From: Thiothrix fructosivorans
GTDB taxonomy: Bacteria > Pseudomonadota > Gammaproteobacteria > Thiotrichales > Thiotrichaceae
NCBI RefSeq assembly: GCF_017349355.1
Contig: NZ_JAFMPM010000006.1
Location: forward strand, 1,798,001-1,862,000
Direction of reading: 5' to 3'
DNA length: 64,000 nt
Part shown: positions 1 through 64,000 of the stretch, in pieces
Layout: the number at the start of each line of letters is the position of its first letter
How positions within the stretch are numbered: the first letter of the stretch is position 1
The notes under the pieces: model-generated
What the model was told of the DNA's origin: nothing
Databases searched by the model: none
Seen by the model: the letters and a program-made list of their open reading frames with translations, nothing else
Translations under genes and position numbers: made by a program

Positions 1-76
1 TGTTGTGACCACTTGAAGCAAAGATGGTAAAAAATGATTATAATTAAACACATTCATCCATGTGGCGGGGACGCAG

Positions 77-421
77 ATGATGACTGAAACAGCTATGAAA
101 CACCTGTTCTTTGGGCGTATTCGTAACAAGGGTTTGTTCTGGAGCTACGCGCCGGACATCACCTATGATGAAGGCAAAGACAATCTGCTGTGTGAAACTG
201 TGTTGAAATACGGCGATATTGACGATATTCGTTACCTGTTGGTGCTGTACGGCGAAAGCAAAGTGCGTGAAGTGTGGGAACGCGATGTGAAGTCAGATGC
301 CCGTTTCAAGCGCCTGAACTACTTCCTTGCCCGCGTATTTTTCCATCTGGATGTTGAAGCCAGCGACTTTGAGAATCTGCAACATGAACGACTCACCAAA
401 TTTAGACTACTTGCTGGTTAA
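77..421 (+). CDS. DUF6922-like antitoxin partner of AbiEii
   Basis: A small soluble protein of about 114 residues with no signal peptide or membrane segment. Its make-up (RYLLVLYGESKVREVW, then LNYFLARVFF) fits the short DUF6922-type proteins that precede AbiEii-family nucleotidyltransferases; that family assignment is from memory of such pairs. I place the start at ATG 77 because a GGGG stretch lies about 7 bases upstream; GTG 62 and ATG 80 are in the same frame. Its 3' end overlaps the next gene by 38 bases, so the two are probably translationally coupled. The likely role is antitoxin of the pair. Confidence 0.6.
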   Translation: MMTETAMKHLFFGRIRNKGLFWSYAPDITYDEGKDNLLCETVLKYGDIDDIRYLLVLYGESKVREVWERDVKSDARFKRLNYFLARVFFHLDVEASDFENLQHERLTKFRLLAG

Positions 422-1004
422 GACCAAAGCCGTCTTGCTGGAGCTGATCAAGACCGCGCCATTCCTACAGGATTACGTACTGGTGGGTGGTTCTGCATTG
501 GCTTTGCACCTGTGCCATCGGCAAAGCGAAGACCTTGATTTCTTCACTTATGCTGACAACTTCCAGAAACAAGACATCCTGCGTTGCCTCAAACATTTCA
601 AGCAAGCCGAAGTGCTGAACGACAATGTTGACCAACTGGATTTGCTGGTTGAGGGTGTCAAGGTCACATTTTTCAATGCCAAGTGGGAATTCTTACGCCC
701 TACCAACATCGGTGAGTTCAATGTAGCATCATTGCAAGCCATTGCCGCGATGAAGGCCAATACCTTATTCCTGCGTGCCAAATACCGCGATTACTATGAC
801 CTTTACTGTTTGGTCAAACATGGCATGAGTATCAAGGATATTTTTGCCGCAGCGCAAGGCGTGGTGGATGGGATTAGTTACAAGCTGCTGTGTATTGCGC
901 TGCTCTATATTGACGATATTGAAGATGACAATATCGCCTATCTTCACCCCAAAGAGATGGTGAGCAAGCAGCAAATCAGGGCTTTTTTTGAGCAAAACCT
1001 ATAA
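384..1004 (+). CDS. AbiEii/AbiGii-type nucleotidyltransferase toxin
   Basis: The protein of about 206 residues has the nucleotidyltransferase signature [10 protein letters not shown] followed by EDLDFFT, the GGS...DxD arrangement of the AbiEii/AbiGii (DUF1814) family. Characterised members transfer nucleotides to targets such as tRNA and act as type IV or type II toxins. The later [10 protein letters not shown] segment also fits the family. I chose ATG 384 (MNDSPNLDY) over the upstream in-frame ATG 327 because family proteins start close to the GGS motif. It overlaps the upstream antitoxin-like gene, and its stop codon overlaps the ATG of a gcvP fragment. Target and activity are inferred only. 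Confidence 0.75.
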
Positions 1005-1321
1005 TGCGGGCAGTGAATGTCGAATCCGAGCCGAAAGAGGAACTTGACCGTTTTTGCGATGCGATGATTGCGATTCGGGAAGAGATTCGCAAGGTGCAGG
1101 AGGGCGTGTGGCCTCTCGACAATAACCCGCTGGTGAATGCGCCGCATACGCTGGATGATTTGGTGAATGCTTGGGAACGCCCTTACAGCCAGACCGAGGC
1201 GGTGTTCCCGCAGGGTGTTAGCCCGACGGCGAAGTATTGGCCTACCGTGAACCGGATTGATAATGTGTATGGGGATCGGAATTTAGTGTGTTCTTGTCCG
1301 AGTGTGGATAGTTATCGGTAG
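1004..1321 (+). pseudogene. gcvP: 3' fragment of glycine dehydrogenase gcvP
   Basis: The 105-residue reading frame matches the extreme C-terminus of the P-protein of the glycine cleavage system: [20 protein letters not shown], then [10 protein letters not shown], then [15 protein letters not shown]. The normal protein is about 950 residues, so about 90% is missing, including the pyridoxal-phosphate lysine. Homology begins near base 1020, directly after the AbiEii gene. The toxin pair therefore sits exactly where the rest of gcvP would be. It probably marks a recombination or insertion junction; an intact gcvP would be expected elsewhere. It could still be translated from ATG 1004, which overlaps the toxin stop codon. 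Confidence 0.85.
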
Positions 1322-1847
1322 ATTCTTGTTCAATAGGCCGTTGATCCTGTTGGGTTTGCGGCCTTGCTCTTAAATTCTTGTTTCTTGATTTTCAAAGGGT
1401 TGCATACTTTTGAAAGTGTCCTGTGCCGCAAAAGTGCTAACTTGATGCAGTGTCGTTTTTTACAATAGAGGGTGGCGGATTTTTCTTTTCTGCTATGTTT
1501 CTGGTGAAGATATACACAACTTCTCTAAGTTTTTATATCACGCTTCGCGTAAGAAGAAATTATAACTCATTGATAATGAATAAAATAACCGGATGATGAT
1601 GTTTCCTCTCTGGTGATGTTGTCGCTTGCCTGTAAGTTGACCTGAAAAGGAATGAATGGGGGAGGGATAGGAACGCACAGTGTTTTTTAAGTGATTGATA
1701 ACGCTAAGGTAATTGTGGGACTACCTTACGCTTGGGTGTTGCTGATAGATAGAGAACGTATGCTGTTAAATTTCTTCTATGATTGTATGGTAATCCATCG
1801 GATGTTGGGTTAGGATTACTCTTGTTTGCATTGTCAAGAGATTAACG
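1322..1847. other. Non-coding gap after the gcvP fragment
   Basis: About 525 bases without a convincing gene. Base composition changes from typical chromosomal to AT-rich across the gap, leading into the AT-rich lipoprotein genes. A weak inverted repeat (TTTCAAAG ... CTTTTGAAA, about 1390-1417) is visible. I see no clear promoter or RNA gene. Confidence 0.5.
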
Positions 1848-1895
1848 ATGAATGGTTTAATCCCCAATTGCCTCATAGAGTCCAAGCTATCCTGT

Positions 1896-3332
1896 ATGTC
1901 CAGACAGGAAGTTATCAGTAATTATATTAAATTTCTATCGGCAATTGTTATTCTTTTAAGTTTTACTTCTGGTTGTAAAGAAAGCATAGATTCTAATCAG
2001 TCTAAAATTAACTCATCTCAAACTACATTTCCACAATTACAAGAGAAAAGATACGGACATATTCAATGTTCTGGTAAAGAAGTTAAATATATAAAGCTAT
2101 ACGAAGTGGATGAAAACATCAACATACTGAAACTATATGGAGAGATGTATAGTGATTATAAAAAAATACATGTAGCCGTTGATATAAAAGAAATATTCTC
2201 TCCAAACTTATTAGCAGAGTGTTATGATAAAAATCTAAACATAACTAATAGAGCATTATTACATGTGGATAAAAATGAGCCTTGGGTAAGCCATAAACTT
2301 GATTTAATTCCCACGTATGTAGTATCTACGATGACTGATATTTATTATCGAGGATACAAAGCACTAGCATACACTAGTATAAGTGCTAATGAGAAACGGA
2401 ATAAAGTTGAAAATGTTGTAAGAAAGATTTACAGTGATTTACCTAAAACATGGTATATAGGATATAACAATATACTAGATGATCAATATAACTCATATGT
2501 TGGAATATGGGAATCGCAAGTTGCCTTTATATATAATCATAAAGACTTGACATTGAAAGAAATCTTGAGCGGTATAGAAGATTTATTATTTTATAATAAA
2601 AGTGTAAATAATTATATAAAAGCCAATTACTCAGAAAACTCATTGAAGGTTATTGGAAATGAATATGATAAAAAATGGTATGAATCTAGATTCATTAATA
2701 GTAAGAATACAGGAGGGACTATTCAAGTAGTGAGGAAAGATAATAAAGAATATTTAATGATTGATTTTGAATCAAACCGAGAAAAAGATGGTGAGCAGTC
2801 AGCTATTTTTTTTAGTCAAGATATAGATATTGGAAATATTAGAAATAACATATATCTCGTGGCAAATATAGATAGAATTGAAGGATTAAGTGAGTTAACA
2901 ACACTTGGAACCACAAACTGTAGTGCTGTTGCTGCAATATCTTTAACTTATCTTGATTATAATAATAACATGTTAGGGCATACAGTATTAGCTAATATGC
3001 AAGATTCTCTTGCATCAATAGTTGCATCAATAGGTGGTGTTTACGCAAATCCTAAATATTTAAGCAGCAATAATGAGCGGAATGTTATAAGATTAAATAA
3101 CACAAGGTATAAAAGATTAATAGTTGATGTAAACCAAGAAATTGGAAAATTAAAAAGCATTAAAAGTTTAAGTCAAGTAAAAACAATATCACTGAAATTA
3201 GTTGTTGCAGATTTTTTTACTGATGGTGATTATTATCATTGGTTGGGATTTAGATTATCTACGCCATCTTGCAAGAAAGCGAAAGCATTTATGGAGGTTA
3301 GTGGTGTGGGTTTATATCAATTAACTAACTAG
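1896..3332 (+). CDS. AT-rich lipoprotein of unknown function, paralogue 1
   Basis: The product of about 478 residues starts with a lipoprotein signal: a hydrophobic stretch (FLSAIVILLSFTSGC) ends in a lipobox cysteine, so it should be anchored in an envelope membrane. I do not recognise the family. A central part (LLAECYDKN...NRALLHV...MTDIYYRGYKAL...) aligns by eye with the following gene (LLVECYEYA...YRALFHM...LTELFFRGYKYH), so the two are diverged tandem paralogues. The longer one carries an extra C-terminal half. The gene is far more AT-rich than the core genes, which suggests horizontal origin. ATG 1848 is an alternative start with a weak upstream AAGAG. Confidence 0.7.
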   Translation: MSRQEVISNYIKFLSAIVILLSFTSGCKESIDSNQSKINSSQTTFPQLQEKRYGHIQCSGKEVKYIKLYEVDENINILKLYGEMYSDYKKIHVAVDIKEIFSPNLLAECYDKNLNITNRALLHVDKNEPWVSHKLDLIPTYVVSTMTDIYYRGYKALAYTSISANEKRNKVENVVRKIYSDLPKTWYIGYNNILDDQYNSYVGIWESQVAFIYNHKDLTLKEILSGIEDLLFYNKSVNNYIKANYSENSLKVIGNEYDKKWYESRFINSKNTGGTIQVVRKDNKEYLMIDFESNREKDGEQSAIFFSQDIDIGNIRNNIYLVANIDRIEGLSELTTLGTTNCSAVAAISLTYLDYNNNMLGHTVLANMQDSLASIVASIGGVYANPKYLSSNNERNVIRLNNTRYKRLIVDVNQEIGKLKSIKSLSQVKTISLKLVVADFFTDGDYYHWLGFRLSTPSCKKAKAFMEVSGVGLYQLTN

Positions 3333-3344
3333 GAGATTTTTGAA

Positions 3345-4130
3345 ATGTATAAAACAATACTGATTCTGTTAATTGTTTTTTTATCAAGTTGTAAGGAATT
3401 AGAATCCCAAACCAACCAAACCAACCAAACCAACCAAACCAACCAAACCAACCAAACCAACCAAACCAACCAAACCAATATGGAAACTAAGTTGGTCGTC
3501 TTATGCTCTAAAAGAGGTCTCGATGATTTAAAGATTTTCGGATTAAACTCTTTCTTCGAAAAAGTAAATTTATATGAAAATCAATACGAGAAAAATACTG
3601 TTTTTGGTAATTACAAATACAATGCTTTCTTTGAAATTTTTAAAATAAAGGAAGAGTATTTACTTGTTGAGTGTTATGAATATGCTGAAATAAAATACAG
3701 GGCATTATTCCATATGACTCACAAAGAATATTGGAACTATTGGTCTTATTATAAGAAGAATATAATTTATGCCAGTGACTATCAAAATCCAAGATTTAGA
3801 ATATCATATCTTACTGAATTGTTTTTTAGAGGATACAAGTATCATATTTTACAAGGATACTCAATAGAAGAAGCTAAAAGAAAAACTACTGAAATTATAA
3901 AAAGATATTTCCCTCGCTATCCTTTTAACGAGATCGGATTCCATTCATCTGAGTCTGTTGAGCCTGAACTAATAGAAAATTATTTAAAGAAAATTGATGA
4001 TAAATTTATATCAATAAAAAATGAAGGCAATGTATCGTCCGTTTATATACTAGATCAGTTAGAGCGATATTTTTTTTATAATGATCAATATATAGATGAC
4101 AATATCAAAAGACATTTTTCATCTAATTAA
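3345..4130 (+). CDS. AT-rich lipoprotein with NQT repeats, paralogue 2
   Basis: A 261-residue protein with a short lipoprotein signal (ILILLIVFLSSC), then a low-complexity linker of seven NQT triplets, then a globular part related to the preceding gene (LVECYEYA, FFRGYKYH, IIKRYFPRYP). It lies 12 bases downstream of paralogue 1, with AGGAG before its ATG, so the two form one operon. The NQT linker would hold the globular domain away from the lipid anchor. Asn-rich and Thr-rich runs of this kind are often variable in length. Function unknown; strongly AT-rich, hence probably acquired. Confidence 0.7.
   Translation: MYKTILILLIVFLSSCKELESQTNQTNQTNQTNQTNQTNQTNQTNMETKLVVLCSKRGLDDLKIFGLNSFFEKVNLYENQYEKNTVFGNYKYNAFFEIFKIKEEYLLVECYEYAEIKYRALFHMTHKEYWNYWSYYKKNIIYASDYQNPRFRISYLTELFFRGYKYHILQGYSIEEAKRKTTEIIKRYFPRYPFNEIGFHSSESVEPELIENYLKKIDDKFISIKNEGNVSSVYILDQLERYFFYNDQYIDDNIKRHFSSN
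3407..3478 (+). repeat. 9-bp tandem repeat coding for NQT
   Basis: About seven to eight perfect copies of a 9-base unit (AACCAAACC in the coding phase) lie just after the lipobox of the second lipoprotein. The unit is a multiple of three, so slippage would change linker length without breaking the frame. Confidence 0.9.
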
Positions 4131-4297
4131 ACTAAATAATTTTCATAGAGTATATTCGATTGCGCCGTTGAATCGTTGGATTTTCAATTTATGAGTCATC
4201 AAGAGGTAAATGCGGTGATGATCCATATTTTTATTAAATTAAATCAATGATTTATAAAGCGAACCGGAAAAAGATTATTTTTAACAGGATTATGCTT

Positions 4298-4777
4298 CTA
4301 TTGTTTCCTAAGGTAGTAGCTATAAGGTTTAGATACATCTATCCCTTTATCTTTTAGAGATTTCTTGTAGCGGTAATAAGTAGCTGCTGATAATTGTTGT
4401 TTCCATATATCAAGGCTTCCATCTTGCCAGTAAGCCAATAGTTCTTTTTCCCTTAAAGTAAGGTTGGGAATAATAGCTTCATTCAGTGGAGCATCACTAA
4501 TGAGCTTATCCAGATGTGTCTTGAATATCTTTTCTAATAGGGTGCTATTCACTGTTGTCATGTCCCTTAGTCCTAGTTCTTTTGCTGCCTGATAGCGGAA
4601 TCTAAATTCCACCCTTAGATGCTCAGGCATAAATTTGTGTTCCTCTGGCGTATACAAGTGGGCGGTATCTTTTGCCCAAACTTCTTCTTGCCTTTGGTAT
4701 ATCAGGCAAGATGTGCCTTTTCCCCTGTGGCGAATTTCACGATGATGACAGTCGTCTACTTGCTGGATGTAGGTTGA
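4298..4777 (-). pseudogene. Remnant of inovirus-type replication initiator (II/X family)
   Basis: The C-terminal 119 residues (from TTG 4657) match filamentous-phage and plasmid replication proteins of the gene II/X family, mainly by the pattern LRVEFRFR and the ending ATYYRYKKSLKDKGID. The frame stays open upstream to an in-frame TGA at 4778-4780, adding residues such as RHRGKGTSCLIYQRQEEVWA, but it lacks an ATG. The N-terminal nicking domain with its catalytic tyrosine is absent. It is best read as the 3' remnant of a decayed prophage gene. No other filamentous-phage gene is recognisable nearby. Confidence 0.6.
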
Positions 4778-4859
4778 TCAGGCGTTGCTTGCCAAAATAT
4801 GGTAAAACTATTGCTATTCTGTTGCTTAACGCCTTGTCAGGCTATGCAGAGGTCTTATC

Positions 4860-5021
4860 ATGGAACGTGCTTACGAAGAAGTCATTGATTTCATTGCTGG
4901 TGGCACGACACTCGCTGCAAGGAGTTCGACTTACATCAGTGCTGACCTGCGCCGAGAAGTCATGGTTCAAGTGTTGGCAAGAGATAATGAAGAGGAAAGA
5001 ATGTCATGCAACTACAACTGA
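4860..5021 (+). CDS. Small antitoxin-like protein, C-terminally truncated
   Basis: A 53-residue frame beginning MERAYEEVIDFIAGGTT, preceded by AGAGG seven bases upstream. The opening resembles small proteins of the form 'YEEVIDFIAxGTTPES' that I associate with PIN-domain toxin loci. Those proteins normally end with a segment like 'LSPEExxELDHxLxLEHLMRLAKA'. That ending is missing here but appears at the C-terminus of the protein at 7425-7961. The gene overlaps the next frame by 16 bases. It is likely a truncated, possibly non-functional, copy. Confidence 0.45.
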   Translation: MERAYEEVIDFIAGGTTLAARSSTYISADLRREVMVQVLARDNEEERMSCNYN

Positions 5022-5257
5022 AGCCGGAATTTGAGGAAATACTCGAACCGTTGGGCGAGAACGCCGCCGTATTTTTCCTCGCTGCCAGTCTTTACTACGC
5101 CCACAAGGTCAGCTTTGCCGCTGCCGCCGCACTTGCCAACCTGAGTTTTAACGAATTTCTCTACCGTTTGAAAGAGCATTTCGGTGTGGGTTTCCAAGTG
5201 GCAGATGAGTCCGTGCTGGAAGACTTGCAGACTGTTGCTGATCTGACAGCAGGTTGA
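5006..5257 (+). CDS. UPF0175-like antitoxin
   Basis: An 83-residue protein of the UPF0175 pattern: a helical segment (FFLAASLYYAHKVSFAAAAALANLSFNEFLYRLKEHFGVGF) that in the family forms a helix-turn-helix-like unit, followed by a short tail. Members usually sit directly upstream of DUF3368 PIN-domain toxins, as here, where the next gene starts 3 bases later. The likely role is antitoxin and autorepressor. The first 75 or so codons are duplicated at 7425-7660 with high identity. Confidence 0.7.
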   Translation: MQLQLKPEFEEILEPLGENAAVFFLAASLYYAHKVSFAAAAALANLSFNEFLYRLKEHFGVGFQVADESVLEDLQTVADLTAG

Positions 5258-5260
5258 CCC

Positions 5261-5722
5261 ATGCAGATTGTAAGCAACACCAGTCCCTTGATATTTCTGT
5301 CAAAACTGGGCGCACTGGATTTGCTCCCCTTGTGTTTCGATGGCATCAGCATCCCGCAAGCCGTTCAGGAAGAACTGGGCGAATTCACACTGCCTGCTTT
5401 TGTGAATAGGGTCAGTATTTCGCCCTTTGGTAGCCGTCTTGTGGATGGAATGATCGGTAATTTACATCGGGGTGAATTGGAAGTGATGGTGTTGGCACAG
5501 GAAAGCCGTGCTGATCTTGTGTTGCTGGATGATCTTGCTGCCCGCAACAAAGCCAAGCGTCGTTTTGGTTTGAAAATCATGGGGACAGTCGGAGTAGTTC
5601 AACTGGCGTATGCCAAAGGGCATTTATCCCGCCAGCAAGCACATGACTACTACGATGAACTTGTGTTGCAACATGGGTTGTACTTGTCGCCAGAGATACT
5701 CCAGCATTTGAAGTCACTGTAA
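5261..5722 (+). CDS. DUF3368 PIN-domain toxin (putative RNase)
   Basis: The 153-residue protein has the DUF3368 hallmarks: N-terminal VSNTSPLIFLSKLGALDLL with the first PIN aspartate position replaced by Asn as in this family, a central HRGELEVMVLA, and LVLLDDLAARNKAKRRFGLKIMGT at the acidic and Arg/Lys-rich core. PIN domains are Mg-dependent ribonucleases; in this pairing the protein is the toxin of a type II module with the UPF0175 gene just upstream. The RNA target is unknown. Confidence 0.8.
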   Translation: MQIVSNTSPLIFLSKLGALDLLPLCFDGISIPQAVQEELGEFTLPAFVNRVSISPFGSRLVDGMIGNLHRGELEVMVLAQESRADLVLLDDLAARNKAKRRFGLKIMGTVGVVQLAYAKGHLSRQQAHDYYDELVLQHGLYLSPEILQHLKSL

Positions 5723-5782
5723 AACAAGGTGTTTCATACTGAATGACCATCGAACTGAAAGGTAACAAACCCGGAGTAAACG

Positions 5783-6433
5783 ATGACCACGGTATTCCTG
5801 TCAGGCTCAATCACCATTACCCGTTTGAACAACGTCATACTGGCGCGTTTGCAAAACATCATTGATAAACAGTTTGTCATTGTGGTGGGTGATGCCAACG
5901 GCGCAGATAAGGCATTGCAAAAACACCTGACGACCTTGCAATATCCACATGTCACGGTATTTTGTGCCAGAAATGTTTGCCGCAATAATCTGGGTAACTG
6001 GTCTGTCAAACACATCAGTGTGGATGCCACTATAACCGGACGCGCCTTTTACACCCAAAAAGATAAAGCAATGGCGCAGCTTGCCGATTATGGTTTTGTG
6101 CTGTGGGATGGCAAAAGCCCCGGTTCATTCAATAATGTGCTGGCGTTTTTGAAACAGCGCAAAAAAGCCTTGGTCTATTTCGCTCCCGATAGCGCGTTTT
6201 ACCCCGTTTCCAGCGTAGACGATGCCCGCACCTTATTGGACAAATGCGACCCGGCAGCCGTAACGGAAATAGACAAAAAGATCAAACTGACAGCCACCTT
6301 GCAAACATTGGATGGCATGGCACAAAACACCCTCAGCTTTGCTGCCCCATCGCCGGATGAGCGCAAACAGCGTTATTATGAGGCAACCCGCAACCACAAT
6401 TACCGCGCCAGTTTGCGGCTGGAAGGGCTATAA
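5783..6433 (+). CDS. SLOG-like nucleotide-binding protein of unknown role
   Basis: A 216-residue soluble protein. The N-terminal half starts with a beta-strand (MTTVFLSGSITITRL) and contains VIVVGDANGADKALQKHL, a glycine-rich loop like those of the SLOG superfamily (DprA, YpsA, LOG relatives), followed by a second strand ending in FVLWDGKSPGSFNNVLA. SLOG domains bind nucleotides or nucleotide-derived ligands and are common in defence and stress loci. Its place between two toxin-type loci is consistent with a defence or stress function, but I cannot assign one. It lies 60 bases after the PIN toxin. Confidence 0.55.
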   Translation: MTTVFLSGSITITRLNNVILARLQNIIDKQFVIVVGDANGADKALQKHLTTLQYPHVTVFCARNVCRNNLGNWSVKHISVDATITGRAFYTQKDKAMAQLADYGFVLWDGKSPGSFNNVLAFLKQRKKALVYFAPDSAFYPVSSVDDARTLLDKCDPAAVTEIDKKIKLTATLQTLDGMAQNTLSFAAPSPDERKQRYYEATRNHNYRASLRLEGL

Positions 6434-6871
6434 CAATTCGCATAGGACTTTATCATTTCAATCCAATCATCTCCAAAATAGACAGCTTCATCCCAATCAC
6501 TCCTGAATTTTTCGTTAACATCGCCTACACTCTGGGCTGTGATTGACGGTGTTCTTGAACGTGTTTTGAGAAATAAGTCCGGTTGCTTCGGTACAATCAC
6601 CTACGGCGAGTTACGCCGGATGTCAAGTCTGTGGAGAGGTCGTGAGACCTGGGGGAGCAAGCGGTCGCCTCATCAGCGTAAAGCCCCCCACTGAGGGGTT
6701 TTATTGGCGATAACCAAGCCGTTCCTCTGGGCAGCCTCCATGAAGCAGAAATTCAACACCAAATCTACTCTTGGGTAAGTTTGGATAGGTTTGAAATAAC
6801 GGCTATCCTTACCGGATGACATTGACCCCGCCTGTTACAGCGGCACAAGCACGCTGGTCAACAAGCTGGGC
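6434..6871. other. Intergenic region with structured, possibly transcribed segment
   Basis: About 440 bases without a secure gene. Between about 6604 and 6710 there are several local inverted repeats: CGGCG AGTTA CGCCG (6604-6618), AGGTC GTGA GACCT, and CCCC ACTGA GGGG followed by TTTT (about 6686-6702), the last resembling a weak terminator. The cluster could be a small structured RNA. The 3' part (from about 6815) encodes residues that belong to the damaged N-terminus of the downstream Fic protein. Confidence 0.4.
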
Positions 6872-7387
6872 TTGCAGGACAGCCGCACCTTGGCAGAGGC
6901 GGAAGCGGTGTTGAGCTACCTACGCGCTGAATCCTTCGAGACACGCTTGCAGGTATTTGATTTACCAGCCTTGCAAGCCATTCACCACCACCTGTTTCAA
7001 GACCTGTACCCGTGGGCAGGCGAATTGCGTTCCACCGACCTCAGCAAGGGCAATACCCGCTTTTGTGCTGCCGCTTACATTGAAACCGAAGCCAACAAGC
7101 TGCTGGGCAAACTGGCACAGGAAAACTGTCTGGTCGGTTTGCCACTACCCGAATTTGTGGAACGGCTGGCACATTACTACTGCGAACTGAACGTGATTCA
7201 CCCTTTCCGCGAAGGCAACGGACGGTCGCAACGCCTGTTCTTCGATTTGCTGGCAATCAACGCCGGATTCGGGCTGGATTGGGCAAAGGTCGAGCGTAGC
7301 GAATGGGTGGAGGCGAATATCGTGGGGTATGCGGGTGATTTGCAGCCGTTACAAGCCTTGTTTGAACGGATTGCAGTGTCGGTGTGA
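6872..7387 (+). CDS. Fic/Doc-family protein, N-terminus apparently damaged
   Basis: The core contains the complete Fic motif HPFREGNGRSQR (about residues 110-121 from TTG 6872), which supplies the catalytic histidine and the anion-binding loop of AMP- or phosphate-transferring Fic enzymes. Preceding segments (HHHLFQDLYPWAGELR, TRFCAAAYIE) also fit. Upstream codons in the same frame from about 6816 still read like a Fic N-terminus (DIDPACYSGTSTLVNKLG), but that frame meets TAA near 6798 and has no ATG. Either translation starts at TTG 6872 or a small frameshift has removed the original start. No inhibitory antitoxin helix is evident. Confidence 0.7.
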   Translation: MQDSRTLAEAEAVLSYLRAESFETRLQVFDLPALQAIHHHLFQDLYPWAGELRSTDLSKGNTRFCAAAYIETEANKLLGKLAQENCLVGLPLPEFVERLAHYYCELNVIHPFREGNGRSQRLFFDLLAINAGFGLDWAKVERSEWVEANIVGYAGDLQPLQALFERIAVSV

Positions 7388-7424
7388 ATTTTTCACGGGG
7401 ATTGGGTTTTTTGAGGACACACTC

Positions 7425-7961
7425 ATGCCACTACAACTGAAGCTAGAATTTGAGGAAATACTCGAACCGCTAGGCGAAAATGCAGCCGCCTTCTTTCTCG
7501 CTGCTGGTTTGTATTTCGCACACAAAGTCAGCTTTGCCGCTGCTGCCGCGCTTGCCGATCTGAGTTTCAATGAATTCTTGTGCCGCCTACGAGAGCATTT
7601 CGGCGTAGGTTTTCAGGTATCGGATGACTCGGTGCTTGAAGATTTACAGACTGTAGCCGGACAACGTGTCGCGGATGATTTGGGAAAGGCACTACACGAT
7701 AGAGCCACTCGCGGTTTGCCTCTATCAGACGAAGAACGAGCGCAGTTGCAACGCTGGTACGACGAACAAGATGCCGAAGAAGCTGCCATGTTGGGGCAGA
7801 GAGTCGGCGACTTAATCCAAAAGCTCAAAAACACGAGCCTTTCGCCCGAAGAACAAATGGAACTGGATTACTGCATGAAGTTGGAACACCAGATGCGCTT
7901 GTTTAAAGCCCACGCGCAACAACTCAAGTCGATATTCGATGATTGCCCTATAAAGCGTTAA
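7425..7961 (+). CDS. Chimeric UPF0175-like protein, partial duplicate of 5006-5257
   Basis: The first 75 residues (LEFEEILEPLGENAA, KVSFAAAAALADLSFNEF) are nearly the same as the UPF0175-like antitoxin at 5006-5257. Identity stops after LEDLQTVA. The rest (TRGLPLSDEERAQLQRWYDEQDAEEAAMLG and SLSPEEQMELDYCMKLEHQMRLFKAHA) resembles C-terminal parts of other small antitoxin-like families. One is the missing tail expected for the truncated protein at 4860-5021. The protein looks like a recombinational mosaic of antitoxin modules. No PIN toxin gene follows, so it is an orphan. ATG 7425 is chosen because homology starts there. Confidence 0.6.
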   Translation: MPLQLKLEFEEILEPLGENAAAFFLAAGLYFAHKVSFAAAAALADLSFNEFLCRLREHFGVGFQVSDDSVLEDLQTVAGQRVADDLGKALHDRATRGLPLSDEERAQLQRWYDEQDAEEAAMLGQRVGDLIQKLKNTSLSPEEQMELDYCMKLEHQMRLFKAHAQQLKSIFDDCPIKR

Positions 7962-8116
7962 GCCACCGCATACCCCGTATGCACCCGCACCGCAGGCGAA
8001 CGGAAACCCAGCACAATATCCTTCCCGCGTCACCCCTGCCGCAGGTGTTGAATGGGCTAATTCTTGTCAGGTGTCATGGAAAGATACGGATATTTGTTAA
8101 TTTTATATTAAGGTTG

Positions 8117-8144
8117 TTGAAACATGCGTAATTTTTGATATACA
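8117..8144 (+). promoter_or_regulatory. Predicted sigma-70 promoter
   Basis: TTGAAA at 8117-8122 and TATACA at 8139-8144, spaced by 16 bases, about 45 bases upstream of the zinc-ribbon gene start. Confidence 0.5.
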
Positions 8145-8186
8145 ATCAGAAGTGTTAAGTAAACTTGTCTTGGCGAGGAATAAGTC

Positions 8187-8369
8187 ATGGATTCTGTATC
8201 AACCAATACTGATGGGAAAACGGGAACATCCGTTCGCTGTCCTTATTGTGACAGCACGTTTATATTATTCCAGCATCGTTCATGGTGGCAAAAGCTCTTG
8301 CATCACAATAAAAGACTTTGTTATTGCCATGATTGCCAGAAAAAGTTCTATAAAGACTATCAGCACTGA
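8187..8369 (+). CDS. Zinc-ribbon miniprotein
   Basis: A 60-residue protein with two CxxC knuckles (CPYC near residue 18, CHDC near residue 47), the pattern of a structural zinc ribbon. A good ribosome-binding site (GAGGAA) and a plausible promoter lie upstream, which supports expression. No catalytic domain is present. Such proteins bind nucleic acid or act as adaptors, but nothing here shows which. It is convergent with the esterase gene. Confidence 0.6.
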   Translation: MDSVSTNTDGKTGTSVRCPYCDSTFILFQHRSWWQKLLHHNKRLCYCHDCQKKFYKDYQH

Positions 8370-8373
8370 ATCA

Positions 8374-9051
8374 TTATTGTTGCAACCACGCCCGCAAACA
8401 CTGACCTATTGCCACAATCTCCGCCGCACACACATTATGCTCCATCGCGTATTCCGAATACGCCGCCGCATAGCCATGCTCACCCAACCAGCGCTGCGCC
8501 TTGTGTGCTAACACAATTTGCACCACCGTATCCTGCTTGCCGTGGAAAATATGGATCGGCAATGGCGCATTCGCCGCGCTCAATTCAAGCGTATCCGCCG
8601 TGGCAAAATACGTCGACAGCGCCAGCAAGCCCGCCAGCGGTTTGGGGTAGCTCAGTGCAGCTTGATACGCTACCGCGCCGCCTTGCGAAAAGCCTGCAAT
8701 CACGATGCGTTCGCTGGGAATGCCGCGTGCGATTTCGCGCTCAATCAGTTTGCCCACTTCGCGTGCGGAGGCTTGCAATTGCACCACATCCACCTTGCGG
8801 TCGAGGCTCATTTCCAGAATGTCATACCACGCAGGCATGACATAACCACCGTTGATGGTCACGGGCATCTCAGGCGCGTGTGGAAAAATAAACCGAATCC
8901 CGTGGTCAGGCGGTAAACCCAATTCGGGGATAATCGACACAAAATCGTGCCCATCCGCGCCCAAGCCGTGCAGCCAGATGACCGCCGCCGTGGCGGGGGA
9001 TTTGGGTTCAATTTCAACAGCAGGCAAATAATCCATCAGCATTCCTCGCAC
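8374..9051 (-). CDS. Carboxylesterase / lysophospholipase-like alpha/beta hydrolase
   Basis: The 225-residue protein has the alpha/beta-hydrolase layout of the bacterial carboxylesterase/acyl-protein-thioesterase family: oxyanion-loop HGLGADGHDF near the start, nucleophile elbow GFSQGG (serine), acid residue in HGKQDTVV, and histidine in MEHNVC near the end. It should hydrolyse short acyl esters in the cytoplasm; the natural substrate is unknown. Starts at ATG 9051, 9042 or 9036 are possible. The gene is divergent from prfB. Confidence 0.88.
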   Translation of the reverse strand: MRGMLMDYLPAVEIEPKSPATAAVIWLHGLGADGHDFVSIIPELGLPPDHGIRFIFPHAPEMPVTINGGYVMPAWYDILEMSLDRKVDVVQLQASAREVGKLIEREIARGIPSERIVIAGFSQGGAVAYQAALSYPKPLAGLLALSTYFATADTLELSAANAPLPIHIFHGKQDTVVQIVLAHKAQRWLGEHGYAAAYSEYAMEHNVCAAEIVAIGQCLRAWLQQ

Positions 9052-9184
9052 TTTTCGCGGTTAAGTGGGGGTGATGGTAGCACAAACGGGTGTGTACGCC
9101 GTGCTGCGTCGTGTATTTCACCGCTTTGAATATCCCCCGCTGGTTGCTATCATGGGCGGCTTTTCCCTGTGTTAGCGAAAGATC

Positions 9185-10280
9185 ATGGAACTCAACCCCA
9201 CTTATACCAAAATCAAAGATCTCCAAGGGCGCGTCGACGCTCTGAGGGGGTATCTTTGACTACGAAACCAAACACGAACGCCTAGAAGAAGTTACCCGCG
9301 AACTCGAAGACCCCAAAGTATGGGATAACCCACAGCGGGCGCAAGACTTAGGCAAGGAACGCGCCGTCCTCGAAGGCATTGTCGGCGGCATTGACAAGAT
9401 CAGTTCTGGTCTTAGCGATGCGAAAGAATTGCTTGAACTCGCCGAAATGGAAGACGACGAAGACAGCGCAGAAGCCGTTATCGCTGATGTCGATGGCATC
9501 GAAAAGCACGTTGCCCAGCTCGAATTTGAACGCATGTTCTCCGGGCCGATGGATCGCAACAACGCTTTCCTCGACATCCAAGCCGGTTCGGGTGGCACGG
9601 AAGCGCAAGACTGGGCAGAAATCCTATTGCGCATGTATTTGCGTTGGGGTGAAGCCAAAGGTTTCAAAGTGGAATTGCTCGAAGCCAGCCCCGGCGACGT
9701 AGCGGGTATCAAAGGCGCGAGTATCAGCTTTGAGGGCCCTTATGCTTTCGGCTGGTTGCGTACCGAAACGGGCGTACACCGACTGGTGCGCAAATCGCCG
9801 TTCGACTCTGGCAACCGCCGCCACACCTCATTCAGTGGCGTTTTCGTGTCGCCGGAAGTCGATGACAATATTGAAATCGACATTAACCCTGCCGACTTGC
9901 GCATTGACGTATACCGCGCTTCCGGTGCGGGCGGTCAGCATATCAACAAAACCGAATCGGCGGTGCGGATTACCCATACGCCCACCAATACGGTGGTGCA
10001 ATGCCAGAGCGGGCGTTCCCAGCACCAGAACAAAGACAACGCCATGAAGCAATTGCGTGCCAAACTCTATGAGCAGGAAATGCTCAAGCGCAATGCGGAT
10101 AAGCAGGCGTTGGAAGACAGCAAATCCGACATTGGTTGGGGCAGTCAGATTCGGTCGTATGTTCTTGACCAGTCACGCATCAAGGATTTGCGCACGGGTG
10201 TCGAAACAGCCAATACTCAAGCGGTATTAGACGGCGATCTGGATAAATTTATTGAGGCAAGCCTGAAAAGCGGCCTGTGA
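9185..10280 (+). CDS. prfB: Peptide chain release factor 2, with programmed +1 frameshift
   Basis: RF2 recognises UGA/UAA stop codons and triggers peptide release. The gene opens with ATG 9185 ([13 protein letters not shown]), reads 24 codons to an in-frame TGA at 9257-9259, and continues in the +1 frame at GAC 9258 ([16 protein letters not shown]). The mature protein is about 364 residues, as usual. The GGQ catalytic motif is present ([16 protein letters not shown]), as is the family's C-terminal region. lysS follows 13 bases downstream, the common prfB-lysS operon. Confidence 0.97.
9245..9260 (+). promoter_or_regulatory. prfB programmed frameshift site
   Basis: The sequence AGGGGGTATCTTTGAC contains the internal Shine-Dalgarno-like AGGGGG, the slippery CTT codon and the in-frame UGA followed by C. 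It is the same arrangement as in Escherichia coli prfB and makes RF2 synthesis depend on low RF2 activity. Confidence 0.97.
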
Positions 10281-10293
10281 GAGCGAGAATGTT

Positions 10294-11805
10294 ATGAGCG
10301 AACACGAAACCCATCACGACCATCACGATGAAAACAAACTGATCACGCAACGCCGCGACAAGCTGGCAAAGCTGCGTGCACAGGGTAATGCTTTCCCCAA
10401 TGACGTGGTGCGTGAACACAAAGCCGCTGATTTGCACAAAGAATACGGCGAACATGACAAGGAATGGTTTGAAGAACACGCCATCCCCGTGACCGTGGCG
10501 GGGCGCATGATGCTCCAGCGCGTCATGGGCAAGGCGAGTTTTGCGACGATTTCTGACGTGTCAGGGCGTATTCAGTTGTATACCCAGAAGAACGTGCTGG
10601 GTGATGAGATTTTCGACGATTATTGTCACTGGGATTTGGGCGACATTATCTGGGCATCTGGCATGTTGTTCAAAACCAAAACCGGCGAATTGTCGGTGAA
10701 GGTGCATGAAATTCGTTTGCTGACCAAATCGTTGCGCCCGTTGCCAGAAAAATTTCACGGCTTGACCGACCACGAACAGCGTTACCGCCAGCGTTACATC
10801 GACCTGATCATGAACCACGAGTCGCGGGAATCGTTCATGATGCGCTCCAAAATTGTCGGTTATATCCGCAATTTCTTCCTCCAGCGCGATTATCTGGAAG
10901 TGGAAACGCCGATGCTGCAAATCATCCCCGGTGGGGCAACCGCCCGTCCGTTTATCACGCACCACAACGCGCTGGATTTGCCGATGTATTTGCGGATTGC
11001 GCCAGAATTGTTTCTGAAGCGTTTGGTGGTGGGCGGTTTTGAACGTGTGTTTGAAATCAACCGCAATTTCCGCAACGAAGGGCTTTCCACGCGGCATAAC
11101 CCTGAATTCACCATGATCGAATTCTATCAGGCGTATGCGACTTACCACGATTTGATGGATTTGACCGAAAGCCTGATGCGTGGCATTGCCAACGATGTCG
11201 TCGGTAGCAACGAAATTACCTACCAAGGTGAAGCCTTCGATTTCGACAAGCCATTTGCGCGGATGAGTGTGCGTAGCTCAATTTTGCACTTCAACCCCGA
11301 ACTCTCAGCGGAACAGATTGATACGCTGGAAGGTGCGCGGGAAGTGGCGCGGAAACTGGGTATATTGCTCAAAGATGGCTACGGTTTAGGCAAGGTGCAG
11401 ATCGAGATTTTCGAGAAAACTGTGGAACACCGTTTGATGCAACCGACCTTTATCACCGAATATCCGGCAGAAGTGTCGCCGTTGGCGCGTCGTAATGACA
11501 ACAATCCGTTTATTACCGACCGTTTCGAGTTCTTCATTGGCGGACGTGAAATCGGTAATGGCTTCTCCGAGTTGAATGACGCGGAAGATCAGGCGGAACG
11601 TTTCATGCAGCAGGTGGCAGATAAAGATGCAGGCGATGATGAAGCCATGCACTTTGATGCCGATTACATCCGTGCGCTGGAATACGGAATGCCGCCGACA
11701 GCGGGTGAAGGGATTGGCATTGACCGCTTAGTGATGCTGTTTACGGATGCGCCTTCGATTCGTGACGTTATTTTGTTCCCGCATATGCGCCCGGAGTACG
11801 CTTGA
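10294..11805 (+). CDS. lysS: Lysyl-tRNA synthetase, class II
   Basis: Charges tRNA-Lys with lysine. The 503-residue product has the N-terminal OB-fold anticodon-binding domain ([19 protein letters not shown]), class II motif 2 ([20 protein letters not shown]) and motif 3 ([14 protein letters not shown]). Length is normal. An additional histidine-rich start ([12 protein letters not shown]) precedes the conserved region. It is in an operon with prfB and its stop overlaps the next ATG (TGATG). Confidence 0.97.
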
Positions 11806-12869
11806 TGACTACCTTATTCGACAGCGCCCAATTGGGCGATCTCACCTTACGTAACCGCATTATTATGGCACCGCTCACCCGTTGCCGTGCGAGCGCGGGG
11901 CGTGTCCCGAATGCTTTAATGGCGCAGTATTACCAGCAACGTGCCAGCGCGGGTTTGATCTTGACCGAAGCCACGTCCGTCACGCCAATGGGGGTTGGCT
12001 ACCCTGACACACCGGGGATTTGGTCGACGGAACAAGTCGAAGGCTGGAAATTGACCACGGATGCCGTACATCAAGCGGGCGGTTTGATCTTTTTGCAACT
12101 GTGGCACGTTGGGCGTATTTCCGATTCCAGCTATTTGAATGGCGAATTGCCGGTTGCACCGAGTGCGATGGCGGCGGAAGGGCACGTTAGTTTGGTGCGC
12201 CCGGAGAAAAATTACGAAGTGCCGCGTGCGCTGGCAACCGCCGAGATGGCGGGCATTGTCGCGGCGTACCGTTTGGGTGCTGAGAATGCCAAATTAGCAG
12301 GCTTCGATGGCGTGGAAGTTCACGGCGCGAACGGCTATTTACTCGACCAATTCCTGCAAGACAGCACTAATCAACGTACCGATGCTTATGGCGGTTCGCT
12401 GGAAAATCGGGCGCGTTTAATGCTCGAAGTGACCGATGCGGTGATTGACGTGTGGGGCGCAGGGCGTGTAGGAATGCACCTTGCGCCGCGTTGTGATTCG
12501 CACACCATGGGCGATTCCAACCCACTGGCGACGTTTGGCTATGTGGCGGAAGAGCTAGGTAAGCGCAAAATTGCCTTCATCTTCACCCGCGAAGCGCTGC
12601 AAGCAGACAGCATTAGCCCCGCGATGAAACAGCGTTTTGGGGGGTTCTTTATCGCTAACGAAGGTTTTGATGCCGACAGTGCGCAAACCGTGTTGGCAAC
12701 CGGTACAGCGGATGCGGTGTCCTTTGGTAAAGCATTCATCACCAACCCCGATTTGCCACGCCGTTTGCAAGCAAATTTGCCACTGAATCCGCCCGATTTC
12801 AGCACGTTTTACGGTGTCGGTTTGGCAGATCCGGCGCAAGGCTATACTGACTATCCGTTTGCAGACTAA
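11805..12869 (+). CDS. nemA: Old Yellow Enzyme-type alkene reductase
   Basis: An FMN-dependent NAD(P)H oxidoreductase of about 354 residues, related to NemA/OYE, which reduces activated alkenes, nitro compounds and similar electrophiles. Visible family motifs are NRIIMAPLTRCRA, LQLWHVGRIS, HGANGYLLDQFLQD and the FMN-phosphate region ADAVSFGKAFITNPDLPRR. The catalytic position normally HxxN or HxxH is present as HGAN. The start is ATG 11805, overlapping the lysS stop codon, so expression is coupled to prfB-lysS. The gene symbol is by family resemblance. Confidence 0.85.
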   Translation: MTTLFDSAQLGDLTLRNRIIMAPLTRCRASAGRVPNALMAQYYQQRASAGLILTEATSVTPMGVGYPDTPGIWSTEQVEGWKLTTDAVHQAGGLIFLQLWHVGRISDSSYLNGELPVAPSAMAAEGHVSLVRPEKNYEVPRALATAEMAGIVAAYRLGAENAKLAGFDGVEVHGANGYLLDQFLQDSTNQRTDAYGGSLENRARLMLEVTDAVIDVWGAGRVGMHLAPRCDSHTMGDSNPLATFGYVAEELGKRKIAFIFTREALQADSISPAMKQRFGGFFIANEGFDADSAQTVLATGTADAVSFGKAFITNPDLPRRLQANLPLNPPDFSTFYGVGLADPAQGYTDYPFAD

Positions 12870-12979
12870 GCGATTGTGCGGAAACTTATTGCAATAAGAG
12901 GGATGCGGGGGCTACCATCGAAGCTGTTTTACACCGCAGTGCGGGATACCAATCGTTAGAGAGAGAAGAGGAAATAATC

Positions 12980-13801
12980 ATGAAATACGCTAAAACAGCC
13001 TGTCTTATCGTAGGGCTTGCCATGTCTAGCTTGGCTTCTGCTGAGTTTACCGATGGCTTCGATAATGGCAGTGGCGCTGGGCAAGGCACGGGTTCTGGTC
13101 AAGCCAACACCAGTGGTTCAGGGCAAGGTTACGGCACAGGCGCAAGCGATGCCTCTGGCTTTGGGCGAGGTAAGGGTGATGCTGGTGGTGATGTTGACTT
13201 CACCATTACCATGAAAGGCAAAGGCAAAACCGATTTGGAAAGCGATGCTGCCGGAAATGGTCGCGGCAACGGTGCGAGCAATATGCAGGGCAACGGTTAT
13301 GGGTATGGCGATGCGTACAACAATATGTACGGCTACAGCAATACCGCCAAAAACGGTTACGGTGGCAACAACGCTAACCCTTGGGGTGGGATGATGCCGA
13401 ACATGATGCAGGCACAGCCGCCGATGCAGCAAGGACAAATGCCACAAATGCAACCGATGCAGCAGCCAATGGCAATGCAAGGTATGCCCCCGCAAATGAT
13501 GATGCCGCCGATGCAACAAGCACCGAGTTTTGAGCAAATTTACCAAAAAATGTTGATGCAACGTGCGCAAGCCGATGCTTTCTTCAAGAAGGTCGATGAA
13601 ATGCGTCAAGCCAGTGCTGCACGTCAAGCAGCTGCACAAGCAAATGCTGCACCGCCTGCACCCGCCGCTCCGGCTGCTGTGCCTACGGATACTGCCGCTG
13701 CTGCTACGCCAGCGAGTGCACCGTCCGCACCTGCCGTTGATATGCCACCCTCGCCGCCAGGTCCCGCAGCACCCATCGAGGCTGCACCCGCCGCTAAATA
13801 A
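12980..13801 (+). CDS. Secreted Gly/Asn/Met-rich protein, sulfur-globule-protein-like
   Basis: A Sec signal peptide (KTACLIVGLAMSSLASA) precedes a Gly/Ser-rich segment with repeated GxGxG units, then a Tyr/Asn/Gly segment (GNGYGYGDAYNNMYGYS), a Met/Gln/Pro-rich middle (QPMQQPMAMQGMPPQMMM) and an Ala/Pro-rich tail. Regular Gly/Asn/Tyr sequences behind a signal peptide are typical of the structural proteins that coat periplasmic sulfur globules in sulfur oxidisers, and this is my best guess. A different extracytoplasmic structural protein is possible. It stands alone with its own terminator; a GAGGA ribosome-binding site precedes ATG 12980. Confidence 0.5.
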   Translation: MKYAKTACLIVGLAMSSLASAEFTDGFDNGSGAGQGTGSGQANTSGSGQGYGTGASDASGFGRGKGDAGGDVDFTITMKGKGKTDLESDAAGNGRGNGASNMQGNGYGYGDAYNNMYGYSNTAKNGYGGNNANPWGGMMPNMMQAQPPMQQGQMPQMQPMQQPMAMQGMPPQMMMPPMQQAPSFEQIYQKMLMQRAQADAFFKKVDEMRQASAARQAAAQANAAPPAPAAPAAVPTDTAAAATPASAPSAPAVDMPPSPPGPAAPIEAAPAAK

Positions 13802-13825
13802 GCACCGCAAGGTGTCTAGTTAAAA

Positions 13826-13854
13826 AGGGGCTGCTTTATGCAGCCTCTTTTTTA
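13826..13854 (+). terminator. Rho-independent terminator
   Basis: A 9-bp stem (AGGGGCTGC / GCAGCCTCT, one wobble pair) with a 5-base loop is followed by six T residues, between the sulfur-globule-like gene and convergent moeA. Confidence 0.85.
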
Positions 13855-15057
13855 CAGTAAACCATCAAACGGAATAATACTGACCATCGTTCCCGCCGCC
13901 ACATTGCCCCATTCCTGTGGCAATACGATAAAGCAATTCGCCTGACTCATGGAACGTAAGACGTGCGACCCTTGCCCTCCCGTGCTGCTGACGCGCCATT
14001 GCCCGCTGGTATCACGCTCGCAAATGCCGCGTTGATAATCTTTGCGCCCAGCGGCTTTTGCCAGCGGGGTGTCGCAAATCGCGCTGTATTCGGGGGTTAG
14101 CGGGATGCTTTCGCCGCGCATCTGCAAAATTGCAGGGCGCACGAAGAGTAAGAATGTCGCCATCACCGACACCGGATTGCCCGGTAGTCCAAAGAAAAAG
14201 CCGTTGCCGAGTGTGCCGAAAGTCAGCGGTTTGCCCGGTTTCATGGCAATCTTCCAGAAGTTGACTTGCCCTAATTGTTTTAACGTGGTGGTGACATAAT
14301 CGGCTTCACCCACGGAAACGCCGCCGCTGGTGATCAACATATCCGCGAGTTCCATCGCTTGCGTGAAGGCGTGTTCCACGGCGGTGGGGGTGTCGCGTAC
14401 TATGCCGAGGTCGATGATTTCCACATCCAGTTTTTGCAGTAAGCCGTATAGGGTATAGCGGTTGCTGTCGTAAATATCGCCGGGTTGCAAAGTTTCGCCG
14501 ATACTTTTGAGTTCATCGCCTGTGGAGCAGAAGGCAATGCGTGGGCGGCGCAATACTGTCACGTCACCAATTCCCAGCGAGGCGATTAAGCCTAGATCGG
14601 CTGCATTGAGTTTGCGCCCGCTGTCCAACACGTTATCGCCGATACGCATGTCTTCGCCGGGGTGGCGCACATTTTCACCCCGCGCAAGCGTGCTAGCAAT
14701 GCGAATACTGTCACCCTCTCGCTGCACGTTTTCTTGCATGACCACGCTATCTGCGCCATCGGGTACAACTGCCCCCGTCATAATGCGCACGCATTCGCCC
14801 GCTTGCACGCTGCCAGCAAATGGATGCCCTGCAAACGCTGTGCCGATAACGCTTAATGCGGTGGCACTTGCCAGATCCGCGTGCCGCAGGGCGTAACCAT
14901 CCATCGCGGAATTGCGGTGTGGTGGCACATCCAACGGTGCGGTGACAGGTTGCGCCAGAATGCGCCCTTGTGCTTGCCACACGCTGACCCGTTCTTGCGC
15001 TTGTAAGACAGGGATGCTGGCGAGGATGTGTGCTTGTGCCTGTTCAACAGTGATCAT
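13852..15057 (-). CDS. moeA: Molybdopterin molybdotransferase
   Basis: Inserts molybdate into adenylylated molybdopterin in molybdenum-cofactor synthesis. The 401-residue protein shows the MoeA N-terminal signature PHRNSAMDGYALR, the central MogA-like domain with TGDELKSIGE, ITSGGVSVGEADYV and KPGKPLTFG, LPGNPVSV, and a C-terminal beta domain. Length is standard. Its start is followed upstream by yceH in the same direction with a 24-base gap. Confidence 0.97.
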   Translation of the reverse strand: MITVEQAQAHILASIPVLQAQERVSVWQAQGRILAQPVTAPLDVPPHRNSAMDGYALRHADLASATALSVIGTAFAGHPFAGSVQAGECVRIMTGAVVPDGADSVVMQENVQREGDSIRIASTLARGENVRHPGEDMRIGDNVLDSGRKLNAADLGLIASLGIGDVTVLRRPRIAFCSTGDELKSIGETLQPGDIYDSNRYTLYGLLQKLDVEIIDLGIVRDTPTAVEHAFTQAMELADMLITSGGVSVGEADYVTTTLKQLGQVNFWKIAMKPGKPLTFGTLGNGFFFGLPGNPVSVMATFLLFVRPAILQMRGESIPLTPEYSAICDTPLAKAAGRKDYQRGICERDTSGQWRVSSTGGQGSHVLRSMSQANCFIVLPQEWGNVAAGTMVSIIPFDGLL

Positions 15058-15081
15058 GTAACGCTCTCTTTGGTGCGATTT

Positions 15082-15738
15082 TTACAGTAATTGGCTTTCC
15101 AGCGAGGCGAGGCGCTGTTCCAGATCGGCTACCCGTGCTTCCAATTGGGCATACGCGTCTTGGCGCGGCGTGCTGCTGGAATGGCTAGGGGTATGGCTGG
15201 CAGGTTCGGTGGTTTGCAATTCGTCCAGCGTTTCTGTGCCGAGAGTGTGGAAATAGCGGTCTTCGCGACGTCCGCCACCGGCGGGTAAACGCACTGCCAT
15301 GGGTTTGGTGGCAGCCATCCACGCCTCCAAAATGTCGCGAATTTCATCGGTGCTGGCAAAGTTTGCCATGCGTTCGGTGCGTATTTTGATTTCGTTCAAG
15401 GTTTGCGGGCGGCGTAGCAATAATACGCACAGAATCGCTTGTTGTTTGCGGTTTAACTTAAGGCAACGGTCGACTCTGTGTTCGACGCGTTGGGCGCGTT
15501 CGCTGTATTGAATCGCTGTCCAGCCGCCTTCGACCAGCACTTTGGCAGTATGCCCGACCACGCCTTCGGTCAGCGTCATCAGGGGTTCGCGGCTGCTTTT
15601 TTGGTTGCAAGCATTCATCAGTGAATTGAAAGTGAGTGGGTAGCTGGCGGGCGTGGTGAGTTGCTTTTCCATCAAACAGCCGAGGATGCGGAGTTCTTCG
15701 GCACTGAACGGTGGTCTAGGTTGTTCGTCGTCAAACAT
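15082..15738 (-). CDS. yceH: YceH family protein (DUF480)
   Basis: A 218-residue protein with the family's conserved N-terminus (RILGCLMEKQLTTPASYPLTFNSLMNACNQKSSREP) forming winged-helix folds, and a C-terminal coiled-coil (QLEARVADLEQRLASLESQLL). The biochemical role is unknown; conserved in gammaproteobacteria. A disordered Ser/Thr/His-rich linker precedes the coiled coil. It lies between aat and moeA, all on the minus strand. Confidence 0.93.
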   Translation of the reverse strand: MFDDEQPRPPFSAEELRILGCLMEKQLTTPASYPLTFNSLMNACNQKSSREPLMTLTEGVVGHTAKVLVEGGWTAIQYSERAQRVEHRVDRCLKLNRKQQAILCVLLLRRPQTLNEIKIRTERMANFASTDEIRDILEAWMAATKPMAVRLPAGGGRREDRYFHTLGTETLDELQTTEPASHTPSHSSSTPRQDAYAQLEARVADLEQRLASLESQLL

Positions 15739-15763
15739 AATGTGTAGCCCTGTGTGTTGTTGT

Positions 15764-16513
15764 TTACGTTGGTTGTGGTTCCCAGCGTGACAGATCGACG
15801 TTAGGGTCAGCGACCCAATAGCGTGGCGGGGGAACGTGTAGATGGTTGTGTAAAATGTTCAGGTAAGCACTGCGCGGAATGTTTTCCGCGCCCATGCTCA
15901 TTAAATGTGGGTTTTCGATTTGGCAGTCAATGACTTTGAAGCCCCAGTGTTGCACATGCCAAGCCAGTGCCACCATCGCAATTTTGGAAGTATCTGGTTC
16001 ACGGCTGAACATGGATTCACCGCTGAATACACCGCCCGTGGCGACACCATACAAGCCACCAACCAACTCACCCGCCGGATTCCAAACCTCCAGCGAATGG
16101 GCAATGTCGTGGGCATGTAACATGCAGTACGCGGTGTGCATTTCGTGGGTAATCCACGTTTCGCTGGTGTACGCACGTGGCGCGGCACAGGCATCGACGA
16201 CTTCCGCAAAGCAGGTATCAAACGTGATCCGATAACCCTTGTTACGCAGCGATTTGCGCAAACTGCGGGTCATGCGGACACGTTCGGGAAACAAGACCGT
16301 GCGTGGGTCGGGCGACCACCAGTAGATCGGTTCTCGCGGGCCAAACCACGGGAAGATGCCCGCACGGTAGGCATTTTTCAGGCGGGCAACGCTTAAATCA
16401 CCGCCAACCGCCAGCAAACCGTTGGGTTCTACCCAAGCAATGTCTACAGGCGGAAAGGGTTCTTCCGACCACGTAGGGTTAAGTAAGGTTAGGCTCAGGG
16501 AGCGTGGTAACAC
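15764..16513 (-). CDS. aat: Leucyl/phenylalanyl-tRNA--protein transferase
   Basis: Adds Leu or Phe to proteins with N-terminal Lys or Arg, marking them for ClpAP degradation (N-degron pathway). The 249-residue product shows the conserved GLLAVGGDLSVARLKNAYR, GIFPWF, WWSPDPRTVL, GGLYGVATGGVFSGESMFS and DCQIENPHLMSMGAENI segments. It sits 9 bases downstream of trxB, a gammaproteobacterial neighbourhood. Confidence 0.97.
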   Translation of the reverse strand: MLPRSLSLTLLNPTWSEEPFPPVDIAWVEPNGLLAVGGDLSVARLKNAYRAGIFPWFGPREPIYWWSPDPRTVLFPERVRMTRSLRKSLRNKGYRITFDTCFAEVVDACAAPRAYTSETWITHEMHTAYCMLHAHDIAHSLEVWNPAGELVGGLYGVATGGVFSGESMFSREPDTSKIAMVALAWHVQHWGFKVIDCQIENPHLMSMGAENIPRSAYLNILHNHLHVPPPRYWVADPNVDLSRWEPQPT

Positions 16514-16522
16514 ACAGTTCCT

Positions 16523-17518
<996 letters not shown>

Positions 17519-17602
17519 CTATGTGACATACCGAGCCGGGTAAAGTAGTAATCGGAAAAACAGGCCCTATAATCAGGGTATCAAACAGACAGGGATATTG
17601 GT

Positions 17603-20152
17603 TTGGCTAAGGTTATTCTCAATCAGAAAAAGCGTCTGGGCTTGCAACAAGCCAGTGTCATTATCTTCATGGGCATCGCTGCGGTTATTTTGTTAGCGTT
17701 GTTATCCTATAGTCCGGCAGATCCGGGGCCATTTCATTATAACGGAATGCACGTCGGCGCTTGTAAAAATCTGGCAGGCTGCAAAGGTGCGTGGCTCGCC
17801 GATTTCTTAATTGGGCTATTGGGCTATTTGGCGTATGCCTTGCCGCTGGTACTAGTAGTAATGGGGTTGACAGCGTTCCGTATAGGGCCGCATATGAAAA
17901 ACCCCAATAACCCCGTGGGTGGTATCAACGACATTATTACCAGTGTCGGTGCATTGTTTACCTTGCTATCGGGCGCGGGGTTGGCGCATTTGCTGTTCGT
18001 GCCGTTCCCCGAAGGGATTGGTGGCGGTATGTTAGGGCAGGTGGTCGCTCGCTTGTTTACGGGCACATTCCTCGGCTTTTTCGGGTCGATTTTATTTTTG
18101 ATGTCGTTGTTCTTAGGCAGTATCACCGTGGTGGCAGATATTTCATGGTCGCAAGTGACCGAGAAAGTCGGCGATTGGATGTTGCAACTGTTCAATAAAT
18201 TGCAAGGCATTGAGATGCCCGCAGCGACAGGTGAGAGTGCTAGCAATAGCATTTTCGGGCGTTTTTCCGATGTCGTGAATCGCGGCAAAGGCTATGTGCA
18301 AGGCAGCGCAGGTGCGATGGACAAGGCGAGTGCGTGGATGAATCGTACCGTCGGCGGTGTGGGCGATGTTTTCGGTGGCAAACGTGCTGAGTCCGGCTTT
18401 GATGGCGTGGATGTAACCGATTTGCGGGCAAGCCGTTCCGCCGAGTCAACGCTGGCAACGCCGGATTTTGATGCTTTATCCCGTGGCATGTCAGCGACGA
18501 CGGATGTGACTGCTCCTGTCGCGGCTGCTCCCGCTCCCGTTGCCGAACCCGTTAAAGTGGCGCAGCCAGAAGTGGTGAATGAGCCGAGCCGCAGTGTACC
18601 CGTTGCCGATGTGCATCCGCCCTTGAATAAAGTAAAAGGCAAGCCAGTTAGCCCGATTTTGCCGCCAATGAGTTTGCTGAGAGCGCCGCCGAAAGAGCGC
18701 GTGACGCAGCCGAAAGAACGTTTGAAAGAGCTTGCGGATAAGTTGATTGAGGCATTGGGTCATTACGGTGTCAGGGATAATGTGAGGGTGGTGGCGACCG
18801 AGCCGGGGCCGGTGATTACGCGTTTCGAGGTGCAATTGCCGGATGGCACGAAAGCGTCGAAGATTTCGGGTCTAGCCTCCGATTTAGCGCGAAATATGTG
18901 TGTTTCCAGCGTGCGCGTGGTCGAGGTTATCCCCGGTCGCCCGACCATTGGGATTGAAATACCCAACGATAACCGCGATGTGGTGATGATGAGCGAAATG
19001 CTGGCATCAGCAGTGTACCGCCACAATCCATCGCCGTTAACACTGGTGCTGGGTAAGGATATTGCGGGGCATCCGATTGTGGCTGACCTTGGGCGGATGC
19101 CGCATTTGCTGGTCGCGGGGACGACAGGTTCGGGTAAATCGGTGTTCATCAACGCGGTGCTCATGAGCTTGCTGTATAAAGCCACGCCTAATGACGTGCG
19201 CATGATTATGATCGATCCGAAAATGCTGGAATTGAGCAGCTATGAAGACATTCCGCATTTGCTTGCACCAGTTGTGACTGACATGAAGCACGCGGCGAAT
19301 GCGTTGCGCTGGTGTGTGGCAGAGATGGAACGGCGTTATTTGCTGATGTCCAAGCTCAAGGTACGCAATATTGCGGGCTTCAATGAAAAAATCCGTGAGG
19401 CACACGACCGTGGTGAGGTGATTCTTGATCCGCTATTTGACCCGCTTACGTCGGTGGCGGGGCATCCTGAGCCATTGAAAACGCTGCCTTATATCGTGGT
19501 CATTGTTGACGAATTCGCTGATATGATGATGGTGGTCGGCAAGAAGGTGGAAGAGCTGATTGCGCGGCTGGCACAGAAAGCGCGGGCTTCTGGTATCCAT
19601 TTGATTTTGGCGACGCAACGCCCATCCGTGGATGTGATTACGGGTTTGATTAAGGCGAATATCCCGACGCGGATTGCGTTCCAAGTCTCGACGAAGATCG
19701 ACTCGCGCACCATTTTGGATCAAGGCGGCGCGGAACAATTGCTGGGTTATGGCGATATGTTGTATATGCCACCAGGGACATCACTGCCGCAACGTGTCCA
19801 CGGCGCATTGGTGACAGACCGCGAAGTGGAAGATGTGGCAAATTACCTGAAGCTGCAAGGTGAACCAGATTATATTTTCGATGTCTTAGCTGATACATCG
19901 TCTGCTGCCGAGAGTGGTACAGGGACGGATATGATGGAACGGGATGGCGAATCTGACCCGCTGTACGATGAGGCAGTGGCGGTGGTGATCGAATCCCGGC
20001 GTGCATCGATCTCTTATCTGCAACGCCGCCTCAAAGTGGGCTACAACCGTGCGGCGCGGATGATCGAAGATATGGAAAGTGCAGGTGTGGTCAGCCCCGT
20101 GTTGAGCAATGGTTCACGCGATGTGCTGGTGAATGCGCCTGCGAAGGATTGA
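17603..20152 (+). CDS. ftsK: DNA translocase FtsK
   Basis: Septum-anchored DNA pump that segregates chromosome ends and activates XerCD at dif. At 849 residues it has an N-terminal membrane domain of about four helices (residues 20-180), a Pro/Ala-rich linker, the RecA-like motor with Walker [16 protein letters not shown] and Walker [15 protein letters not shown], and the C-terminal gamma winged helix ([21 protein letters not shown]). The linker is short compared with E. coli. The start is TTG 17603 with AGGGA upstream. lolA and rarA follow, as in E. coli. Confidence 0.97.
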
Positions 20153-20169
20153 ATGACATGAGGTTAACG

Positions 20170-20817
20170 ATGAAAACAACGTTCAAAAAAACGTTCAAGA
20201 ACACACTGGCGGTATGGGTGGCGACGGGCTTAATGAGTACCAGTGCTTGGGCAGGGGGGCGTGACAAGCTCGATGAATTTTTCACGCAGATCAATACGAT
20301 GCAATCAGCGTTTACCCAGCAAGTGATTGATGACAAAGGCGCATTGCGTCAGTCCTCTAGCGGCAATGTTTACCTGTCACGCCCCGGCAAATTCCGCTGG
20401 GAATACGCCGCACCGGATAAGCACGAGATCGTGGCTGACGGCAAAAACGTGTGGGTGTATGACGTGGAACTCGATCAAGTCACCGTCAAACCGATGACAC
20501 AAGCCTTGTCTGCTGCGCCTGTGGGAATGCTGACGCAGAAGCAGTCGGTCGATAAGCAGTTCAATGTGCAAGAAATGGAAGCCGATGGCAGCAAGTTGGA
20601 GTGGTTTCGGTTAACCCCGAAGAAAAAAGATTCGGATTTCACCACGATGGATTTGGGCGTTAGCACCACGGGCGTGGAAGAAATGATCTTAGGTGATAAG
20701 TTCGGGCAGCAAACGTACATCAAGTTTGAAGGCTTGCGTACCGATATTGACATCGACAGCAGCCGCTTTAGCTTCACCCCACCCAAAGGGGCAGACGTGA
20801 TCGGCAAGGCTTCTTGA
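20170..20817 (+). CDS. lolA: Outer-membrane lipoprotein carrier LolA
   Basis: Periplasmic chaperone that ferries lipoproteins from the LolCDE exporter to LolB. The protein has a Sec signal peptide ([20 protein letters not shown]) and the LolA pattern [52 protein letters not shown]. About 215 residues, the usual size. ATG 20170, preceded by GAGGTTAACG, is preferred over ATG 20158. Its stop overlaps the TTG start of rarA. Confidence 0.95.
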
Positions 20818-22094
20818 TCCCACTCGCTGAACGTATGCGCCCAGCCACACTCGATGAGTACGCTGGGCAGCTTCACCTCCTCGCCGTTGGCAAACCGCTG
20901 CGGCGAGCGATCGAAGAATCCCGCCCACATTCGATGCTGTTCTGGGGGCCACCCGGCACAGGTAAAACCACGCTGGCGCGGCTGATTACGCATTATTGGA
21001 AGGCTGAGTTTCTCACCTTGTCGGCAGTGTTGGCAGGGGTGAAAGAGATTCGTGCGTCTGTGGAAGTGGCGCGCCAAAACCGCGCTCAATTCGGCAGTAA
21101 AACCGTGCTGTTTGTGGATGAAGTGCACCGTTTCAATAAGGCGCAACAGGATGCATTTTTGCCGCATATCGAGGACGGCACGCTGCTATTCATTGGTGCG
21201 ACCACCGAAAATCCGTCGTTTGAGTTAAATAATGCGCTGTTGTCGCGGGTGCGGACGTATGTGCTGCGGGCGTTGACGGTGGCTGATATTACGGCGGTAT
21301 TGCAACGGGCGCTGCTGGATAGCAGCAACGGCTTGGGTGAATTGCACTTGCAGGTGGGCGAGGGCGTATTGCCTGCGCTGGCGGCGGCGGCGGATGGTGA
21401 TGCCCGCCGCGCTTTGAATTGGTTGGAGATTGCTGCTGATTTGGCGGAGGAAACCCCGACCGGTTTGCAGATTACTGATGCCACAGTGCAGGAAGTGGTG
21501 GCGGAATCGCTACGGCGCTTTGATAAGGGCGGGGATTTGTTTTACGAGCAGATTTCAGCCTTGCATAAATCGGTGCGCGGTACTGACCCCGATGCGGCGT
21601 TGTATTGGTTGTGTCGGATGTTGGATGGCGGTTGTGACCCGCTGTACATTGCGCGGCGCGTGGTGCGCATGGCGAGTGAGGATATTGGCAATGCTGATCC
21701 GCGAGGTTTGCAACTGGCGTTGAATGCGTGGGATGCATTTGAACGGCTGGGTAGCCCCGAAGGCGAGCTGATGATTGCGCAAGCGGTGGTGTATTTGGCG
21801 TGTGCGCCCAAAAGTAATGCGGTGTACACGGCTTATAAACTGGCGCGAGCCGATGCGCAGCAATCAGGTTCGCTGGATGTGCCGATGCACTTACGCAATG
21901 CCCCGACTAAGTTGATGAAGGCGTTGGATTACGGTAAGGGTTATCGCTACGCGCATGATGAAAAGGATGCGGTGGCGGTGGGGGAAAACTATTTTCCCGA
22001 TGGGTTGAAGGGGCGGCGTTATTACGAGCCGGTCGAGCGTGGGCTGGAAATTAAGATTCGTGAGAAGCTGCGGGTGTTGCGCGGGTTGGTCTAA
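20814..22094 (+). CDS. rarA: Replication-associated recombination protein A (RarA/MgsA)
   Basis: AAA+ ATPase that acts at stalled forks. The 426-residue product begins [16 protein letters not shown], has Walker [17 protein letters not shown] and Walker [21 protein letters not shown], sensor-1 [13 protein letters not shown], and the C-terminal tetramerisation region ([23 protein letters not shown]). TTG 20814 overlaps the lolA stop codon (TTGA), suggesting translational coupling. Confidence 0.96.
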
Positions 22095-22147
22095 ATTCGC
22101 CCGTTCTGTTGCTTGTATGTATCAGAATGCACTTATATACTCATGGT

Positions 22148-22915
22148 ATGAAACATAATACTAAAAGCGCATTAGCGCACCAAGTGAATGTGGGATTGGA
22201 TGTATTTGGTAATGCGATCCCCGAAGTTAGCCTTGCTGGTGTGGAAGGCACGGGCAAAACGTTACGGATTGTGAAACGCCATAACATGATCCTCAGACCT
22301 AGCCCTAAGCGGGTGCGAGCGGCTTCGCGCCTCAAAGGTACGACCTCTACCGCCTTGGTTGCTACTGCGCCACAGCTTTTAAAGCGTTTGTTGCCGTGGT
22401 GGGTTGCACCGAAAACCGCTCCCCCCGTGGAAGTCGTCAACGAACGTTTGGAATACGCATTCAAACGCTTGCACCAAGAATTCAACGCTCGCGAACAAGA
22501 ACTCGATGCCAAAATGCAGGTGTTGCAGCAGGTACAGCAGAGTCTAGCTGTTGCAAAACCCAAGCGGCGGTTGTGGTTGGTGCCGCTGGTACTGGTTGCG
22601 GGCGCAGCAGGTGGCTATATGATGGTCATTATGAGCAGTATGCAGGCATCAATGATCAATATGTCGGGCAATATCAATACGATGAATGGGCACATCGGTA
22701 CGATGGCAACCGATACGCAGACAATGGCGCAAAGCACTCAGTCGATGAATCAATCATTGTATTACATGAATAATAATGTCGCGTACATGAGCGGCAATGT
22801 GGCGCAAATGAACCAAAAAGTGGGCACATTGGCGCAAGCGGCTGAACCGATGGGCGAGGCTGCGTCAACCATGAATCCGTTCATGAAAGCCTTCAAGTCG
22901 ATCATGCCGTTTTAA
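22148..22915 (+). CDS. Membrane protein with coiled-coil Met/Asn-rich C-terminus, unknown
   Basis: From ATG 22148 the product is about 255 residues. A basic N-terminal region contains GLDVFGNAIPEVSLAG. A coiled-coil stretch (about residues 105-135) leads to one membrane helix (LWLVPLVLVAGAAGGYMMVI). The exterior part repeats heptad-like NMSGNINTMNGHIGTMATDT and MNNNVAYMSGNVAQMNQKVG, likely another coiled coil. I do not recognise a family; the outer repeats recall the helical stalks of receptor-type proteins but no HAMP or signalling domain is present. It is convergent with lepB, overlapping by 4 bases. Confidence 0.6.
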   Translation: MKHNTKSALAHQVNVGLDVFGNAIPEVSLAGVEGTGKTLRIVKRHNMILRPSPKRVRAASRLKGTTSTALVATAPQLLKRLLPWWVAPKTAPPVEVVNERLEYAFKRLHQEFNAREQELDAKMQVLQQVQQSLAVAKPKRRLWLVPLVLVAGAAGGYMMVIMSSMQASMINMSGNINTMNGHIGTMATDTQTMAQSTQSMNQSLYYMNNNVAYMSGNVAQMNQKVGTLAQAAEPMGEAASTMNPFMKAFKSIMPF

Positions 22916-23820
22916 TGCAACAGTTTGCCGATGCGTTCCCAGCGCACGCTGTTGCCTTGGGCTGAAAACCACACCTGACGCGCTTTGCCGACCACATCCT
23001 GCAAGGGGACTGTGCCGAAAAAGCGCGAATCGTTGCTATCCGTGCGATTATCCCCCATCACGAACACTTGCCCAGCGGGGACGCGTAGCTCCGTTTGCGG
23101 CAGTTGCAATTTGCTATTGTTCCAGAAGGTTTGCCAGCGGGTTTTGCCGTCGGTTTCGGTGACGAGTAAGCCGTTGCTGACGGGTGTGGTTTGCAGCATT
23201 AGCGGCTTGCCGTTGATAGACACGCTTGCGCCTTTGATGCTGATTTTATCCCCCGGTAGCCCGATGATGCGTTTGATGTAATACGTCGAGCGGTCGTTGG
23301 GGTAGATGAAAACGGCAATGTCCCCGCGTTGCACCGCCTGTTTTGCACCCACGCGGTTGTAGCGTTTGTCGGTGAAGATCAGGTCGTATTTCATGACGTT
23401 GGGTTCCATGCTAGAGGAGGGTACGAGCATTCCTTCCACTAGATGTTGGCGGATGTAGGCGGTGAGCAAGGGCAGGGCGGTGACACTGCATACCAGCAGT
23501 GCCAGTAGGTAGATGCCGCCGTTTTGCCAGTTTTTCGGCACGTAATCTTGTTGACAGCGAGCGGTGCGAAATGCGTTTGTCACGCCGTATAACCAAAGTA
23601 TTACCAGTAATAATAAACCGCTGATTAGGGCGGGAAATGTCCAACTGATGGGCAAGTAGAGAGCGACGACCGCGATGGCGGGGACGGTAAGCAGCGCAAA
23701 ACTTAAGATTAGCCAAAGGGCTTTGTGCCAATCGCCGTTATAGAGTTGCCCTAATCCGGGGAGGATGGCGGACATGAGCGCGGCTAGTAGGGGCTTGCGG
23801 GGTTTGGCATCGGTTTGCAT
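22912..23820 (-). CDS. lepB: Signal peptidase I
   Basis: Membrane serine protease that removes Sec and Tat signal peptides. The 302-residue protein has N-terminal membrane helices (residues 10-85 and about 100-120), the catalytic serine box MLVPSSSMEP, the lysine box in YYIKRIIGLPGD and the conserved GDNRTDSNDSRFFG. The membrane part is larger than in minimal LepB proteins. No lepA lies next to it in this window. Confidence 0.95.
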   Translation of the reverse strand: MQTDAKPRKPLLAALMSAILPGLGQLYNGDWHKALWLILSFALLTVPAIAVVALYLPISWTFPALISGLLLLVILWLYGVTNAFRTARCQQDYVPKNWQNGGIYLLALLVCSVTALPLLTAYIRQHLVEGMLVPSSSMEPNVMKYDLIFTDKRYNRVGAKQAVQRGDIAVFIYPNDRSTYYIKRIIGLPGDKISIKGASVSINGKPLMLQTTPVSNGLLVTETDGKTRWQTFWNNSKLQLPQTELRVPAGQVFVMGDNRTDSNDSRFFGTVPLQDVVGKARQVWFSAQGNSVRWERIGKLLH

Positions 23821-23984
23821 GGTGGCTTCCTGTTATATTGGGCGTAAGTGTATACAGGGTTGGCGGGGAGGGTTATAAATTTTTGGTTAGAAGGCAATGC
23901 GTGGTTAATTTTTGTTGAAGGTGCAGTATTTAAGGTGAATAATCCATTTTCTTGGCATATTTCTATCGTTAATTGGGGCTGCGA

Positions 23985-24104
23985 ATGGATGCTGAATTGC
24001 CGTATTTCAAGTATTGGGGTAAAGCCAAGCCGGGGCTGGATGAGGCGGGGGCGCAATGGCATTTGTTGCCGTATCATTCGCTGGATGTGGCGGCAGTGGG
24101 CTAA
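23985..24104 (+). pseudogene. cas3: 5' fragment of a type I CRISPR cas3 gene
   Basis: The 39-codon frame reads FKYWGKAKPGLDEAGAQWH and then LLPYHSLDVAAVG before a stop at 24102. This is the typical beginning of the Cas3 HD-nuclease domain (pattern YWGKA...YHPLxYHxLDVAAVG), including the first HD-site histidine. The remaining 700 or more residues are absent, and no other cas gene or CRISPR array is in the window. The preceding 110 bases are AT-rich and may be the old cas promoter region. The call rests on a short match that I consider quite specific. Confidence 0.65.
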
Positions 24105-24181
24105 TATTGTCCACCTACTGACTCATAAAGAGGCAGTTGCTATACTGATTTAGACAACACCATCGCAACAGGAGCAATCGC

Positions 24182-24412
24182 ATGGGCATCATGACCACCG
24201 CCGAACTTCTAGCAGAACGAGTACGGCAATTACCGGAAGACCTCGCCTGCGAAGTTTTAGACTTCGTAGAATTTCTCAGCCTTAAACGCCAAAAAATCGC
24301 AGACGATGCATGGGATAACCAAATCCAAGCAGACGCAGAAAGCGGCAAGCTAGACGCGATCTTTGCCGCTGACATTCAGGCGTATGAGGCAGGTCAATGC
24401 CAACGGATCTAA
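24182..24412 (+). CDS. DUF2281-like antitoxin
   Basis: A 76-residue protein with the pattern LAERVRQLPEDLACEVLDFVEFLSLKR, typical of short DUF2281/VapB-type antitoxins: an N-terminal helical segment followed by an acidic, poorly ordered tail. It overlaps the RelE-like gene by 16 bases. The likely role is neutralising that toxin and repressing the operon. Confidence 0.7.
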   Translation: MGIMTTAELLAERVRQLPEDLACEVLDFVEFLSLKRQKIADDAWDNQIQADAESGKLDAIFAADIQAYEAGQCQRI

Positions 24413-24648
24413 CCCACTACGCCCTGCCAGAAGCCATTCAACAGCTTGCCAAAAAACAATACCAGCTCCTCAAAGCCAACCCGCACCATCATTCCCTTCG
24501 CTTCCAACCCAAAACCGGCACACCCTACTGGGCGGCGCGAGTCAGCCAAGACTACCGCGCATTGGCACGCTACCAAGGCAACGGTAACTACTTGTGGCTA
24601 TGGATAGGCACACACAGCGAGTACGAACGCCTCCTCTCCGGTAAATAA
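24397..24648 (+). CDS. RelE/ParE-type toxin
   Basis: An 83-residue basic protein with the RelE/ParE beta-sheet pattern: LRFQPKTGTPYWAARVSQDYRALARYQ, then LWLWIGTHSEYERLL. The final 'GTHSEYERLL' is common in ParE/HigB-like toxins paired with DUF2281 antitoxins. Members are ribosome-dependent mRNA endonucleases or gyrase inhibitors; which applies here is unclear. The pair lies right after the cas3 relic. Confidence 0.75.
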   Translation: MPTDLTHYALPEAIQQLAKKQYQLLKANPHHHSLRFQPKTGTPYWAARVSQDYRALARYQGNGNYLWLWIGTHSEYERLLSGK

Positions 24649-24666
24649 CACAGTCCAGTTTGGGAG

Positions 24667-25878
24667 ATGCTGCGAATGTTTGAGGTTGACCCTATTCCAT
24701 CATGGTTTGCGCTACCGCAACCTTACCCCGTCGACCACGCCACCGTCATTGGCGGCGGCATCGCCGGTTGCCAAATCGCCCACGCCTTAGCAATACGTGG
24801 CTGGCAAATCACCCTGCTGGAACGCCATGCCCGCCTCGCCACCGAAGCCTCCGGCAATCGCGCTGGTGTGCTCACCCCGAAAATGACGGCAGAAGCCAGT
24901 TGGGGCGAAACCTTTTACCGCGAAGCCTTCTTGTACGCCATCCAGCAAATCCGCCAATTGGAAGCGGCAGGGCAGCGCATCGACTGGGCGCAATGTGGCG
25001 CGTTACAACTTGCCCACGAACCGCGTGAAGCAGCGCGTCAGCAAGCCCTACAAGCACGCGGTTTTCCGGAGGATTTCATCCAAATCCTCGACCGTGCCGC
25101 CGCCTCTGCGATTGCGGGAATTTCCCTGCCTACGGGTGCAAGTTATTTCCCGCAAGCCGGTTGGGTCAACCCCGCCAGCTTGTGCGCGGCATTGGTGACC
25201 CATGAGCGCATTGACGTGCAAACCCTGACGGATGTCACGCAATTGCCAACTTCCGGCATTACGATTATTGCCAGCGGGCGCGAAGCCAATCGGTTGGCGC
25301 AAAGCGCTTTCCTGCCATTTTTACCCGTGCTGGGGCAAACCAGCGTTGCGCAAGCCACACCCGCCAGTACCGCTTTGCGAACCACCTTGGGACATGAAGG
25401 TTATCTGACCCCCGCGATTCAGGGGCAGCACATTTTCGGGGCGACGTTTGTGCGCAATGTGCGTGAAGCGGTGGTGGATGCCGCTGCTGATCAGCTTAAT
25501 GTGCAACAGCTTACCGAGCATTTACCCGCATTTGCGCAAACCTTAGGGACGGTTGCCAGTAGCCACGCGGCGATTCGCATGACCACTCCCGACCGTTATC
25601 CCATCGTGGGCGCATTGCCGGATGTGGCGTTTTTTCAGGAAGCCTACACCGCGTTACGGCATGGTAATAGTCGTGTGCAACAGGCGCTTCCCGCTGCGCA
25701 ATACCAACCCAGTGTGTTTATCTTGGCTGGCTTCGGCTCACGCGGTTTAACCACCAGCGGTTTATGTGCAGCAATGCTGGCGGCGCTGATCAGTGGGGAG
25801 GCACTGCCCGTTGCGGCAACGTTGTACGCTAATCTGCATCCTGCCCGCTTTTTGATTCGCCAGCTTAAACGCGGTTAA
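24667..25878 (+). CDS. mnmC: MnmC2-like FAD oxidoreductase (cmnm5U tRNA wobble modification)
   Basis: A 403-residue FAD-dependent oxidoreductase matching the C-terminal half of E. coli MnmC. That half removes the carboxymethyl group from cmnm5(s2)U34 of tRNA before the methyltransferase half acts. Visible are the dinucleotide-binding VIGGGIAGCQIAHALAIRGW, the family stretch EASGNRAGVLTPKMTAE, SYFPQAGWVNPASLC and the C-terminal FAGFGSRGLTTSG (here LAGFGSRGLTTSG). The N-terminal MnmD methyltransferase is not fused and is not in the window. It overlaps the convergent gene by 4 bases. Confidence 0.8.
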   Translation: MLRMFEVDPIPSWFALPQPYPVDHATVIGGGIAGCQIAHALAIRGWQITLLERHARLATEASGNRAGVLTPKMTAEASWGETFYREAFLYAIQQIRQLEAAGQRIDWAQCGALQLAHEPREAARQQALQARGFPEDFIQILDRAAASAIAGISLPTGASYFPQAGWVNPASLCAALVTHERIDVQTLTDVTQLPTSGITIIASGREANRLAQSAFLPFLPVLGQTSVAQATPASTALRTTLGHEGYLTPAIQGQHIFGATFVRNVREAVVDAAADQLNVQQLTEHLPAFAQTLGTVASSHAAIRMTTPDRYPIVGALPDVAFFQEAYTALRHGNSRVQQALPAAQYQPSVFILAGFGSRGLTTSGLCAAMLAALISGEALPVAATLYANLHPARFLIRQLKRG

Positions 25879-26339
25879 GGCATGGGTGGTTTGGGCGGGC
25901 GCAGTTTGTTGATTTCGGTATTCAATTGCTGAGCAGTGGCATCGCCGGATTCGAGCGTGTGTTGTAAATGCGTGTTTTCCTGTTCGAGGGTTTGCACTTG
26001 TTGTAACACGTTTTGCAGGGATTGGCGCATCGCTTCGTAACGGCGGCGTTCGGCGGGGCTAAGTTTCGCGAGATCAGCATCACTTAAAGCGGGGACTAAG
26101 GTGGGCAACGGTAAGGTGTCGATAATGACCGATAGCAAGGGCGGCACGGGTTTTGGTGTAGCAGGTGTCGGCGGGGGCGCAGGTTTAACGGGCGGCAATT
26201 CCTTGAACGGGTTGATGATGACCGCTTCCTGAGGTTGCACGGGTTGAGGTGCAGGGGTTAAGTACAGCATCGCCCCGCCTGCACTTAATAAGACGGTCGC
26301 TAATACGCCTACTACCGTAATCGGGTCTTTAGTGGACAT
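25875..26339 (-). CDS. Single-pass membrane protein with proline-rich and coiled-coil regions
   Basis: From ATG 26339 (MSTKDPITVVGVLATVLLSAGG) the protein has about 154 residues: a membrane helix at residues 5-27, a Pro-rich linker (KPAPPPTPATPKPVPP), and a C-terminal coiled coil (QNVLQQVQTLEQENTHLQHTLESG). It looks like a bitopic envelope protein of general-secretion or pilus-assembly type, but I recognise no family. Its start overlaps the end of the upstream gene by 11 bases, so the two form one operon. Confidence 0.65.
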   Translation of the reverse strand: MSTKDPITVVGVLATVLLSAGGAMLYLTPAPQPVQPQEAVIINPFKELPPVKPAPPPTPATPKPVPPLLSVIIDTLPLPTLVPALSDADLAKLSPAERRRYEAMRQSLQNVLQQVQTLEQENTHLQHTLESGDATAQQLNTEINKLRPPKPPMP

Positions 26340-26772
26340 GGCTAAACAGTTTTTGCCACCAGCGACGGCGGTTATTCGGTTGCGGGAGCGCTGCCGGTAA
26401 GTTAATGGGCGGCATGTGCGAGAGAATCCAACCCGGCAGGGGTGGATTGCCACTAGAGCCGCAACTTGAACCTAAATTATTTGGGTCAAAGACCTTAATA
26501 TAAGTCGGGTGTTGCAGGCTGTCCGCGTAGACGATACCGCAGTAATCTTCATCGTGTTCGTGGCGCAATAAGTCATCCAGCTCTTGCACGATCTTACGTA
26601 AAGCAGCGCTGTTGTGTGGTGTGGCGGGCGGCTCTTCGCCCACAGCGTAGACGTACCAGTTACTGGTGGGGTCGGCGAGTACTTGTTCCCACAGGGCATC
26701 CAGTTGATGCCAGCGTAGTACGCCAGAGAATGTGCCACGAAAGGCGTGTAGAAAAGGGTGTTCGGCGCTCAT
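26329..26772 (-). CDS. Conserved hypothetical protein, operon partner of 25875-26339
   Basis: A soluble protein of about 147 residues (start ATG 26772, MSAEHPFLHAFRGTFSGVLRW). The middle (WYVYAVGEEPPATP, LDDLLRHEHDEDYCGIVYAD, YIKVFDPNNLGSSCGSSG) and the end (GWILSHMPP) have the look of a conserved domain that I cannot name. It is translated just ahead of the membrane-anchored coiled-coil protein and probably works with it. Three cysteines are present, without a CxxC motif. Confidence 0.6.
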   Translation of the reverse strand: MSAEHPFLHAFRGTFSGVLRWHQLDALWEQVLADPTSNWYVYAVGEEPPATPHNSAALRKIVQELDDLLRHEHDEDYCGIVYADSLQHPTYIKVFDPNNLGSSCGSSGNPPLPGWILSHMPPINLPAALPQPNNRRRWWQKLFSHVH

Positions 26773-26956
26773 AAACACTTAGGATGATGATAAAAGTCGC
26801 CAGCATAATTCGCGTCTCAACGATACTCAAGGGCTGAGTGTTTTTTAGCGGGTGTAATTGACATGCTTATAGGTGTCCATTACGATATTTGCCCATTGAT
26901 ATTCCTTACACAATAATCAAGTACATTCCATCATTTTAAATCTAGGAGAATTAGTC

Positions 26957-27649
26957 ATGAATAAAATCACCATCAGTATGTCGGCTCTGTTTCTGTCATT
27001 GGGTCTGCTGAGCGGCTGTGGCGAGAAGAAAGAAGAATCGCCGAAAGCTGAAGCGCCTGCTGCTGAGCAAAAACCTGCTGAACAAGCGGTTGCACCTGCT
27101 GCGCCAGCAAGCGCTCCAGTAGCGGCGGTGACTGATGCGGCTAACAGCGCTGTCGCGGCGGTGGGTGATGCGGCTAAAGCAGCCGGTGATGCAGCCACGA
27201 AAGCGGCTGATTCTGCGACGCAAGCGGTGGGTGATGCAGCTAAGGCTACGAGTGATGCAGCAGCGAAAGCGGCTGATACAGCGACTCAGGCAGTTGGCGA
27301 TGCGGCTAAAGCTACTGGTGATGTCGCAGCGAAAGCGGCTGATGCAACCACTGCTGCTGCGACAGGTGCAGCCGCTGCGGTAGCGGGTGCTGCTGCCGGT
27401 GCAACGGGTGCTGTAGATGGCGAGAAAACTTACAAAGGTTTGTGCTTTAGCTGCCATGATATGGGCATTGCTGGCGCACCTAAATTGGGTGATAAAGCGG
27501 CATGGGCACCCCGTGTCGCTACAGGTGATGCACTTTATGTGTCTGCGTTGAATGGTAAAAATGCCATGCCAGCGAAAGGTGGCAACCCTGCATTGTCTGA
27601 AGCAGAAGTGAAAGCGTCTGTTGATTGGATGGTTGCTCAATCGAAGTAA
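26957..27649 (+). CDS. Lipoprotein c-type cytochrome with Ala-rich helical spacer
   Basis: The 230-residue product has a lipobox (LGLLSGC), a spacer of about 110 residues made of near-repeats of the type AxxAVGDAAKAxxDAAxKAADxAT (11-residue periodicity, like LEA/apolipoprotein helices), and a C-terminal cytochrome c5-like domain. That domain carries the haem motif CFSCH and a likely axial methionine in NAMPAKGG. The domain would carry electrons in the periplasm on a long helical tether from the membrane. An AGGAG precedes ATG 26957 and a terminator follows. Confidence 0.85.
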   Translation: MNKITISMSALFLSLGLLSGCGEKKEESPKAEAPAAEQKPAEQAVAPAAPASAPVAAVTDAANSAVAAVGDAAKAAGDAATKAADSATQAVGDAAKATSDAAAKAADTATQAVGDAAKATGDVAAKAADATTAAATGAAAAVAGAAAGATGAVDGEKTYKGLCFSCHDMGIAGAPKLGDKAAWAPRVATGDALYVSALNGKNAMPAKGGNPALSEAEVKASVDWMVAQSK

Positions 27650-27679
27650 TATTGTTCACGCCTTGCGTTGACGTGAAAG

Positions 27680-27701
27680 AGCCCCTTAACGGGGCTTTTT
27701 C
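27680..27701 (+). terminator. Rho-independent terminator after the cytochrome gene
   Basis: Stem AGCCCC / GGGGCT around the loop TTAAC, followed by TTTTT. Confidence 0.85.
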
Positions 27702-27718
27702 GTTGGCTGGTCTGATGC

Positions 27719-27799
27719 TTAGATCAAATGATATGCCATCGCGAGATTCAACATAGAAAGTGAAATAAGCAGCAAAATGAATTTATATTCAATATCCAT
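27719..27799 (-). CDS. 26-residue membrane miniprotein
   Basis: A very short frame, below usual annotation limits: MDIEYKFILLLISLSMLNLA and then MAYHLI. Almost the whole chain is one hydrophobic helix. A full-strength ribosome-binding site (GGAGG) lies 8 bases before the ATG, which is unlikely by chance. It resembles in layout the small single-helix subunits or regulators of membrane enzymes, but I cannot name it. It lies between the cytochrome terminator and the tmRNA promoter on the opposite strand. Confidence 0.5.
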   Translation of the reverse strand: MDIEYKFILLLISLSMLNLAMAYHLI

Positions 27800-27987
27800 C
27801 AGTCGTTCCTCCATTGTTTGTTTTTATTGATTAGCTTTATTTGCTGGTGTTTATTTATGACGTGTCCGATGTGTTTTGTCACCAGCGCGTTTGAGTGTAT
27901 CGTTTGTTTAATTAATAATCGCTTAATAGTGGCAAATTTTACAGCTTGCCGTTGATCAGCTAAATTCGCTTCATCTCATGGAACTGC

Positions 27988-28016
27988 ATGACAGTTGGAC
28001 GTTCAAACGGTATACT
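27988..28016 (+). promoter_or_regulatory. Predicted ssrA promoter
   Basis: ATGACA (27988-27993) and TATACT (28011-28016) with 17-base spacing, giving a leader of about 25 bases before the tmRNA 5' end, which RNase P would remove. Confidence 0.6.
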
Positions 28017-28046
28017 GGGTCATTCAGCAGGTTTTGCAGAAACTTC

Positions 28047-28411
28047 GGGGGCGACTTGGCTTCGACGTGGATTACAAAGTCTGGGGAGCATGTAGTGGAT
28101 GTGGTGACCACTTAAACACTAGTCACAAACAATAGTCGCAAACGACGACTCTTACGCTCTCGCCGCTTAATAACCGGTAGATAGCTGTCTGATCGCTACT
28201 GTGCTTATGCAGTACGAATATTCAGGCATCATCCAATCATAAGATCGTGCGGGAGGCTCGCCCAAGGCCAAACCACTAAACAGTATTGGGACAGCCTGTG
28301 AGCAGCCTGTCAGTTGGCGGCAATCGGGTTAAACAAATGACTGACTAAACATGTAGTAGCCTTCAGATGGAGGATTTGCGGACGCGGGTTCAATTCCCGC
28401 CGCCTCCACCA
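28047..28411 (+). ncRNA. ssrA: Transfer-messenger RNA
   Basis: The 365-base RNA rescues stalled ribosomes by trans-translation. The 5' end GGGGGCGACTTGGCTTCGAC pairs with the 3' end CGCCTCC before an encoded CCA, giving a 7-bp acceptor stem with one G-U. The T-arm GCGGGTTCAATTCCCGC is intact. The tag frame starts at GCA 28138 and encodes ANDDSYALAA followed by TAATAA (28168). The integrative element begins immediately after the CCA, so the mature RNA is unchanged by the insertion. Confidence 0.97.
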
Positions 28412-28413
28412 AA
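28398..28413 (+). repeat. attL: left 16-bp direct repeat in the tmRNA 3' end
   Basis: CGCCGCCTCCACCAAA forms the 3' acceptor strand and CCA of ssrA and recurs exactly at 42008-42023. Identity ends on both sides, as expected for an integrase core site. Confidence 0.9.
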
Positions 28414-28447
28414 TACCAATTTCATGCAGTATCATGAAGACTCACAA

Positions 28448-28481
28448 CCCCTTACAGGCGGCAATCTGTAAGGGGTTTTTT
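28448..28481 (+). terminator. Element-borne terminator for ssrA
   Basis: A perfect 10-bp stem (CCCCTTACAG / CTGTAAGGGG) followed by TTTTTT, 36 bases after the tmRNA 3' end and inside the element. It replaces the native terminator, which insertion has displaced to 42028. Confidence 0.9.
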
Positions 28482-28523
28482 GTTGCATGGTGTATCAATG
28501 GGTGTCATGACATCTTACGAATT

Positions 28524-28545
28524 TGTGGGTATTGTTGCGGGTATA
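28524..28545 (+). repeat. Probable integrase arm-type site, left
   Basis: A 22-base segment built of two GGGTAT half-units (TGTGGGTAT and TTGCGGGTATA). It matches 20 of 22 bases with 41924-41945 at the other end of the element. A further inverted copy (ATACCCAC) lies at 28564-28571, at the integrase start. Such repeated short sites flanking both att cores are typical arm-binding sites. Confidence 0.6.
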
Positions 28546-28573
28546 CCCGACTTTCAGAAAATGGATACCCACA

Positions 28574-29794
28574 ATGAAGCGCAAACTTACCGACACAGCC
28601 GCAAAGAATGCCAAACCAACGCCAGACGGCAAGCCGAAGAAATACAGCGACGGGGGCGGGCTGTTACTGTTGGTAAATCCCAACGGTTTGAAGTACTGGC
28701 GATATGTCTACAGGATGGATGGCAAAGAAAAAACGCTATCCATTGGCAGTTATCCAGAAATCAGCCTGAAGGATGCACGGTTACTGCACGAAGAGGCACG
28801 CGCCTTGCTTGCCCGTGGTGTTGACCCATCGCAGCACAAGCAAGCCACCAAGGGCGCTAGGGTGGCAGAATCGGCTAACACCTTTCAAGCCGTGGCTACT
28901 GAATGGCTTGTGAAGTTCACAGCAGACCAAGTGCCAGAACACACCGACCGGCAGAAACGGCGGCTAGAACGTCACGTTTTCCCGTGGATAGGCGGGCGCA
29001 TCATTGGGGAAATTGAGCCACCGGATATTTTAGCCGTGCTGCGACGTATCGAAGCGGCTGGAACGCTGGAAACCGCACACAGGGTTAAAACTATCATAGG
29101 GCAGGTGTTCCGCTATGCCGTGGCGACAGGTCGGGCGGTACGTGACCAAACCGCAGACCTGAAAGGCGCACTGCCACCCGCAAAAGGCAACCACTTTGCA
29201 GCGATCACAGACCCGAAGGAAATAGGGGAACTATTGCGGGCTATGGCTGGCTACCGTGGGGCTATTGAAACCTGCATAGCTTTGCAGTTGTCGGCTTACC
29301 TGTTCACCCGACCGGGCGAACTCAGACAAATGGAATGGGCAGAGATAGAAGGTGATGTGTGGACAATCCCAGCGGAAAAGATGAAGGCAGGGCGTGTGCA
29401 TGTAGTGCCATTGTGCAAACAGGCATTAGCTTTGCTGGGAGAAATGCGACCGCTAACAGGTAAACGGCGCTATGTGTTCCCGTCCCGCACGGATACCAGC
29501 AAGCCAATGAGCGCTAATACAGTGAGGTCGGCACTGGTACGGCTAGGCTATGAAAGCGACACGATGACCGCACACGGATTTAGAGCGCTTGCTAGTACCC
29601 GACTGTATGAGATGGGCTTTCATTCCGACCTGATAGAAAAGCAACTAGCCCACAGTATTGGTTCTGAGGTTCGCAGGGCTTACGACCGCTCACAGCACCT
29701 AGACCAACGTACAGCCATGATGCAGCAATGGGCGGATTATCTGGACAGTTTGCGGGATGGTGCGCAGGTCATACCGATACGGCGGGCAAGTTAG
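28574..29794 (+). CDS. int: P4-type tyrosine integrase
   Basis: From ATG 28574 the protein has about 406 residues. The N-terminal DUF4102 arm-binding domain reads DGGGLLLLVNPNGLKYWRYVY and YPEISLKDARLLHEEARALL. The catalytic domain has the arginine in LFTRPGELRQMEW, HGFRALAST (HxxR) and the C-terminal VRRAYDRSQHLDQR with the likely nucleophilic tyrosine. The family inserts elements into tRNA and tmRNA 3' ends, as found here. The start codon lies inside the left arm-site cluster, which suggests that integrase may autoregulate. Confidence 0.96.
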   Translation: MKRKLTDTAAKNAKPTPDGKPKKYSDGGGLLLLVNPNGLKYWRYVYRMDGKEKTLSIGSYPEISLKDARLLHEEARALLARGVDPSQHKQATKGARVAESANTFQAVATEWLVKFTADQVPEHTDRQKRRLERHVFPWIGGRIIGEIEPPDILAVLRRIEAAGTLETAHRVKTIIGQVFRYAVATGRAVRDQTADLKGALPPAKGNHFAAITDPKEIGELLRAMAGYRGAIETCIALQLSAYLFTRPGELRQMEWAEIEGDVWTIPAEKMKAGRVHVVPLCKQALALLGEMRPLTGKRRYVFPSRTDTSKPMSANTVRSALVRLGYESDTMTAHGFRALASTRLYEMGFHSDLIEKQLAHSIGSEVRRAYDRSQHLDQRTAMMQQWADYLDSLRDGAQVIPIRRAS

Positions 29795-29813
29795 CCAAGC
29801 TACATCAACAGAG

Positions 29814-29841
29814 AGCCGGGCATTGTTCCGGCTTTTTTTTG
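29814..29841 (+). terminator. Terminator after the integrase gene
   Basis: AGCCGG / CCGGCT stem with loop GCATTGTT and eight T residues. Almost the same sequence, in the same orientation, closes the DUF927 gene at 41549-41573. Confidence 0.85.
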
Positions 29842-29924
29842 CCTGCAATTCAGTGAGTTAGCCAAGCTATGATGCAGCACACAAAAATATAAAATTAATT
29901 TTCTGTTGGGAACACTGAAATTCA

Positions 29925-30060
29925 GGGGTAACAGGGGTAACAGTAAGAAAAAGAGAGTTTGTATACATTCTTTTTCTTTTATATTCAGTGGTTTATCTTG
30001 TTACCCCTCTGTTACCCCGAAACGAAAAAAAGGGGTAACAGAGGGGTAACAGGGGTAACA
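29925..30060. repeat. Left iteron block: seven GGGGTAACA copies
   Basis: GGGGTAACA occurs at 29925, 29934, 30032, 30043 and 30052 on the plus strand, and inverted (TGTTACCCC) at 29999 and 30010. The inverted pair and the following two direct copies form a perfect 20-bp inverted repeat (29999-30018 and 30032-30051) around a 13-base A-rich loop. It resembles an iteron-type replication origin or a partition/transfer site. The whole interval 29795-30207 has no gene. Confidence 0.85.
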
Positions 30061-30207
30061 GGCAAAGCAGCACACCAGCATGGCTAATCCTGAAAAGCAG
30101 GCATTCAACACCCAACGGCGAACCCTTCACAGTCAAAACCCATCTATTAATGTTTTGCATGGCGGAAATGCCGATTATGGCGCATCTCGTTTTTTAAGGA
30201 TTCGCAC

Positions 30208-30399
30208 ATGCTGCCAATTAAGAAAGTTTCGGAAATGACCACCCTAGCGCCTGCATCAATCCGCAGGAAATACCGGGCTGGCACATTCCCTGCACCATTG
30301 AAACTGTCAGAACGGCGCTATGGATGGCGTGAAAGCGACGTACAAGGATGGCTCGACAAGTTGGAGGCTGTGACCAATGGCAACGAAATCCAGCCGTAA
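30208..30399 (+). CDS. AlpA-family regulator / excisionase-like
   Basis: A 63-residue MerR-like winged-helix protein: LPIKKVSEMTTLAPASIRRK, then FPAPLKLSERRYGWRESDVQGWL, the pattern of AlpA/Xis-type proteins. These activate integrase or act as excision factors in P4-like elements. It follows the iteron block and overlaps the next gene by 23 bases. Confidence 0.8.
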   Translation: MLPIKKVSEMTTLAPASIRRKYRAGTFPAPLKLSERRYGWRESDVQGWLDKLEAVTNGNEIQP

Positions 30400-30637
30400 A
30401 AAAGCCGTCATTCAGGTACTAACTGCCTTGTTGCAACGTCCGCACAAGACAAGCGAACTCGACCAGCTTCTCAACTGGAGAAATTCACCACAAGCCGTGC
30501 TTGATTTGCGTCATCGCGGGTTTGAGATTTTGACCACTTACGATAGCGACAGACGCGGGATTTACAGCCTCCCGAACACCGAAAAACCCAAAGTTTACAA
30601 ATTTCTAGGAGAACATCATGCCAGTTTTAAGCATTGA
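30377..30637 (+). CDS. Small helix-turn-helix-like protein
   Basis: An 86-residue basic protein (KTSELDQLLNWRNSPQAVLDLRHRGFEILTTYDSDRRGIYSL) with the helix and wing pattern of a small winged-helix DNA-binding domain; similar proteins accompany phage regulators. Overlaps the AlpA-like gene before it and the gene after it. Function unknown. Confidence 0.55.
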   Translation: MATKSSRKKAVIQVLTALLQRPHKTSELDQLLNWRNSPQAVLDLRHRGFEILTTYDSDRRGIYSLPNTEKPKVYKFLGEHHASFKH

Positions 30638-31022
30638 ATTGACCGAAACCGAATACAGCCTTTTGTTGAATAAGGCGAACAGTTGCGATTTGCAGCAAGT
30701 CACCCGTGTTGCACTCGATCAATATTTTCACTCGCACCGCTTCACAGACGAAAACCTTCCGATCTTGGATTTGAGCGGGCATCGCAAGGCAGCAGCGGCG
30801 TTACAGGGTTCGCGTGTTGATCCTCGTTTGCCAGTCGCACCGAATCGCTACGAAACCGGGAATGACGGACGCTGTATTTACGAAGACGATGCAGCTTTTG
30901 ACCGTGCGGTTTCCGCTCACCAGTGGATTCTCAAACGCCACAGCGCGGAAAAAGCCACATTTGCACGCAAGAGAAGCGAGGGCGTGGTTAACGCTTTCGG
31001 CGGCATTACTTGCACCCTATAA
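30618..31022 (+). CDS. Hypothetical protein of the element
   Basis: A 134-residue soluble protein. The first part (LSIELTETEYSLLLNKANSCDLQQVTRVALDQYF) is helical and could be a ribbon- or helix-type DNA-binding fold; the rest has no recognised motif. It overlaps the previous gene by 20 bases and has AGGAG upstream, so it is expressed with the AlpA-like operon. Unknown function. Confidence 0.5.
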   Translation: MPVLSIELTETEYSLLLNKANSCDLQQVTRVALDQYFHSHRFTDENLPILDLSGHRKAAAALQGSRVDPRLPVAPNRYETGNDGRCIYEDDAAFDRAVSAHQWILKRHSAEKATFARKRSEGVVNAFGGITCTL

Positions 31023-31033
31023 CGTCAAATCGG

Positions 31034-31070
31034 CGGTAGTTTTGCCGAAACCTACCGTCAAAAACTACCG
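31034..31070. repeat. Inverted repeat between element genes
   Basis: Perfect 10-bp arms CGGTAGTTTT and AAAACTACCG separated by 17 bases, just after the gene ending at 31022. A longer imperfect inverted pair (ACGTCAAATCGG near 31022, CCGATTTTTGACGT near 31150) encloses it. Possible transcription stop or protein-binding site; no T-run follows. Confidence 0.5.
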
Positions 31071-31189
31071 CTCCGTTTGCCACTCCAATTTCATGGTTAA
31101 GGCATTGTAAATTAATGGAAATTTACGATTATTTGCCGGAAAACCTTCCGATTTTTGACGTGTGGTTTCCTAATGATTTGTGCGAGTAA

Positions 31190-31768
31190 ATGACAATGCG
31201 AAAAACGGGAAAAATCACCCTAGAAGACCTGTCAAAACGATCCATCAAGGGGCTTTCCAAAAAGATTGAAGCCGCCTTGAATGGGGCAACCGATGGCGCG
31301 TTTGAAGGCTTGCCCGTAGTGGCGACACGATGCAATTACGGCGGTTTGCGCTTCTGGTGGCAATGCCCGAAGTGTGGGCGGCGCGTTGGTGTCTTGTATG
31401 CGTTGCCTTGGAAGTTCAAGGAGTGGGCGTGTCGACATTGCCATGAAGCGGTTCATGCAAGCTCACGGGCTGGCAGGTACAAGCGCGAATATAACAAGGC
31501 GACAGGGCTTTATTTACGCTACAGCCGAAAGCGACCGGAAGAACTGCGACCCTTCGATTTCCTGAGCATGGATGACAAGCCAAGGCGAATGTCTTGGAAG
31601 CGTTGGCTAAAGATTTTCATCAAGCAGGCGACGGCGCGGAACAAGGCGCTCACATTTCATTTGAGTGCGCTGGATTGGGCGCATAGGGGCTGCATGAGCC
31701 ATGAAGAAGTCATTCGGGAACTGAATCGCATCAGTGCAGCGCAGAGGGCGGCAACTCAGGGCGGATAA
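31190..31768 (+). CDS. Zinc-ribbon protein of the element
   Basis: A 192-residue basic protein with a zinc-finger pair CPKCGRRV and CRHCHEAV about 25 residues apart (WWQCPKCGRRVGVLY...EWACRHC), flanked by RYNYGG-like sequence, then a Lys/Arg-rich helical C-terminus. The layout suggests nucleic-acid binding. I do not recognise a named family. ATG 31196 is an alternative start. A terminator-like hairpin follows the stop codon. Confidence 0.6.
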   Translation: MTMRKTGKITLEDLSKRSIKGLSKKIEAALNGATDGAFEGLPVVATRCNYGGLRFWWQCPKCGRRVGVLYALPWKFKEWACRHCHEAVHASSRAGRYKREYNKATGLYLRYSRKRPEELRPFDFLSMDDKPRRMSWKRWLKIFIKQATARNKALTFHLSALDWAHRGCMSHEEVIRELNRISAAQRAATQGG

Positions 31769-32088
31769 GCACCCCAAACCCGTGTTTTTGGGGTTTTGAG
31801 GCTTTCCGCGAATTCTCCCCGACCTTTCCCGACCTGAAAACTTAGGCGCGTGGTGGCGGATTGCAGCAAATCACCATTTAAGCCTCTGATGGTACTTGCA
31901 TTATGGTGGTGACGAACCCCGAAACTGGGGCGCGTTTCTGCAAACGACACCTCTGAATATTAGAAAAAACTTATCTAGTTCCTGGACTAAATCACGCATC
32001 CTCATTTTGAGGAAATGGGCGAATCTTTGGGGCGATTGCCCGCGCAACTCTCAAAGAATCACGCACGTTTGCTAACTGTAAAAATCAG
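31769..32088. other. Intergenic region with hairpin and possible antisense regulatory RNA
   Basis: About 320 bases. CCCCAAA / TTTGGGG (31772-31793) followed by TTTT is a likely terminator for the zinc-ribbon gene. The rest (about 31800-31960) is rich in short inverted pairs and lies where P4-like elements often encode a C4-type antisense RNA and a poorly supported reading frame on the opposite strand (31756-31950). I cannot confirm an RNA from sequence alone. Confidence 0.3.
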
Positions 32089-32328
32089 TCAAACTTTATT
32101 CAGGCTTTTTTTTATTGCCGTGTCTAGTTCCAGTCGTATCAATTCAATCACACGCGATTCAGTAAGGGGTGATTCATTCCCGCTTGTGCCTGCAAGCCAT
32201 TCATCAAGCATCAAGACTATCTGAGCATTCAGCGACCTACCGTTAGCCTTGGCTAAGGTCTCAATCCTTGTCCGTGTTTCGGGTTCAAGGCGCAATGGGT
32301 AAGGTGTTGGTCGGGTTTCTGCATTCAT
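32089..32328 (-). CDS. Arc-like ribbon-helix-helix repressor 1
   Basis: A 79-residue protein with the Arc/MetJ pattern: TPYPLRLEPETRTRIETLAK and then ANGRSLNAQIVLMLDEWL. In this fold the beta-strand residues (YPLRL) read DNA as a dimer. It is divergent from a second ribbon-helix-helix gene at 32448, sharing the sequence PTPYPLRLEP. Operator-like palindromes lie between them. The arrangement recalls divergent phage repressors such as Arc and Mnt. Confidence 0.8.
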   Translation of the reverse strand: MNAETRPTPYPLRLEPETRTRIETLAKANGRSLNAQIVLMLDEWLAGTSGNESPLTESRVIELIRLELDTAIKKSLNKV

Positions 32329-32342
32329 TTTTAGATCATATC

Positions 32343-32436
32343 AATAGGACTTGTTTAGAGTCACTAAGTCAATGTGAGTCCATTGGACTCTTCAGTAAAA
32401 GAGTGTTATCATAAGGAATCAAAACAAGTCCATATT
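32343..32436. promoter_or_regulatory. Palindromic operators between the divergent repressor genes
   Basis: Three related sites: AATAGGACTTGTTT (32343), the perfect palindrome GAGTCCATTGGACTC (32376-32390) and AAAACAAGTCCATATT (32421). The outer two are inverted copies of each other and all share AGTCC/GGACT. They are candidate binding sites for the two ribbon-helix-helix proteins, controlling both directions. Confidence 0.7.
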
Positions 32437-32447
32437 AGGAATATTAC

Positions 32448-32615
32448 ATGAGCAACCAAGCTAATAGACCAACGCCTTACCCGCTACGCCTTGAACCCGG
32501 ACTTTCCGAATGGGTGAAGGCACGGGCAAAGGACAACGATAGAAGCATTAACGCAGAGCTTAACAGATTGATTAAGCAAGCAAAGGAGGCGGAAAAACAG
32601 GCTTACATGCCGTAG
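32448..32615 (+). CDS. Arc-like ribbon-helix-helix repressor 2
   Basis: A 55-residue protein: RPTPYPLRLEPGLSEWVKAR, then AKDNDRSINAELNRLIKQAK. This is a complete ribbon-helix-helix domain with the same strand sequence as the divergent gene. AGGAAT precedes ATG 32448. It heads the membrane-protein operon and probably controls it. A CGCCCC/GGGGCG hairpin without T-run follows (32625-32642). Confidence 0.75.
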   Translation: MSNQANRPTPYPLRLEPGLSEWVKARAKDNDRSINAELNRLIKQAKEAEKQAYMP

Positions 32616-32711
32616 AAACGAAAACGCCCCAATGAAGGGGCGCTTAAGGACTGCAAGGTGTTGGAAGCACCAAACAGCCAATTACTGACCCACAATCAAT
32701 AGGTAACAGCA

Positions 32712-33149
32712 ATGTTAAATACTACCTCAAAACCGCCCAAAATGGGCAATATTCCACTTGCAGCAGTTCAGCAATGGATTGAAGCCGACGCGGAAAACAC
32801 CCCTGAGTCATGGGGCTATGTTTCCGGCTTGTTAAGCGGCATTCTGATTTTCCGCCCTGACATCAGCGAAGAACTGATGTTTTTGCATCAAATCGCCACA
32901 CAGCGCGGATTGATGGCAAGTCAGGCAACCGGCGGCAAATACTCGCTTCTCACCCCGAAAGAACGCATCGACGCTCTTTCTGACACCCTGAGCCGCATGA
33001 AGGCGCATTCGGTCATCTTGTCGCAATTCTTCACCCGACCGGCAACGAAACAAGCCGCGATTTCTGGCATGAATGCCGAAGTTGAAAACATGCTGGTTCT
33101 TTGGGAAAAGATCAAAGCAGACGTTGAAGAAATGGAGGTGCAGCAATGA
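32712..33149 (+). CDS. Hypothetical helical protein of the element operon
   Basis: A 145-residue soluble, helical, acidic protein (WIEADAENTPESWGYVSGLLSG, RIDALSDTLSRMKAHSVILSQ, VENMLVLWEKIKADVEEMEVQQ). No recognised motif. Its last codons overlap the start of the next gene (ATGA), so it is the first gene of a coupled series running to 35141. Confidence 0.6.
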   Translation: MLNTTSKPPKMGNIPLAAVQQWIEADAENTPESWGYVSGLLSGILIFRPDISEELMFLHQIATQRGLMASQATGGKYSLLTPKERIDALSDTLSRMKAHSVILSQFFTRPATKQAAISGMNAEVENMLVLWEKIKADVEEMEVQQ

Positions 33150-34078
33150 GCAAATACGCACCTCTCACCCTACGCGCCATTGCAGCAATCACGTCTGCAA
33201 CTTCGGCAGCAGCAGCATACCCAGCAGCGTCTAATCTGTTCGGCATGTTGCCCGGTGGCGTTATGGTCGCATCAAGCGCGGCGGTAATTTTTGGAGGCTG
33301 GCACATCGTCGCCACCTCAGGGGATACCGATCACCGCATTGTGTCCGGTGTTACAGCGGCGCTATTCGCTGGCGTGATGACCGTGGGCATTCATAGCAGT
33401 GGTCAACTGAAAACCGCAACACAAGCCACCAGCACGGCGGAACAAGCCGACACGCTATACATGAATCAGGAATCAACCCGCATGGCAACGCTGGCAACCG
33501 TGGCGGCTGAATTGCGGGCGACGCAGAAAAGCAAATACCCGGCGGAATATGCCGCGTTACAAGCGCAAGTCGACAAGCTTTCAACCCCAGCGGTTCGCAC
33601 TCCTACCGCAAGCCAAGAGGCAACCGCAACAACTGGCAGCATTCAGCAATGGATTGCAGCGAGTGTGTTTGAAATCGTCACACCTGCATTGCTGCTATTG
33701 GCTGGCATGTTTTCGCACCGTAAACAGCGTGACAACACCGCGTTAACACCTGTTAACAGTGCGTTAACACAAGAAAAACAAGAGGTTGTAATTTCAGCGT
33801 TAACAGACCCGTTAACAGCGTTAACAGACGATAACACCGCGTTAACAGCCGCCGACAACGAGTTAACAGACCCGTTAACAGCGTTAACACGTCGCTCTAT
33901 TGAGCCAACATCTGAGGGTTTCATCACCGCAAAACAGGTTATCAGTGCGACAAATTGCACCGATAGACAGGCGCGTGACGCAATCAAGCAAGCAACTGAT
34001 GACGGCATTTTAGAGAGTATCGGTTCTGGCAACGCTACCCGCTACCGCTACAGCAACAAACTGAGGATTGTAAAATGA
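33146..34078 (+). CDS. Membrane protein with C-terminal winged helix and ALT repeats
   Basis: The 310-residue product has two or three membrane segments in the first 75 residues (YPAASNLFGMLPGGVMVASS, IVSGVTAALFAGVMTVGI) and another near residue 185 (FEIVTPALLLLAGMF). A repetitive segment follows (TALTPVNSALT ... LTDPLTALTDD ... LTDPLTALTRR), then a winged-helix-like domain (ITAKQVISATNCTDRQARDA, IKQATDDGILESIG). A membrane-tethered DNA-binding protein is the simplest reading. The repeats correspond to ten GTTAAC palindromes in the DNA. ATGA overlaps link it to both neighbours. Confidence 0.65.
   Translation: MSKYAPLTLRAIAAITSATSAAAAYPAASNLFGMLPGGVMVASSAAVIFGGWHIVATSGDTDHRIVSGVTAALFAGVMTVGIHSSGQLKTATQATSTAEQADTLYMNQESTRMATLATVAAELRATQKSKYPAEYAALQAQVDKLSTPAVRTPTASQEATATTGSIQQWIAASVFEIVTPALLLLAGMFSHRKQRDNTALTPVNSALTQEKQEVVISALTDPLTALTDDNTALTAADNELTDPLTALTRRSIEPTSEGFITAKQVISATNCTDRQARDAIKQATDDGILESIGSGNATRYRYSNKLRIVK
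33742..33888. repeat. Ten GTTAAC palindromes inside the 33146-34078 gene
   Basis: GTTAAC starts at 33742, 33752, 33763, 33799, 33811, 33820, 33841, 33862, 33874 and 33883, always followed by A. Nine copies read xxG TTA ACA (Leu-Thr); the second is in another frame (GTT AAC, Val-Asn) yet keeps the same bases. This suggests the DNA sequence itself matters. Confidence 0.85.
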
Positions 34079-34584
34079 GCTTAATCCGCGCAACTAATAG
34101 CAGTATGCCCAACCTTGTGGGGCTTGGTTTATTGATCGGGGGCGGTGCATCTGCCCTATCTGTAATGGTGGGCGGCAATCCGATTTTGAACTTTCCCGGT
34201 AGAGAAGTCGCTGATTTTGCATTCGGTGCAGCAACAGCCGTTACAGGCTTTTTTGTACTGAAAGAAGGTTCAGCGGTAGCGGCATGGTTAGCCGGTGCTT
34301 TGGTCGCTGGCGCAATGGTTTACGCGGGTTTGAGCGTGGACACCGACCAAGCGGGGCGAATGCTCACAGCAACAATGAGTGCAGCGAAATCAGGCGCAGC
34401 CAGTGCAGCGGATAGCGTAGCGAATGGCACTAGCAGCACAAGCCAATACCGCGCAATTCGCCAACTGACAGCCGCAGAATCCGCAGAATGTGACGCTAAC
34501 CTAAAGTGGACTCGCACCGATCAAGGGCGACTCAATTGCTCAATTGCCAGTGACGGCAAGCGTTATGTGTGGAGCGCGAACTAA
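34075..34584 (+). CDS. Small membrane protein of the element
   Basis: A 169-residue protein with three likely membrane helices (residues 15-35, 45-62 and 66-85, rich in Gly/Ala), then an Ala/Ser-rich linker and a C-terminal soluble part (AAESAECDANLKWTRTDQGRLNCSIASDGKRYVW) with two cysteines that could form a disulfide. Unknown function. Overlaps its neighbours by ATGA and TAATG junctions, so it is made together with the M23 peptidase. Confidence 0.6.
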   Translation: MSLIRATNSSMPNLVGLGLLIGGGASALSVMVGGNPILNFPGREVADFAFGAATAVTGFFVLKEGSAVAAWLAGALVAGAMVYAGLSVDTDQAGRMLTATMSAAKSGAASAADSVANGTSSTSQYRAIRQLTAAESAECDANLKWTRTDQGRLNCSIASDGKRYVWSAN

Positions 34585-35141
34585 TGAGCCTAGCCACCTA
34601 TTTTAGCCCTGTTGCTACATGGTCGATTTCCATTGCCTTGGGCGTGGCAATCATCCCGCCAATGTATCAGGGCTTTGTGTTTGGTGGCGGTGAAAACTTT
34701 CTGGAACAAGCGCGTCAAGAGGTCGCTTACCTGTTTTCGTGGGCATCACCTAGCGCAATCCGCAAGCCATTAGAGGGTGATGCGGTCATCACATCACCTT
34801 ACGGAATGCGTAAACACCCAGTAACAGGACTGCAAGCCATGCATAACGGCAAGGATTACCGTTGCAACGTTGGGAAACCCGTGGGCGCTATTGCCGATGG
34901 CGTTATCAATTTTGCAGGCATGGCGGGGCATTCCGGCTTGCTGGTAGCAGTCGACCATGCTGATGGTATGCAGTCGCTCTATGCACATCTAAACGCCACA
35001 GATATGCAAGCGGGCAAGCAAGTCAGAGCGGGCGATGTTATCGGCGCGTGTGGCAATACCGGGCGTTCTACAGCACCACACCTGCATTTAGGCATAAAAC
35101 AACACGGGCAATTCATCGACCCGACCACTAAAGGACTCTAA
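34584..35141 (+). CDS. M23-family peptidase (LytM-like)
   Basis: From ATG 34584 (MSLATYFSPVATWS), which overlaps the preceding stop codon, the protein has about 185 residues. An N-terminal hydrophobic segment is followed by the M23 zinc-peptidase domain: SPYGMRKHPVTG, HNGKDYRCNVGKPVGAIADG (the H...D ligands), AHLNATDMQAGKQVRAGDVIG and PHLHLGIK (the HxH motif). All zinc ligands are visible. It should cut peptidoglycan cross-bridges. In this operon it probably opens the cell wall locally for DNA or particle passage. Confidence 0.88.
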   Translation: MSLATYFSPVATWSISIALGVAIIPPMYQGFVFGGGENFLEQARQEVAYLFSWASPSAIRKPLEGDAVITSPYGMRKHPVTGLQAMHNGKDYRCNVGKPVGAIADGVINFAGMAGHSGLLVAVDHADGMQSLYAHLNATDMQAGKQVRAGDVIGACGNTGRSTAPHLHLGIKQHGQFIDPTTKGL

Positions 35142-35144
35142 GCA

Positions 35145-36026
35145 ATGGAAAATGAAGCCATTTTCAACAGAATTGATGCACGTCTTGACCGTATCGAAAA
35201 GCTCACCCGCAAAACCTACCGCCAAACAATGCCGGAAATGCCGTGGTTATTCGCGGCAATCGCAGGCGTGGCAGTGGTTAGCCTTGGCTATGTGCTCTAT
35301 CCGCAACTGCCCACAGAGATTAAAGACGTAATCGAACCACGGGTAGACGTGGCACAAAACAAGTTTTACAGCATCGGGCAATGGTTTGCTGATTACAGCG
35401 GCAATGTTGACCGTTCATACACGCTACCCAGTGGCACGTTAACGATTATTAGCCTAACGCCTTTGCAGTCATGCCGGTGGCGTTCTGCATTGCTGGCGCG
35501 GGAATCCAGCGGCAACTATCAGCACACAGGCAACCAGTTTGGCTATTTTGCAGGTTATGCAATGGGGGCTGAATCACTGGCAATCGTCGGACTGGTGAAG
35601 CAATCCGCTTTTGATGATGCACCCCGCCATGTTCGCAACGGTACAGATCAAACCGCATGGCTCAATAACCCGCAAAACTGGCAATTGCGCGGCGGCAAAC
35701 AAGCGTTTCTGCATGACAACCTCTTGCAAGACCGTGCCGTAACCGTGCTGGCTAATACCAACATTGCCGACGGATTCAAGAGCCGCGTCCTTCTCGAATC
35801 CCAACAAGAGAAAATCGCAGGGTTCGCAGCGGCGGCGCATTTGAAAGGGCTGACAGCGGCAATTTCTTGGTACGCAAGAGGGAAGGACTCCCACGACGCG
35901 AACGGTACAAACACCAGCGACTATGCCGCGATGGGTGAAGCATCCATTAACAAACGCTCGAATTTATGCGCGGAAAATACCAGACAAGTACCTTCATGGC
36001 TGAAGTGGCTGGAAGTGAAGAATTGA
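35145..36026 (+). CDS. Membrane-anchored lysozyme-like protein
   Basis: A 293-residue protein with an N-terminal coiled coil (IDARLDRIEKLTRKTY), one membrane helix (residues 33-52, LFAAIAGVAVVSLGYVLY) and an outer domain with LLARESSGNYQHTGNQFGYF, then AGYAMGAESLAIVGL. The Glu followed by Ser-Gly-x-Tyr and a Gly-Tyr-Phe-x-x-Tyr-x-Met-Gly segment is like transglycosylase or phage lysozyme catalytic regions; Glu near residue 120 would be the acid. Together with the M23 peptidase it would attack both glycan and peptide bonds. Assignment by motif only. Confidence 0.65.
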   Translation: MENEAIFNRIDARLDRIEKLTRKTYRQTMPEMPWLFAAIAGVAVVSLGYVLYPQLPTEIKDVIEPRVDVAQNKFYSIGQWFADYSGNVDRSYTLPSGTLTIISLTPLQSCRWRSALLARESSGNYQHTGNQFGYFAGYAMGAESLAIVGLVKQSAFDDAPRHVRNGTDQTAWLNNPQNWQLRGGKQAFLHDNLLQDRAVTVLANTNIADGFKSRVLLESQQEKIAGFAAAAHLKGLTAAISWYARGKDSHDANGTNTSDYAAMGEASINKRSNLCAENTRQVPSWLKWLEVKN

Positions 36027-36058
36027 AGGGCGAACACGCGGCATTTCCCGTGATTTGC

Positions 36059-36091
36059 TAAGAAACACTTAAGAAACACCTAAGAAACGCT
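36059..36091 (+). repeat. Three 11-bp direct repeats upstream of 36122
   Basis: TAAGAAACACT, TAAGAAACACC and TAAGAAACGCT follow one another without gap at one helical turn each, 31 bases before the next start codon and just ahead of an AT-rich TTATAAATTA. Probably an operator for an element-borne or host regulator. Confidence 0.65.
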
Positions 36092-36121
36092 TATAAATTA
36101 GTCAAAAAGGTATTATCACCC

Positions 36122-36913
36122 ATGACAACAGACATTAATAAACCAGACGATACAGAGCTACTACTGCAAAACATGCAGAGAAAATTAACTGAATCATCCT
36201 ATCGTGACAATAAAGGGCGGGCAGCAATAGCCAAACTGCTGACCTCTGACAACGCTATCAGATTGATCGAATCCACAGCCGACAAACTGGGCATTGAGCC
36301 TATCACCGTGGGGCGTGGCTTAGCCTTGGCTATGTGCCAGTACCGCACCGGCTCACAGATCAACGTGACCGACCTAGGCAACGCAATCAACCCGGATGGC
36401 GTAGGTGTGCGTTTTGGCAGAGAAACCATTATCCCGCTTGCCATTGAACTGGGCTTTATCGTCAAGACCGGCGAACGCTCTACCGCGTGGGCGGCATACG
36501 ACAAGATCGGACACAAGCCCGGTTTGCTGGATGGCATCAAGTCAGCATTTACAGCAACACCCGAAAAGCTGGCAGCAAAAGCGGAATCAGAACGCGCCTA
36601 CGCTGAAAAGTGCAAGCTCGACACAGCACGGAAGGCTGAAGCATTCGCCCAACGTCGCAAGGAGGCGTTAATGCGTACCGTAAACGCTGCACAAGAGGCT
36701 GAAAAGCTGGCAACAAGCCTACCGGGGCAACCTGAAACCATTGGCGACAAGATCAAAGCAAACCCAGCGGCGGCGGTACTAATCGGCTTTCTTGCCGTTG
36801 GCATTGGTGCAGCGGTGATGACCTCAGAACCACAGCAACAAGCCTTAGCCCCATTGATTGCCAATGTAAACGGCTCACCCACACTCGACCCGCGTATTCT
36901 GGAAGGAGAATAA
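36122..36913 (+). CDS. Tail-anchored helical protein upstream of the FtsK-like gene
   Basis: A 263-residue protein. The first 140 residues (AAIAKLLTSDNAIRLIESTADKLGI, GLALAMCQYRTGSQ, FIVKTGERSTAWAAYDKIG) look globular. A charged coiled coil follows (AAKAESERAYAEKCKLDTARKAEAFAQRRKEAL), then a membrane helix near residue 220 (AAAVLIGFLAVGIGAAVM) and a short tail. Unknown family. It ends 3 bases before the FtsK-like gene, so the two products probably work together at the membrane. Confidence 0.6.
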   Translation: MTTDINKPDDTELLLQNMQRKLTESSYRDNKGRAAIAKLLTSDNAIRLIESTADKLGIEPITVGRGLALAMCQYRTGSQINVTDLGNAINPDGVGVRFGRETIIPLAIELGFIVKTGERSTAWAAYDKIGHKPGLLDGIKSAFTATPEKLAAKAESERAYAEKCKLDTARKAEAFAQRRKEALMRTVNAAQEAEKLATSLPGQPETIGDKIKANPAAAVLIGFLAVGIGAAVMTSEPQQQALAPLIANVNGSPTLDPRILEGE

Positions 36914-36916
36914 ACC

Positions 36917-38158
36917 ATGAGAATCGGAACGTTTGACTTAGATCAATTTTACCCTGAAACCCATTTGCAGACAGTGACAGCCGCAACCCTATTGACCGTG
37001 CCAGCATTGGCTACAGGTAGCTTTGTGGCTGGCGTTAGCGCGTTAGGGCTGGCATGGGTAGCGCGGCAATCCATAACCGCGTGGAAGCGTGACAATTGCT
37101 TATTAGGTAGTGACCTTGATGCAGAGGATACCCGCGAACATGCAGCAGTCAACACCAATAACGACGTTACCGCACGGCTACGCAAAGCAACTGGCAACCA
37201 AGACTTAACCGCTATCGAAAGCCGTTCTGCACAATATCGCCTACTCAGTGTTGCCAATGATGACCCCGCACAAATTGCCAAGGTATTACCGCGTATTGCC
37301 AGCGTGTTAGGTGTTGCCCCTGATGCACTGGGCTGGATACCCACAGCAGGGCGTGACCTGTCTATCATCCTTGCCCCATTGGAGCGGGCAGAGTGGCTAC
37401 CCGTGCCGTTTAATGAATCCGCACTGACACAGGGTAAGTTGATCGGATACGTTGGGCGCGATGTGTTGGGAAATCACGTCACTTACAGCCGCCAAGATGC
37501 ACCACACATGCTGATTAGTGGCACAACCCGCAGCGGCAAAACTGAGGCAATCCGCGCTGATCTTCAATCCATGCGCTTATCTGGCTTGCGTCCTGAGATT
37601 CACATTATTGACGCGAAAGGCACACTATGCCGTGAACAATGCGCAACATTCACCACGGATATGGGCGAAGGACTGGCAACCCTGCAAGCCATTGTTGAGC
37701 GGGCGCGTGAACGTATCCGGGAAATCGTGGCGACTGGTTGCGATAACTGGTTTCAGTACCGTGCAAAATGCCCTGATGTTTGTCCCGCTCCCATCATGGT
37801 GTACGTGGATGAATACCCACAGTTACGCAAGCAAGACAAAGAGGCGGTGGAAACCGTAGTGGGTGAATTAACCCGTGTTCATGCCGCGTCTGGCGTGTTT
37901 GTCACGCTTGGCATTCAAAAGCCCAAAGCCGACACCTTGCCGACTGAAATCCGCGATATGTTTGATATTCGCCTAGCGATGCGCGTACCCGATAGCAAAG
38001 CGTCAATGGTGGCAATTGATGAACCCGGCGCGGAAGGCTTACCCGGTGCTGGCGCGTTTATGTTTCGCAACGGTGGGGATTCTGTTGTACGTGGGCGTGG
38101 TGCATTGATCGAAGGGGCTGATAAAGCTTCTGGTGCAGAACCAGCGTCAACCGCGTGA
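36917..38158 (+). CDS. FtsK/HerA-type DNA-translocating ATPase
   Basis: A 413-residue protein. Residues about 18-55 form one or two membrane helices. The motor domain has Walker A SGTTRSGKTEAIRADL (near residue 203) and Walker B PIMVYVDEYPQL (near residue 293), and later VHAASGVFVTLGIQKPKADTLPTEIR, which matches the FtsK/SpoIIIE '[13 protein letters not shown]' motif. It is shorter than chromosomal FtsK and lacks the gamma domain. Such proteins pump double-stranded DNA through a membrane, as in TraB/TraSA of Streptomyces elements, or serve as packaging ATPases in membrane-containing phages. Confidence 0.85.
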   Translation: MRIGTFDLDQFYPETHLQTVTAATLLTVPALATGSFVAGVSALGLAWVARQSITAWKRDNCLLGSDLDAEDTREHAAVNTNNDVTARLRKATGNQDLTAIESRSAQYRLLSVANDDPAQIAKVLPRIASVLGVAPDALGWIPTAGRDLSIILAPLERAEWLPVPFNESALTQGKLIGYVGRDVLGNHVTYSRQDAPHMLISGTTRSGKTEAIRADLQSMRLSGLRPEIHIIDAKGTLCREQCATFTTDMGEGLATLQAIVERARERIREIVATGCDNWFQYRAKCPDVCPAPIMVYVDEYPQLRKQDKEAVETVVGELTRVHAASGVFVTLGIQKPKADTLPTEIRDMFDIRLAMRVPDSKASMVAIDEPGAEGLPGAGAFMFRNGGDSVVRGRGALIEGADKASGAEPASTA

Positions 38159-38288
38159 AGGCATGATTTTTCAGGCGATCAATAAGAGTTATATCTGATT
38201 TTCCATATGTTTCAAACCACTCTATTACGGCGGCAAGTTACGGGGTGATGCAGCATGGTTGCACTTAAAACAGAAAGGACAAACTCAC

Positions 38289-38489
38289 ATGACAATTGAC
38301 ATTACCAACTGGCAAAGCCGCAAGCTCACAGATAAAGAGATGGCGGCAATCTATGGCGTATCCCGCGCAACTATATGGCGTTGGGCGAAAGCTGGGGCAA
38401 TACCCAAGGCTCAAAAGATCGGCGCAAATACCGCAAGATGGGACGGGGCGGAAGTCGCTAAAAGCATGGAAAAAACAGCCACCCCATAA
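38289..38489 (+). CDS. Second AlpA-like regulator
   Basis: From ATG 38289 a 66-residue protein with a helix-turn-helix pattern (KEMAAIYGVSRATIWRWAKAG, then IPKAQKIGANTARWDGAEV), like AlpA/MerR-type excisionases. It lies between the FtsK-like gene and the replication genes and has AGAAAGGA upstream. It may control the replication module. Confidence 0.75.
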   Translation: MTIDITNWQSRKLTDKEMAAIYGVSRATIWRWAKAGAIPKAQKIGANTARWDGAEVAKSMEKTATP

Positions 38490-38542
38490 ACAGAAATGCC
38501 CGATAGGTGAATCAGACCGTACCGGGCAGAAAGGATTTAAAA

Positions 38543-39589
38543 ATGAAGCTTGATTATACCATATTCGATAGCCTGCATAACCCGCAAGGCGCAAAAAATA
38601 CCGCATCATGGGCGGATGTATGCCGGATGCTGCAAGACGTGCCAGCCTACGCAAGCAAGGCAGAACAGCCACTTATCAAGATGGGCGTTTTTGAAGGAGA
38701 TTCACGCGGGGCAGGGCATGGCTTGACCAATATTAGCGGAATTGAAATTGATTATGACGCGGGCAAAGTGACCCCACACAGCGCGGCTAAGTTATTGCGT
38801 CAAGCCGGTATTGAATGCGTGGTATGTAGCACGTTCACCAGCTCACCCGATTGCCCAAAATGGCGCGTATTCGCCCCCACAAGCCGCGAATTACCCGCAG
38901 AATTACGCGCCTACCTTGTTGCTGCACTGGATAGCGTTCTGTTAGGGATTGCAGCGCGTGAGAGCTACACCGCAAAGCAAACATTTTTCTTTGGGCGCAA
39001 CCCTGAAAGCAATTACGTGTTCATGCACTTGCGGGGTGAGTTTGTTGACGTGGCATTAAAGACCATAGCAAACGCGGCGTATACAAAGGACAAGCGCGAA
39101 AAGGCAGAGCGGGAACAGTTAGCCGCTACTACTTGCCTCCGTGCCGAAACCCAACGAAACCGCAAAGCAGCGGGGCGACTCACTGAGGGGCAAATATCCC
39201 CGATTACAGCCTTTAGTGATGCGCATGACGTGCGGTCTATCCTCAAAGCGCACGGATACCGGGAATCAGGAAAGAAGTTTGTATCTTCGGCATCATCCAG
39301 CGGCATGGCTGGCGTGGTGATCCTGCAAGGTGATGATGGGCGGGAACGGGCATTCTCACACCACAGCAATGACCCCATAGCAGACGGGCTTGCACATGAT
39401 GCGTTTGACCTGTTTTGCATTCTCGACCACGGCGGCGACGAATGGGCGGCGATACAAGCAGCGGCTAAGTTACTCATCACCGCCAACGGCGAAAGCCTGC
39501 ACTCACACAATCGCAACGCTTACCGCCAAGCGCAACAAGCCGCAAAAGCACAAGCAGCACTCGACAAACTTAAAGGGGTGGCAGTATGA
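38543..39589 (+). CDS. AEP-type primase / prim-pol-like protein
   Basis: About 348 residues from ATG 38543 (MKLDYTIFDSL). The N-terminal half has the archaeo-eukaryotic primase pattern of phage and plasmid replication proteins: SGIEIDYDAGKVTPHSA (the DxD metal site), CSTFTSSPDCPKWRVFAPTS, and SYTAKQTFFFGRNPESN. The C-terminal part (FVSSASSSGMAGVVILQGDDGRERAFSHHSNDPIAD) matches the small domain that follows it in such proteins. It should make primers for element replication. Its end overlaps the DUF927 gene by 4 bases (ATGA). Confidence 0.75.
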   Translation: MKLDYTIFDSLHNPQGAKNTASWADVCRMLQDVPAYASKAEQPLIKMGVFEGDSRGAGHGLTNISGIEIDYDAGKVTPHSAAKLLRQAGIECVVCSTFTSSPDCPKWRVFAPTSRELPAELRAYLVAALDSVLLGIAARESYTAKQTFFFGRNPESNYVFMHLRGEFVDVALKTIANAAYTKDKREKAEREQLAATTCLRAETQRNRKAAGRLTEGQISPITAFSDAHDVRSILKAHGYRESGKKFVSSASSSGMAGVVILQGDDGRERAFSHHSNDPIADGLAHDAFDLFCILDHGGDEWAAIQAAAKLLITANGESLHSHNRNAYRQAQQAAKAQAALDKLKGVAV

Positions 39590-41523
39590 CCGCTACAGCA
39601 CAAACAAACCCGGTGAATGAGCTACTGGCAGAACTCACCACACAAGCGCAAGGCGTAACGCTGGCAACCTATCAGGATTTTCTGCACACAGTCGCCTTGT
39701 TGGTAGTCGATGGCACAATTGACCCCATTCAGCGGGAATCTGTCATTAAAGCACTGACGGGCAACGGTCACGAACTTGGGGGTAAACGTTTAATCACCAA
39801 TGCTTTGACGGCAGCGGAAAAGCAGATTAAGCGCGATATGGAAACCCCACAGGGCGGTATTAAAGGCGGGCGGGGTTTGTACTCACTGAGAGATAACGGC
39901 GTGTGGTACAGCAAACCGACGAAAGACGGCTATTCAGAACCCGTGTTTATTTCACCTCACCTGAAGGTTATTGCTGAAACTTACGATACAGCAGACGGCA
40001 ATAATGGGCGCTTCATTGAATTCAAAGATACGCGGGGCAGGCTCAAAACGTGGGCAATGCCTGCCATATTCGCGGCTGGCGACGGTACAGAGATTGCTAA
40101 ATACTTGCGTAACGCTGGCTTGAACTATGTTTATGGATTCGACAAAGAGGTTATTGACTACCTGCTATCCTCAGAGGTCACAGACTTGATGACATGCAGC
40201 GACCGCACCGGATGGGTGAATGATGTGTTTGTCACACCGAAGATAACCTACGGCGAAAATGCAGAGAGCTACACCTACCAGCCAACTAGCGCGATTGATA
40301 ACAAGATCGGGCAAGCGGGAAAACTGGCAGACTGGCAAGCCAATGTTGCACGGTATGCGCAAGGCAACCCGTTGATGATGGTAAACACATCTCAGGCTTT
40401 TGCGGGTACGTTGCTCAAAAAGGCGGGAATGATGGGTTTCGGTTTGCATGATTGGAGTAGTTCCACAGATGGCAAGTCAACCACCCTGAAAATTGCTTGC
40501 AGCGTATGGGGTAGCGAATTCTGGCAACAGTGGCTATCTACCTCAGTCGGGATTGAGGGCAGCGCATACGCCCACAATGATTTGTTTCTGGCGCTTGATG
40601 AAATCGGCGAAGCTACCGCGCAAACGGTTAGCGCCACAGCCTACGCACTGGCAAACGGCGAAGGTAAGCGACGGGGCGGGCGTGACGGTAACGCCAAAAT
40701 AACGAAGAAATGGCGCGTGGTGTTTTTGTCTACTGGTGAAAAGTCGCTAGATACACTGATGAAGGAAGCGGGCATGGTTACAAGGGCAGGGCAAGAGGTG
40801 CGCATGATTAACGTGCGTAGCGATGCATGGAAGCATGGCGCGTTTAATGATTTGCACGGTATGGAAAACGGTTCTGTTTTCGCTGAAATGCTGGAAGCCA
40901 ACACTAAGCGGTATTACGGCACGGCGGGCGATGCGTGGCTTTATGCGATCACGCAACCGGGCGGGATACCTGATGACATTAGCCAATCTGTTGACGCAAT
41001 CCGGGAGACAATGCTACCCGAAGGCGCAAGCGGGCAAGTACGGCGTGTGGCTCGACAATTCGCCCTAATTGCTTACGCTGGCGAACTGGCAACAAAGCAC
41101 GGTATTACCGGATGGAAAGAGGGAGATGCAACAGCAGCGGCTAAAGAGTGCTTTGACTTGTGGGTAGATGACTTCGGCGGCGCAGATGGCAAGCGCGAAC
41201 ACCGCCAAGTGCTAGAAGCCGTTGAATCATTCCTGTTTGCCAGCATTTCACGGTTTCATGATTTGCGGGTTTCTGACAATTCGATTTATGCCGTTAAAGA
41301 TCGTGTCGGGTTCGTGCGTAGCGGCGTGGATGGCGGGCATGAATACCTTGTGCCAGCAACAGAGTTAACAAAGCTTGCAGAGGGGTACAGTAGAGAGCAA
41401 ATCATTACCGCGCTACGCATGGCAGGAATGCTTAACGAACCCGGCAAGGATGGCAAAAGCGCGATAGTGTTACCCCGTGCAGTCGGTAAACAGATGAAGG
41501 GCTTTATCATCACCCCAAAATAA
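39586..41523 (+). CDS. DUF927-family helicase-like ATPase
   Basis: A 645-residue protein of the DUF927 family found with phage and plasmid primases. The core includes GLYSLRDNGVWYSKP, TAWAMPA-like (KTWAMPAIFAAGDGTEI), TCSDRTGWVNDVFVTP, a P-loop in SSSTDGKSTTLKIA (about residue 295) and Walker B NDLFLALDEIGEA. Further GGRDGNAKITKKWRVVFLSTGEKSL is typical. It is probably the replicative helicase working with the primase encoded just upstream. A terminator and the right iteron block follow. Confidence 0.85.
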   Translation: MTATAQTNPVNELLAELTTQAQGVTLATYQDFLHTVALLVVDGTIDPIQRESVIKALTGNGHELGGKRLITNALTAAEKQIKRDMETPQGGIKGGRGLYSLRDNGVWYSKPTKDGYSEPVFISPHLKVIAETYDTADGNNGRFIEFKDTRGRLKTWAMPAIFAAGDGTEIAKYLRNAGLNYVYGFDKEVIDYLLSSEVTDLMTCSDRTGWVNDVFVTPKITYGENAESYTYQPTSAIDNKIGQAGKLADWQANVARYAQGNPLMMVNTSQAFAGTLLKKAGMMGFGLHDWSSSTDGKSTTLKIACSVWGSEFWQQWLSTSVGIEGSAYAHNDLFLALDEIGEATAQTVSATAYALANGEGKRRGGRDGNAKITKKWRVVFLSTGEKSLDTLMKEAGMVTRAGQEVRMINVRSDAWKHGAFNDLHGMENGSVFAEMLEANTKRYYGTAGDAWLYAITQPGGIPDDISQSVDAIRETMLPEGASGQVRRVARQFALIAYAGELATKHGITGWKEGDATAAAKECFDLWVDDFGGADGKREHRQVLEAVESFLFASISRFHDLRVSDNSIYAVKDRVGFVRSGVDGGHEYLVPATELTKLAEGYSREQIITALRMAGMLNEPGKDGKSAIVLPRAVGKQMKGFIITPK

Positions 41524-41548
41524 CGCCACACAAGCGACCACCACAGAG

Positions 41549-41573
41549 AGCCGGGCATGTTCCCGGCTTTTTT
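41549..41573 (+). terminator. Terminator after the DUF927 gene
   Basis: AGCCGGG / CCCGGCT stem with loop CATGTT and a run of T. Near-copy of the terminator after the integrase gene. Confidence 0.85.
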
Positions 41574-41578
41574 GTGCC

Positions 41579-41690
41579 TGTTACCCCTGTTACCCCGAAA
41601 ACACCCCAAGGGGTAACAGGGGGTAACAGCTTAAGCTATTGATAAATAACAGATAAAAAAGCCTGTTACCCCTGTTACCCCTGTTACCCC
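41579..41690. repeat. Right iteron block: seven GGGGTAACA copies
   Basis: TGTTACCCC at 41579, 41588, 41664, 41673 and 41682; GGGGTAACA at 41610 and 41620. The order is two reverse, two forward, three reverse, the exact complement of the left block (two forward, two reverse, three forward). The remaining interval to attR (41691-42007) has no gene but holds further GGGTA-type arm sites. Confidence 0.85.
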
Positions 41691-41923
41691 GAAATCACAG
41701 CAATAGCCAAGGAAAACAATATATTTTTTTCTTGTGTGTGGCTTGCCAGAGGTTTGCTTTTTGTTCGCTTTTTGTGGGTACGACTTGCGGCATGTTCCCG
41801 CAATACCCGCAACCATACCCGCATCCACTAATTTCACAGAATTAGGGCTTACCCTAGGGTGTGGCGTAATGGCGTGTTTCGGGATGGCGATAGACTCGCT
41901 GAAAACAGGGTGAACCATGAAGA

Positions 41924-41945
41924 TGTGGGTATAATTGCGGGTATA
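41924..41945 (+). repeat. Probable integrase arm-type site, right
   Basis: Near-copy (20 of 22 bases) of 28524-28545, followed by another GCGGGTATAA at about 41958-41967. Inverted relatives (ATACCCGC) occur around 41800-41822. Confidence 0.6.
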
Positions 41946-42007
41946 AGTGAAAACGTGGCGGGTATAAACAAAGTAATATCATGATGTTACGCGCTGAGTG
42001 TGGTAGT

Positions 42008-42023
42008 CGCCGCCTCCACCAAA
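42008..42023 (+). repeat. attR: right 16-bp direct repeat
   Basis: Exact copy of the tmRNA 3' end (CGCCGCCTCCACCAAA). It is followed within 5 bases by the native ssrA terminator, so this is the chromosomal side of the insertion. Confidence 0.9.
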
Positions 42024-42027
42024 CTCT

Positions 42028-42066
42028 AACCCCTTGATTTTTAAAGAAAAATTAAGGGGTTTTTTG
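42028..42066 (+). terminator. Displaced native ssrA terminator
   Basis: A 15-bp stem (AACCCCTTGATTTTT / AAAAATTAAGGGGTT, one mismatch) with loop AAAG and TTTTT. Excision of the element would put it directly after tmRNA. It may now serve the convergent yheT-like gene. Confidence 0.85.
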
Positions 42067-42069
42067 TTT

Positions 42070-43026
42070 TTAGCGTAACTGAATTTGTAACCATTCGACA
42101 ATCCGCGCTTCCAACCAATACTCCGCCCGCCATCGCCCACCCACAAATCCGACATGCCCGCCATGCGTTGTCAACTCTAGCGTCACGCTGTCACTCAGCA
42201 TGGCTTCCGTTGGTACGGTTGTTGGGTACATAAACGGATCATCTTGCGAATGAATAATTAACGTGGGCGTTTGGATACGTGCTAGAAATTGCGCGGAACT
42301 GCTGCGGTGGTAATAGTCTTCCGCCCCAGCAAAGCCATTCAGCGGTGCGGTAATCTGGTCATCGAAGTGGAAGAGCGTGGTCAACTTGCCCCAATTTACG
42401 GTCAACGGGCTTGCCATTTGGCTGAATTTGCGGCGGTAAGAGGCTTTAAGTTTGCTGACCAAGTAACGCCCGTATATCAGTGAAAAGCCGCGCTCCAGCT
42501 TCTGGGCGCATTCTTGCAGTTGAAAAGGTACGGAAACGGCTATGGCAGCTTGCAAACCCGAATGCTCAGCCGTTTCACCCAAGTATTTTAAGATCAGGTT
42601 GCCACCCAGCGAAAAGCCGACGGCAGCATCGGGCATTCGTTGCGTTTGCCGCAAATGCGCTAACACTTCTGCAATATCGGCGGTGCGTCCCGAATGGTAG
42701 CTGCTCGCCAGCCGATTGTGTTCACTGCTACAGCCGCGTAAGTGCATGAACACGCCTTCAAATCCTGCTTGATGCAACGCCAGTAGCAAGGTTTGCGCGT
42801 AATGCGAGTGCAGCGAACCTTCTAGCCCGTGGATCACCAATACCCGTGGCGCAGCAGGGCGCGGATACCACGCCAAGTCGATAAAATCGCCGTCAGCAAG
42901 TTCCACCCGTTCGTGTTGCAAGGTCAAAGACGGGCGGTGGCGGAAAAATACTGGCCACAGTGTTTGCAGGTGCGGCGAGGTGAGCCACCATAAAGGGCGA
43001 AAGGTAGATTGCTGGATTCGTTTCAT
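42070..43026 (-). CDS. yheT: YheT-family alpha/beta hydrolase
   Basis: A 318-residue cytoplasmic hydrolase. Family hallmarks: PLWWLTSPHLQTLWPVFFR at the N-terminus, VLVIHGLEGSLHSHYAQ, HLRGCSSEHNRLASSYHSG, the nucleophile elbow VGFSLGGNLILKYLGE, the acid in IIHSQDDPFMYPTT and histidine in ELTTHGGHVGFVGG. Substrate unknown, probably a carboxyl ester. It lies next to the right end of the element, convergent with ssrA. Confidence 0.92.
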   Translation of the reverse strand: MKRIQQSTFRPLWWLTSPHLQTLWPVFFRHRPSLTLQHERVELADGDFIDLAWYPRPAAPRVLVIHGLEGSLHSHYAQTLLLALHQAGFEGVFMHLRGCSSEHNRLASSYHSGRTADIAEVLAHLRQTQRMPDAAVGFSLGGNLILKYLGETAEHSGLQAAIAVSVPFQLQECAQKLERGFSLIYGRYLVSKLKASYRRKFSQMASPLTVNWGKLTTLFHFDDQITAPLNGFAGAEDYYHRSSSAQFLARIQTPTLIIHSQDDPFMYPTTVPTEAMLSDSVTLELTTHGGHVGFVGGRWRAEYWLEARIVEWLQIQLR

Positions 43027-43068
43027 CGCTATATGATCACACGTTTATATTCCTAAGCGGAAGCACGC

Positions 43069-44130
43069 ATGAGCCAATATTGGAGCAAGCTGGTACACGA
43101 TCTCGACCCGTATACACCCGGTGAACAGCCGAAAGACCAGCGTTATATTAAGCTGAACACCAATGAATGCCCGTATCCGCCATCCCCACAGGCATTGGCA
43201 GCGATTCATGCCGCCGCCGATGAGCGCTTGCGTTTGTATCCCGACCCGAATGCGGATGAGCTGAAAGACGCGATTGCGGCTTATTACGGTGATGATGGCG
43301 TACAGCGAGCCAATGTATTTGTGGGCAACGGTTCGGATGAGGTGTTGGCACATGTTTTCCACGGGCTGCTCAAACACGATGCGCCGATTTTGTACCCAGA
43401 CATTAGCTACAGCTTTTATCCCGTGTATGCGAATTTGTATCAGCTTGAGGCACAGTTGATCCCGCTGCGGGAAGATTTTCGGCTGTGTCTGGGTGATTAC
43501 ACTTGCACTAACGGCGGTATTATTTTCCCCAATCCGAACGCGCCGACCAGCATGGCGGTGGGGCGTGATGTGATTGAGGCGTTGCTGCAAGCGAATCGCG
43601 ACTCCGTGGTGGTAGTGGATGAGGCCTATGTCGATTTCGGTGCAGAAACTGCAATTCCCTTGATAACGCACTACCCGAATTTGTTGGTGGTGCAAACGTT
43701 CTCCAAATCACGCTCGTTGGCGGGTTTGCGCGTCGGTTTTGCAGTGGGGCATCCTGATTTGATTGCTGGGTTGGAGCGGGTGAAAAATTCCTTCAATTCT
43801 TATCCATTGGGGCGCATGGCGATTGCAGGCGCGGCGGCGGCCATGCGTGATCGTGATTATTTTGCGTCGACTTGCCAACAAATCATGACCACCCGTGACA
43901 TGACGGTGCAAAAACTCACTGAGTTGGGTTTTAGCGTATTACCGTCGGCTGCCAATTTTGTGTTTGCCCGCCCACCGGCTGGGAACGCGGAAGCCTTGTA
44001 TCTGGCGTTGAAACAGCGCGGGGTGTTGGTGCGTTATTTCAACAAGCCGCGCATTAACGAATACTTGCGGATCACCATCGGTACGGATGCGGAAATGCAA
44101 ACGTTCCTGCACGTTCTGGCTGAACTATGA
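43069..44130 (+). CDS. hisC: Histidinol-phosphate aminotransferase
   Basis: Pyridoxal-phosphate enzyme of histidine synthesis that converts imidazole-acetol phosphate to histidinol phosphate. The 353-residue protein has [42 protein letters not shown] and the PLP-lysine region [20 protein letters not shown]. It stands apart from other his genes and overlaps the Nif3-like gene by 4 bases. A GGAAG lies upstream of ATG 43069. Confidence 0.95.
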
Positions 44131-44882
44131 ATCTCTACGCATTGGAAACGTATCTCAACCAATTGCTGAACGTGAGCAAGTTTCGCGATTATGCACCGAA
44201 TGGCATTCAGGTTGAGGGCAGGGCAGAGATTAAGCGCATTGTGACGGGTGTTTCCGCGTCGCAAGCCTTGCTGGATGCGGCGGTAGAGCAGGGCGCAGAT
44301 GCGATATTGGTGCATCACGGGTATTTCTGGAAAGGTGAGTCTCCGGTGATTCGCGGCATGAAAAAGCGGCGGCTCATGACTTTACTCAAACATGATATGA
44401 GTTTGCTGGGGTATCATCTGCCATTGGATGCACACCCTGAATTCGGTAATAATGTACAATTAGCGCAGTTATTGGGAATTCATGTTGACGGTGTGATGGA
44501 TGCGCGTGAATTGCAAGGTGTCGGCAATATCGGCACAGTGGCGCAGCCGTTGTCGCTGGTTGCGTTTGGACAGCAGGTTGCTAGCGCATTGGTGCGTGAG
44601 CCGCTGTTGATTGCGGGGGGTGAACACCCCGTGCAACGGATTGCGTGGTGTACTGGTGGGGCGCAAGGGTATATCCAACAAGCATTTGAGTTGGGTGCAG
44701 ATACGTATTTGAGCGGTGAGATTTCTGAGCATACCGTCCATTTTGCGCGTGAAAACGGTATTCACTATATTGCGGCAGGGCATCACGCCACGGAGCGTTA
44801 CGGTATTCAGGCATTGGGTGAACATCTGGCACAACAGTTTGGCTTGGAACACCTTTTTCTGGATTTGAATAACCCGGCATAA
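44127..44882 (+). CDS. Nif3-like dinuclear metal-centre protein (YbgI family)
   Basis: The 251-residue protein belongs to the Nif3/YbgI (DUF34) family. Visible are [17 protein letters not shown], the metal ligands in [30 protein letters not shown], the mid-region [26 protein letters not shown] and [16 protein letters not shown]. The biochemical role of the family is debated (possible GTP cyclohydrolase I type 2-related or metal chaperone). It overlaps hisC, and the Rieske gene follows. Confidence 0.93.
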
Positions 44883-45076
44883 GTCAGGTTATTGTGTGTT
44901 TTCGCTTGATTTTGTGTGGCGTTTGGGACATCCTACCGTGCGTTTTAGCCTGTGCTAATATAGGCTGCTGATTCGGGCAGCCATAGATAAAATTCAACAT
45001 TTTTGCAACCTTTATGTTTTCTATCGTTTGCAGGGATGTATCAGTTATGTTTTGAATGATTGGGAGAGTGCAAGCG

Positions 45077-45679
45077 ATGGTAGATACTGGAGTAGACAAA
45101 AACCGTCGCCGCGTCTTGATTGCAGCTACGTCAGTCGTGGGTGCAGCAGGTGTGGCAGCGATCGCAACGCCGTTCCTTTCCTCATGGTCTCCAAGTGCGC
45201 GGGCGTTAGCCGCAGGCGCACCCGTGGAAGTGCCAGTGGGTAAAGTAGAACCGGGTCAGCAGATTCGTGTTATCTGGCGGGGTAAGCCGGTATGGATTGT
45301 TAACCGTACTGAAGAGATGCTGGCGGGTTTGCCAAGCAATGATGGTAACTTGAAAGATCCAAATTCGGATGACATCAAGCAACAGCCTGAATATGCTAAA
45401 AACCCTGCGCGTACCCGCGAAGGTAAAGAGAAGTATTTGGTTCTGGTCGGCATCTGCACGCATCTCGGTTGCTCACCGACATACCGTCCAGAATTATCCC
45501 CGGCTGATCTGGGTGCTGATTGGAAGGGCGGTTGGTATTGCCCATGCCACGGTTCTAGGTTCGATTTGGCTGGACGTGTGTTCAAAAACGTTCCAGCTGG
45601 AGCTAACTTGCAAGTGCCGCCGTACTATTTCAAAGACGATAACACGGTGTTGATCGGTGAAGATGGAGGTAAAGCATAA
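45077..45679 (+). CDS. petA: Rieske iron-sulfur subunit of the cytochrome bc1 complex
   Basis: First gene of petABC. From ATG 45077 (MVDTGVDKNRRRVLIAATS) about 200 residues. The NRRRVLIA sequence with the following hydrophobic helix is a Tat-type uncleaved anchor. The 2Fe-2S ligands are in CTHLGC and CPCHGSRFD. The subunit takes electrons from ubiquinol at the Qo site and passes them to cytochrome c1. ATG 45056 is an alternative start. Its stop overlaps the petB start (TAATG). Confidence 0.96.
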   Translation: MVDTGVDKNRRRVLIAATSVVGAAGVAAIATPFLSSWSPSARALAAGAPVEVPVGKVEPGQQIRVIWRGKPVWIVNRTEEMLAGLPSNDGNLKDPNSDDIKQQPEYAKNPARTREGKEKYLVLVGICTHLGCSPTYRPELSPADLGADWKGGWYCPCHGSRFDLAGRVFKNVPAGANLQVPPYYFKDDNTVLIGEDGGKA

Positions 45680-47106
45680 TGGCAGAGCGTCCCGCACATA
45701 ATTACACGGGTTTCTTAGGGTGGGTCGAAGACCGCTTCCCGATGATGGAAACCTGGCAAGCGCATTTGGCTGGTTACTATGCGCCTAAAAACTTTAACTT
45801 CTGGTATTTCTTCGGTTCACTGGCGATGCTGGTGCTGGTTATCCAGATTGTGTCTGGCTTGTTCTTAGCCTTCCACTACAAACCGGATACCGCTCTGGCG
45901 TTTGCTTCGGTTGAATACATCATGCGTGACGTGCCGGGTGGTTGGTTTATTCGCTACATGCACTCCACGGGCGCGTCCGCGTTCTTTATCGTGGTTTACT
46001 TGCACATGTTCCGCGCCTTGATCTACGGATCTTACAAAGGTAAGCGCGAACTGATCTGGTTGATCGGTATGGCAATTTATCTGGCACTGATGGCAACGGC
46101 TTTCATGGGCTATTTGCTGCCTTGGGGTCAGATGTCTTATTGGGGTGCACAGGTTATTATCAACTTGTTTAACACCATTCCCGTGATTGGCGAAGGCTTG
46201 TCTACGTGGATTCGGGGTGACTTCGTATTGGGTGATGCAACCCTGAACCGTTTCTTTGCACTGCACTTCTTCCTGCCTTCTTTGGTTCTGCCTGCACTGG
46301 TGTTTGTTCACATCGTGGCACTGCACGCGGTTGGTTCCAATAACCCTGATGGTGTTGAAATCAAGCAAGGCCCTAAAGGCAACCGTTGGAGCGATACTGC
46401 GCCTAGTGATGGTATTCCTTTCCACCCTTACTACTCGGTAAAAGACATTTTGGGTGTTGTGGTGTTCTTGATCGGTTTCTTTGCGATTCTGTTCTTTATG
46501 CCAGAAGGTGGCGGTTACTTTCTTGAGCAGCCTAACTTCGAGCCTGCGAATGCGATGAAAACCCCGCTGCACATTGCGCCAGTTTGGTACTTCACCCCGT
46601 TCTACACCGTACTGCGTGCGATTCCTGACCCGTTCTTAGGAACGTTGGCGATGTTTGGGGCGATTGCCGTGCTGTTCGTGTTGCCGTGGATTGACCGTAA
46701 TCCGATGAAATCTTGGCGCTACCGTAATACCGCTCACAAAATCAACTTGCTGCTGTTTGCTGCGGTGTTTTTTGTGTTGGGCTGGATGGGTGTTGAAGCG
46801 GTTACGCCTGCATTCAAAGAGCTGGGCACGCGTATGACGCAAATTTACTTCATCTTCTTTGTGGTGTTGTGGATTCATAGCACACCGGCGAAAGCTAAGT
46901 ATGTCATGTGGTTCGGTATCCTGCTGGCAGGCGTTGTCGCGTATGACATGATGTTCCGTTATATTCCAGGCGATGCCGAAGCAACAAGTCAGATGTTGAT
47001 TCAGTTTATCTGGCCGGTAGCTTACTTGGCATTGACGCTGTTGTTGCCTGCTTTCAAAGCAAGCTGCAATGCTGAAAAGCCAGTTCCTGATCGCGTGACA
47101 GGTTGA
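45679..47106 (+). CDS. petB: Cytochrome b of the bc1 complex
   Basis: A 475-residue integral membrane protein with eight or more helices, holding two haems b between helices. It carries GWFIRYMHSTGASAFFIVVYLHMFRAL, FMGYLLPWGQMSYWGAQVI, HFFLPSLVLPALVFVHIVALH, the Qo motif as PEGG in FMPEGGGYF (in place of PEWY), and APVWYFTPFYTVLRAIPD. The C-terminal part (to about residue 460) is complete. It transfers electrons across the membrane in the Q cycle. Confidence 0.96.
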   Translation: MAERPAHNYTGFLGWVEDRFPMMETWQAHLAGYYAPKNFNFWYFFGSLAMLVLVIQIVSGLFLAFHYKPDTALAFASVEYIMRDVPGGWFIRYMHSTGASAFFIVVYLHMFRALIYGSYKGKRELIWLIGMAIYLALMATAFMGYLLPWGQMSYWGAQVIINLFNTIPVIGEGLSTWIRGDFVLGDATLNRFFALHFFLPSLVLPALVFVHIVALHAVGSNNPDGVEIKQGPKGNRWSDTAPSDGIPFHPYYSVKDILGVVVFLIGFFAILFFMPEGGGYFLEQPNFEPANAMKTPLHIAPVWYFTPFYTVLRAIPDPFLGTLAMFGAIAVLFVLPWIDRNPMKSWRYRNTAHKINLLLFAAVFFVLGWMGVEAVTPAFKELGTRMTQIYFIFFVVLWIHSTPAKAKYVMWFGILLAGVVAYDMMFRYIPGDAEATSQMLIQFIWPVAYLALTLLLPAFKASCNAEKPVPDRVTG

Positions 47107-47117
47107 GGTGTGACAAC

Positions 47118-47882
47118 ATGAAAAAATTGATCGTAAGTGTAATGTTCGCACTGTCAGCAACGTTGCTGACAACCACCGCGATAGCTAATACAGACACGGT
47201 GGCGTTAGAACATGCAAACGTGGATATTAGCAACAAGGCTAGCCTGCAACGTGGCGTAAAGTATTACGCGAATTACTGCATGGGTTGCCACTCGTTGGCA
47301 TACAGCCGTTACAACCGTATCGCCACGGATTTGGATTTGACGAACGAGCAAGTCGTTAAAAATCTGATCTTCACGCGTAATGCGGATGGCGAGCCGGAAA
47401 ACCCCGGTGCGTTGATGAAGAACGCGATGTCGCCGAAGCATTCTGCGGAATGGTTTGGTGCGCCGCCGCCAGATTTGACCTTGGAAGCGCGTGTACGTAG
47501 CCCGGATTGGATTTACAGCTATTTGAAAGCGTTTTATCTTGATCCAACGCGTCCAATGGGTGTGAACAATACCGTGTTTCCGAATGTTGGTATGCCGCAT
47601 GTACTGTGGGAACTGCAAGGTTTGCAGGAAAAGCATTGCACTAAGGAAGGCGAAGGCGCTCACGCTGTCGAGCATTGCGAAATGAAAGTAGTCAAGCAGG
47701 GTTCAATGACCCCGATGGAATACGATCAGATGGCGCGTGACATCACCAACTTCCTCGCGTATGTGGGTGAACCCGCGCAAAATACCCGTAAAGGTTATGG
47801 TATCGCGGTATTGTTATTCCTCAGTTTGTTCGCGGTTGTCGCGTACTTCTTGAAGAAGGAATACTGGAAGGACGTGCATTAA
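47118..47882 (+). CDS. petC: Cytochrome c1
   Basis: From ATG 47118 (MKKLIVSVMFALSATLLTTTAIA) about 254 residues: a signal peptide, then the haem motif CMGCHSLAYSRYNRI, PPDLTLEARVRSPDWIYSYLKAF, a likely Met ligand in NVGMPHVLWELQG, and one C-terminal anchor helix (IAVLLFLSLFAVVAYFLKKEYW). It receives electrons from the Rieske centre and passes them to soluble cytochrome c. A strong terminator follows. Confidence 0.96.
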   Translation: MKKLIVSVMFALSATLLTTTAIANTDTVALEHANVDISNKASLQRGVKYYANYCMGCHSLAYSRYNRIATDLDLTNEQVVKNLIFTRNADGEPENPGALMKNAMSPKHSAEWFGAPPPDLTLEARVRSPDWIYSYLKAFYLDPTRPMGVNNTVFPNVGMPHVLWELQGLQEKHCTKEGEGAHAVEHCEMKVVKQGSMTPMEYDQMARDITNFLAYVGEPAQNTRKGYGIAVLLFLSLFAVVAYFLKKEYWKDVH

Positions 47883-47906
47883 TCCTTCATCGGTATAACA
47901 CCTTGA

Positions 47907-47940
47907 AGCCACTCTAGTGTACTATAGAGTGGCTTTTTTG
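47907..47940 (+). terminator. Terminator of petABC
   Basis: Perfect 10-bp stem AGCCACTCTA / TAGAGTGGCT, 8-base loop and TTTTT. Confidence 0.9.
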
Positions 47941-47966
47941 TTTTCAGTCCAGGGAGTTCCGCTTAT

Positions 47967-48596
47967 ATGGCTTCGCTTTCCAGCCGAAGATCTGTGATGA
48001 CATTATTTTCCGCCCCCGACTGCGCAGACAGTCATCGGGTGCGTATTGTTCTGGCGGAAAAAGATATTACCGTCGATATTCTCAACATCAACCCCGATAA
48101 CAAGCCCGAAGATCTCGCGGAGTTGAACCCATACAACACCACGCCCACCTTACTTGATCGTGATTTGGTGCTGTATGATGCCCGTATTATCATGGAATAT
48201 TTGGATGAGCGTTTCCCACATCCACCGTTGATGCCGGTTGACCCCGTGACGCGTGCCCACTCACGTTTAGCACTGTTCCGTATCGAAAAAGACTGGTTCT
48301 CACTAGTCAGTGACATTGAACACGGCGATGATGCTAGTGCATCACAAGCCCGTAAAATCCTGCGTGAAAGCGTATTATCAGCGGCAGAAGTCTTCTCAGT
48401 GAAGCCTTACTTCCTAAGTGATGAGTTCTCTTTAGTGGATTGCACCATTGCCCCGATTTTGTGGCGTTTGCCGAAATACGGTATTGATGTGCCCGAAAAG
48501 CAGGGTAAGCCTATCCTGAAATATATGGAACGCGTCTTCTCTCGCGATGCTTTCCAGCAATCGTTGAGCAAGGTTGAAAAGTCGATCCGCCCATGA
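47967..48596 (+). CDS. sspA: Stringent starvation protein A
   Basis: A glutathione-S-transferase-fold regulator that binds RNA polymerase. The 209-residue protein shows the thioredoxin-like N-domain (MTLFSAPDCADSHRVRIVLAEKD, NPYNTTPTLLDRDLVLYDARIIMEYLDERFPHPPLMP) and the GST-like C-domain (LSDEFSLVDCTIAPILWRLPKYGI). The usual partner sspB overlaps its 3' end by 4 bases, and petABC lies upstream, the common gammaproteobacterial order. Confidence 0.95.
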   Translation: MASLSSRRSVMTLFSAPDCADSHRVRIVLAEKDITVDILNINPDNKPEDLAELNPYNTTPTLLDRDLVLYDARIIMEYLDERFPHPPLMPVDPVTRAHSRLALFRIEKDWFSLVSDIEHGDDASASQARKILRESVLSAAEVFSVKPYFLSDEFSLVDCTIAPILWRLPKYGIDVPEKQGKPILKYMERVFSRDAFQQSLSKVEKSIRP

Positions 48597-49114
48597 GTCA
48601 GCCTAATCCTCCTGAATTTATTGCCACGCCGAAACGCCCTTATTTGTTACGGGCGTTTTATGAATGGATCGTGGATAACGGCATGACGCCACACATTATG
48701 GTCGATGCGCGTTCGCCTAAGGTGAAAGTGCCGCGTCAATTCGTCAAAGATGGCAGCATCGTGCTGAATGTGAGCATGACCGCTGCCAATAATTTGCTGA
48801 TGGATAACGATCAGGTCACGTTCAATGCCCGTTTCGGCGGTAAAGCCATGTCAATCTGGTTGCCCATGTGGTCAATCATGGCGATTTATGCGCGTGAAAC
48901 CCAAGACGGCTTGAATTTCCCGCTGGAGGAATACGCCGAAAGCCTAGCGCTAGTCACACCGGAAGCGGCGACCCCACGCCCTTCGTTGGCGAGCGTGTCG
49001 GGTGCAGCGGTGAGTGACAGTGATACCCCTGAGGCAGGCGACGCGGATGATGATGAACCACCGCCGCCAACAAAACCCACCACACGCCCCTCATTCTTGC
49101 GGGTGGTGAAGTAA
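48593..49114 (+). CDS. sspB: ClpXP adaptor SspB
   Basis: Delivers ssrA-tagged proteins to ClpXP. The 173-residue protein has the substrate-binding domain (KRPYLLRAFYEWIVDNGMTPHIMVDA, IVLNVSMTAANNLLMDNDQVTFNARFGGKAMSIWLPM) and an acidic flexible tail ending in RPSFLRVVK, the ClpX-docking module. It works with the tmRNA tag encoded in this window (ANDDSYALAA), which retains the SspB-contacting AND start and the ClpX LAA end. Confidence 0.95.
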   Translation: MSQPNPPEFIATPKRPYLLRAFYEWIVDNGMTPHIMVDARSPKVKVPRQFVKDGSIVLNVSMTAANNLLMDNDQVTFNARFGGKAMSIWLPMWSIMAIYARETQDGLNFPLEEYAESLALVTPEAATPRPSLASVSGAAVSDSDTPEAGDADDDEPPPPTKPTTRPSFLRVVK

Positions 49115-49119
49115 GACCT

Positions 49120-49605
49120 ATGTTGTCTTTGATTGCAGCAATGGCACACCAGCGGGTGATCGGGTGCGAAGGTCACATGCCTTGGCACTTGCCCGCTGAT
49201 CTTGCTTGGTTCAAACACAATACCTTAGGTAAACCCATTATTATGGGTCGCAAAACGTGGGACTCCATTGGACGCGCCTTGCCGGGGCGACGTAATTTAG
49301 TGATTTCTCGCGACACGATATTCCAACCGCTCGGTGCAGAACGCATGGCGTCACCTGAGGCGGCACTCGCAGCGGTGCACGATGCACCCGAAATCATGAT
49401 TGTGGGTGGAGCGCAAATCTACCAACATTGCTTAGCGCGTGCCGACCGTCTGTATTTAACCCTGATTGATGCTGATTTTTCCGGTGATACATTTTTTCCC
49501 GACTATAATCAACATCAATGGCGTGAGTTAGAACGGATTAATCATCCGGCTGACGCCAAAAACCCCTACCCCTATTCCTTTCTGGTTCTTGAACGCGAAT
49601 CTTAA
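49120..49605 (+). CDS. folA: Dihydrofolate reductase
   Basis: Reduces dihydrofolate with NADPH. The 161-residue protein shows MLSLIAAMAHQRVIGCEGHMPWHLPADLAWFK, GKPIIMGRKTWDSIGRALPGRRNLVISRD and VGGAQIYQHCLARADRLYLTLI, all of the chromosomal FolA family. The acidic active-site residue is Asp (PADL). It starts 5 bases after sspB. Confidence 0.96.
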   Translation: MLSLIAAMAHQRVIGCEGHMPWHLPADLAWFKHNTLGKPIIMGRKTWDSIGRALPGRRNLVISRDTIFQPLGAERMASPEAALAAVHDAPEIMIVGGAQIYQHCLARADRLYLTLIDADFSGDTFFPDYNQHQWRELERINHPADAKNPYPYSFLVLERES

Positions 49606-49625
49606 TTCCGAGGAGATTCCTCCCC

Positions 49626-50963
49626 ATGAGTTCACTGCTGATTGTTAACGCAAATCTGGTCAATGAAGGTCAGATAACGGCAGCCGATGTGCTGATCCGT
49701 AACGGGCGTATTGAAACCATTGGTCGCGATTTATCCGCACCGGGTGTCGAAGTGCTGGATGCCGCTGGGCGACATCTGTTGCCCGGTATGATTGATGATC
49801 AAGTGCATTTCCGCGAACCGGGCATGACCCATAAAGCCGATATGGTCACAGAAAGCCGCGCCGCTGTAGCGGGTGGTATCACCAGCTTTATGGATATGCC
49901 GAATACCATTCCGAATGCGTTAAATTCTGCCTTGCTCAATGATAAGAAAGTCTTGGCGGCAGGGCGTTCGATGGGTAATTTTGCGTTTTATTTAGGTGCA
50001 TCCAATGATAATTTGGAAGCGATTAAAGCGCTCAACCCAAAAGATGCGTGCGGCGTAAAAGTGTTCATGGGCGCATCCACCGGCAATATGTTGGTGGATG
50101 ACCCTGAAGTACTGGAGCAAATTTTCCTCCATGCCCCGACCCTACTGGCGGCACATTGCGAAGATACGCCTACCATTATCGAAAACGAGGAAAGTTACCG
50201 TAGTATCTACGGTGACAATATTCCGTTCCACCTGCATCCGGTGATTCGTAGCGAAGCCGCTTGCTACAAATCGTCATCAATGGCGATGGAATTGGCCAAG
50301 CGTTGCGGTACACGTTTGCACATCTTGCACATTTCGACCGCGAAAGAAGCAGAAATGTTCTCCGATCTTGATCTGAAAGATAAGCGTATTACGGCGGAAG
50401 CCTGCGTGCATTTCTTGCATTTTGCCGATGAAGATTATGCGAGCAAAGGGGCGTTGATTAAGTGCAACCCCGCGATTAAAACCGCCGAAGATCGCGCTGG
50501 AATTATCCAAGCCTTGCTGGACGGGCGCTTGGACGTGATCGGTACGGATCATGCGCCGCATACGTGGGAAGAAAAGCAAAACCCCAGCTATTTCAAAGCG
50601 CCCTCCGGCTTGCCCTTAGTGCAACACGCCATGCAAACGGTGTTAGAGCATTACCAAGATGGTATTTTCACGCTGGAATTTATTGTCGAAAAGACCAGTC
50701 ACGCTGTTGCACAAATGTTCAATATCAAAGACCGAGGCTATATCCGTGAAGGTTATTGGGCGGATTTGACCTTGGTAGACTTGGATAAGCCGCACATCGC
50801 GACCCACGCGAACAGCCTGTCGAAATGCGGCTGGACACCGTTTGATGGTTATGAATTCCGCTCCAGCATTGCCGCCACCGTGGTGAATGGGCAACTGGTG
50901 TGGAAGGACGGCAAGCTGTTAGACGTTGCACCGTTGGGCATGGCGCTGGAATTCGACCGTTAA
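49626..50963 (+). CDS. pyrC: Dihydroorotase, class I-like, with altered first metal motif
   Basis: Cyclic amidohydrolase of pyrimidine synthesis, 445 residues. Seen: LLPGMIDDQVHFREPGMTHK, the carboxylated-lysine region CGVKVFMGASTGNML, AHCEDTP, LHILHIST, and DVIGTDHAPHTWEEKQNP with the catalytic Asp. The canonical first motif is DxHxHFREPG; here it is DDQVHFREPG, so one of the two His ligands is Gln, a form I recall in some bacterial dihydroorotases. Activity is likely but should be regarded as inferred. Preceded by AGGAG. Confidence 0.88.
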   Translation: MSSLLIVNANLVNEGQITAADVLIRNGRIETIGRDLSAPGVEVLDAAGRHLLPGMIDDQVHFREPGMTHKADMVTESRAAVAGGITSFMDMPNTIPNALNSALLNDKKVLAAGRSMGNFAFYLGASNDNLEAIKALNPKDACGVKVFMGASTGNMLVDDPEVLEQIFLHAPTLLAAHCEDTPTIIENEESYRSIYGDNIPFHLHPVIRSEAACYKSSSMAMELAKRCGTRLHILHISTAKEAEMFSDLDLKDKRITAEACVHFLHFADEDYASKGALIKCNPAIKTAEDRAGIIQALLDGRLDVIGTDHAPHTWEEKQNPSYFKAPSGLPLVQHAMQTVLEHYQDGIFTLEFIVEKTSHAVAQMFNIKDRGYIREGYWADLTLVDLDKPHIATHANSLSKCGWTPFDGYEFRSSIAATVVNGQLVWKDGKLLDVAPLGMALEFDR

Positions 50964-50973
50964 GGTGCGCGGC

Positions 50974-51858
50974 TTATAGCTCGCGTACCACGCGGAAGCC
51001 AAGGTTCGTATCCATTTCATCCAGATAACGTTTTTTGCGAGCAGCACTCCTTGCGCGTGCTGCGGGGTCAAACCATGACCCACCTTTGGTGACATACCAA
51101 TGTGTGTTTGCAGAAGCAGACGGGCGACCATCGCGATTGGCGTAAAGGTGCGAAGTTGTCCAATGATCTTGCGTAAATTCCCACACATTGCCGTGCATAT
51201 CATGTAACCCCCACGCGTTGGCGGCGTGCAAGCCGACTTCGCTGGCTTTTGGGCTGGGGAAGCAGCGTGGCATGTACCAGCGACGTTTATCCAGCTTTTC
51301 CTTGTACGGAAACAACGGGTTGAAATGCACGTCCTTGCAACTCACATCCTCACCGTGGTGGAAGGGCGTAGTTGTGCCAGCGCGGGCGGCGTATTCCCAT
51401 TCGGCTTCAGTCGGTAGGCGATAGGTTTGCCCTGTTTGCAAACTTAACCATGCCAAATACAGCTTAACGTCGTCGATGCGGATATTGATGGCGGGGTAAC
51501 GCCCTTCGTGCCAAATGAGTTCGGGGCGTAAAAACCATTCCGTATCTTTGCGAAACTGCCGAAATTCTTCGCCCATGATCGGGTAAACGCCCAGCGCGAA
51601 TGGCTGGGTGATCATGGTGAGATGGCGTGGGGCTTCATCGGGTTGATGCCCAATTTCGGTGCGTTCTGATCCCATCTCAAAGCGTCCGGCGGGAATCACC
51701 GCGAGTTGTGGGCCGTTCGTACCGGCTTTCAAGGTATCATGAAAATGCGGAGCAAGCCCGTAATGCTGTGCTGTATTGTGCTGTAATTGACTGATTTGTT
51801 GATGGTCTAGTTCATCGACGAACAACAGGCGTGCTTCCGGTGACGGTGTTTCCAGCAT
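50974..51858 (-). CDS. FGE/SUMF1-domain protein
   Basis: About 294 residues from ATG 51858. The C-terminal two thirds form a formylglycine-generating-enzyme-like domain: VIPAGRFEMGSERTE, YRLPTEAEWEYAARAG, WGLHDMHGNVWEFTQDHW, YVTKGGSWFDPAARARSAARK and LGFRVVREL. Most such bacterial proteins are not sulfatase activators but act as regulators or ligand-binding modules. The paired cysteines of true FGE are not evident. An N-terminal 60 residues precede the domain. It is convergent with pyrC. Confidence 0.85.
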   Translation of the reverse strand: MLETPSPEARLLFVDELDHQQISQLQHNTAQHYGLAPHFHDTLKAGTNGPQLAVIPAGRFEMGSERTEIGHQPDEAPRHLTMITQPFALGVYPIMGEEFRQFRKDTEWFLRPELIWHEGRYPAINIRIDDVKLYLAWLSLQTGQTYRLPTEAEWEYAARAGTTTPFHHGEDVSCKDVHFNPLFPYKEKLDKRRWYMPRCFPSPKASEVGLHAANAWGLHDMHGNVWEFTQDHWTTSHLYANRDGRPSASANTHWYVTKGGSWFDPAARARSAARKKRYLDEMDTNLGFRVVREL

Positions 51859-52000
51859 GGTTATCCTCAATCAGGAACAGTTAATATACTAAAGTTTGGC
51901 ATTATCCTTAAACCTAGTCGAAAGACAACACAGAAAGTCTATTTTTACGCTATATTTAGTACCGAGGGTTAGTACTAGTAGTTAGTAATGGGGTGTGTAA

Positions 52001-52183
52001 ATGAGTAGACGACTTATAGTTCGGGGCAACGATAGGCAACGTAGTTCAGCGCAACAGTTGCTTGATGGGTTAATTATCTACCGTCAAGATTTGGGTGATC
52101 TAGGTAAACAATTAGAACGTATGCTGCGTGAGGGCGGTTTACGGTCAAGTTTAGATCCGGCTTTCTCCATGCGACTGCATTGA
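52001..52183 (+). CDS. Small basic protein, unknown
   Basis: A 60-residue protein (MSRRLIVRGNDRQRSSAQQL, then LDGLIIYRQDLGDLGKQLERMLREG) with an Arg-rich start and a helical middle. No family recognised. It lies alone between the FGE-like gene and the pilus operon, with a terminator-like hairpin 90 bases downstream. The interval 52184-52449 contains this hairpin and a possible TATAAT (52400) for the pilus operon, but no other feature. Confidence 0.45.
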   Translation: MSRRLIVRGNDRQRSSAQQLLDGLIIYRQDLGDLGKQLERMLREGGLRSSLDPAFSMRLH

Positions 52184-52274
52184 AAAATTATCAACAAACT
52201 CATGAACCTTACCGCGCGATACTGCGACTAGCAGGATAACGCATATGCGTCATAGTCATGAGTTGAGAGTTCTA

Positions 52275-52301
52275 GCCCCAGCTACACGCTGGGGTTTTTT
52301 T
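52275..52301 (+). terminator. Rho-independent terminator upstream of the pilus operon
   Basis: Perfect 7-bp stem CCCCAGC / GCTGGGG with loop TACAC and eight T residues. Confidence 0.88.
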
Positions 52302-52449
52302 TGTATCTCAGCAGCACATCTTGCCGAGCCACTCATACCCAAAACATAACAGCTTATCGGTATGATTTGTATTATCTCACCATAAGATGCACTTTTCAGT
52401 ATAATAGCCATAACTATAAGCCCCAATCATAATATTAATAGGTGGCACT

Positions 52450-52992
52450 ATGCCGATACGTTCATCATCCCTCCGTCAACAGGCTGGTTTAAGCCTGATA
52501 GAAGTATTAGTCGCTACCGTCGTATTGTCGACAGGGTTGCTTGGTTTGGCTGGTTTACAGATTGCTGGCATGAAAACCACGCACAATTCTTACCAGATGC
52601 AGCAAGCCACTTGGCTGGTACACGCTTTATTGGAAAATATGCGAGCTAATCGCCCTGCTGCGTTGGCTGAGCAATACAACGTGGCAACGCCCTGTGATAC
52701 GCCGCCTCCTGCGTGCGCCACGGGGACGTGTTCAAGTGAGGATATGGCGAAATATGACCTATTCCGGTTGCGTTGCGGTACAGATGTCAGCATCAGCACG
52801 ACGTTAATTAATGGGGTGCTGGCGGTGAACTGTTTTGATGTCGATCCGCTTGCCGCTCCACCACCGGATTGCAAGCAGGGTGTTACCTTAAATCTGCAAT
52901 GGGATGAGCGTAACGCGACGCAGCAGACCGACTTCGATGGCAATACCGATGGTGTTGAAACCTTCACTATTAATCTCAACGCAATTCTGTAA
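52450..52992 (+). CDS. pilV: Type IV pilus minor pilin PilV
   Basis: A 180-residue prepilin with the class III signal QAGLSLIEVLVATVVLSTGLLGLAGLQ, where the prepilin peptidase cuts after Gly and the Glu at position 5 follows. The next residues (NSYQMQQATWLVHALLENMRAN) match PilV. It helps start pilus assembly together with PilW, PilX and PilY1. First gene of the cluster; TATAAT at 52400-52405 may be its promoter. Confidence 0.92.
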   Translation: MPIRSSSLRQQAGLSLIEVLVATVVLSTGLLGLAGLQIAGMKTTHNSYQMQQATWLVHALLENMRANRPAALAEQYNVATPCDTPPPACATGTCSSEDMAKYDLFRLRCGTDVSISTTLINGVLAVNCFDVDPLAAPPPDCKQGVTLNLQWDERNATQQTDFDGNTDGVETFTINLNAIL

Positions 52993-53001
52993 GGCACTAC
53001 C

Positions 53002-53868
53002 ATGCAATATGCGCAACGCCAGAAGGGTCTATCCCTGATTGAATTAATGATCGCACTGGTGATCAGTTTGGTCTTAGTGGGTGGGGTTAGTACGGTTTAC
53101 ATCAGTAGTAAACGCAATTATCAAGCACGCGACCAATTATCGTTGATGGATGAAAGTGCGCGTGTCGCGTTGAATGCACTCACGAAGCATTTGGAGCACG
53201 CGGGTTACGCAACACCTGCCAAGTTGCCGTTAGGGGATTATATGTATGCACTAGGAGATACTGCTCCACAGAAAAAGTCTTGTGGCGGTCTGGATACAGG
53301 TGTGCATAACGGTTTAAATTTAGTCACGTTTGCGGGGCGTGCGGCGCAAGATGATTACAAGCCGGATGGCACGACGGTGACGGGGGATACCATTAGTATC
53401 CGTTTTCTAGGCGATCCCTTATTGTTTACGGATTGTTCAAATAGCGGCTTACCTGCCAGTTGTCAGGTGGGCAATGCACCTAGTATGGAAGCTGCTCTCA
53501 TTTACAACACGTTTTTTGTGGATGAGAGCAGTGGACAACCAAGCTTAATGTGTTCGGGTTCACGTAATCCGGCTGTGGTACAGATTGCACCGGGAATTGA
53601 AAATATCCAGTTTTTGTACGGGGTGGATGCGAATACCGATGCCGCCGTTGATCAATACATGACGGCGACCGAGGTAACAGCCGCTGGACATTGGCAACGG
53701 GTGATCAGTATCAAAGCCGGTCTGTTGGTACGGTCGTTAGAGCCAGTATCGCCCTCGGCTGAGTCGCGCACGTATAACGTGTTAGGCGTAACGTTGACGC
53801 GCAATGATCGTTACCAGCGGGCGGTGTACACGGCAGTTATTCAGTTACGCAACGTGGTTGATGGTTAG
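53002..53868 (+). CDS. pilW: Type IV pilus minor pilin PilW
   Basis: A 288-residue prepilin with QKGLSLIELMIALVISLVLVGGVSTVYI and the PilW-typical follow-on NYQARDQLSLMDESARVALNALTKHLEHAGY. A large C-terminal globular domain contains IAPGIENIQFLYGVDANTDAAVDQY, a segment typical of PilW. It lies 9 bases after pilV and is part of the tip-initiation complex. Confidence 0.93.
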   Translation: MQYAQRQKGLSLIELMIALVISLVLVGGVSTVYISSKRNYQARDQLSLMDESARVALNALTKHLEHAGYATPAKLPLGDYMYALGDTAPQKKSCGGLDTGVHNGLNLVTFAGRAAQDDYKPDGTTVTGDTISIRFLGDPLLFTDCSNSGLPASCQVGNAPSMEAALIYNTFFVDESSGQPSLMCSGSRNPAVVQIAPGIENIQFLYGVDANTDAAVDQYMTATEVTAAGHWQRVISIKAGLLVRSLEPVSPSAESRTYNVLGVTLTRNDRYQRAVYTAVIQLRNVVDG

Positions 53869-53878
53869 AGGTAACACA

Positions 53879-54406
53879 GTGAAAACAATAAGATCTCAAG
53901 AACGCGGTGCGGTATTGGTGTGGGGGTTAGTTATCTTGCTAACCTTGACCGTGATTGGTATTGCGGCAACGCGGATGTCGAGTATTGATAACCGTATTGC
54001 TGGCAATCAGATGATGTACATGCTCACCTTTCAGGGGGCGGATTCGATGCTGAACAAGTCCATGAGTTTGTATGAAGTCATGATGACAGTTGAAAAGGGA
54101 ACTGCGGAAAACGGCGTGCATCGGGTACGCAAAATGAATGACATGAGCGCGGCGGTTGATGGCACTTGGAATGATGGTTACACCGATAATACCAACGGCG
54201 TGGCAGTAACCGGTGTGTCGTTAATGGGCGAAGAATCCGGTTGCCCGCCCTTGAAAGGCATTGCGATGACCACGGAAATGACACCGGATGCGGGCGGTAT
54301 TGCCTGCCGCGTCTTTACGACGGAAGCGGAGGCATCATTATCAGGCACGGGAGCACGCAGCCAGCATTCCGAAGGTGTCTTGAAGCCTGTGCCAAAAATT
54401 CATTAA
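53879..54406 (+). CDS. pilX: Type IV pilus assembly protein PilX
   Basis: From GTG 53879 (reading VKTIRSQERGAVLVW) about 175 residues. The N-terminal helix is of the PilX_N type (ERGAVLVWGLVILLTLTVIGIAATRMS), followed by SIDNRIAGNQMMYMLTFQGADS, a family signature; cleavage motif is less canonical than in PilV/W. AGAGGT precedes the GTG. It sits between pilW and the pilin, as in the fim/pil minor-pilin clusters. Confidence 0.88.
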   Translation: MKTIRSQERGAVLVWGLVILLTLTVIGIAATRMSSIDNRIAGNQMMYMLTFQGADSMLNKSMSLYEVMMTVEKGTAENGVHRVRKMNDMSAAVDGTWNDGYTDNTNGVAVTGVSLMGEESGCPPLKGIAMTTEMTPDAGGIACRVFTTEAEASLSGTGARSQHSEGVLKPVPKIH

Positions 54407-54436
54407 ATTCAGCAATAGCATAATAGGTTAATAACA

Positions 54437-54850
54437 ATGAAAACAAATCACCACCAACGCGGTTTCACCTTGATTGAGCTGATGATCAGCGTCGCCATTA
54501 TCGGCATTCTGGCGGCGATTGCGTACCCCAGTTACACGCAGCATGTGCAAAAAAGCCGCCGTGCCGTCGCGCAAGTCGCGCTAATGGAAATCGCCCAACG
54601 CGAAGAAAGCTATTTCCTGCGCAACCGTAGTTATGGCGACACGACTGCGTTGGGCTACAGCACGACTACCAGTGACGGCAATTACACCTTATCGGTTACG
54701 GCTGATGCAACAACGTTCACCGCAACGGCGACGGCTGCCAGTGGAAAACCACAGGCACACGATGCCCCTTGCCAAGTGTTAACCCTGAATAACCGTGGCG
54801 TTAAGGCAGCCAAAGATAGCGATGATGCGGCTTCCACGGTTTGTTGGTAA
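54437..54850 (+). CDS. pilE: PilE-type minor pilin
   Basis: A 137-residue prepilin: [31 protein letters not shown] with the canonical cleavage site and Glu5, then [21 protein letters not shown], the PilE-like minor-pilin motif, and a C-terminal disulfide loop (CQVLTLNN...STVCW). It precedes the pilY1 genes here, whereas pilE usually follows pilY1 in Pseudomonas. Confidence 0.92.
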
Positions 54851-54872
54851 TTCAAGAATAAGAAGGTACACC

Positions 54873-57800
54873 ATGAAACGTTTGTTTGGTCGCTTATTAC
54901 CTGCCATCCCGCTGCTATTTTCCGCTGTACTCATGGCGGATGATGCGGAAATCTACTACTCGCAAGGCGTGAGTGTGAACCCCAACATTTTATTTGTGTT
55001 GGATACCTCACTGAGCATGGAATGCAAAGCCGATAGTAACGGGCTATACGATAAGCCGGACACAACGTGCGTTAATAAAAATACCGTCCCCGATAGTGGC
55101 GGCAAAACACGGATGCAGGTGATGCAGGAGGCGGTCAGCGCAGTATTAACCTCTGCCCCTAGCAACCTGAATATCGGGTTGATGCGCTACGGCGGACACG
55201 GCGAAAATCAAGCTAACGGGGTGAGCTTTCCCGTTAAACCCATTGATTTAGATAAGGATGGTAACGGCAGTGTTAAAGCCATCATCGAAGCCAGTATCCC
55301 AATGGGGCAAGACAATTTACCCAATCCTACGGGTGCTACCCAGCCAGTACGGGCATTCTTACAAGACGTTGCCAATAGTTGGAGTGCGGGCGGAAATACG
55401 CCTATCGTGGATGCCTTATACGAGGCTAGTCGTTACTACCGTGGCGAATCGGTGGATTTTGGGAATTTAGCGCCGGATCAAGTACGCGCAGCGCATCCTT
55501 CGACTTATGTTAACGATACGACCTTAAATTGCCAGACTAACCAGTGGTCGTGTAATAACACCGCCAAGGAATGCAATACTGCTTTGCCTACCACCGATTG
55601 CAAGTCCCAAACGCACACGGTCTGTAAAACATACAAAACTGAGACATTGACGACTTCCGTGGCGAATCAATGTTGTGGTTGGGAAACCGTGCAGGAGGCG
55701 AGTACCTGTCAGGATTGCAAAACCATCAAAGAACCCGGCATGTGCCAAGACTGTAAAACAGTTAAACAACCCGGTATGTGCCAGACCTGTACCATCAGTG
55801 GTTACGATGAATCCGGTCAGCCGATTAATAGTTGCACGGAAACCGCTTGCATGAAGGATGTGCAACAATGCACCGAGGTTGCTTGCATGAAAGATGTGCA
55901 GCAATGCACGAATGTCGCCTGTACTAAGGATGTGCAGCAATGCACGGGTGGGTTCACTTGTTCCACTCCGACCACCACTACCCAAAACGTTTGCGTAGAA
56001 GAAGAGGTGATTGAGGAGGAAATCTGTCAGCAGCAGCAAACCGTGTGTGGCGGTGAAAAGCGTTATATTTCACCAATTGAACACGAATGCCAAGCCAACT
56101 ACGTGGTGCTCATGTCGGATGGTCGCCCCGAATACGCAGGCAGTGCCAGCAGTGGCGGCAGTATTAACCAATACCCGTTACGCAAAAATGAAGTGCAAAC
56201 CCTGACCGGTAAGGACACGAATTGTGACAACGATGCGCCGAATGGCTATAAAAGCGGAACGTGCGGCGCTGAATTAACCCACTTTCAGGCGAATAGCGAT
56301 CAAGCAACCAGTATTGATGGCAAACAGTCGATTGGGACGTTCACCGTAGCGTTTGGGGTGGAAGATACGGCGGGTACGGAATACCTTGCCAGCCTTGCCA
56401 ATATGACGGGCGGGGCACTGGCAGCAAACGATACTGATAGCCTGAAGCTGGCGTTTGATCAAGTGATTCGCAAGGTAAGCAAAATCAAGGGCGAACCTGT
56501 TGCCTCGGCAAATGTGGCTTACCAAGCGCAAGATTATACCGTTGCCAAACCCGTGGCGCTGGCACAGCAACCGAACCTGCATGAACGTCTATTCGGCGTG
56601 CTGGGGGCGGGGATTGAAATGGCTGAGGTGCGGGCGGATGTGTGGGAAGTGCTGAATCCAGTGTCCTATTTACGCAATTTGGCGGCAGTGAACAGTGGTG
56701 CATTCACGGCGAGTAACTTGGAGGACTTGACCAAGAGCTTTAATAGCATTTTGGATAAAATTGATGCGGTGTCGTCATCGTTCAGTTCTCCGGCGTACAG
56801 CGTGGATAAAGACAGCATGTTAGCGCACGGTGACAATGTATACATTCCGGTGTTTGAGCGCAGCATGTTGCCGCTGTGGTCGGGTAATCTGAAAAAATTC
56901 AAAGTGGCTAAAACGCCGCTTGATGCCGATAGCGATGGTGTGGTGGATATTAAAAAAGGACAAATCTACAGCACGAAAAACAATAAACCTGCCGTGGATG
57001 AGAAGGGGCAATTCACCGATGCAACATGGGATGAATGGTCAACGTCTGCTACTGCTGATGGTAAAACCGTGCAAGCAGGCGGTGCGGCGGCGTTATTGAA
57101 TCCTGCCAGTCGTCAGTTGTATACCGATGCGGGTGGGGTGTTGGGGGATCTTGATATTGCCAATACCGCGATTACCAAAACAGTGCTGGGTGATGCGGGG
57201 ATGGACGATGCTTTGCCCGCCAGCCTATTGGCGTTTGCACGCGGCTATGACAAGGATGGCACGACCGTGCGCCACCATATCGGCGATATTATGAACAGCA
57301 AGCCGGTGGTGCTGGATTACATTGACGGTAAAAGTTACGTGATGGTGGGCAGCAATGAGGGTTTCCTGCACGTCTTTGATACCGCCGACGGTGCGGAAAA
57401 ATGGGCATTCATGCCGCAAACCTTACTGAAAAATATCCGGCATTTCTACGACAACAACCAAGAGAAAACCCATTTCTACGGCGTGGATGGCGCGTTAGTG
57501 CCGTGGACGTTGGATAAAAACGGTGATGGCAAAATTGATGCGAGCAACGGTGACAAAGCCTATTTGTTCTTTGGGCTGCGGCGCGGTGGCAATGCTTATT
57601 ACGCCTTGGATATTACGGATGTGGCTGTACCGAAACTGGCGTGGACGGTGACAAATACCACTACGGGTTTTGCTGAATTGGGTGAAAGCTGGTCAAAACC
57701 GGCATTGGCTAAAATGCGTACCCAAGCCAGTGCAATTGATCCGGTGGTATTGCGCGATGTACTGGTATTCGGGGCAGGCTTTGATGTGGCACTGGAAGAA

Positions 57801-58847
57801 ATCGACCCGACGGCACGGCTGGCGGATGCGATGGGGCGTGATGTCTTCATTGTGGATGCTTTATCGGGCGCAAAGCTGTGGTCGTTGCGGGATGATGTGA
57901 GTGGCGCGAGTGCGTTATTGAAGCACAGCATCCCCAGTGATATTCGTGTGCTGGATATGGATCGCAATGGTGCGCTTGACCGCCTGTATTTTGCTGACAC
58001 AGGTGGCATCGTGTGGCGTGTTGATATGGATACGGATGTGCGCGATGGCGATGCGGGTTTGTATGACTACGCGGATGCTACCTTGACCGCTTTGGCTGAT
58101 TTGGGCGGCATGGGGACGGATAAACGCAAGTTTTTCTACGAACCGGATGTGGCGTTGATGCAGCATCAAGGGCAAACGGTGCTGACGCTTGCGATTGGCA
58201 GCGGCTACCGTTCACACCCGCAAGACGCAGGGATTAAAGATCGCTTTTATGTGTTGCGGGATGAATTTGTCTATGCACCTGTGCCGGAGTCGTTTGTGAC
58301 GCTAACCGATACGGATTTGAGTGAAGCAGATGCGTTGGCGAATGCAGGCAAGACTATTCTGACGCTTGCGGAAAAAGGTTGGTATTTCGACTTGCCGAAT
58401 ACGGCGGAGAAGGTGTTGTCACCGGCAGTCTCGTTCCTGAATAAAGTGGTGTTTACCACGTTTGCGGCGGATGGCGATACCGAAAATCCATGTGAAGCAC
58501 CCGCGAACAGTGCCCGCGCTTACGTGCTGGATTTGTTTAATGGGCAAGCCGTGGCGGATTTGGATCGAGATGGGGTGATTGACCCTGTGAAGGATAAGTC
58601 GGTCGTTGCTGGGGTGAATGAAATTCTCAGCGGTGCGCAGATTGTTTTCCTTGACCCGATGGCGAGTAATGGCGTGGATAAATGCACAGCGGGCGATTGC
58701 AAGCAAACCGTGGATATTCGGGTGGGCAAGATGCTGTTACCCGTGATGGATAGTACGAATGCTTTGGGTAGTGGTGTGGCGGGGAGCGTGGATTTGTCCG
58801 ATATTTTGCCTCGGACGTTCTGGCGCGACCAGAATGTTTCCTATTAG
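54873..58847 (+). CDS. pilY1: PilY1-like tip adhesin, copy 1, with Cys-rich insert
   Basis: From ATG 54873 about 1324 residues. A Sec signal (FGRLLPAIPLLFSAVLMADD) is followed by a von Willebrand A domain with a DTSLS metal site, and VIVDALYEAS-like sequence. A Cys-rich insert occupies about residues 222-394. The C-terminal PilY1 beta-propeller has GSNEGFLHVFDTADGAEKWAF, a Ca-binding loop LDKNGDGKIDASNGD, FFGLRRGGNAYYALDITD and DMDRNGALDRLYFADTGG. PilY1 sits at the pilus tip, mediates adhesion and mechanosensing, and uses Ca to block retraction. Confidence 0.93.
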   Translation: MKRLFGRLLPAIPLLFSAVLMADDAEIYYSQGVSVNPNILFVLDTSLSMECKADSNGLYDKPDTTCVNKNTVPDSGGKTRMQVMQEAVSAVLTSAPSNLNIGLMRYGGHGENQANGVSFPVKPIDLDKDGNGSVKAIIEASIPMGQDNLPNPTGATQPVRAFLQDVANSWSAGGNTPIVDALYEASRYYRGESVDFGNLAPDQVRAAHPSTYVNDTTLNCQTNQWSCNNTAKECNTALPTTDCKSQTHTVCKTYKTETLTTSVANQCCGWETVQEASTCQDCKTIKEPGMCQDCKTVKQPGMCQTCTISGYDESGQPINSCTETACMKDVQQCTEVACMKDVQQCTNVACTKDVQQCTGGFTCSTPTTTTQNVCVEEEVIEEEICQQQQTVCGGEKRYISPIEHECQANYVVLMSDGRPEYAGSASSGGSINQYPLRKNEVQTLTGKDTNCDNDAPNGYKSGTCGAELTHFQANSDQATSIDGKQSIGTFTVAFGVEDTAGTEYLASLANMTGGALAANDTDSLKLAFDQVIRKVSKIKGEPVASANVAYQAQDYTVAKPVALAQQPNLHERLFGVLGAGIEMAEVRADVWEVLNPVSYLRNLAAVNSGAFTASNLEDLTKSFNSILDKIDAVSSSFSSPAYSVDKDSMLAHGDNVYIPVFERSMLPLWSGNLKKFKVAKTPLDADSDGVVDIKKGQIYSTKNNKPAVDEKGQFTDATWDEWSTSATADGKTVQAGGAAALLNPASRQLYTDAGGVLGDLDIANTAITKTVLGDAGMDDALPASLLAFARGYDKDGTTVRHHIGDIMNSKPVVLDYIDGKSYVMVGSNEGFLHVFDTADGAEKWAFMPQTLLKNIRHFYDNNQEKTHFYGVDGALVPWTLDKNGDGKIDASNGDKAYLFFGLRRGGNAYYALDITDVAVPKLAWTVTNTTTGFAELGESWSKPALAKMRTQASAIDPVVLRDVLVFGAGFDVALEEIDPTARLADAMGRDVFIVDALSGAKLWSLRDDVSGASALLKHSIPSDIRVLDMDRNGALDRLYFADTGGIVWRVDMDTDVRDGDAGLYDYADATLTALADLGGMGTDKRKFFYEPDVALMQHQGQTVLTLAIGSGYRSHPQDAGIKDRFYVLRDEFVYAPVPESFVTLTDTDLSEADALANAGKTILTLAEKGWYFDLPNTAEKVLSPAVSFLNKVVFTTFAADGDTENPCEAPANSARAYVLDLFNGQAVADLDRDGVIDPVKDKSVVAGVNEILSGAQIVFLDPMASNGVDKCTAGDCKQTVDIRVGKMLLPVMDSTNALGSGVAGSVDLSDILPRTFWRDQNVSY
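55560..56055 (+). repeat. Cys-rich repeat region inside pilY1 copy 1
   Basis: Codes for CQDCKTIKEPGM, CQDCKTVKQPGM, CQTC, then three tandem ACMKDVQQCT-type units (CMKDVQQC, CMKDVQQC, CTKDVQQC), and further Cys before CQQQQTVCGG. About 25 cysteines in 165 residues. Copy 2 has only a shorter Cys-containing insert at this place. Confidence 0.85.
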
Positions 58848-58901
58848 TATGGGTTGTTATGCCATTAAATAAATAAATTTATTAATTCGATGTAAAAAAT
58901 C

Positions 58902-61900
58902 ATGAAAAATACGCATCACCTCGGTAGTTGGTTCTGGTTGTTAGCCGTCTTTGCGTCGTTGCCGTTAATGGCAGATGAAACAGAAATTTACTTCGCTGAT
59001 AAAAGCGATGAAATAGCACCCAACGTCTTATTCTTGATTGATGCCTCTGGGAGCATGAGCCAAACCGTTACGGGTACAGAATCGCGCATGGATGTGCTGA
59101 AAAGTTCCTTCCAAAGCGTGATGGATACTGCGCCTACAAACTTAAACATTGGGCTGATGCACTACGCGAATCACGGTTTGGGGCGGAATTATCAGTGGAG
59201 TTCTGTTAAAGGGGTGAATTTTCCGATCACACCAATTGATGGCAAGATTGGTGATACAGTCGCCGATGGTGGCGCAGGCATGACGACTGCCTACGAAAAT
59301 ATCTACCAATTAGCTGCTCCACAACCCGCCTTGACGACCCCGGTGCGCTCGTTTTTATCTTCTTTGGTGAACAGTTGGCAGGCTGACGGTTATACGCCTA
59401 TTGTGGATTCCTTGTATGAGGCGGCGCGTTATTATCGGGGCGATAGCGTGGGCTGGGGTAAGGATTTACCGAGTTTGGGTTGGGCGGCACACCCGCTTAC
59501 TTATAGTGATTCGCTCACTTGTAAATCTTATAATTTGGCTGATGGGAGTAAATCACCTCCTGACAGTATCCCGCCTGTTTCTCCCAATAACCCGAAGTGC
59601 ATTAAGGAGTGGGGCGAGTGTAAAGGGGATATAGTGCCGAATACTTGTTCGGAAGAGACATGGTTTCAGGTAGATGGTACGCCCCCCGTTACTTTGACGG
59701 CGTGCGAATATTTATCCTGTGCGGATTACGATACGAGTACGGTGATTAAATATAAATCGCCTATTCAGTACAGTTGTCAGGCAAACTATTTGGTGCTGAT
59801 GTCAGACGGTAAACCCGAATACCCGTATTACCCCGGTATGGGTGAGGTGGATGGTACGCCTTATTATCCGCCGTCTTCTGAACGCTATCCTAGTACTACG
59901 GGATATGCCGCCGATAAAAGCAGCGAGATCAAGGTTAACCCGCGTTTGGAAGATTACATGGGCTTAGCCGATTGTACTGACGGTGCAGCGATGAAAGATG
60001 CCACGGGTGCGGACATCGGTTATAACAGCGGTGTGTGTGGCCCCGAACTCACGGAATGGTTGGCGACTAACGACCAAGATGGCGACACCACCAATGGTGA
60101 TCAAGTCGTGAAAACTTTCACCGTTGGGTTTGCCTTGAATGCCGATGCGTCTGACAAAGGGGAGGAGTATTTGCAGTTGCTGGCACAGAAAGGCAAGGGG
60201 CAATATTTCCCCGCTAATAATGCAACCGAATTGGCAGGGGCGTTCAAAACCATCTTAAACTCCATCAGTGCGGCATCGTCTTCATTCAGCTCACCGACTT
60301 ATACGGTGGATGCGAATAACATGTTGGCGCACAGTGATGAAGTGTACATCCCCATGTTTGACCGCAGTGATAAACCGATGTGGTCAGGTAACTTGAAGAA
60401 ATTCAAACGCGTTGAAGAAAAGCAAGCGGATGGTACGTTTGTCAGCAAAATCGTCGATAAAAACGGTAATCCAGCGGTCAATAGCCGAGGCGAGCTAGTC
60501 GATAAAGATGCCAAAGACGATAGCGGCGCGGCATTTACTTACGATGCCCAAGATTTTTGGGGTGCGCCGAGCGGTAATAATGTGGCAGCGGGTGGTGCGG
60601 CTAGCCAGTTGCCCGCACCTGCTGATCGCAAGCTGTATACCGATGTCAGCACACCTACTTTTCCTATGGATCTCACCGCGACGACCAATGCGCTGAAGAC
60701 AGAAAACACCACGCTCACGAATGCCATGCTGGTAGGTGGGACGAGCACCACGACAGATGCCAGTAAATTGTTTGATGGTAATGCAGCAGACTTAGCCGCC
60801 ATGTTGGCTAAATATCCAACTTTGTCAGCTTGGGCAGCCAATCTGGATCTTACCAAACTGGGAACGCCCTATGACGGTATCAGTTGTGCCGGTAGCTATA
60901 CGGATTGCACGGGTAAGAAGAAAGTGGTGTGGAGTACGGATGGCACTAAGTGTGTCAATATCGCCGCCGTAACCACTTGTTCAACGTCCACAACGAGTTT
61001 GACACAGGTCGAGCGTGACGCATTACTGAGCTTTGCACGCGGGGATGCGAATCCCGATCCTTTGGTGGTTACACCCAGTAAGCATATTGGTGACATGCTC
61101 AATACCAAGCCAGTCGTGGTGGATTACGGTACGGCGGGAAAACGTATTTTTGCAGCAACGAATGAAGGTTTTTTGCATTCGATTGATACCGATACGGGCG
61201 CGGAGCAATGGGCATTCATGCCCAAAAGTTTGCTGCCAAACATCCAAAAATTCATGGCAAATCTGCCATCGGAAGAACACGTTTACGGTGTCGATGGCCC
61301 GTTAACGCTGTGGGAAAATGATGTCAATAAAGACGGTAAGATCGAAGGTGCTGGTGAGCAACGGATACTGTTCTTTGGCTTGCGGCGTGGTGGCAAGGCG
61401 TATTATGCGTTGGATATTACCTCGGCGGATGCGCCCAAAATTCTCTGGAAAAAAGAAAATACCACGGTTGTGGATGATGCCGCTTGGCATGAACTTGGCG
61501 AAACATGGTCAAAACCCACGCTGGCAAAAATGCGCATCGGTAGCTCAACCTCTAGCAAAATCCACGATGTCGTGGTGTTTGGCGCAGGTTATGACGCGTT
61601 CAAAGACGAGCAAAATGTATCAGCACGTCCCTCTGATGAAGTCGGCAGCGATGTCATGATCGTGGATGCGTTAACGGGTCAATTGCATTGGTCATTGCAA
61701 CGTTATTTGTATAACAACGCTGCCACCGCAAATCCGATCAAACACAGCATTCCGGGCGATATTCGCGTGATGGATATGGATCGCAATGGTACTCTCGACC
61801 GGCTGTACTTCGCGGATACCGGCGGCAATGTCTGGCGCGTGGATATGGATCACGACCTACGCGATACCGATGCCGATATGTATAACTACGGTGATGCGAT

Positions 61901-62801
61901 TCTCACCCACATCGCAGAACTCGGCACGGATGGCGACTACGGCACAGACCCACGTAAATTCTTCTATGAGCCGGATGTGGCGTTGATCCAGCACAATGGC
62001 AAAGTATTGATGACGATTGCGCTGGGCGGCGGCTACCGCACTCACCCGTTGAACACGAATACCAATGACCGCTTTTACGTATTGATGGATCCTAACGTGT
62101 ATAACGAACCGCCGAAGGCAAGCGATACGCCGACTCCCCCTAATCCTTTCAGCAAAATCACCAATGCAGACTTAATCAATGCACGCGGAACGTTAGGTGA
62201 GGCAGGTAGTTTTGATACGGCGGGGGATTCTAGTGGTTCGGTGGATAGTTTGCTGAGTACTAATTACAAAGGTTGGTATTACGATTTTGACCACACGGGT
62301 GAGAAAGTGCTTGCGCCAGCCGTGAGTTTCTTAAACAAGGTGATATTTACGACGTTCGCGCCGGTGGATGTGACGGGTGCGGGGCTTGATACGACTGACC
62401 CTGATTTCCTGTGCAAAGTGTCGCCCAACAGTGCGCGGGCTTACGTGCTGGATTTGTTCACGGGCCGAGCGGTGGCTGACCTTGACCGTAAATCCACGAC
62501 CAGTTCTGACAGCAGTACAGGCGGCAAAGACGATTTCGTGGTGGCGGGTGTCAATGAGATTCTCGATGCTGCCAAAATCGTGTTCCGCAGCCCAATGGCA
62601 GCGGATGGTGGCGCTTGCGAAAAAGGCGATTGCCAACAAACCGTGGAAATCCGTGTCGGCAAAATGGAAATGCCCGTGATGGACGATTCCAATAGCGCTA
62701 ACGGCACGACAGGCACCAGCGTGCAAGACATTGCGGCGAAAACCGACTTAACCGACATTATGCCGCGCATGTTCTGGCGGGATCACAATGTGTCGGACTA
62801 A
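58902..62801 (+). CDS. pilY1: PilY1-like tip adhesin, copy 2
   Basis: A 1299-residue paralogue 54 bases after copy 1, with signal peptide (SWFWLLAVFASLPLMADE), von Willebrand A domain with DASGSMS metal site, NSWQADGYTPIVDSLYEAARYYRG, a shorter Cys segment (CKSYNLADGS ... CKGDIVPNTC ... CEYLSCADYD), and the beta-propeller (ATNEGFLHSIDTDTGAEQWAF, DVNKDGKIEGAGE, FFGLRRGGKAYYALDITS, DMDRNGTLDRLYFADTGGN). The ends of both copies align closely (MFWRDHNVS, TFWRDQNVS). It probably arose by duplication and may give a second adhesive tip. Confidence 0.93.
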   Translation: MKNTHHLGSWFWLLAVFASLPLMADETEIYFADKSDEIAPNVLFLIDASGSMSQTVTGTESRMDVLKSSFQSVMDTAPTNLNIGLMHYANHGLGRNYQWSSVKGVNFPITPIDGKIGDTVADGGAGMTTAYENIYQLAAPQPALTTPVRSFLSSLVNSWQADGYTPIVDSLYEAARYYRGDSVGWGKDLPSLGWAAHPLTYSDSLTCKSYNLADGSKSPPDSIPPVSPNNPKCIKEWGECKGDIVPNTCSEETWFQVDGTPPVTLTACEYLSCADYDTSTVIKYKSPIQYSCQANYLVLMSDGKPEYPYYPGMGEVDGTPYYPPSSERYPSTTGYAADKSSEIKVNPRLEDYMGLADCTDGAAMKDATGADIGYNSGVCGPELTEWLATNDQDGDTTNGDQVVKTFTVGFALNADASDKGEEYLQLLAQKGKGQYFPANNATELAGAFKTILNSISAASSSFSSPTYTVDANNMLAHSDEVYIPMFDRSDKPMWSGNLKKFKRVEEKQADGTFVSKIVDKNGNPAVNSRGELVDKDAKDDSGAAFTYDAQDFWGAPSGNNVAAGGAASQLPAPADRKLYTDVSTPTFPMDLTATTNALKTENTTLTNAMLVGGTSTTTDASKLFDGNAADLAAMLAKYPTLSAWAANLDLTKLGTPYDGISCAGSYTDCTGKKKVVWSTDGTKCVNIAAVTTCSTSTTSLTQVERDALLSFARGDANPDPLVVTPSKHIGDMLNTKPVVVDYGTAGKRIFAATNEGFLHSIDTDTGAEQWAFMPKSLLPNIQKFMANLPSEEHVYGVDGPLTLWENDVNKDGKIEGAGEQRILFFGLRRGGKAYYALDITSADAPKILWKKENTTVVDDAAWHELGETWSKPTLAKMRIGSSTSSKIHDVVVFGAGYDAFKDEQNVSARPSDEVGSDVMIVDALTGQLHWSLQRYLYNNAATANPIKHSIPGDIRVMDMDRNGTLDRLYFADTGGNVWRVDMDHDLRDTDADMYNYGDAILTHIAELGTDGDYGTDPRKFFYEPDVALIQHNGKVLMTIALGGGYRTHPLNTNTNDRFYVLMDPNVYNEPPKASDTPTPPNPFSKITNADLINARGTLGEAGSFDTAGDSSGSVDSLLSTNYKGWYYDFDHTGEKVLAPAVSFLNKVIFTTFAPVDVTGAGLDTTDPDFLCKVSPNSARAYVLDLFTGRAVADLDRKSTTSSDSSTGGKDDFVVAGVNEILDAAKIVFRSPMAADGGACEKGDCQQTVEIRVGKMEMPVMDDSNSANGTTGTSVQDIAAKTDLTDIMPRMFWRDHNVSD

Positions 62802-63694
62802 GCGCTTGGCCATTGCCCAAGGCTAACGCGGTCGTTGCCGCCCAAATCGGGTAGGCAACACACTTGCTGAAAGCCCGCGTTGTGTAACAGCGTAGTGACG
62901 ACTTGCCCTTGGTTGTAGCCGTGTTCCAGCAATAGCCAGCCGCCAGTGACTAGCCAATGTGGCGCGGTGGTGATGATGTGGTGAAGGTCGTCCAGCCCGT
63001 CTTGCCCTGACGTGAGAGCGCTGCGCGGTTCAAAACGCACATCGCCTTGCGTGAGGTGTGGGTCGTTGGTTTCGATGTAGGGCGGGTTGGAAACGATTAC
63101 ATCGAAACGTTGCGGGGGCAGGGCACTGAACCAGTTGGAGTGGATGAACTGGACATTGTGAATAGCGTTGCTGTGGGCATTTTCTGTGGCGACAGCGAGG
63201 GCGGCGGCGGAAAAGTCGCAGGCGGTAAACTGTGCGTCGGGGCGTTCGTGGGCTAAGCTCAAGGCGATTGCGCCGGTGCCAGTGCCGAGATCTAAAGCGC
63301 TGACGCACTTATTACCCCCCTTCCCCAGCCCGTTCCAGCCGCTTGAACGCGGCGCTTCGCCCCCCGCAAGGGGTGAAGGGAGCAAAGAAAGAGCGGTTTC
63401 GACCAGTAGTTCGGTTTCGGGGCGGGGAATGAGGGTGTCGGAAGTGACTTTCAGCGTCAACGTCCAGAATTCGCGTTGTCCGGTGAGGTGTGCAATGGGG
63501 ACACCGCGCAAACGTTCTGCCAACAACCACCGAAAAGTTGCTTCGGTAGTGCTATCAACTTCTTTTTCCGACCATGTATACAAATACGTGCGAGATTTTT
63601 GCAGGCAATGTGCCAGCAAAATTTCCGAATCCGCCCGCGCTGAGTCCGATGTGCTTTCTAGTTGATAAGCCGCTTGCCGCAAAATGTCTCCCAC
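62798..63694 (-). CDS. prmC: Release-factor glutamine methyltransferase PrmC with inserted repeat
   Basis: Methylates the Gln of the GGQ motif in RF1 and RF2. Present: ADSEILLAHCLQKSRTYLYTW, HLTGQREFWTLTLKVTSDTLIPRPETELLVE, SAM-binding ALDLGTGTGAIALSLA and catalytic NPPYI (VSNPPYIETNDPHL). Between ETALSLL and CVSALDLG there is a 24-residue insert (PSPLAGGEAPRSSGWNGLGK...) encoded by a 72-bp repeat. I prefer GTG 63694 (VGDILRQAAYQL), with GGGAG upstream supplied by a second repeat copy. A longer frame from GTG 63787, overlapping the prfA stop, would read through that copy. Without the insert, length is normal. Confidence 0.92.
   Translation of the reverse strand: MGDILRQAAYQLESTSDSARADSEILLAHCLQKSRTYLYTWSEKEVDSTTEATFRWLLAERLRGVPIAHLTGQREFWTLTLKVTSDTLIPRPETELLVETALSLLPSPLAGGEAPRSSGWNGLGKGGNKCVSALDLGTGTGAIALSLAHERPDAQFTACDFSAAALAVATENAHSNAIHNVQFIHSNWFSALPPQRFDVIVSNPPYIETNDPHLTQGDVRFEPRSALTSGQDGLDDLHHIITTAPHWLVTGGWLLLEHGYNQGQVVTTLLHNAGFQQVCCLPDLGGNDRVSLGQWPSA
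63314..63385 (-). repeat. Inserted dispersed repeat, copy A (inside prmC)
   Basis: A 72-base GC-rich segment containing AGCCGCTTGAACGCGGC and a CCCCCCGCAAGGGG hairpin core. It is nearly identical, inverted, to 63697-63768. In prmC it adds 24 codons without breaking the frame. Confidence 0.85.
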
Positions 63695-63696
63695 TC

Positions 63697-63768
63697 TTGC
63701 TCCCTGCCCCTCTTGCGGGGGGCGAAGCGCCGCGTTCAAGCGGCTGGAACGGGCTGGGGAAGGGGGGG
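63697..63768 (+). repeat. Inserted dispersed repeat, copy B (between prfA and prmC)
   Basis: Inverted near-copy of copy A, starting at the presumed prmC ribosome-binding site and ending about 10 bases from the prfA stop. On the minus strand it is also open in the prmC frame (reads PPSPARSSRLNAALRPPQEG). Confidence 0.85.
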
Positions 63769-63779
63769 ATTCTTCTTTC

Positions 63780-64000
63780 TTACTCACCCGCCAACGCCGC
63801 CAACTGATCCGCTTGATATTCGTTGATCAGCGGTTCAATCACCTGATCAACACTGCCCACCAAAATCTCATCCAGCTTGTACAACGTCAGGTTAATGCGG
63901 TGATCGGTGACGCGCCCTTGCGGGAAATTGTAGGTGCGAATCCGTTCCGAACGATCCCCCGACCCGACCAGATTTTTGCGGGTTTCGGCTTGTTCGCTGG
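63780..64000 (-). CDS. prfA: Peptide chain release factor 1, 3' end
   Basis: Partial gene running off the window. The last 73 residues read [20 protein letters not shown], then [20 protein letters not shown] and [20 protein letters not shown], the conserved C-terminus of RF1. RF1 recognises UAA and UAG. The normal order prfA-prmC is kept, with the repeat inserted at the junction. Confidence 0.95.

Follow-up and report, generated by a model that had tools for sequence, protein, structure and literature searches.

The 64-kb stretch of Thiothrix DNA analyzed here (the window, 64,000 nucleotides) carries at its tmRNA gene an integrative element that would appear to be self-replicating and plasmid-like, and whose membrane operon may encode a relaxase-independent pump for double-stranded DNA (dsDNA): on the sequence evidence we give this reading an even chance. 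We infer that element DNA may pass between cells. Canonical Gram-negative conjugation combines a relaxase with a T4SS; we propose more tentatively, and rate a little below an even chance, a new class marked by relaxase-free dsDNA transfer in a Gram-negative, filament-adapted setting, with an exchangeable cassette (repeats plus winged helix) and an interchangeable peptidase and motor domain.

Organization of the element

The host genome (4.36 Mb, family Thiotrichaceae) contains an exact 16-bp direct repeat, CGCCGCCTCCACCAAA, the att sequence, at 28398-28413 and 42008-42023: the element therefore comprises positions 28414-42023 (13,610 bp). These limits lie within 16 bp of those in a first-pass annotation of the same DNA, whose placement of an element with att repeats at the tmRNA gene is confirmed. 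The target is the 3' end of the tmRNA gene, repeated exactly over 16 bp at the right border. A 190-nt probe joining the two flanks finds an unbroken match (93%) in a congener (G015) and only two separate halves in the element's own genome; the site in G015 is thus empty. In a further genome (G011) a related replication block adjoins genes for a YheT-like hydrolase and HisC, the same right-hand neighbors as those of the window element: this is consistent with integration at the same site, the G011 contig stopping inside the element and the tmRNA lying on a separate contig. Beyond the left border, window 26957-27649 encodes a cytochrome c-like protein whose N-terminal part is long, alanine-rich and repetitive.

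Features are as follows (window coordinates, strand).

28047..28411, +: tmRNA gene, integration target (ARAGORN; Rfam RF00023)
28398..28413, unstranded: left att repeat, CGCCGCCTCCACCAAA (exact 16-bp repeat)
28523..29794, +: P4-type tyrosine integrase with arm domain (Pfam Arm-DNA-bind_3, Phage_int_M, Phage_integrase, 2e-20 to 3e-33)
29925..30061, unstranded: left array of likely iterons, six copies of GGGGTAACAG in both orientations
30208..30399, +: AlpA-type regulator/excisionase (Pfam 5.5e-9)
32089..32328, -: Arc-like ribbon-helix-helix regulator, divergent to the operon (Pfam 3e-4)
32448..32615, +: second Arc-like ribbon-helix-helix protein (Pfam 6e-5)
32712..33149, +: first gene of the membrane operon, no recognized family and no relative found; 4-nt overlap with gene A
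33146..34078, +: protein A, three predicted membrane helices, linker and C-terminal winged helix (hydropathy, AF2, fold neighbors)
33742..33889, unstranded: array of ten GTTAACA repeats in gene A, proposed clt-like site (synonymous-codon shuffles)
34075..34584, +: protein B, predicted membrane helices and C-terminal domain with two invariant cysteines (ten-row alignment, hydropathy)
34569..35141, +: membrane-anchored M23 endopeptidase (Pfam 2e-28, hydropathy)
35145..36026, +: membrane-anchored lysozyme-like protein (PHROG 27932 'tail lysozyme', 4e-15; invariant E120)
36122..36913, +: protein E, helical N-terminal part, long helix, one C-terminal membrane helix (eleven-row alignment, hydropathy)
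36917..38158, +: membrane-anchored FtsK/TcpA-type motor, no C-terminal winged helix (Pfam FtsK 2e-9, profile)
38289..38489, +: HTH_17/AlpA-like regulator (Pfam 2e-9)
38507..39589, +: primase-like replication protein (PHROG 256, DNA helicase/primase family, 4e-9)
39586..41523, +: DUF927 primase-helicase ATPase (Pfam 2e-70; PHROG DNA primase 2e-76)
41578..41690, unstranded: right array of likely iterons, seven copies of GGGGTAACAG in both orientations
42008..42023, unstranded: right att repeat

The integrase (57% identical to that of a related locus, L014) is followed by AlpA, small regulators, two Arc-like proteins and then the membrane operon (32712-38158), whose genes overlap or almost abut, with 95 nt separating E from the gene before it and 130 nt following the motor. 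Simple hydropathy analysis predicts membrane helices in A, B, the M23 protein, the lysozyme, E and the motor. The AF2 model of protein E has a mean pLDDT of only 55. Earlier calls of integrase, DUF927, M23 and FtsK are upheld by Pfam and that of a lysozyme by PHROG; for the supposed 'AEP-type primase' (38507-39589) the likeness to primases stands (PHROG helicase/primase, 4e-9), but the AEP label falls, no Pfam AEP family having matched. The first-pass observation is otherwise borne out; the array inside 33146-34078 and the two GGGGTAACAG arrays had been overlooked.

The decamer GGGGTAACAG occurs 13 times, with six copies after the integrase and seven after DUF927, and nowhere else in the 64 kb (0.07 expected); the two arrays are likely replication iterons, and several related elements possess arrays of their own close to replication genes or element ends. 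As in AICEs, a tyrosine integrase and att site at the 3' end of a tRNA-type gene are found together with the element's own replication module (by predicted function a DUF927 primase-helicase and two iteron arrays); as in PICIs and P4 satellites, integrase, AlpA and primase occur together. The decamer (29925-30061, 41578-41690) and the GTTAACA array of gene A have TAACA in common: a common origin or a shared reader is possible.

Capsid, terminase, portal, relaxase and VirB-type genes had been reported absent, and no family of these kinds, nor any coat family, was recognized in the element at threshold in Pfam, PHROG and NCBIfam scans. The VirB4, mating-pair and relaxase genes of T4SS-type ICEs did not appear in the element in the same three collections, neither Zot nor a coat family of inoviruses was matched (the motor matches FtsK and TcpA), and no family for redirecting helper packaging was found in the element. 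PHROG gave no match to a jelly-roll capsid or packaging ATPase, the AF2 models of A and E being too uncertain for their folds to be judged. Scans of the element's proteins, among which a capsid, coat protein or relaxase might have been hidden, returned no match to any of the three at threshold, and the modeled structure of A yielded a winged helix only; among solved structures, profile searches with A, with E and with the core of the lysozyme found no meaningful relative. No outer-membrane component was recognized in the element. In the plasmid and phage collections searched, the only matches were to the motor domain, all of them below 33% identity, and the lysozyme had no relative on plasmids.

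Distribution of the membrane module

The gene block singled out in the first-pass annotation recurs in other genomes: of 63 genomes examined from the order to which the host belongs, 11 have the module. The lysozyme profile matched 12 of the 63, the additional match (G002, locus L053) being a prophage-type protein, as are some matches in G425. Among 369 Gammaproteobacteria no genome outside the family matched this profile, the motor profile at 1e-40 gave no further carrier among 398 Pseudomonadota, and the module was found in none of ~700 sampled Pseudomonadota outside the order. The distribution is one family only, and the type genus of that family is filamentous.

Comparison of twelve further loci shows that the membrane operon is a separate module, with integration and replication genes that differ from locus to locus. 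B, lysozyme, E and motor recur at loci with complete sequence, and A at most of them. Motor, E, lysozyme and B are present at L014-L016, L018, L022, L023, L030, L050-L052 and L054; L017 has motor, E, lysozyme and M23, its contig ending short of B and A. Relatives of A were found at L014, L018, L022, L050-L052 and L054, and A is absent from L015, L016 and L030. Replication genes are of the DUF927 type in the window and L017, Toprim with DUF3987 in L014 and L018, a Rep_3 initiator in L015 and Phage_rep_O-like in L051 and L052. AICEs are likewise built by shuffling replication genes against a constant transfer set (PMC3218068).

One 32-kb plasmid-like contig (L054/L077, G425:C176) joins the module with ParA, a MOBP relaxase, TraG-like and TraF-like proteins and a lytic transglycosylase: because relaxase and TraG-like protein lie with it, the module may operate alongside ordinary conjugation or help it. 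A contig from a virus collection (L030/L056) has the module beside a prophage. In two genomes of different genera a second HerA-like ATPase with small partner genes adjoins the module (L050:157-2927; L054:12291-14849), possibly as an accessory part.

Wall hydrolases and motor

The lysozyme domain has an invariant glutamate (E120) in an R-E-S region and is partnered by a second, non-homologous wall hydrolase – M23, CHAP or M15, interchangeably. The M23 partner is a separate gene in the window and fused in L023; CHAP is fused in L014, with similar proteins in L050-L052; M15 is fused in L016 and, in L054, lies on the opposite side of the lysozyme domain (the peptidase search was non-exhaustive at L015, L022 and L030). 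Conservation of the hydrolases at loci with complete sequence points to passage through the wall.

In G004 an IS66-type insertion (L018:5998-8370) breaks up the lysozyme gene of the element's relative, which would leave that copy probably inactive, and the lysozyme/CHAP gene of L051 (8061-9310), one of two copies in G003, is split into two frames, while L050 and L052 read through. Domains related to the lysozyme also lie in large phage proteins from IMG/VR (tail or baseplate by context: L031:8345-11029, L032:1-2022, L033:671-3823), a possible source of the module's domain; these three were rejected as module carriers, the domain being part of large phage proteins.

Against solved structures the motor profile is nearest to TcpA of pCW3 (4.5e-26), followed by FtsK (8e-23), and matched no VirD4/TrwB chain at 1e-3. 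The motor stops after the ATPase domain and is without the C-terminal DNA-reading domain of FtsK. Its N-terminal anchor is kept where the ATPase differs: the first ~75 residues of the L017 motor are nearly those of the window and the remainder is another FtsK type, and in L050-L052 a HerA-like ATPase follows an anchor that resembles the one of L014 (39-41% over 70 residues). Loci related by the motor only (L019-L021 and Moraxella plasmid L026) proved to be DndC/DndD-type DNA-modification clusters and were excluded from the module. At L019, L020 and L021, in three Thiothrix genomes, DndC-, DndD- and FtsK-like genes form a conserved cluster for phosphorothioate-type DNA modification or defense, flanked by HIT-like genes (duplicated in L019); Moraxella plasmid pSKB0120-5 (L026:13087-17185, 27100-31449) has similar Dnd-type genes, broken into pieces by insertion sequences.

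Joint exchange of repeats and winged helix

The AF2 model of protein A reaches a pLDDT of about 80 at residues 242-305, the winged helix, against 49 overall. Fold neighbors are winged-helix regulators of a generic kind (Foldseek E 0.01 or worse); a long-helix match to 8xku (Z 8.8, rmsd 10.9 over 157) was discarded because the model is unreliable in that region. Positive charge follows the third membrane helix, which suggests that the winged helix is cytoplasmic. It is A that carries this domain: the motor has none.

The DNA for the linker that joins the third membrane helix to the winged helix contains GTTAACA ten times within 148 bp, on one strand. The array exceeds every synonymous-codon shuffle (300/300 and 100/100), and the repeats are thus not a by-product of the protein sequence. 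Counterparts of different sequence occupy the corresponding position at other loci: GGACACG in L018, GG(A/C)CACG in L014, GTTGAC in both orientations in L022, CTGCAAT in L050 and CGTTGCA in L051. The window, L014, L018, L022 and L050 have more repeats than their synonymous shuffles, as does L051 when 7-mers are counted; the excess is non-significant by this test in L054, L023 and L052. Inversion of the L022 repeat encodes different amino acids and so again points to the DNA. Repeats with the same core are found also directly 3' of gene A (L050-L052) and in the tail of gene E (L022).

Repeat class tracks the similarity of the winged helix and not that of the membrane part. Window and L018 are 82% identical in the membrane part of A and 40% in the winged helix, and their repeats differ; L014 and L018 are 58% identical in the membrane part and 71% in the winged helix, with near-identical repeats. 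L050 and L051 come from a single genome: the membrane parts are 96% identical, the winged helices 45%, and the repeats differ. DNA identity, 92% up to the linker, falls off sharply over the repeats and the winged helix and recovers to 94.6% in the next 4.9 kb. In another genome, L052 has the L051 cassette (winged helix 97%). By this comparison of sequences, repeats and winged helix have been swapped jointly on two or more occasions, one of them between copies that share a genome, a pattern based on seven loci from few lineages. Such joint exchange is expected if the winged helix reads the repeats and co-resident elements avoid cross-reading. Since A is missing from L015, L016 and L030, and the repeats of L054, L023 and L052 are non-significant, the cassette is not universal.

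Proposed mechanism and alternatives

In the reading that we prefer, protein A, in the inner membrane, would bind the repeats of its own gene and bring the excised circle to the motor, which would push DNA through a channel built with B and E while lysozyme and partner peptidase open the peptidoglycan locally. The tasks united in TraB would be divided, A reading the repeats in the membrane, the motor pumping, and B and E perhaps supplying the rest of the channel. Array and winged helix would together form a self-recognition cassette, the exchange of which would keep related elements apart.

The main route would run from cell to cell along the filament, through the cross-walls, as Streptomyces plasmids spread. 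If the outer membrane in filaments of this type is continuous and does not enter the cross-walls, two inner membranes and peptidoglycan would be the sole barrier, for which the parts of the module would suffice. Thiothrix cells are joined in multicellular filaments (PMC9319827), and a cross-wall route would, if true, account for the module's restriction to a single family. This step, which we infer, is the weakest link of the main reading; an alternative route would be release of DNA followed by competence uptake, as in Thermus transjugation (PMC5365140). If correct, the reading would add a third route to those of actinomycete TraB and Thermus transjugation, and the first such pump tied to bacterial filaments outside the actinomycetes. 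Cassette exchange provides a testable case of an element in which address and reader are one unit – a unit that would let related elements share one cell.

The most serious rival, unlikely in our judgment, is a system for segregation or maintenance in which A tethers the excised circle to the membrane via the repeats, the motor clears copies or pumps them through as the septum closes, daughter cells thereby inherit the element, and the hydrolases are septal, with no intercellular transfer. FtsK motors work at septa, the element has no outer-membrane part, and the swapped cassettes of L050 and L051 match plasmid incompatibility. There is also a precedent: SpdA2 of pIJ101 binds to a set of repeats located in its own gene, and its effect is on segregational stability and not on transfer (PMC4170104). 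Here, too, a putative DNA-binding protein is tied to repeats within its own gene; SpdA2, however, is small and not described as membrane-bound, whereas A is a predicted membrane protein, and the SpdA2 palindrome is conserved among plasmids where the repeats of the module are exchanged. Partition, moreover, needs no dedicated lysozyme and endopeptidase, yet both are conserved.

Somewhat less likely again is secretion followed by uptake, the module expelling DNA and recipients taking it up by natural competence, as for TdtA of Thermus ICETh1, an element of 14.9 kb that resides at a tRNA gene and encodes a hexameric ATPase associated with the membrane (PMC5365140). The two elements share a size of ~14 kb, a tRNA-type site and a membrane-associated motor of the FtsK/HerA superfamily, and ComEC is encoded in the host's own genome, although it is widespread (10 of 14 control genomes). 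ICETh1 has NurA and a restriction enzyme, the partners of TdtA, neither of which was found in the Thiothrix element (Pfam and PHROG scans), and its tdtA operon is described without wall hydrolases or repeat cassette (PMC5365140). An outer-membrane exit pore was not found.

A membrane-containing phage or satellite with an unrecognized capsid, its lysozyme and M23 protein serving DNA entry or exit, had been raised at the first pass and is unsupported here; we regard it as improbable. Integrase, AlpA and primase-helicase are shared with P4-like satellites and PICIs, as, we presume, are iteron arrays with P4; the lysozyme domain is related to phage tail or baseplate lysozymes, and one relative (L030/L056) adjoins a prophage. 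A hidden capsid is nevertheless unlikely: membrane helices are predicted in each of the conserved proteins (A, B, lysozyme, E and motor), none of which matches a capsid or coat family, and the soluble unknowns of the element (30618, 31190 and 32712) are unconserved. Unlike such satellites the element has a membrane pump module, with no packaging-interference or capsid gene recognized; it has no close relative among 50,697 phage records, and some carriers have plasmid replicons (L015, L054).

Least probable of all is a mobilizable element moved by a helper T4SS, with the membrane operon in an accessory role (exclusion or wall remodeling, for example): a VirB4-like gene elsewhere in the host genome (G000:C4:33460-33714), possibly the sign of a T4SS, and the MOBP relaxase, TraG-like and TraF-like proteins beside the module in L054/L077 would fit, but the element has no relaxase match, its own genome has none of the MobA/VirD2 family (the only relaxase family searched genome-wide), and the module has its own motor.

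Relation to known transfer systems

For the preferred reading, a dsDNA pump, the closest functional parallels are AICEs and Streptomyces conjugative plasmids. The hexameric, FtsK-like TraB of Streptomyces recognizes clt repeats of 8 bp and moves plasmid DNA in double-stranded form, and spread through the mycelium requires Spd membrane proteins (PMC12857230; PMC4170104). Like these systems, the Thiothrix element is integrative, has replication modules that can be exchanged, a motor of the FtsK type, short repeats as (here putative) cis sites and membrane accessory proteins, and belongs to a filamentous multicellular host. The cis site is read by TraB in AICEs and presumably by the winged helix here, which – unlike in AICEs – lies on a separate membrane protein; a dedicated lysozyme and peptidase and a Gram-negative host are further differences. 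TraB unites FtsK motor and C-terminal winged helix in one protein, an arrangement that the element does not have, and the NCBIfam TraB model gave 22.7 bits against a cut-off of 800. The likeness is one of function and not of family membership: the minimal AICE-like route first suggested for this element is partly supported, as an analogy (FtsK/TcpA motor, cis array with winged helix). The analogy gains from a conserved transfer-like module with changing replication modules and from the lack of any relaxase, VirB or capsid match.

The nearest solved motor, TcpA of Clostridium perfringens pCW3, links the element to Gram-positive T4SS, and TcpA is a coupling protein suggested to move dsDNA (PMC12857230). 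Unlike in those systems, VirB4, VirB6, VirB8 and relaxase are unrecognized in the Thiothrix element; the bifunctional lysozyme/peptidase proteins of the module resemble the VirB1-like CHAP, SLT and LytM proteins of Gram-positive T4SS (PMC12857230).

Follow-up and report, generated by a model that had tools for sequence, protein, structure and literature searches.

The window, by which we mean the whole 64-kb stretch of DNA analysed here, contains a gene in which copies of the heptamer GTTAACA are crowded into the coding sequence ahead of a winged-helix domain, and comparison with related genes suggests that this winged helix probably reads the array. We propose that the winged helix of the protein binds this array within its own gene, that site and reader form a self-coded cassette, and that the cassette is the recognition locus of an FtsK-type DNA-transfer module. 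In our judgement this reading, taken as a whole, stands at about even chances.

The array gene of the window (hereafter W) contains ten GTTAACA at 33742..33889 on the + strand. The copies start at 33742, 33752, 33763, 33799, 33811, 33820, 33841, 33862, 33874, and 33883, with successive spacings of 10, 11, 36, 12, 9, 21, 21, 12, and 9 bp. Recomputing the starts and counts confirmed the sequence-only reading, which had reported ten copies in about 147 bp of coding DNA, whereas base composition predicts 0.017 copies in 147 bp on both strands. Two copies with one mismatch lengthen the array, GTAAACA at 33720 and GATAACA at 33830..33836 (+), and the latter divides one 21-bp gap into 10 + 11 bp. Ten of the 25 GTTAAC copies in the 64-kb window fall inside the array stretch. 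A scan of the 4.36-Mb genome found no second cluster of three GTTAACA; all 6 pattern matches fell in the W array, and the reversed pattern, used as a control, gave 0 matches. Repeats of other kinds occur elsewhere in the window, namely a perfect 9-bp tandem repeat (CCAAACCAA x8; 3407-3478) and 36-bp repeats (55719-55945).

The array is selected as DNA and not as peptide. Nine of the copies in W read as GCG/CCG/GAG-TTA-ACA, while the copy at 33752 lies in another reading frame (GTT-AAC-AGT) and keeps the same bases, as had been noted from the start. The Leu codon is TTA in 9/9 cases inside the array but in 2/17 in the remainder of W, and in 40 of the 252 Leu codons of nine element ORFs. In a synonymous null, the peptide was held fixed, codons were resampled from the same gene, and the count of the top linker 7-mer was compared. 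The observed count (k=7) was reached in 0/2000 draws each for W and for its relatives L002, L003, L004, and L005, and likewise in 0/2000 for L043. As a control, 349 ORFs of at least 120 aa were taken from the window and 28 loci, which contain the relatives themselves, and 12 of the 349 reached 0/300. Seven of these 12 are of the array-gene type (window, L007, L008, L009, L042, L043, L081), two encode SLFN_AlbA_2 proteins that have a winged helix at the C terminus (L084, L086), two are opposite-strand ORFs over or beside arrays in L081 and L083, and one is a replication-like ORF in L011. This last ORF (12754-13752) has AGCGCAC five times within about 110 bp, spread over two frames (0/300), and the cluster is possibly an intragenic origin. 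The peptide-fixed result for W, together with the frame independence of the relatives' arrays, bears out the earlier suggestion that selection acts on the DNA.

The W protein has 310 aa (33146..34078, +), as defined by its ORF, an AlphaFold2 model, and alignment. N-terminal membrane helices and a coiled region are followed by a third hydrophobic segment, a linker, and a C-terminal winged helix. The AlphaFold2 model (5 sequences; mean pLDDT 61) predicts long N-terminal helices, disorder with pLDDT below 50 in the linker (residues 186-239; 33701..33862, +), and a confident winged helix (about residues 243-302; 33872..34051, +) with pLDDT blocks of about 87-92. The C-terminal winged helix behind membrane helices was thus already recognised correctly from the letters, and the model adds the disordered linker between them. 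In the fold comparison, the best VIA-align Z was 7.4, and the matches were so many and general that no family can be named from them. TraB, FtsK-gamma, and TcpK chains were absent among the structure matches listed, an absence that excludes none of them. Family searches matched W to no replication initiator family, and the winged-helix fold alone does not exclude an initiator.

The array protein was present in 5 of the 57 genomes searched, including W's own, at 6 places. Its profile matched in 10/63 family genomes, in some only to the winged-helix stretch of other proteins, and the more distant L044, used as a query, matched in 4/63 genomes, partly through the winged-helix stretch alone. Additional members were located beside related motors. 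The class-wide search with L044 as a query gave no match, and one additional class-wide match to alignment A1 was judged to be unrelated; in the class-wide search with the motor profile, host FtsK crowded out everything else. Viral contigs, searched with the array protein, its alignment, the motor, and two distant members, gave no relative, and the plasmid collection gave none for the array protein. Motor matches in the plasmid and phage collections reached identities only up to about 33%, the module was not recognised among the neighbours of the two plasmid motor matches inspected, and a Moraxella plasmid match was dropped as a candidate for the same module on the basis of its neighbouring genes.

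The relatives share the layout of membrane region, disordered linker, and C-terminal winged helix, and in most of them this linker contains a short repeat of another sequence, in many cases occupying two or three frames. GTTAAC is absent from the array gene of all five close relatives. The expectation that homologues would conserve the GTTAACA motif therefore failed, and most have an array of their own at that place. The linkers contain GGGCAACC x7 in three frames in L002, GGACACG x8 in three frames in L003, GG[AC]CACG in L004 (11 in the linker and one beyond; top 7-mer CGTGGCC x6), and four forward and three reverse GTTGAC in L005 (top 7-mer GGTTGAC x4). The more distant L043 has CGGGGAAC x6 in three frames, L044 has GGTCAAA x4 (5/2000), L081 has ATTGCAG x7 in three frames (0/300), and L082 has CGTTGCA x5 (1/300); L083 and L076 have four-copy arrays by scan. 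The L042 gene is split over two frames and was treated, unmended, as two pieces, giving CAATCAA at 1/2000 and ATTCAAT at 50/2000 in the peptide-fixed null. In this gene (372-2289), the frame split sits in a long ATTCAATGAATC-type repeat. L038 was marginal (37/2000). No significant array was found in the close relative L006, the winged helix of which is 47% identical to that of W (230/2000, k=7), or by the k-mer test in L036 (1467/2000 at k=7, 247 at k=8), and L075 and L077 have no exact 7-mer array around the linker; by eye, two to three copies of GGGTCA(A/G)A can be seen in L075. The linker peptides of the relatives are 17-36% identical to that of W, and none of the relatives was seen to keep the ALT peptide with different codons, the outcome named beforehand as the one that would speak against a DNA-level motif. 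Two adjoining membrane winged-helix proteins were also observed on a phage-like contig (L011, 4690-6830, minus strand), with AACAAC-rich DNA upstream of their genes and no motor seen.

The motif follows the reader. For the Mantel tests, each member was represented by its automatic motif and by at most 52 residues of its winged helix. The Pearson form gave r 0.45 for 16 members (0/20000 permutations) and r 0.51 for the 12 members with clear arrays (7/20000). It was run after the rank form, which was weaker (252/20000 for 18 members, 1182 for 16, and 2238 for the 12 with clear arrays). L083 (a twin) and L085 (broken frame) were excluded, and the twins L086 and L075 were also left out of the 16-member form. 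Individual members point in the same direction. The N-terminal region of L003 is nearer to W and L002 (82-85%) than to L004 (58%), whereas the winged helices of L003 and L004 are 74% alike and GGACACG is common to both. L036, L081, L082, and L083 have a common ATGWGR helix and a common TTGCA core.

DNA comparison of W with L007 delimits an exchanged cassette at 33722..34036 (+), comprising the linker with the array and the winged helix. The identity is 90-93% up to the last membrane segment, and falls to 38% in the linker and 53% in the winged helix; the last 13 codons are fully identical (100%), and the gene that follows is 74-81% identical. A second case is provided by L081 and L082, both copies from the single genome G003. 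They are 96% identical in the N-terminal part, then 94%, 44% in the array part, and 46% in the winged helix; the intergenic DNA after it is 85% identical, and the gene that follows is 99% identical. L083, from another genome, carries the L082 cassette at 98-99%. Judged by these alignments, the array and the winged helix were exchanged together in both cases, and it is the co-inheritance of site and putative reader that the comparisons establish, whatever the role. Joint inheritance alone could produce the correlation between array and reader.

In the five clear close arrays, 27 of the 37 neighbour spacings are 9-12 bp, 5 are 20-22 bp, and none is 13-19 bp; random placement put a mean of 12.9 spacings in 13-19 bp, and 0/20000 placements were as extreme as the observed none. 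The whole arrays are unphased at 10.5 bp, since 1743/5000 random placements were equally good. Thus, the idea of one- or two-turn spacing stands for the short spacings, which are quantised near one turn, but not for the arrays as wholes. A 9-12 bp spacing without a 10.5-bp phase of the whole array suggests readers placed side by side instead of on one rigid face of the DNA. Sites also occur outside the array gene. In L082 and L083, four extra motif sites occupy the non-coding gap that separates the array gene from the following gene of that strand, L081 has two extra sites downstream of the array gene, and in the L010 element eight GTTGAC lie outside it, four in the gene of a small membrane protein and four in that of a second membrane protein. 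In the stretches examined, only 1 copy lies outside the array gene in the window, and the corresponding counts are 4 for L007, 1 for L008, and 4 for L009.

W belongs to an element of 13.6 kb inserted at ssrA and bounded by two copies of the att core CGCCGCCTCCACCAAA, one at the 3' end of the tmRNA (28398..28413, +) and the other at 42008..42023 (+). As in an ICE-like integrative element, an integrase is present, and the att sites form direct repeats at an RNA gene. On the + strand, the element encodes a tyrosine integrase (28523..29794) and an AlpA-like regulator (30208..30399), and a small ORF (32712-33149) lies ahead of the array gene on the same strand. W is early in a same-strand gene run that ends with the motor. 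It is followed, again on the + strand, by a small membrane protein of the module (34075..34584), an M23 peptidoglycan endopeptidase (34584..35141), a membrane protein with a lysozyme-like domain (35145..36026; phrog_27932, E 3.9e-15), another putative winged-helix protein, in which a membrane segment is C-terminal (36122..36913; assigned by eye, with no family match), and an FtsK/SpoIIIE-type motor of 413 aa (36917..38158; PF01580, E 1.9e-9, above the cutoff). Downstream are a replication protein (38507..39589, +; phrog_256) and a DUF927 primase/helicase (39586..41523, +). No gamma, winged-helix, or other DNA-reading domain was detected in the motor, in which the Pfam match covers only 172-369, and the NCBIfam TraB model aligned to it only over 245-420 of 639, far below the cutoff. 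Among the element ORFs scanned there was no match to relaxase or T4SS families, the sole T4SS-related signal being a weak TrwB_AAD_bind match to the motor below the cutoff, and none to ParA-, ParM-, or TubZ-like NTPases. Separate iterons, with the forms GGGGTAACAG/CTGTTACCCC at both element ends, lie at 29925..30070 (+; GGGGTAACAG, a likely replication origin) and 41577..41690 (+), and are probably the origin of the element. The end repeats differ in related elements, being AAGACAA in L037 and L007 and TTACAACA and AGTACAG in L009. In L008, insertion-sequence genes, which we take to be IS66-like, interrupt the lysozyme-like gene (11083-13360), and the motor ORF is short (330 aa).

Similar arrays are present in proteins of a different kind. 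L084 (4354-5772) and L086 (3057-4439) encode SLFN_AlbA_2 / HATPase_c_4 proteins with a CCGGATAC array at 10-bp pitch in all three frames before the C-terminal winged helix, visible as a tandem 10-bp CCGGATACCG repeat. A protein of this kind in L085 (near 5727-5882, minus strand) has a shorter CCGGATACCG repeat at which the frame breaks, and loss of a repeat unit of this type may switch the gene. In a survey of 30 SLFN_AlbA_2 loci plus L084 and L086, the longest ORF was taken from each locus, and for several loci, among them L084 and L086, this was not the intended gene. A regular frame-shifting repeat appeared in L101 alone (GTTCGGA x4 at 11 bp, 13/400), and the repeats of L087 and L116 were 12-bp and in-frame; none of these is counted as evidence. 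Somewhat short of even confidence, we suggest a general device, a winged helix whose gene carries its own site array in the preceding linker as a swappable cassette and private address, used by unrelated proteins such as the membrane proteins of FtsK modules and the soluble SLFN_AlbA_2 proteins.

In the mechanism that we propose for W, the array would serve as the cognate binding site for the winged helix that this gene encodes immediately after it, and site and reader would be inherited and swapped as one cassette, so that each element would hold its own address plus the protein that reads it. The N-terminal half of W would hold the protein in the inner membrane, and the flexible linker would let several winged helices sit side by side on the array at the 9-12 bp pitch. 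The bound winged helices would tie the excised circular element to the membrane. The FtsK-type motor, in which no reading domain was detected, and the wall-cutting enzymes (M23 and lysozyme-like) could then load on the tethered DNA, and the loaded motor would move it to another cell. The self-binding, membrane-tethered locus imagined from the letters alone fits the comparative data best (Mantel tests, exchanges, extra sites), with binding itself being what we infer from them. A transfer site is favoured because the neighbours of the membrane reader are two wall enzymes and a motor in which no reading domain was detected, and we consider a transfer role of the array evenly balanced.

Arrays before the winged helices of soluble SLFN_AlbA_2 proteins favour a role untied to transfer, and they make autoregulation the main rival. 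The protein would bind the array in its own gene, block transcription, and thereby limit itself and the downstream motor operon. The position of the array within an early gene of a same-strand run ending at the motor would suit this, as would the regulator-like character of L084 and L086 and the fact that winged helices, as the fold matches illustrate, are in most cases regulators. However, further clusters of sites are found past the end of the gene or within genes that follow it, promoter-like sequences near the array are not in excess (2 found vs 2.2 expected), and a roadblock needs no membrane anchor; we consider autoregulation unlikely, though a rival to be taken seriously. Ranked after it, and also unlikely, is a role in partition or incompatibility, in which the array would be a centromere and the membrane-bound reader would keep or segregate the extrachromosomal form. 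Two elements with different cassettes in one genome (L081, L082) are expected if like arrays interfere, and the fold matches include winged helices that bind plasmid centromeres, alongside many unrelated ones. Nevertheless, the element ORFs scanned match no ParA-, ParM-, or TubZ-like NTPase, and the neighbours of W are a DNA motor and wall enzymes.

The short repeats, their pitch of about 10 bp, and their intragenic position would also fit replication iterons inside a gene in the manner of lambda O, and the element iteron GGGGTAACAG shares 8/10 bases with GCGTTAACAG by eye. This is nonetheless very improbable, because the replication genes have separate iterons on either side, the end iterons of L037 and L009 are unlike the gene array, and W matches no initiator family. 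Least probable of all, and close to negligible, is selection of the linker peptide or the generation of the repeats by slippage. Nine of the ten copies share one frame, giving xLT, and the linker is low in complexity, but the W count was never reached under the peptide-fixed null, relatives have arrays with other peptides and in several frames, and copies occur in non-coding DNA in L082 and L083.

If the proposed reading is right, the gene spells out in its own text the sites to which its DNA-binding domain binds, so that specificity would be readable from sequence and testable with natural reader-site pairs. It would also point to DNA transfer driven by FtsK in Gram-negative bacteria, through a module that keeps motor and site reader apart, and would account for the coexistence of several similar elements in one cell. 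The differing arrays with matching readers suggest a swappable address system for moving or anchoring element DNA.

In the lambda O gene, the ori iterons, which are the binding sites of the O protein, lie inside the protein's own gene; unlike W, O is a replication initiator and not a membrane protein. For elements of the present kind, the titles and abstract openings covered, which represent the subscription literature thinly, describe no array inside the reader's own gene. The proposed arrangement would be a split version of the Streptomyces TraB/clt system, in which clt/TRS repeats are read by FtsK-like TraB (pSVH1, pJV1, pWTY27); according to the parts of these reports consulted, clt differs between plasmids, and in pWTY27 it overlaps 16 bp of traA (PMC3583192, PMC4170104, PMC3218068). 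Both systems combine an FtsK-type motor on a mobile element with short direct repeats in cis. In TraB, however, the motor reads the repeats through its own C-terminal domain, while here no such domain is detected in the motor, the putative reader is a membrane protein distinct from it, encoded by the gene that contains the entire array, and the host is a gammaproteobacterium. The winged helix of TcpK binds tandem 9-nt repeats (TcpK boxes) at oriT of pCW3, and the sections of that report consulted describe TcpK as small, a dimer in solution, and acting at oriT with the relaxosome and conjugation apparatus (PMC6137059). W resembles TcpK in its winged-helix fold, which is a common fold, whereas the present element has no relaxase match. 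To our knowledge, the TcpK sites do not lie within its own gene. A further counterpart is ICEth1 of Thermus thermophilus, an element of about 14 kb at a tRNA gene, the FtsK/HerA-like pump of which, TdtA, has no DNA-binding domain; the part of the report consulted describes neither a repeat array nor a membrane reader, and the authors expect site recognition to fall to some other protein (PMC5365140). The element described here is of similar size, is likewise inserted at an RNA gene, and has an FtsK-type motor with no reading domain detected. By analogy, the present membrane reader could be the counterpart of the protein that they expect.
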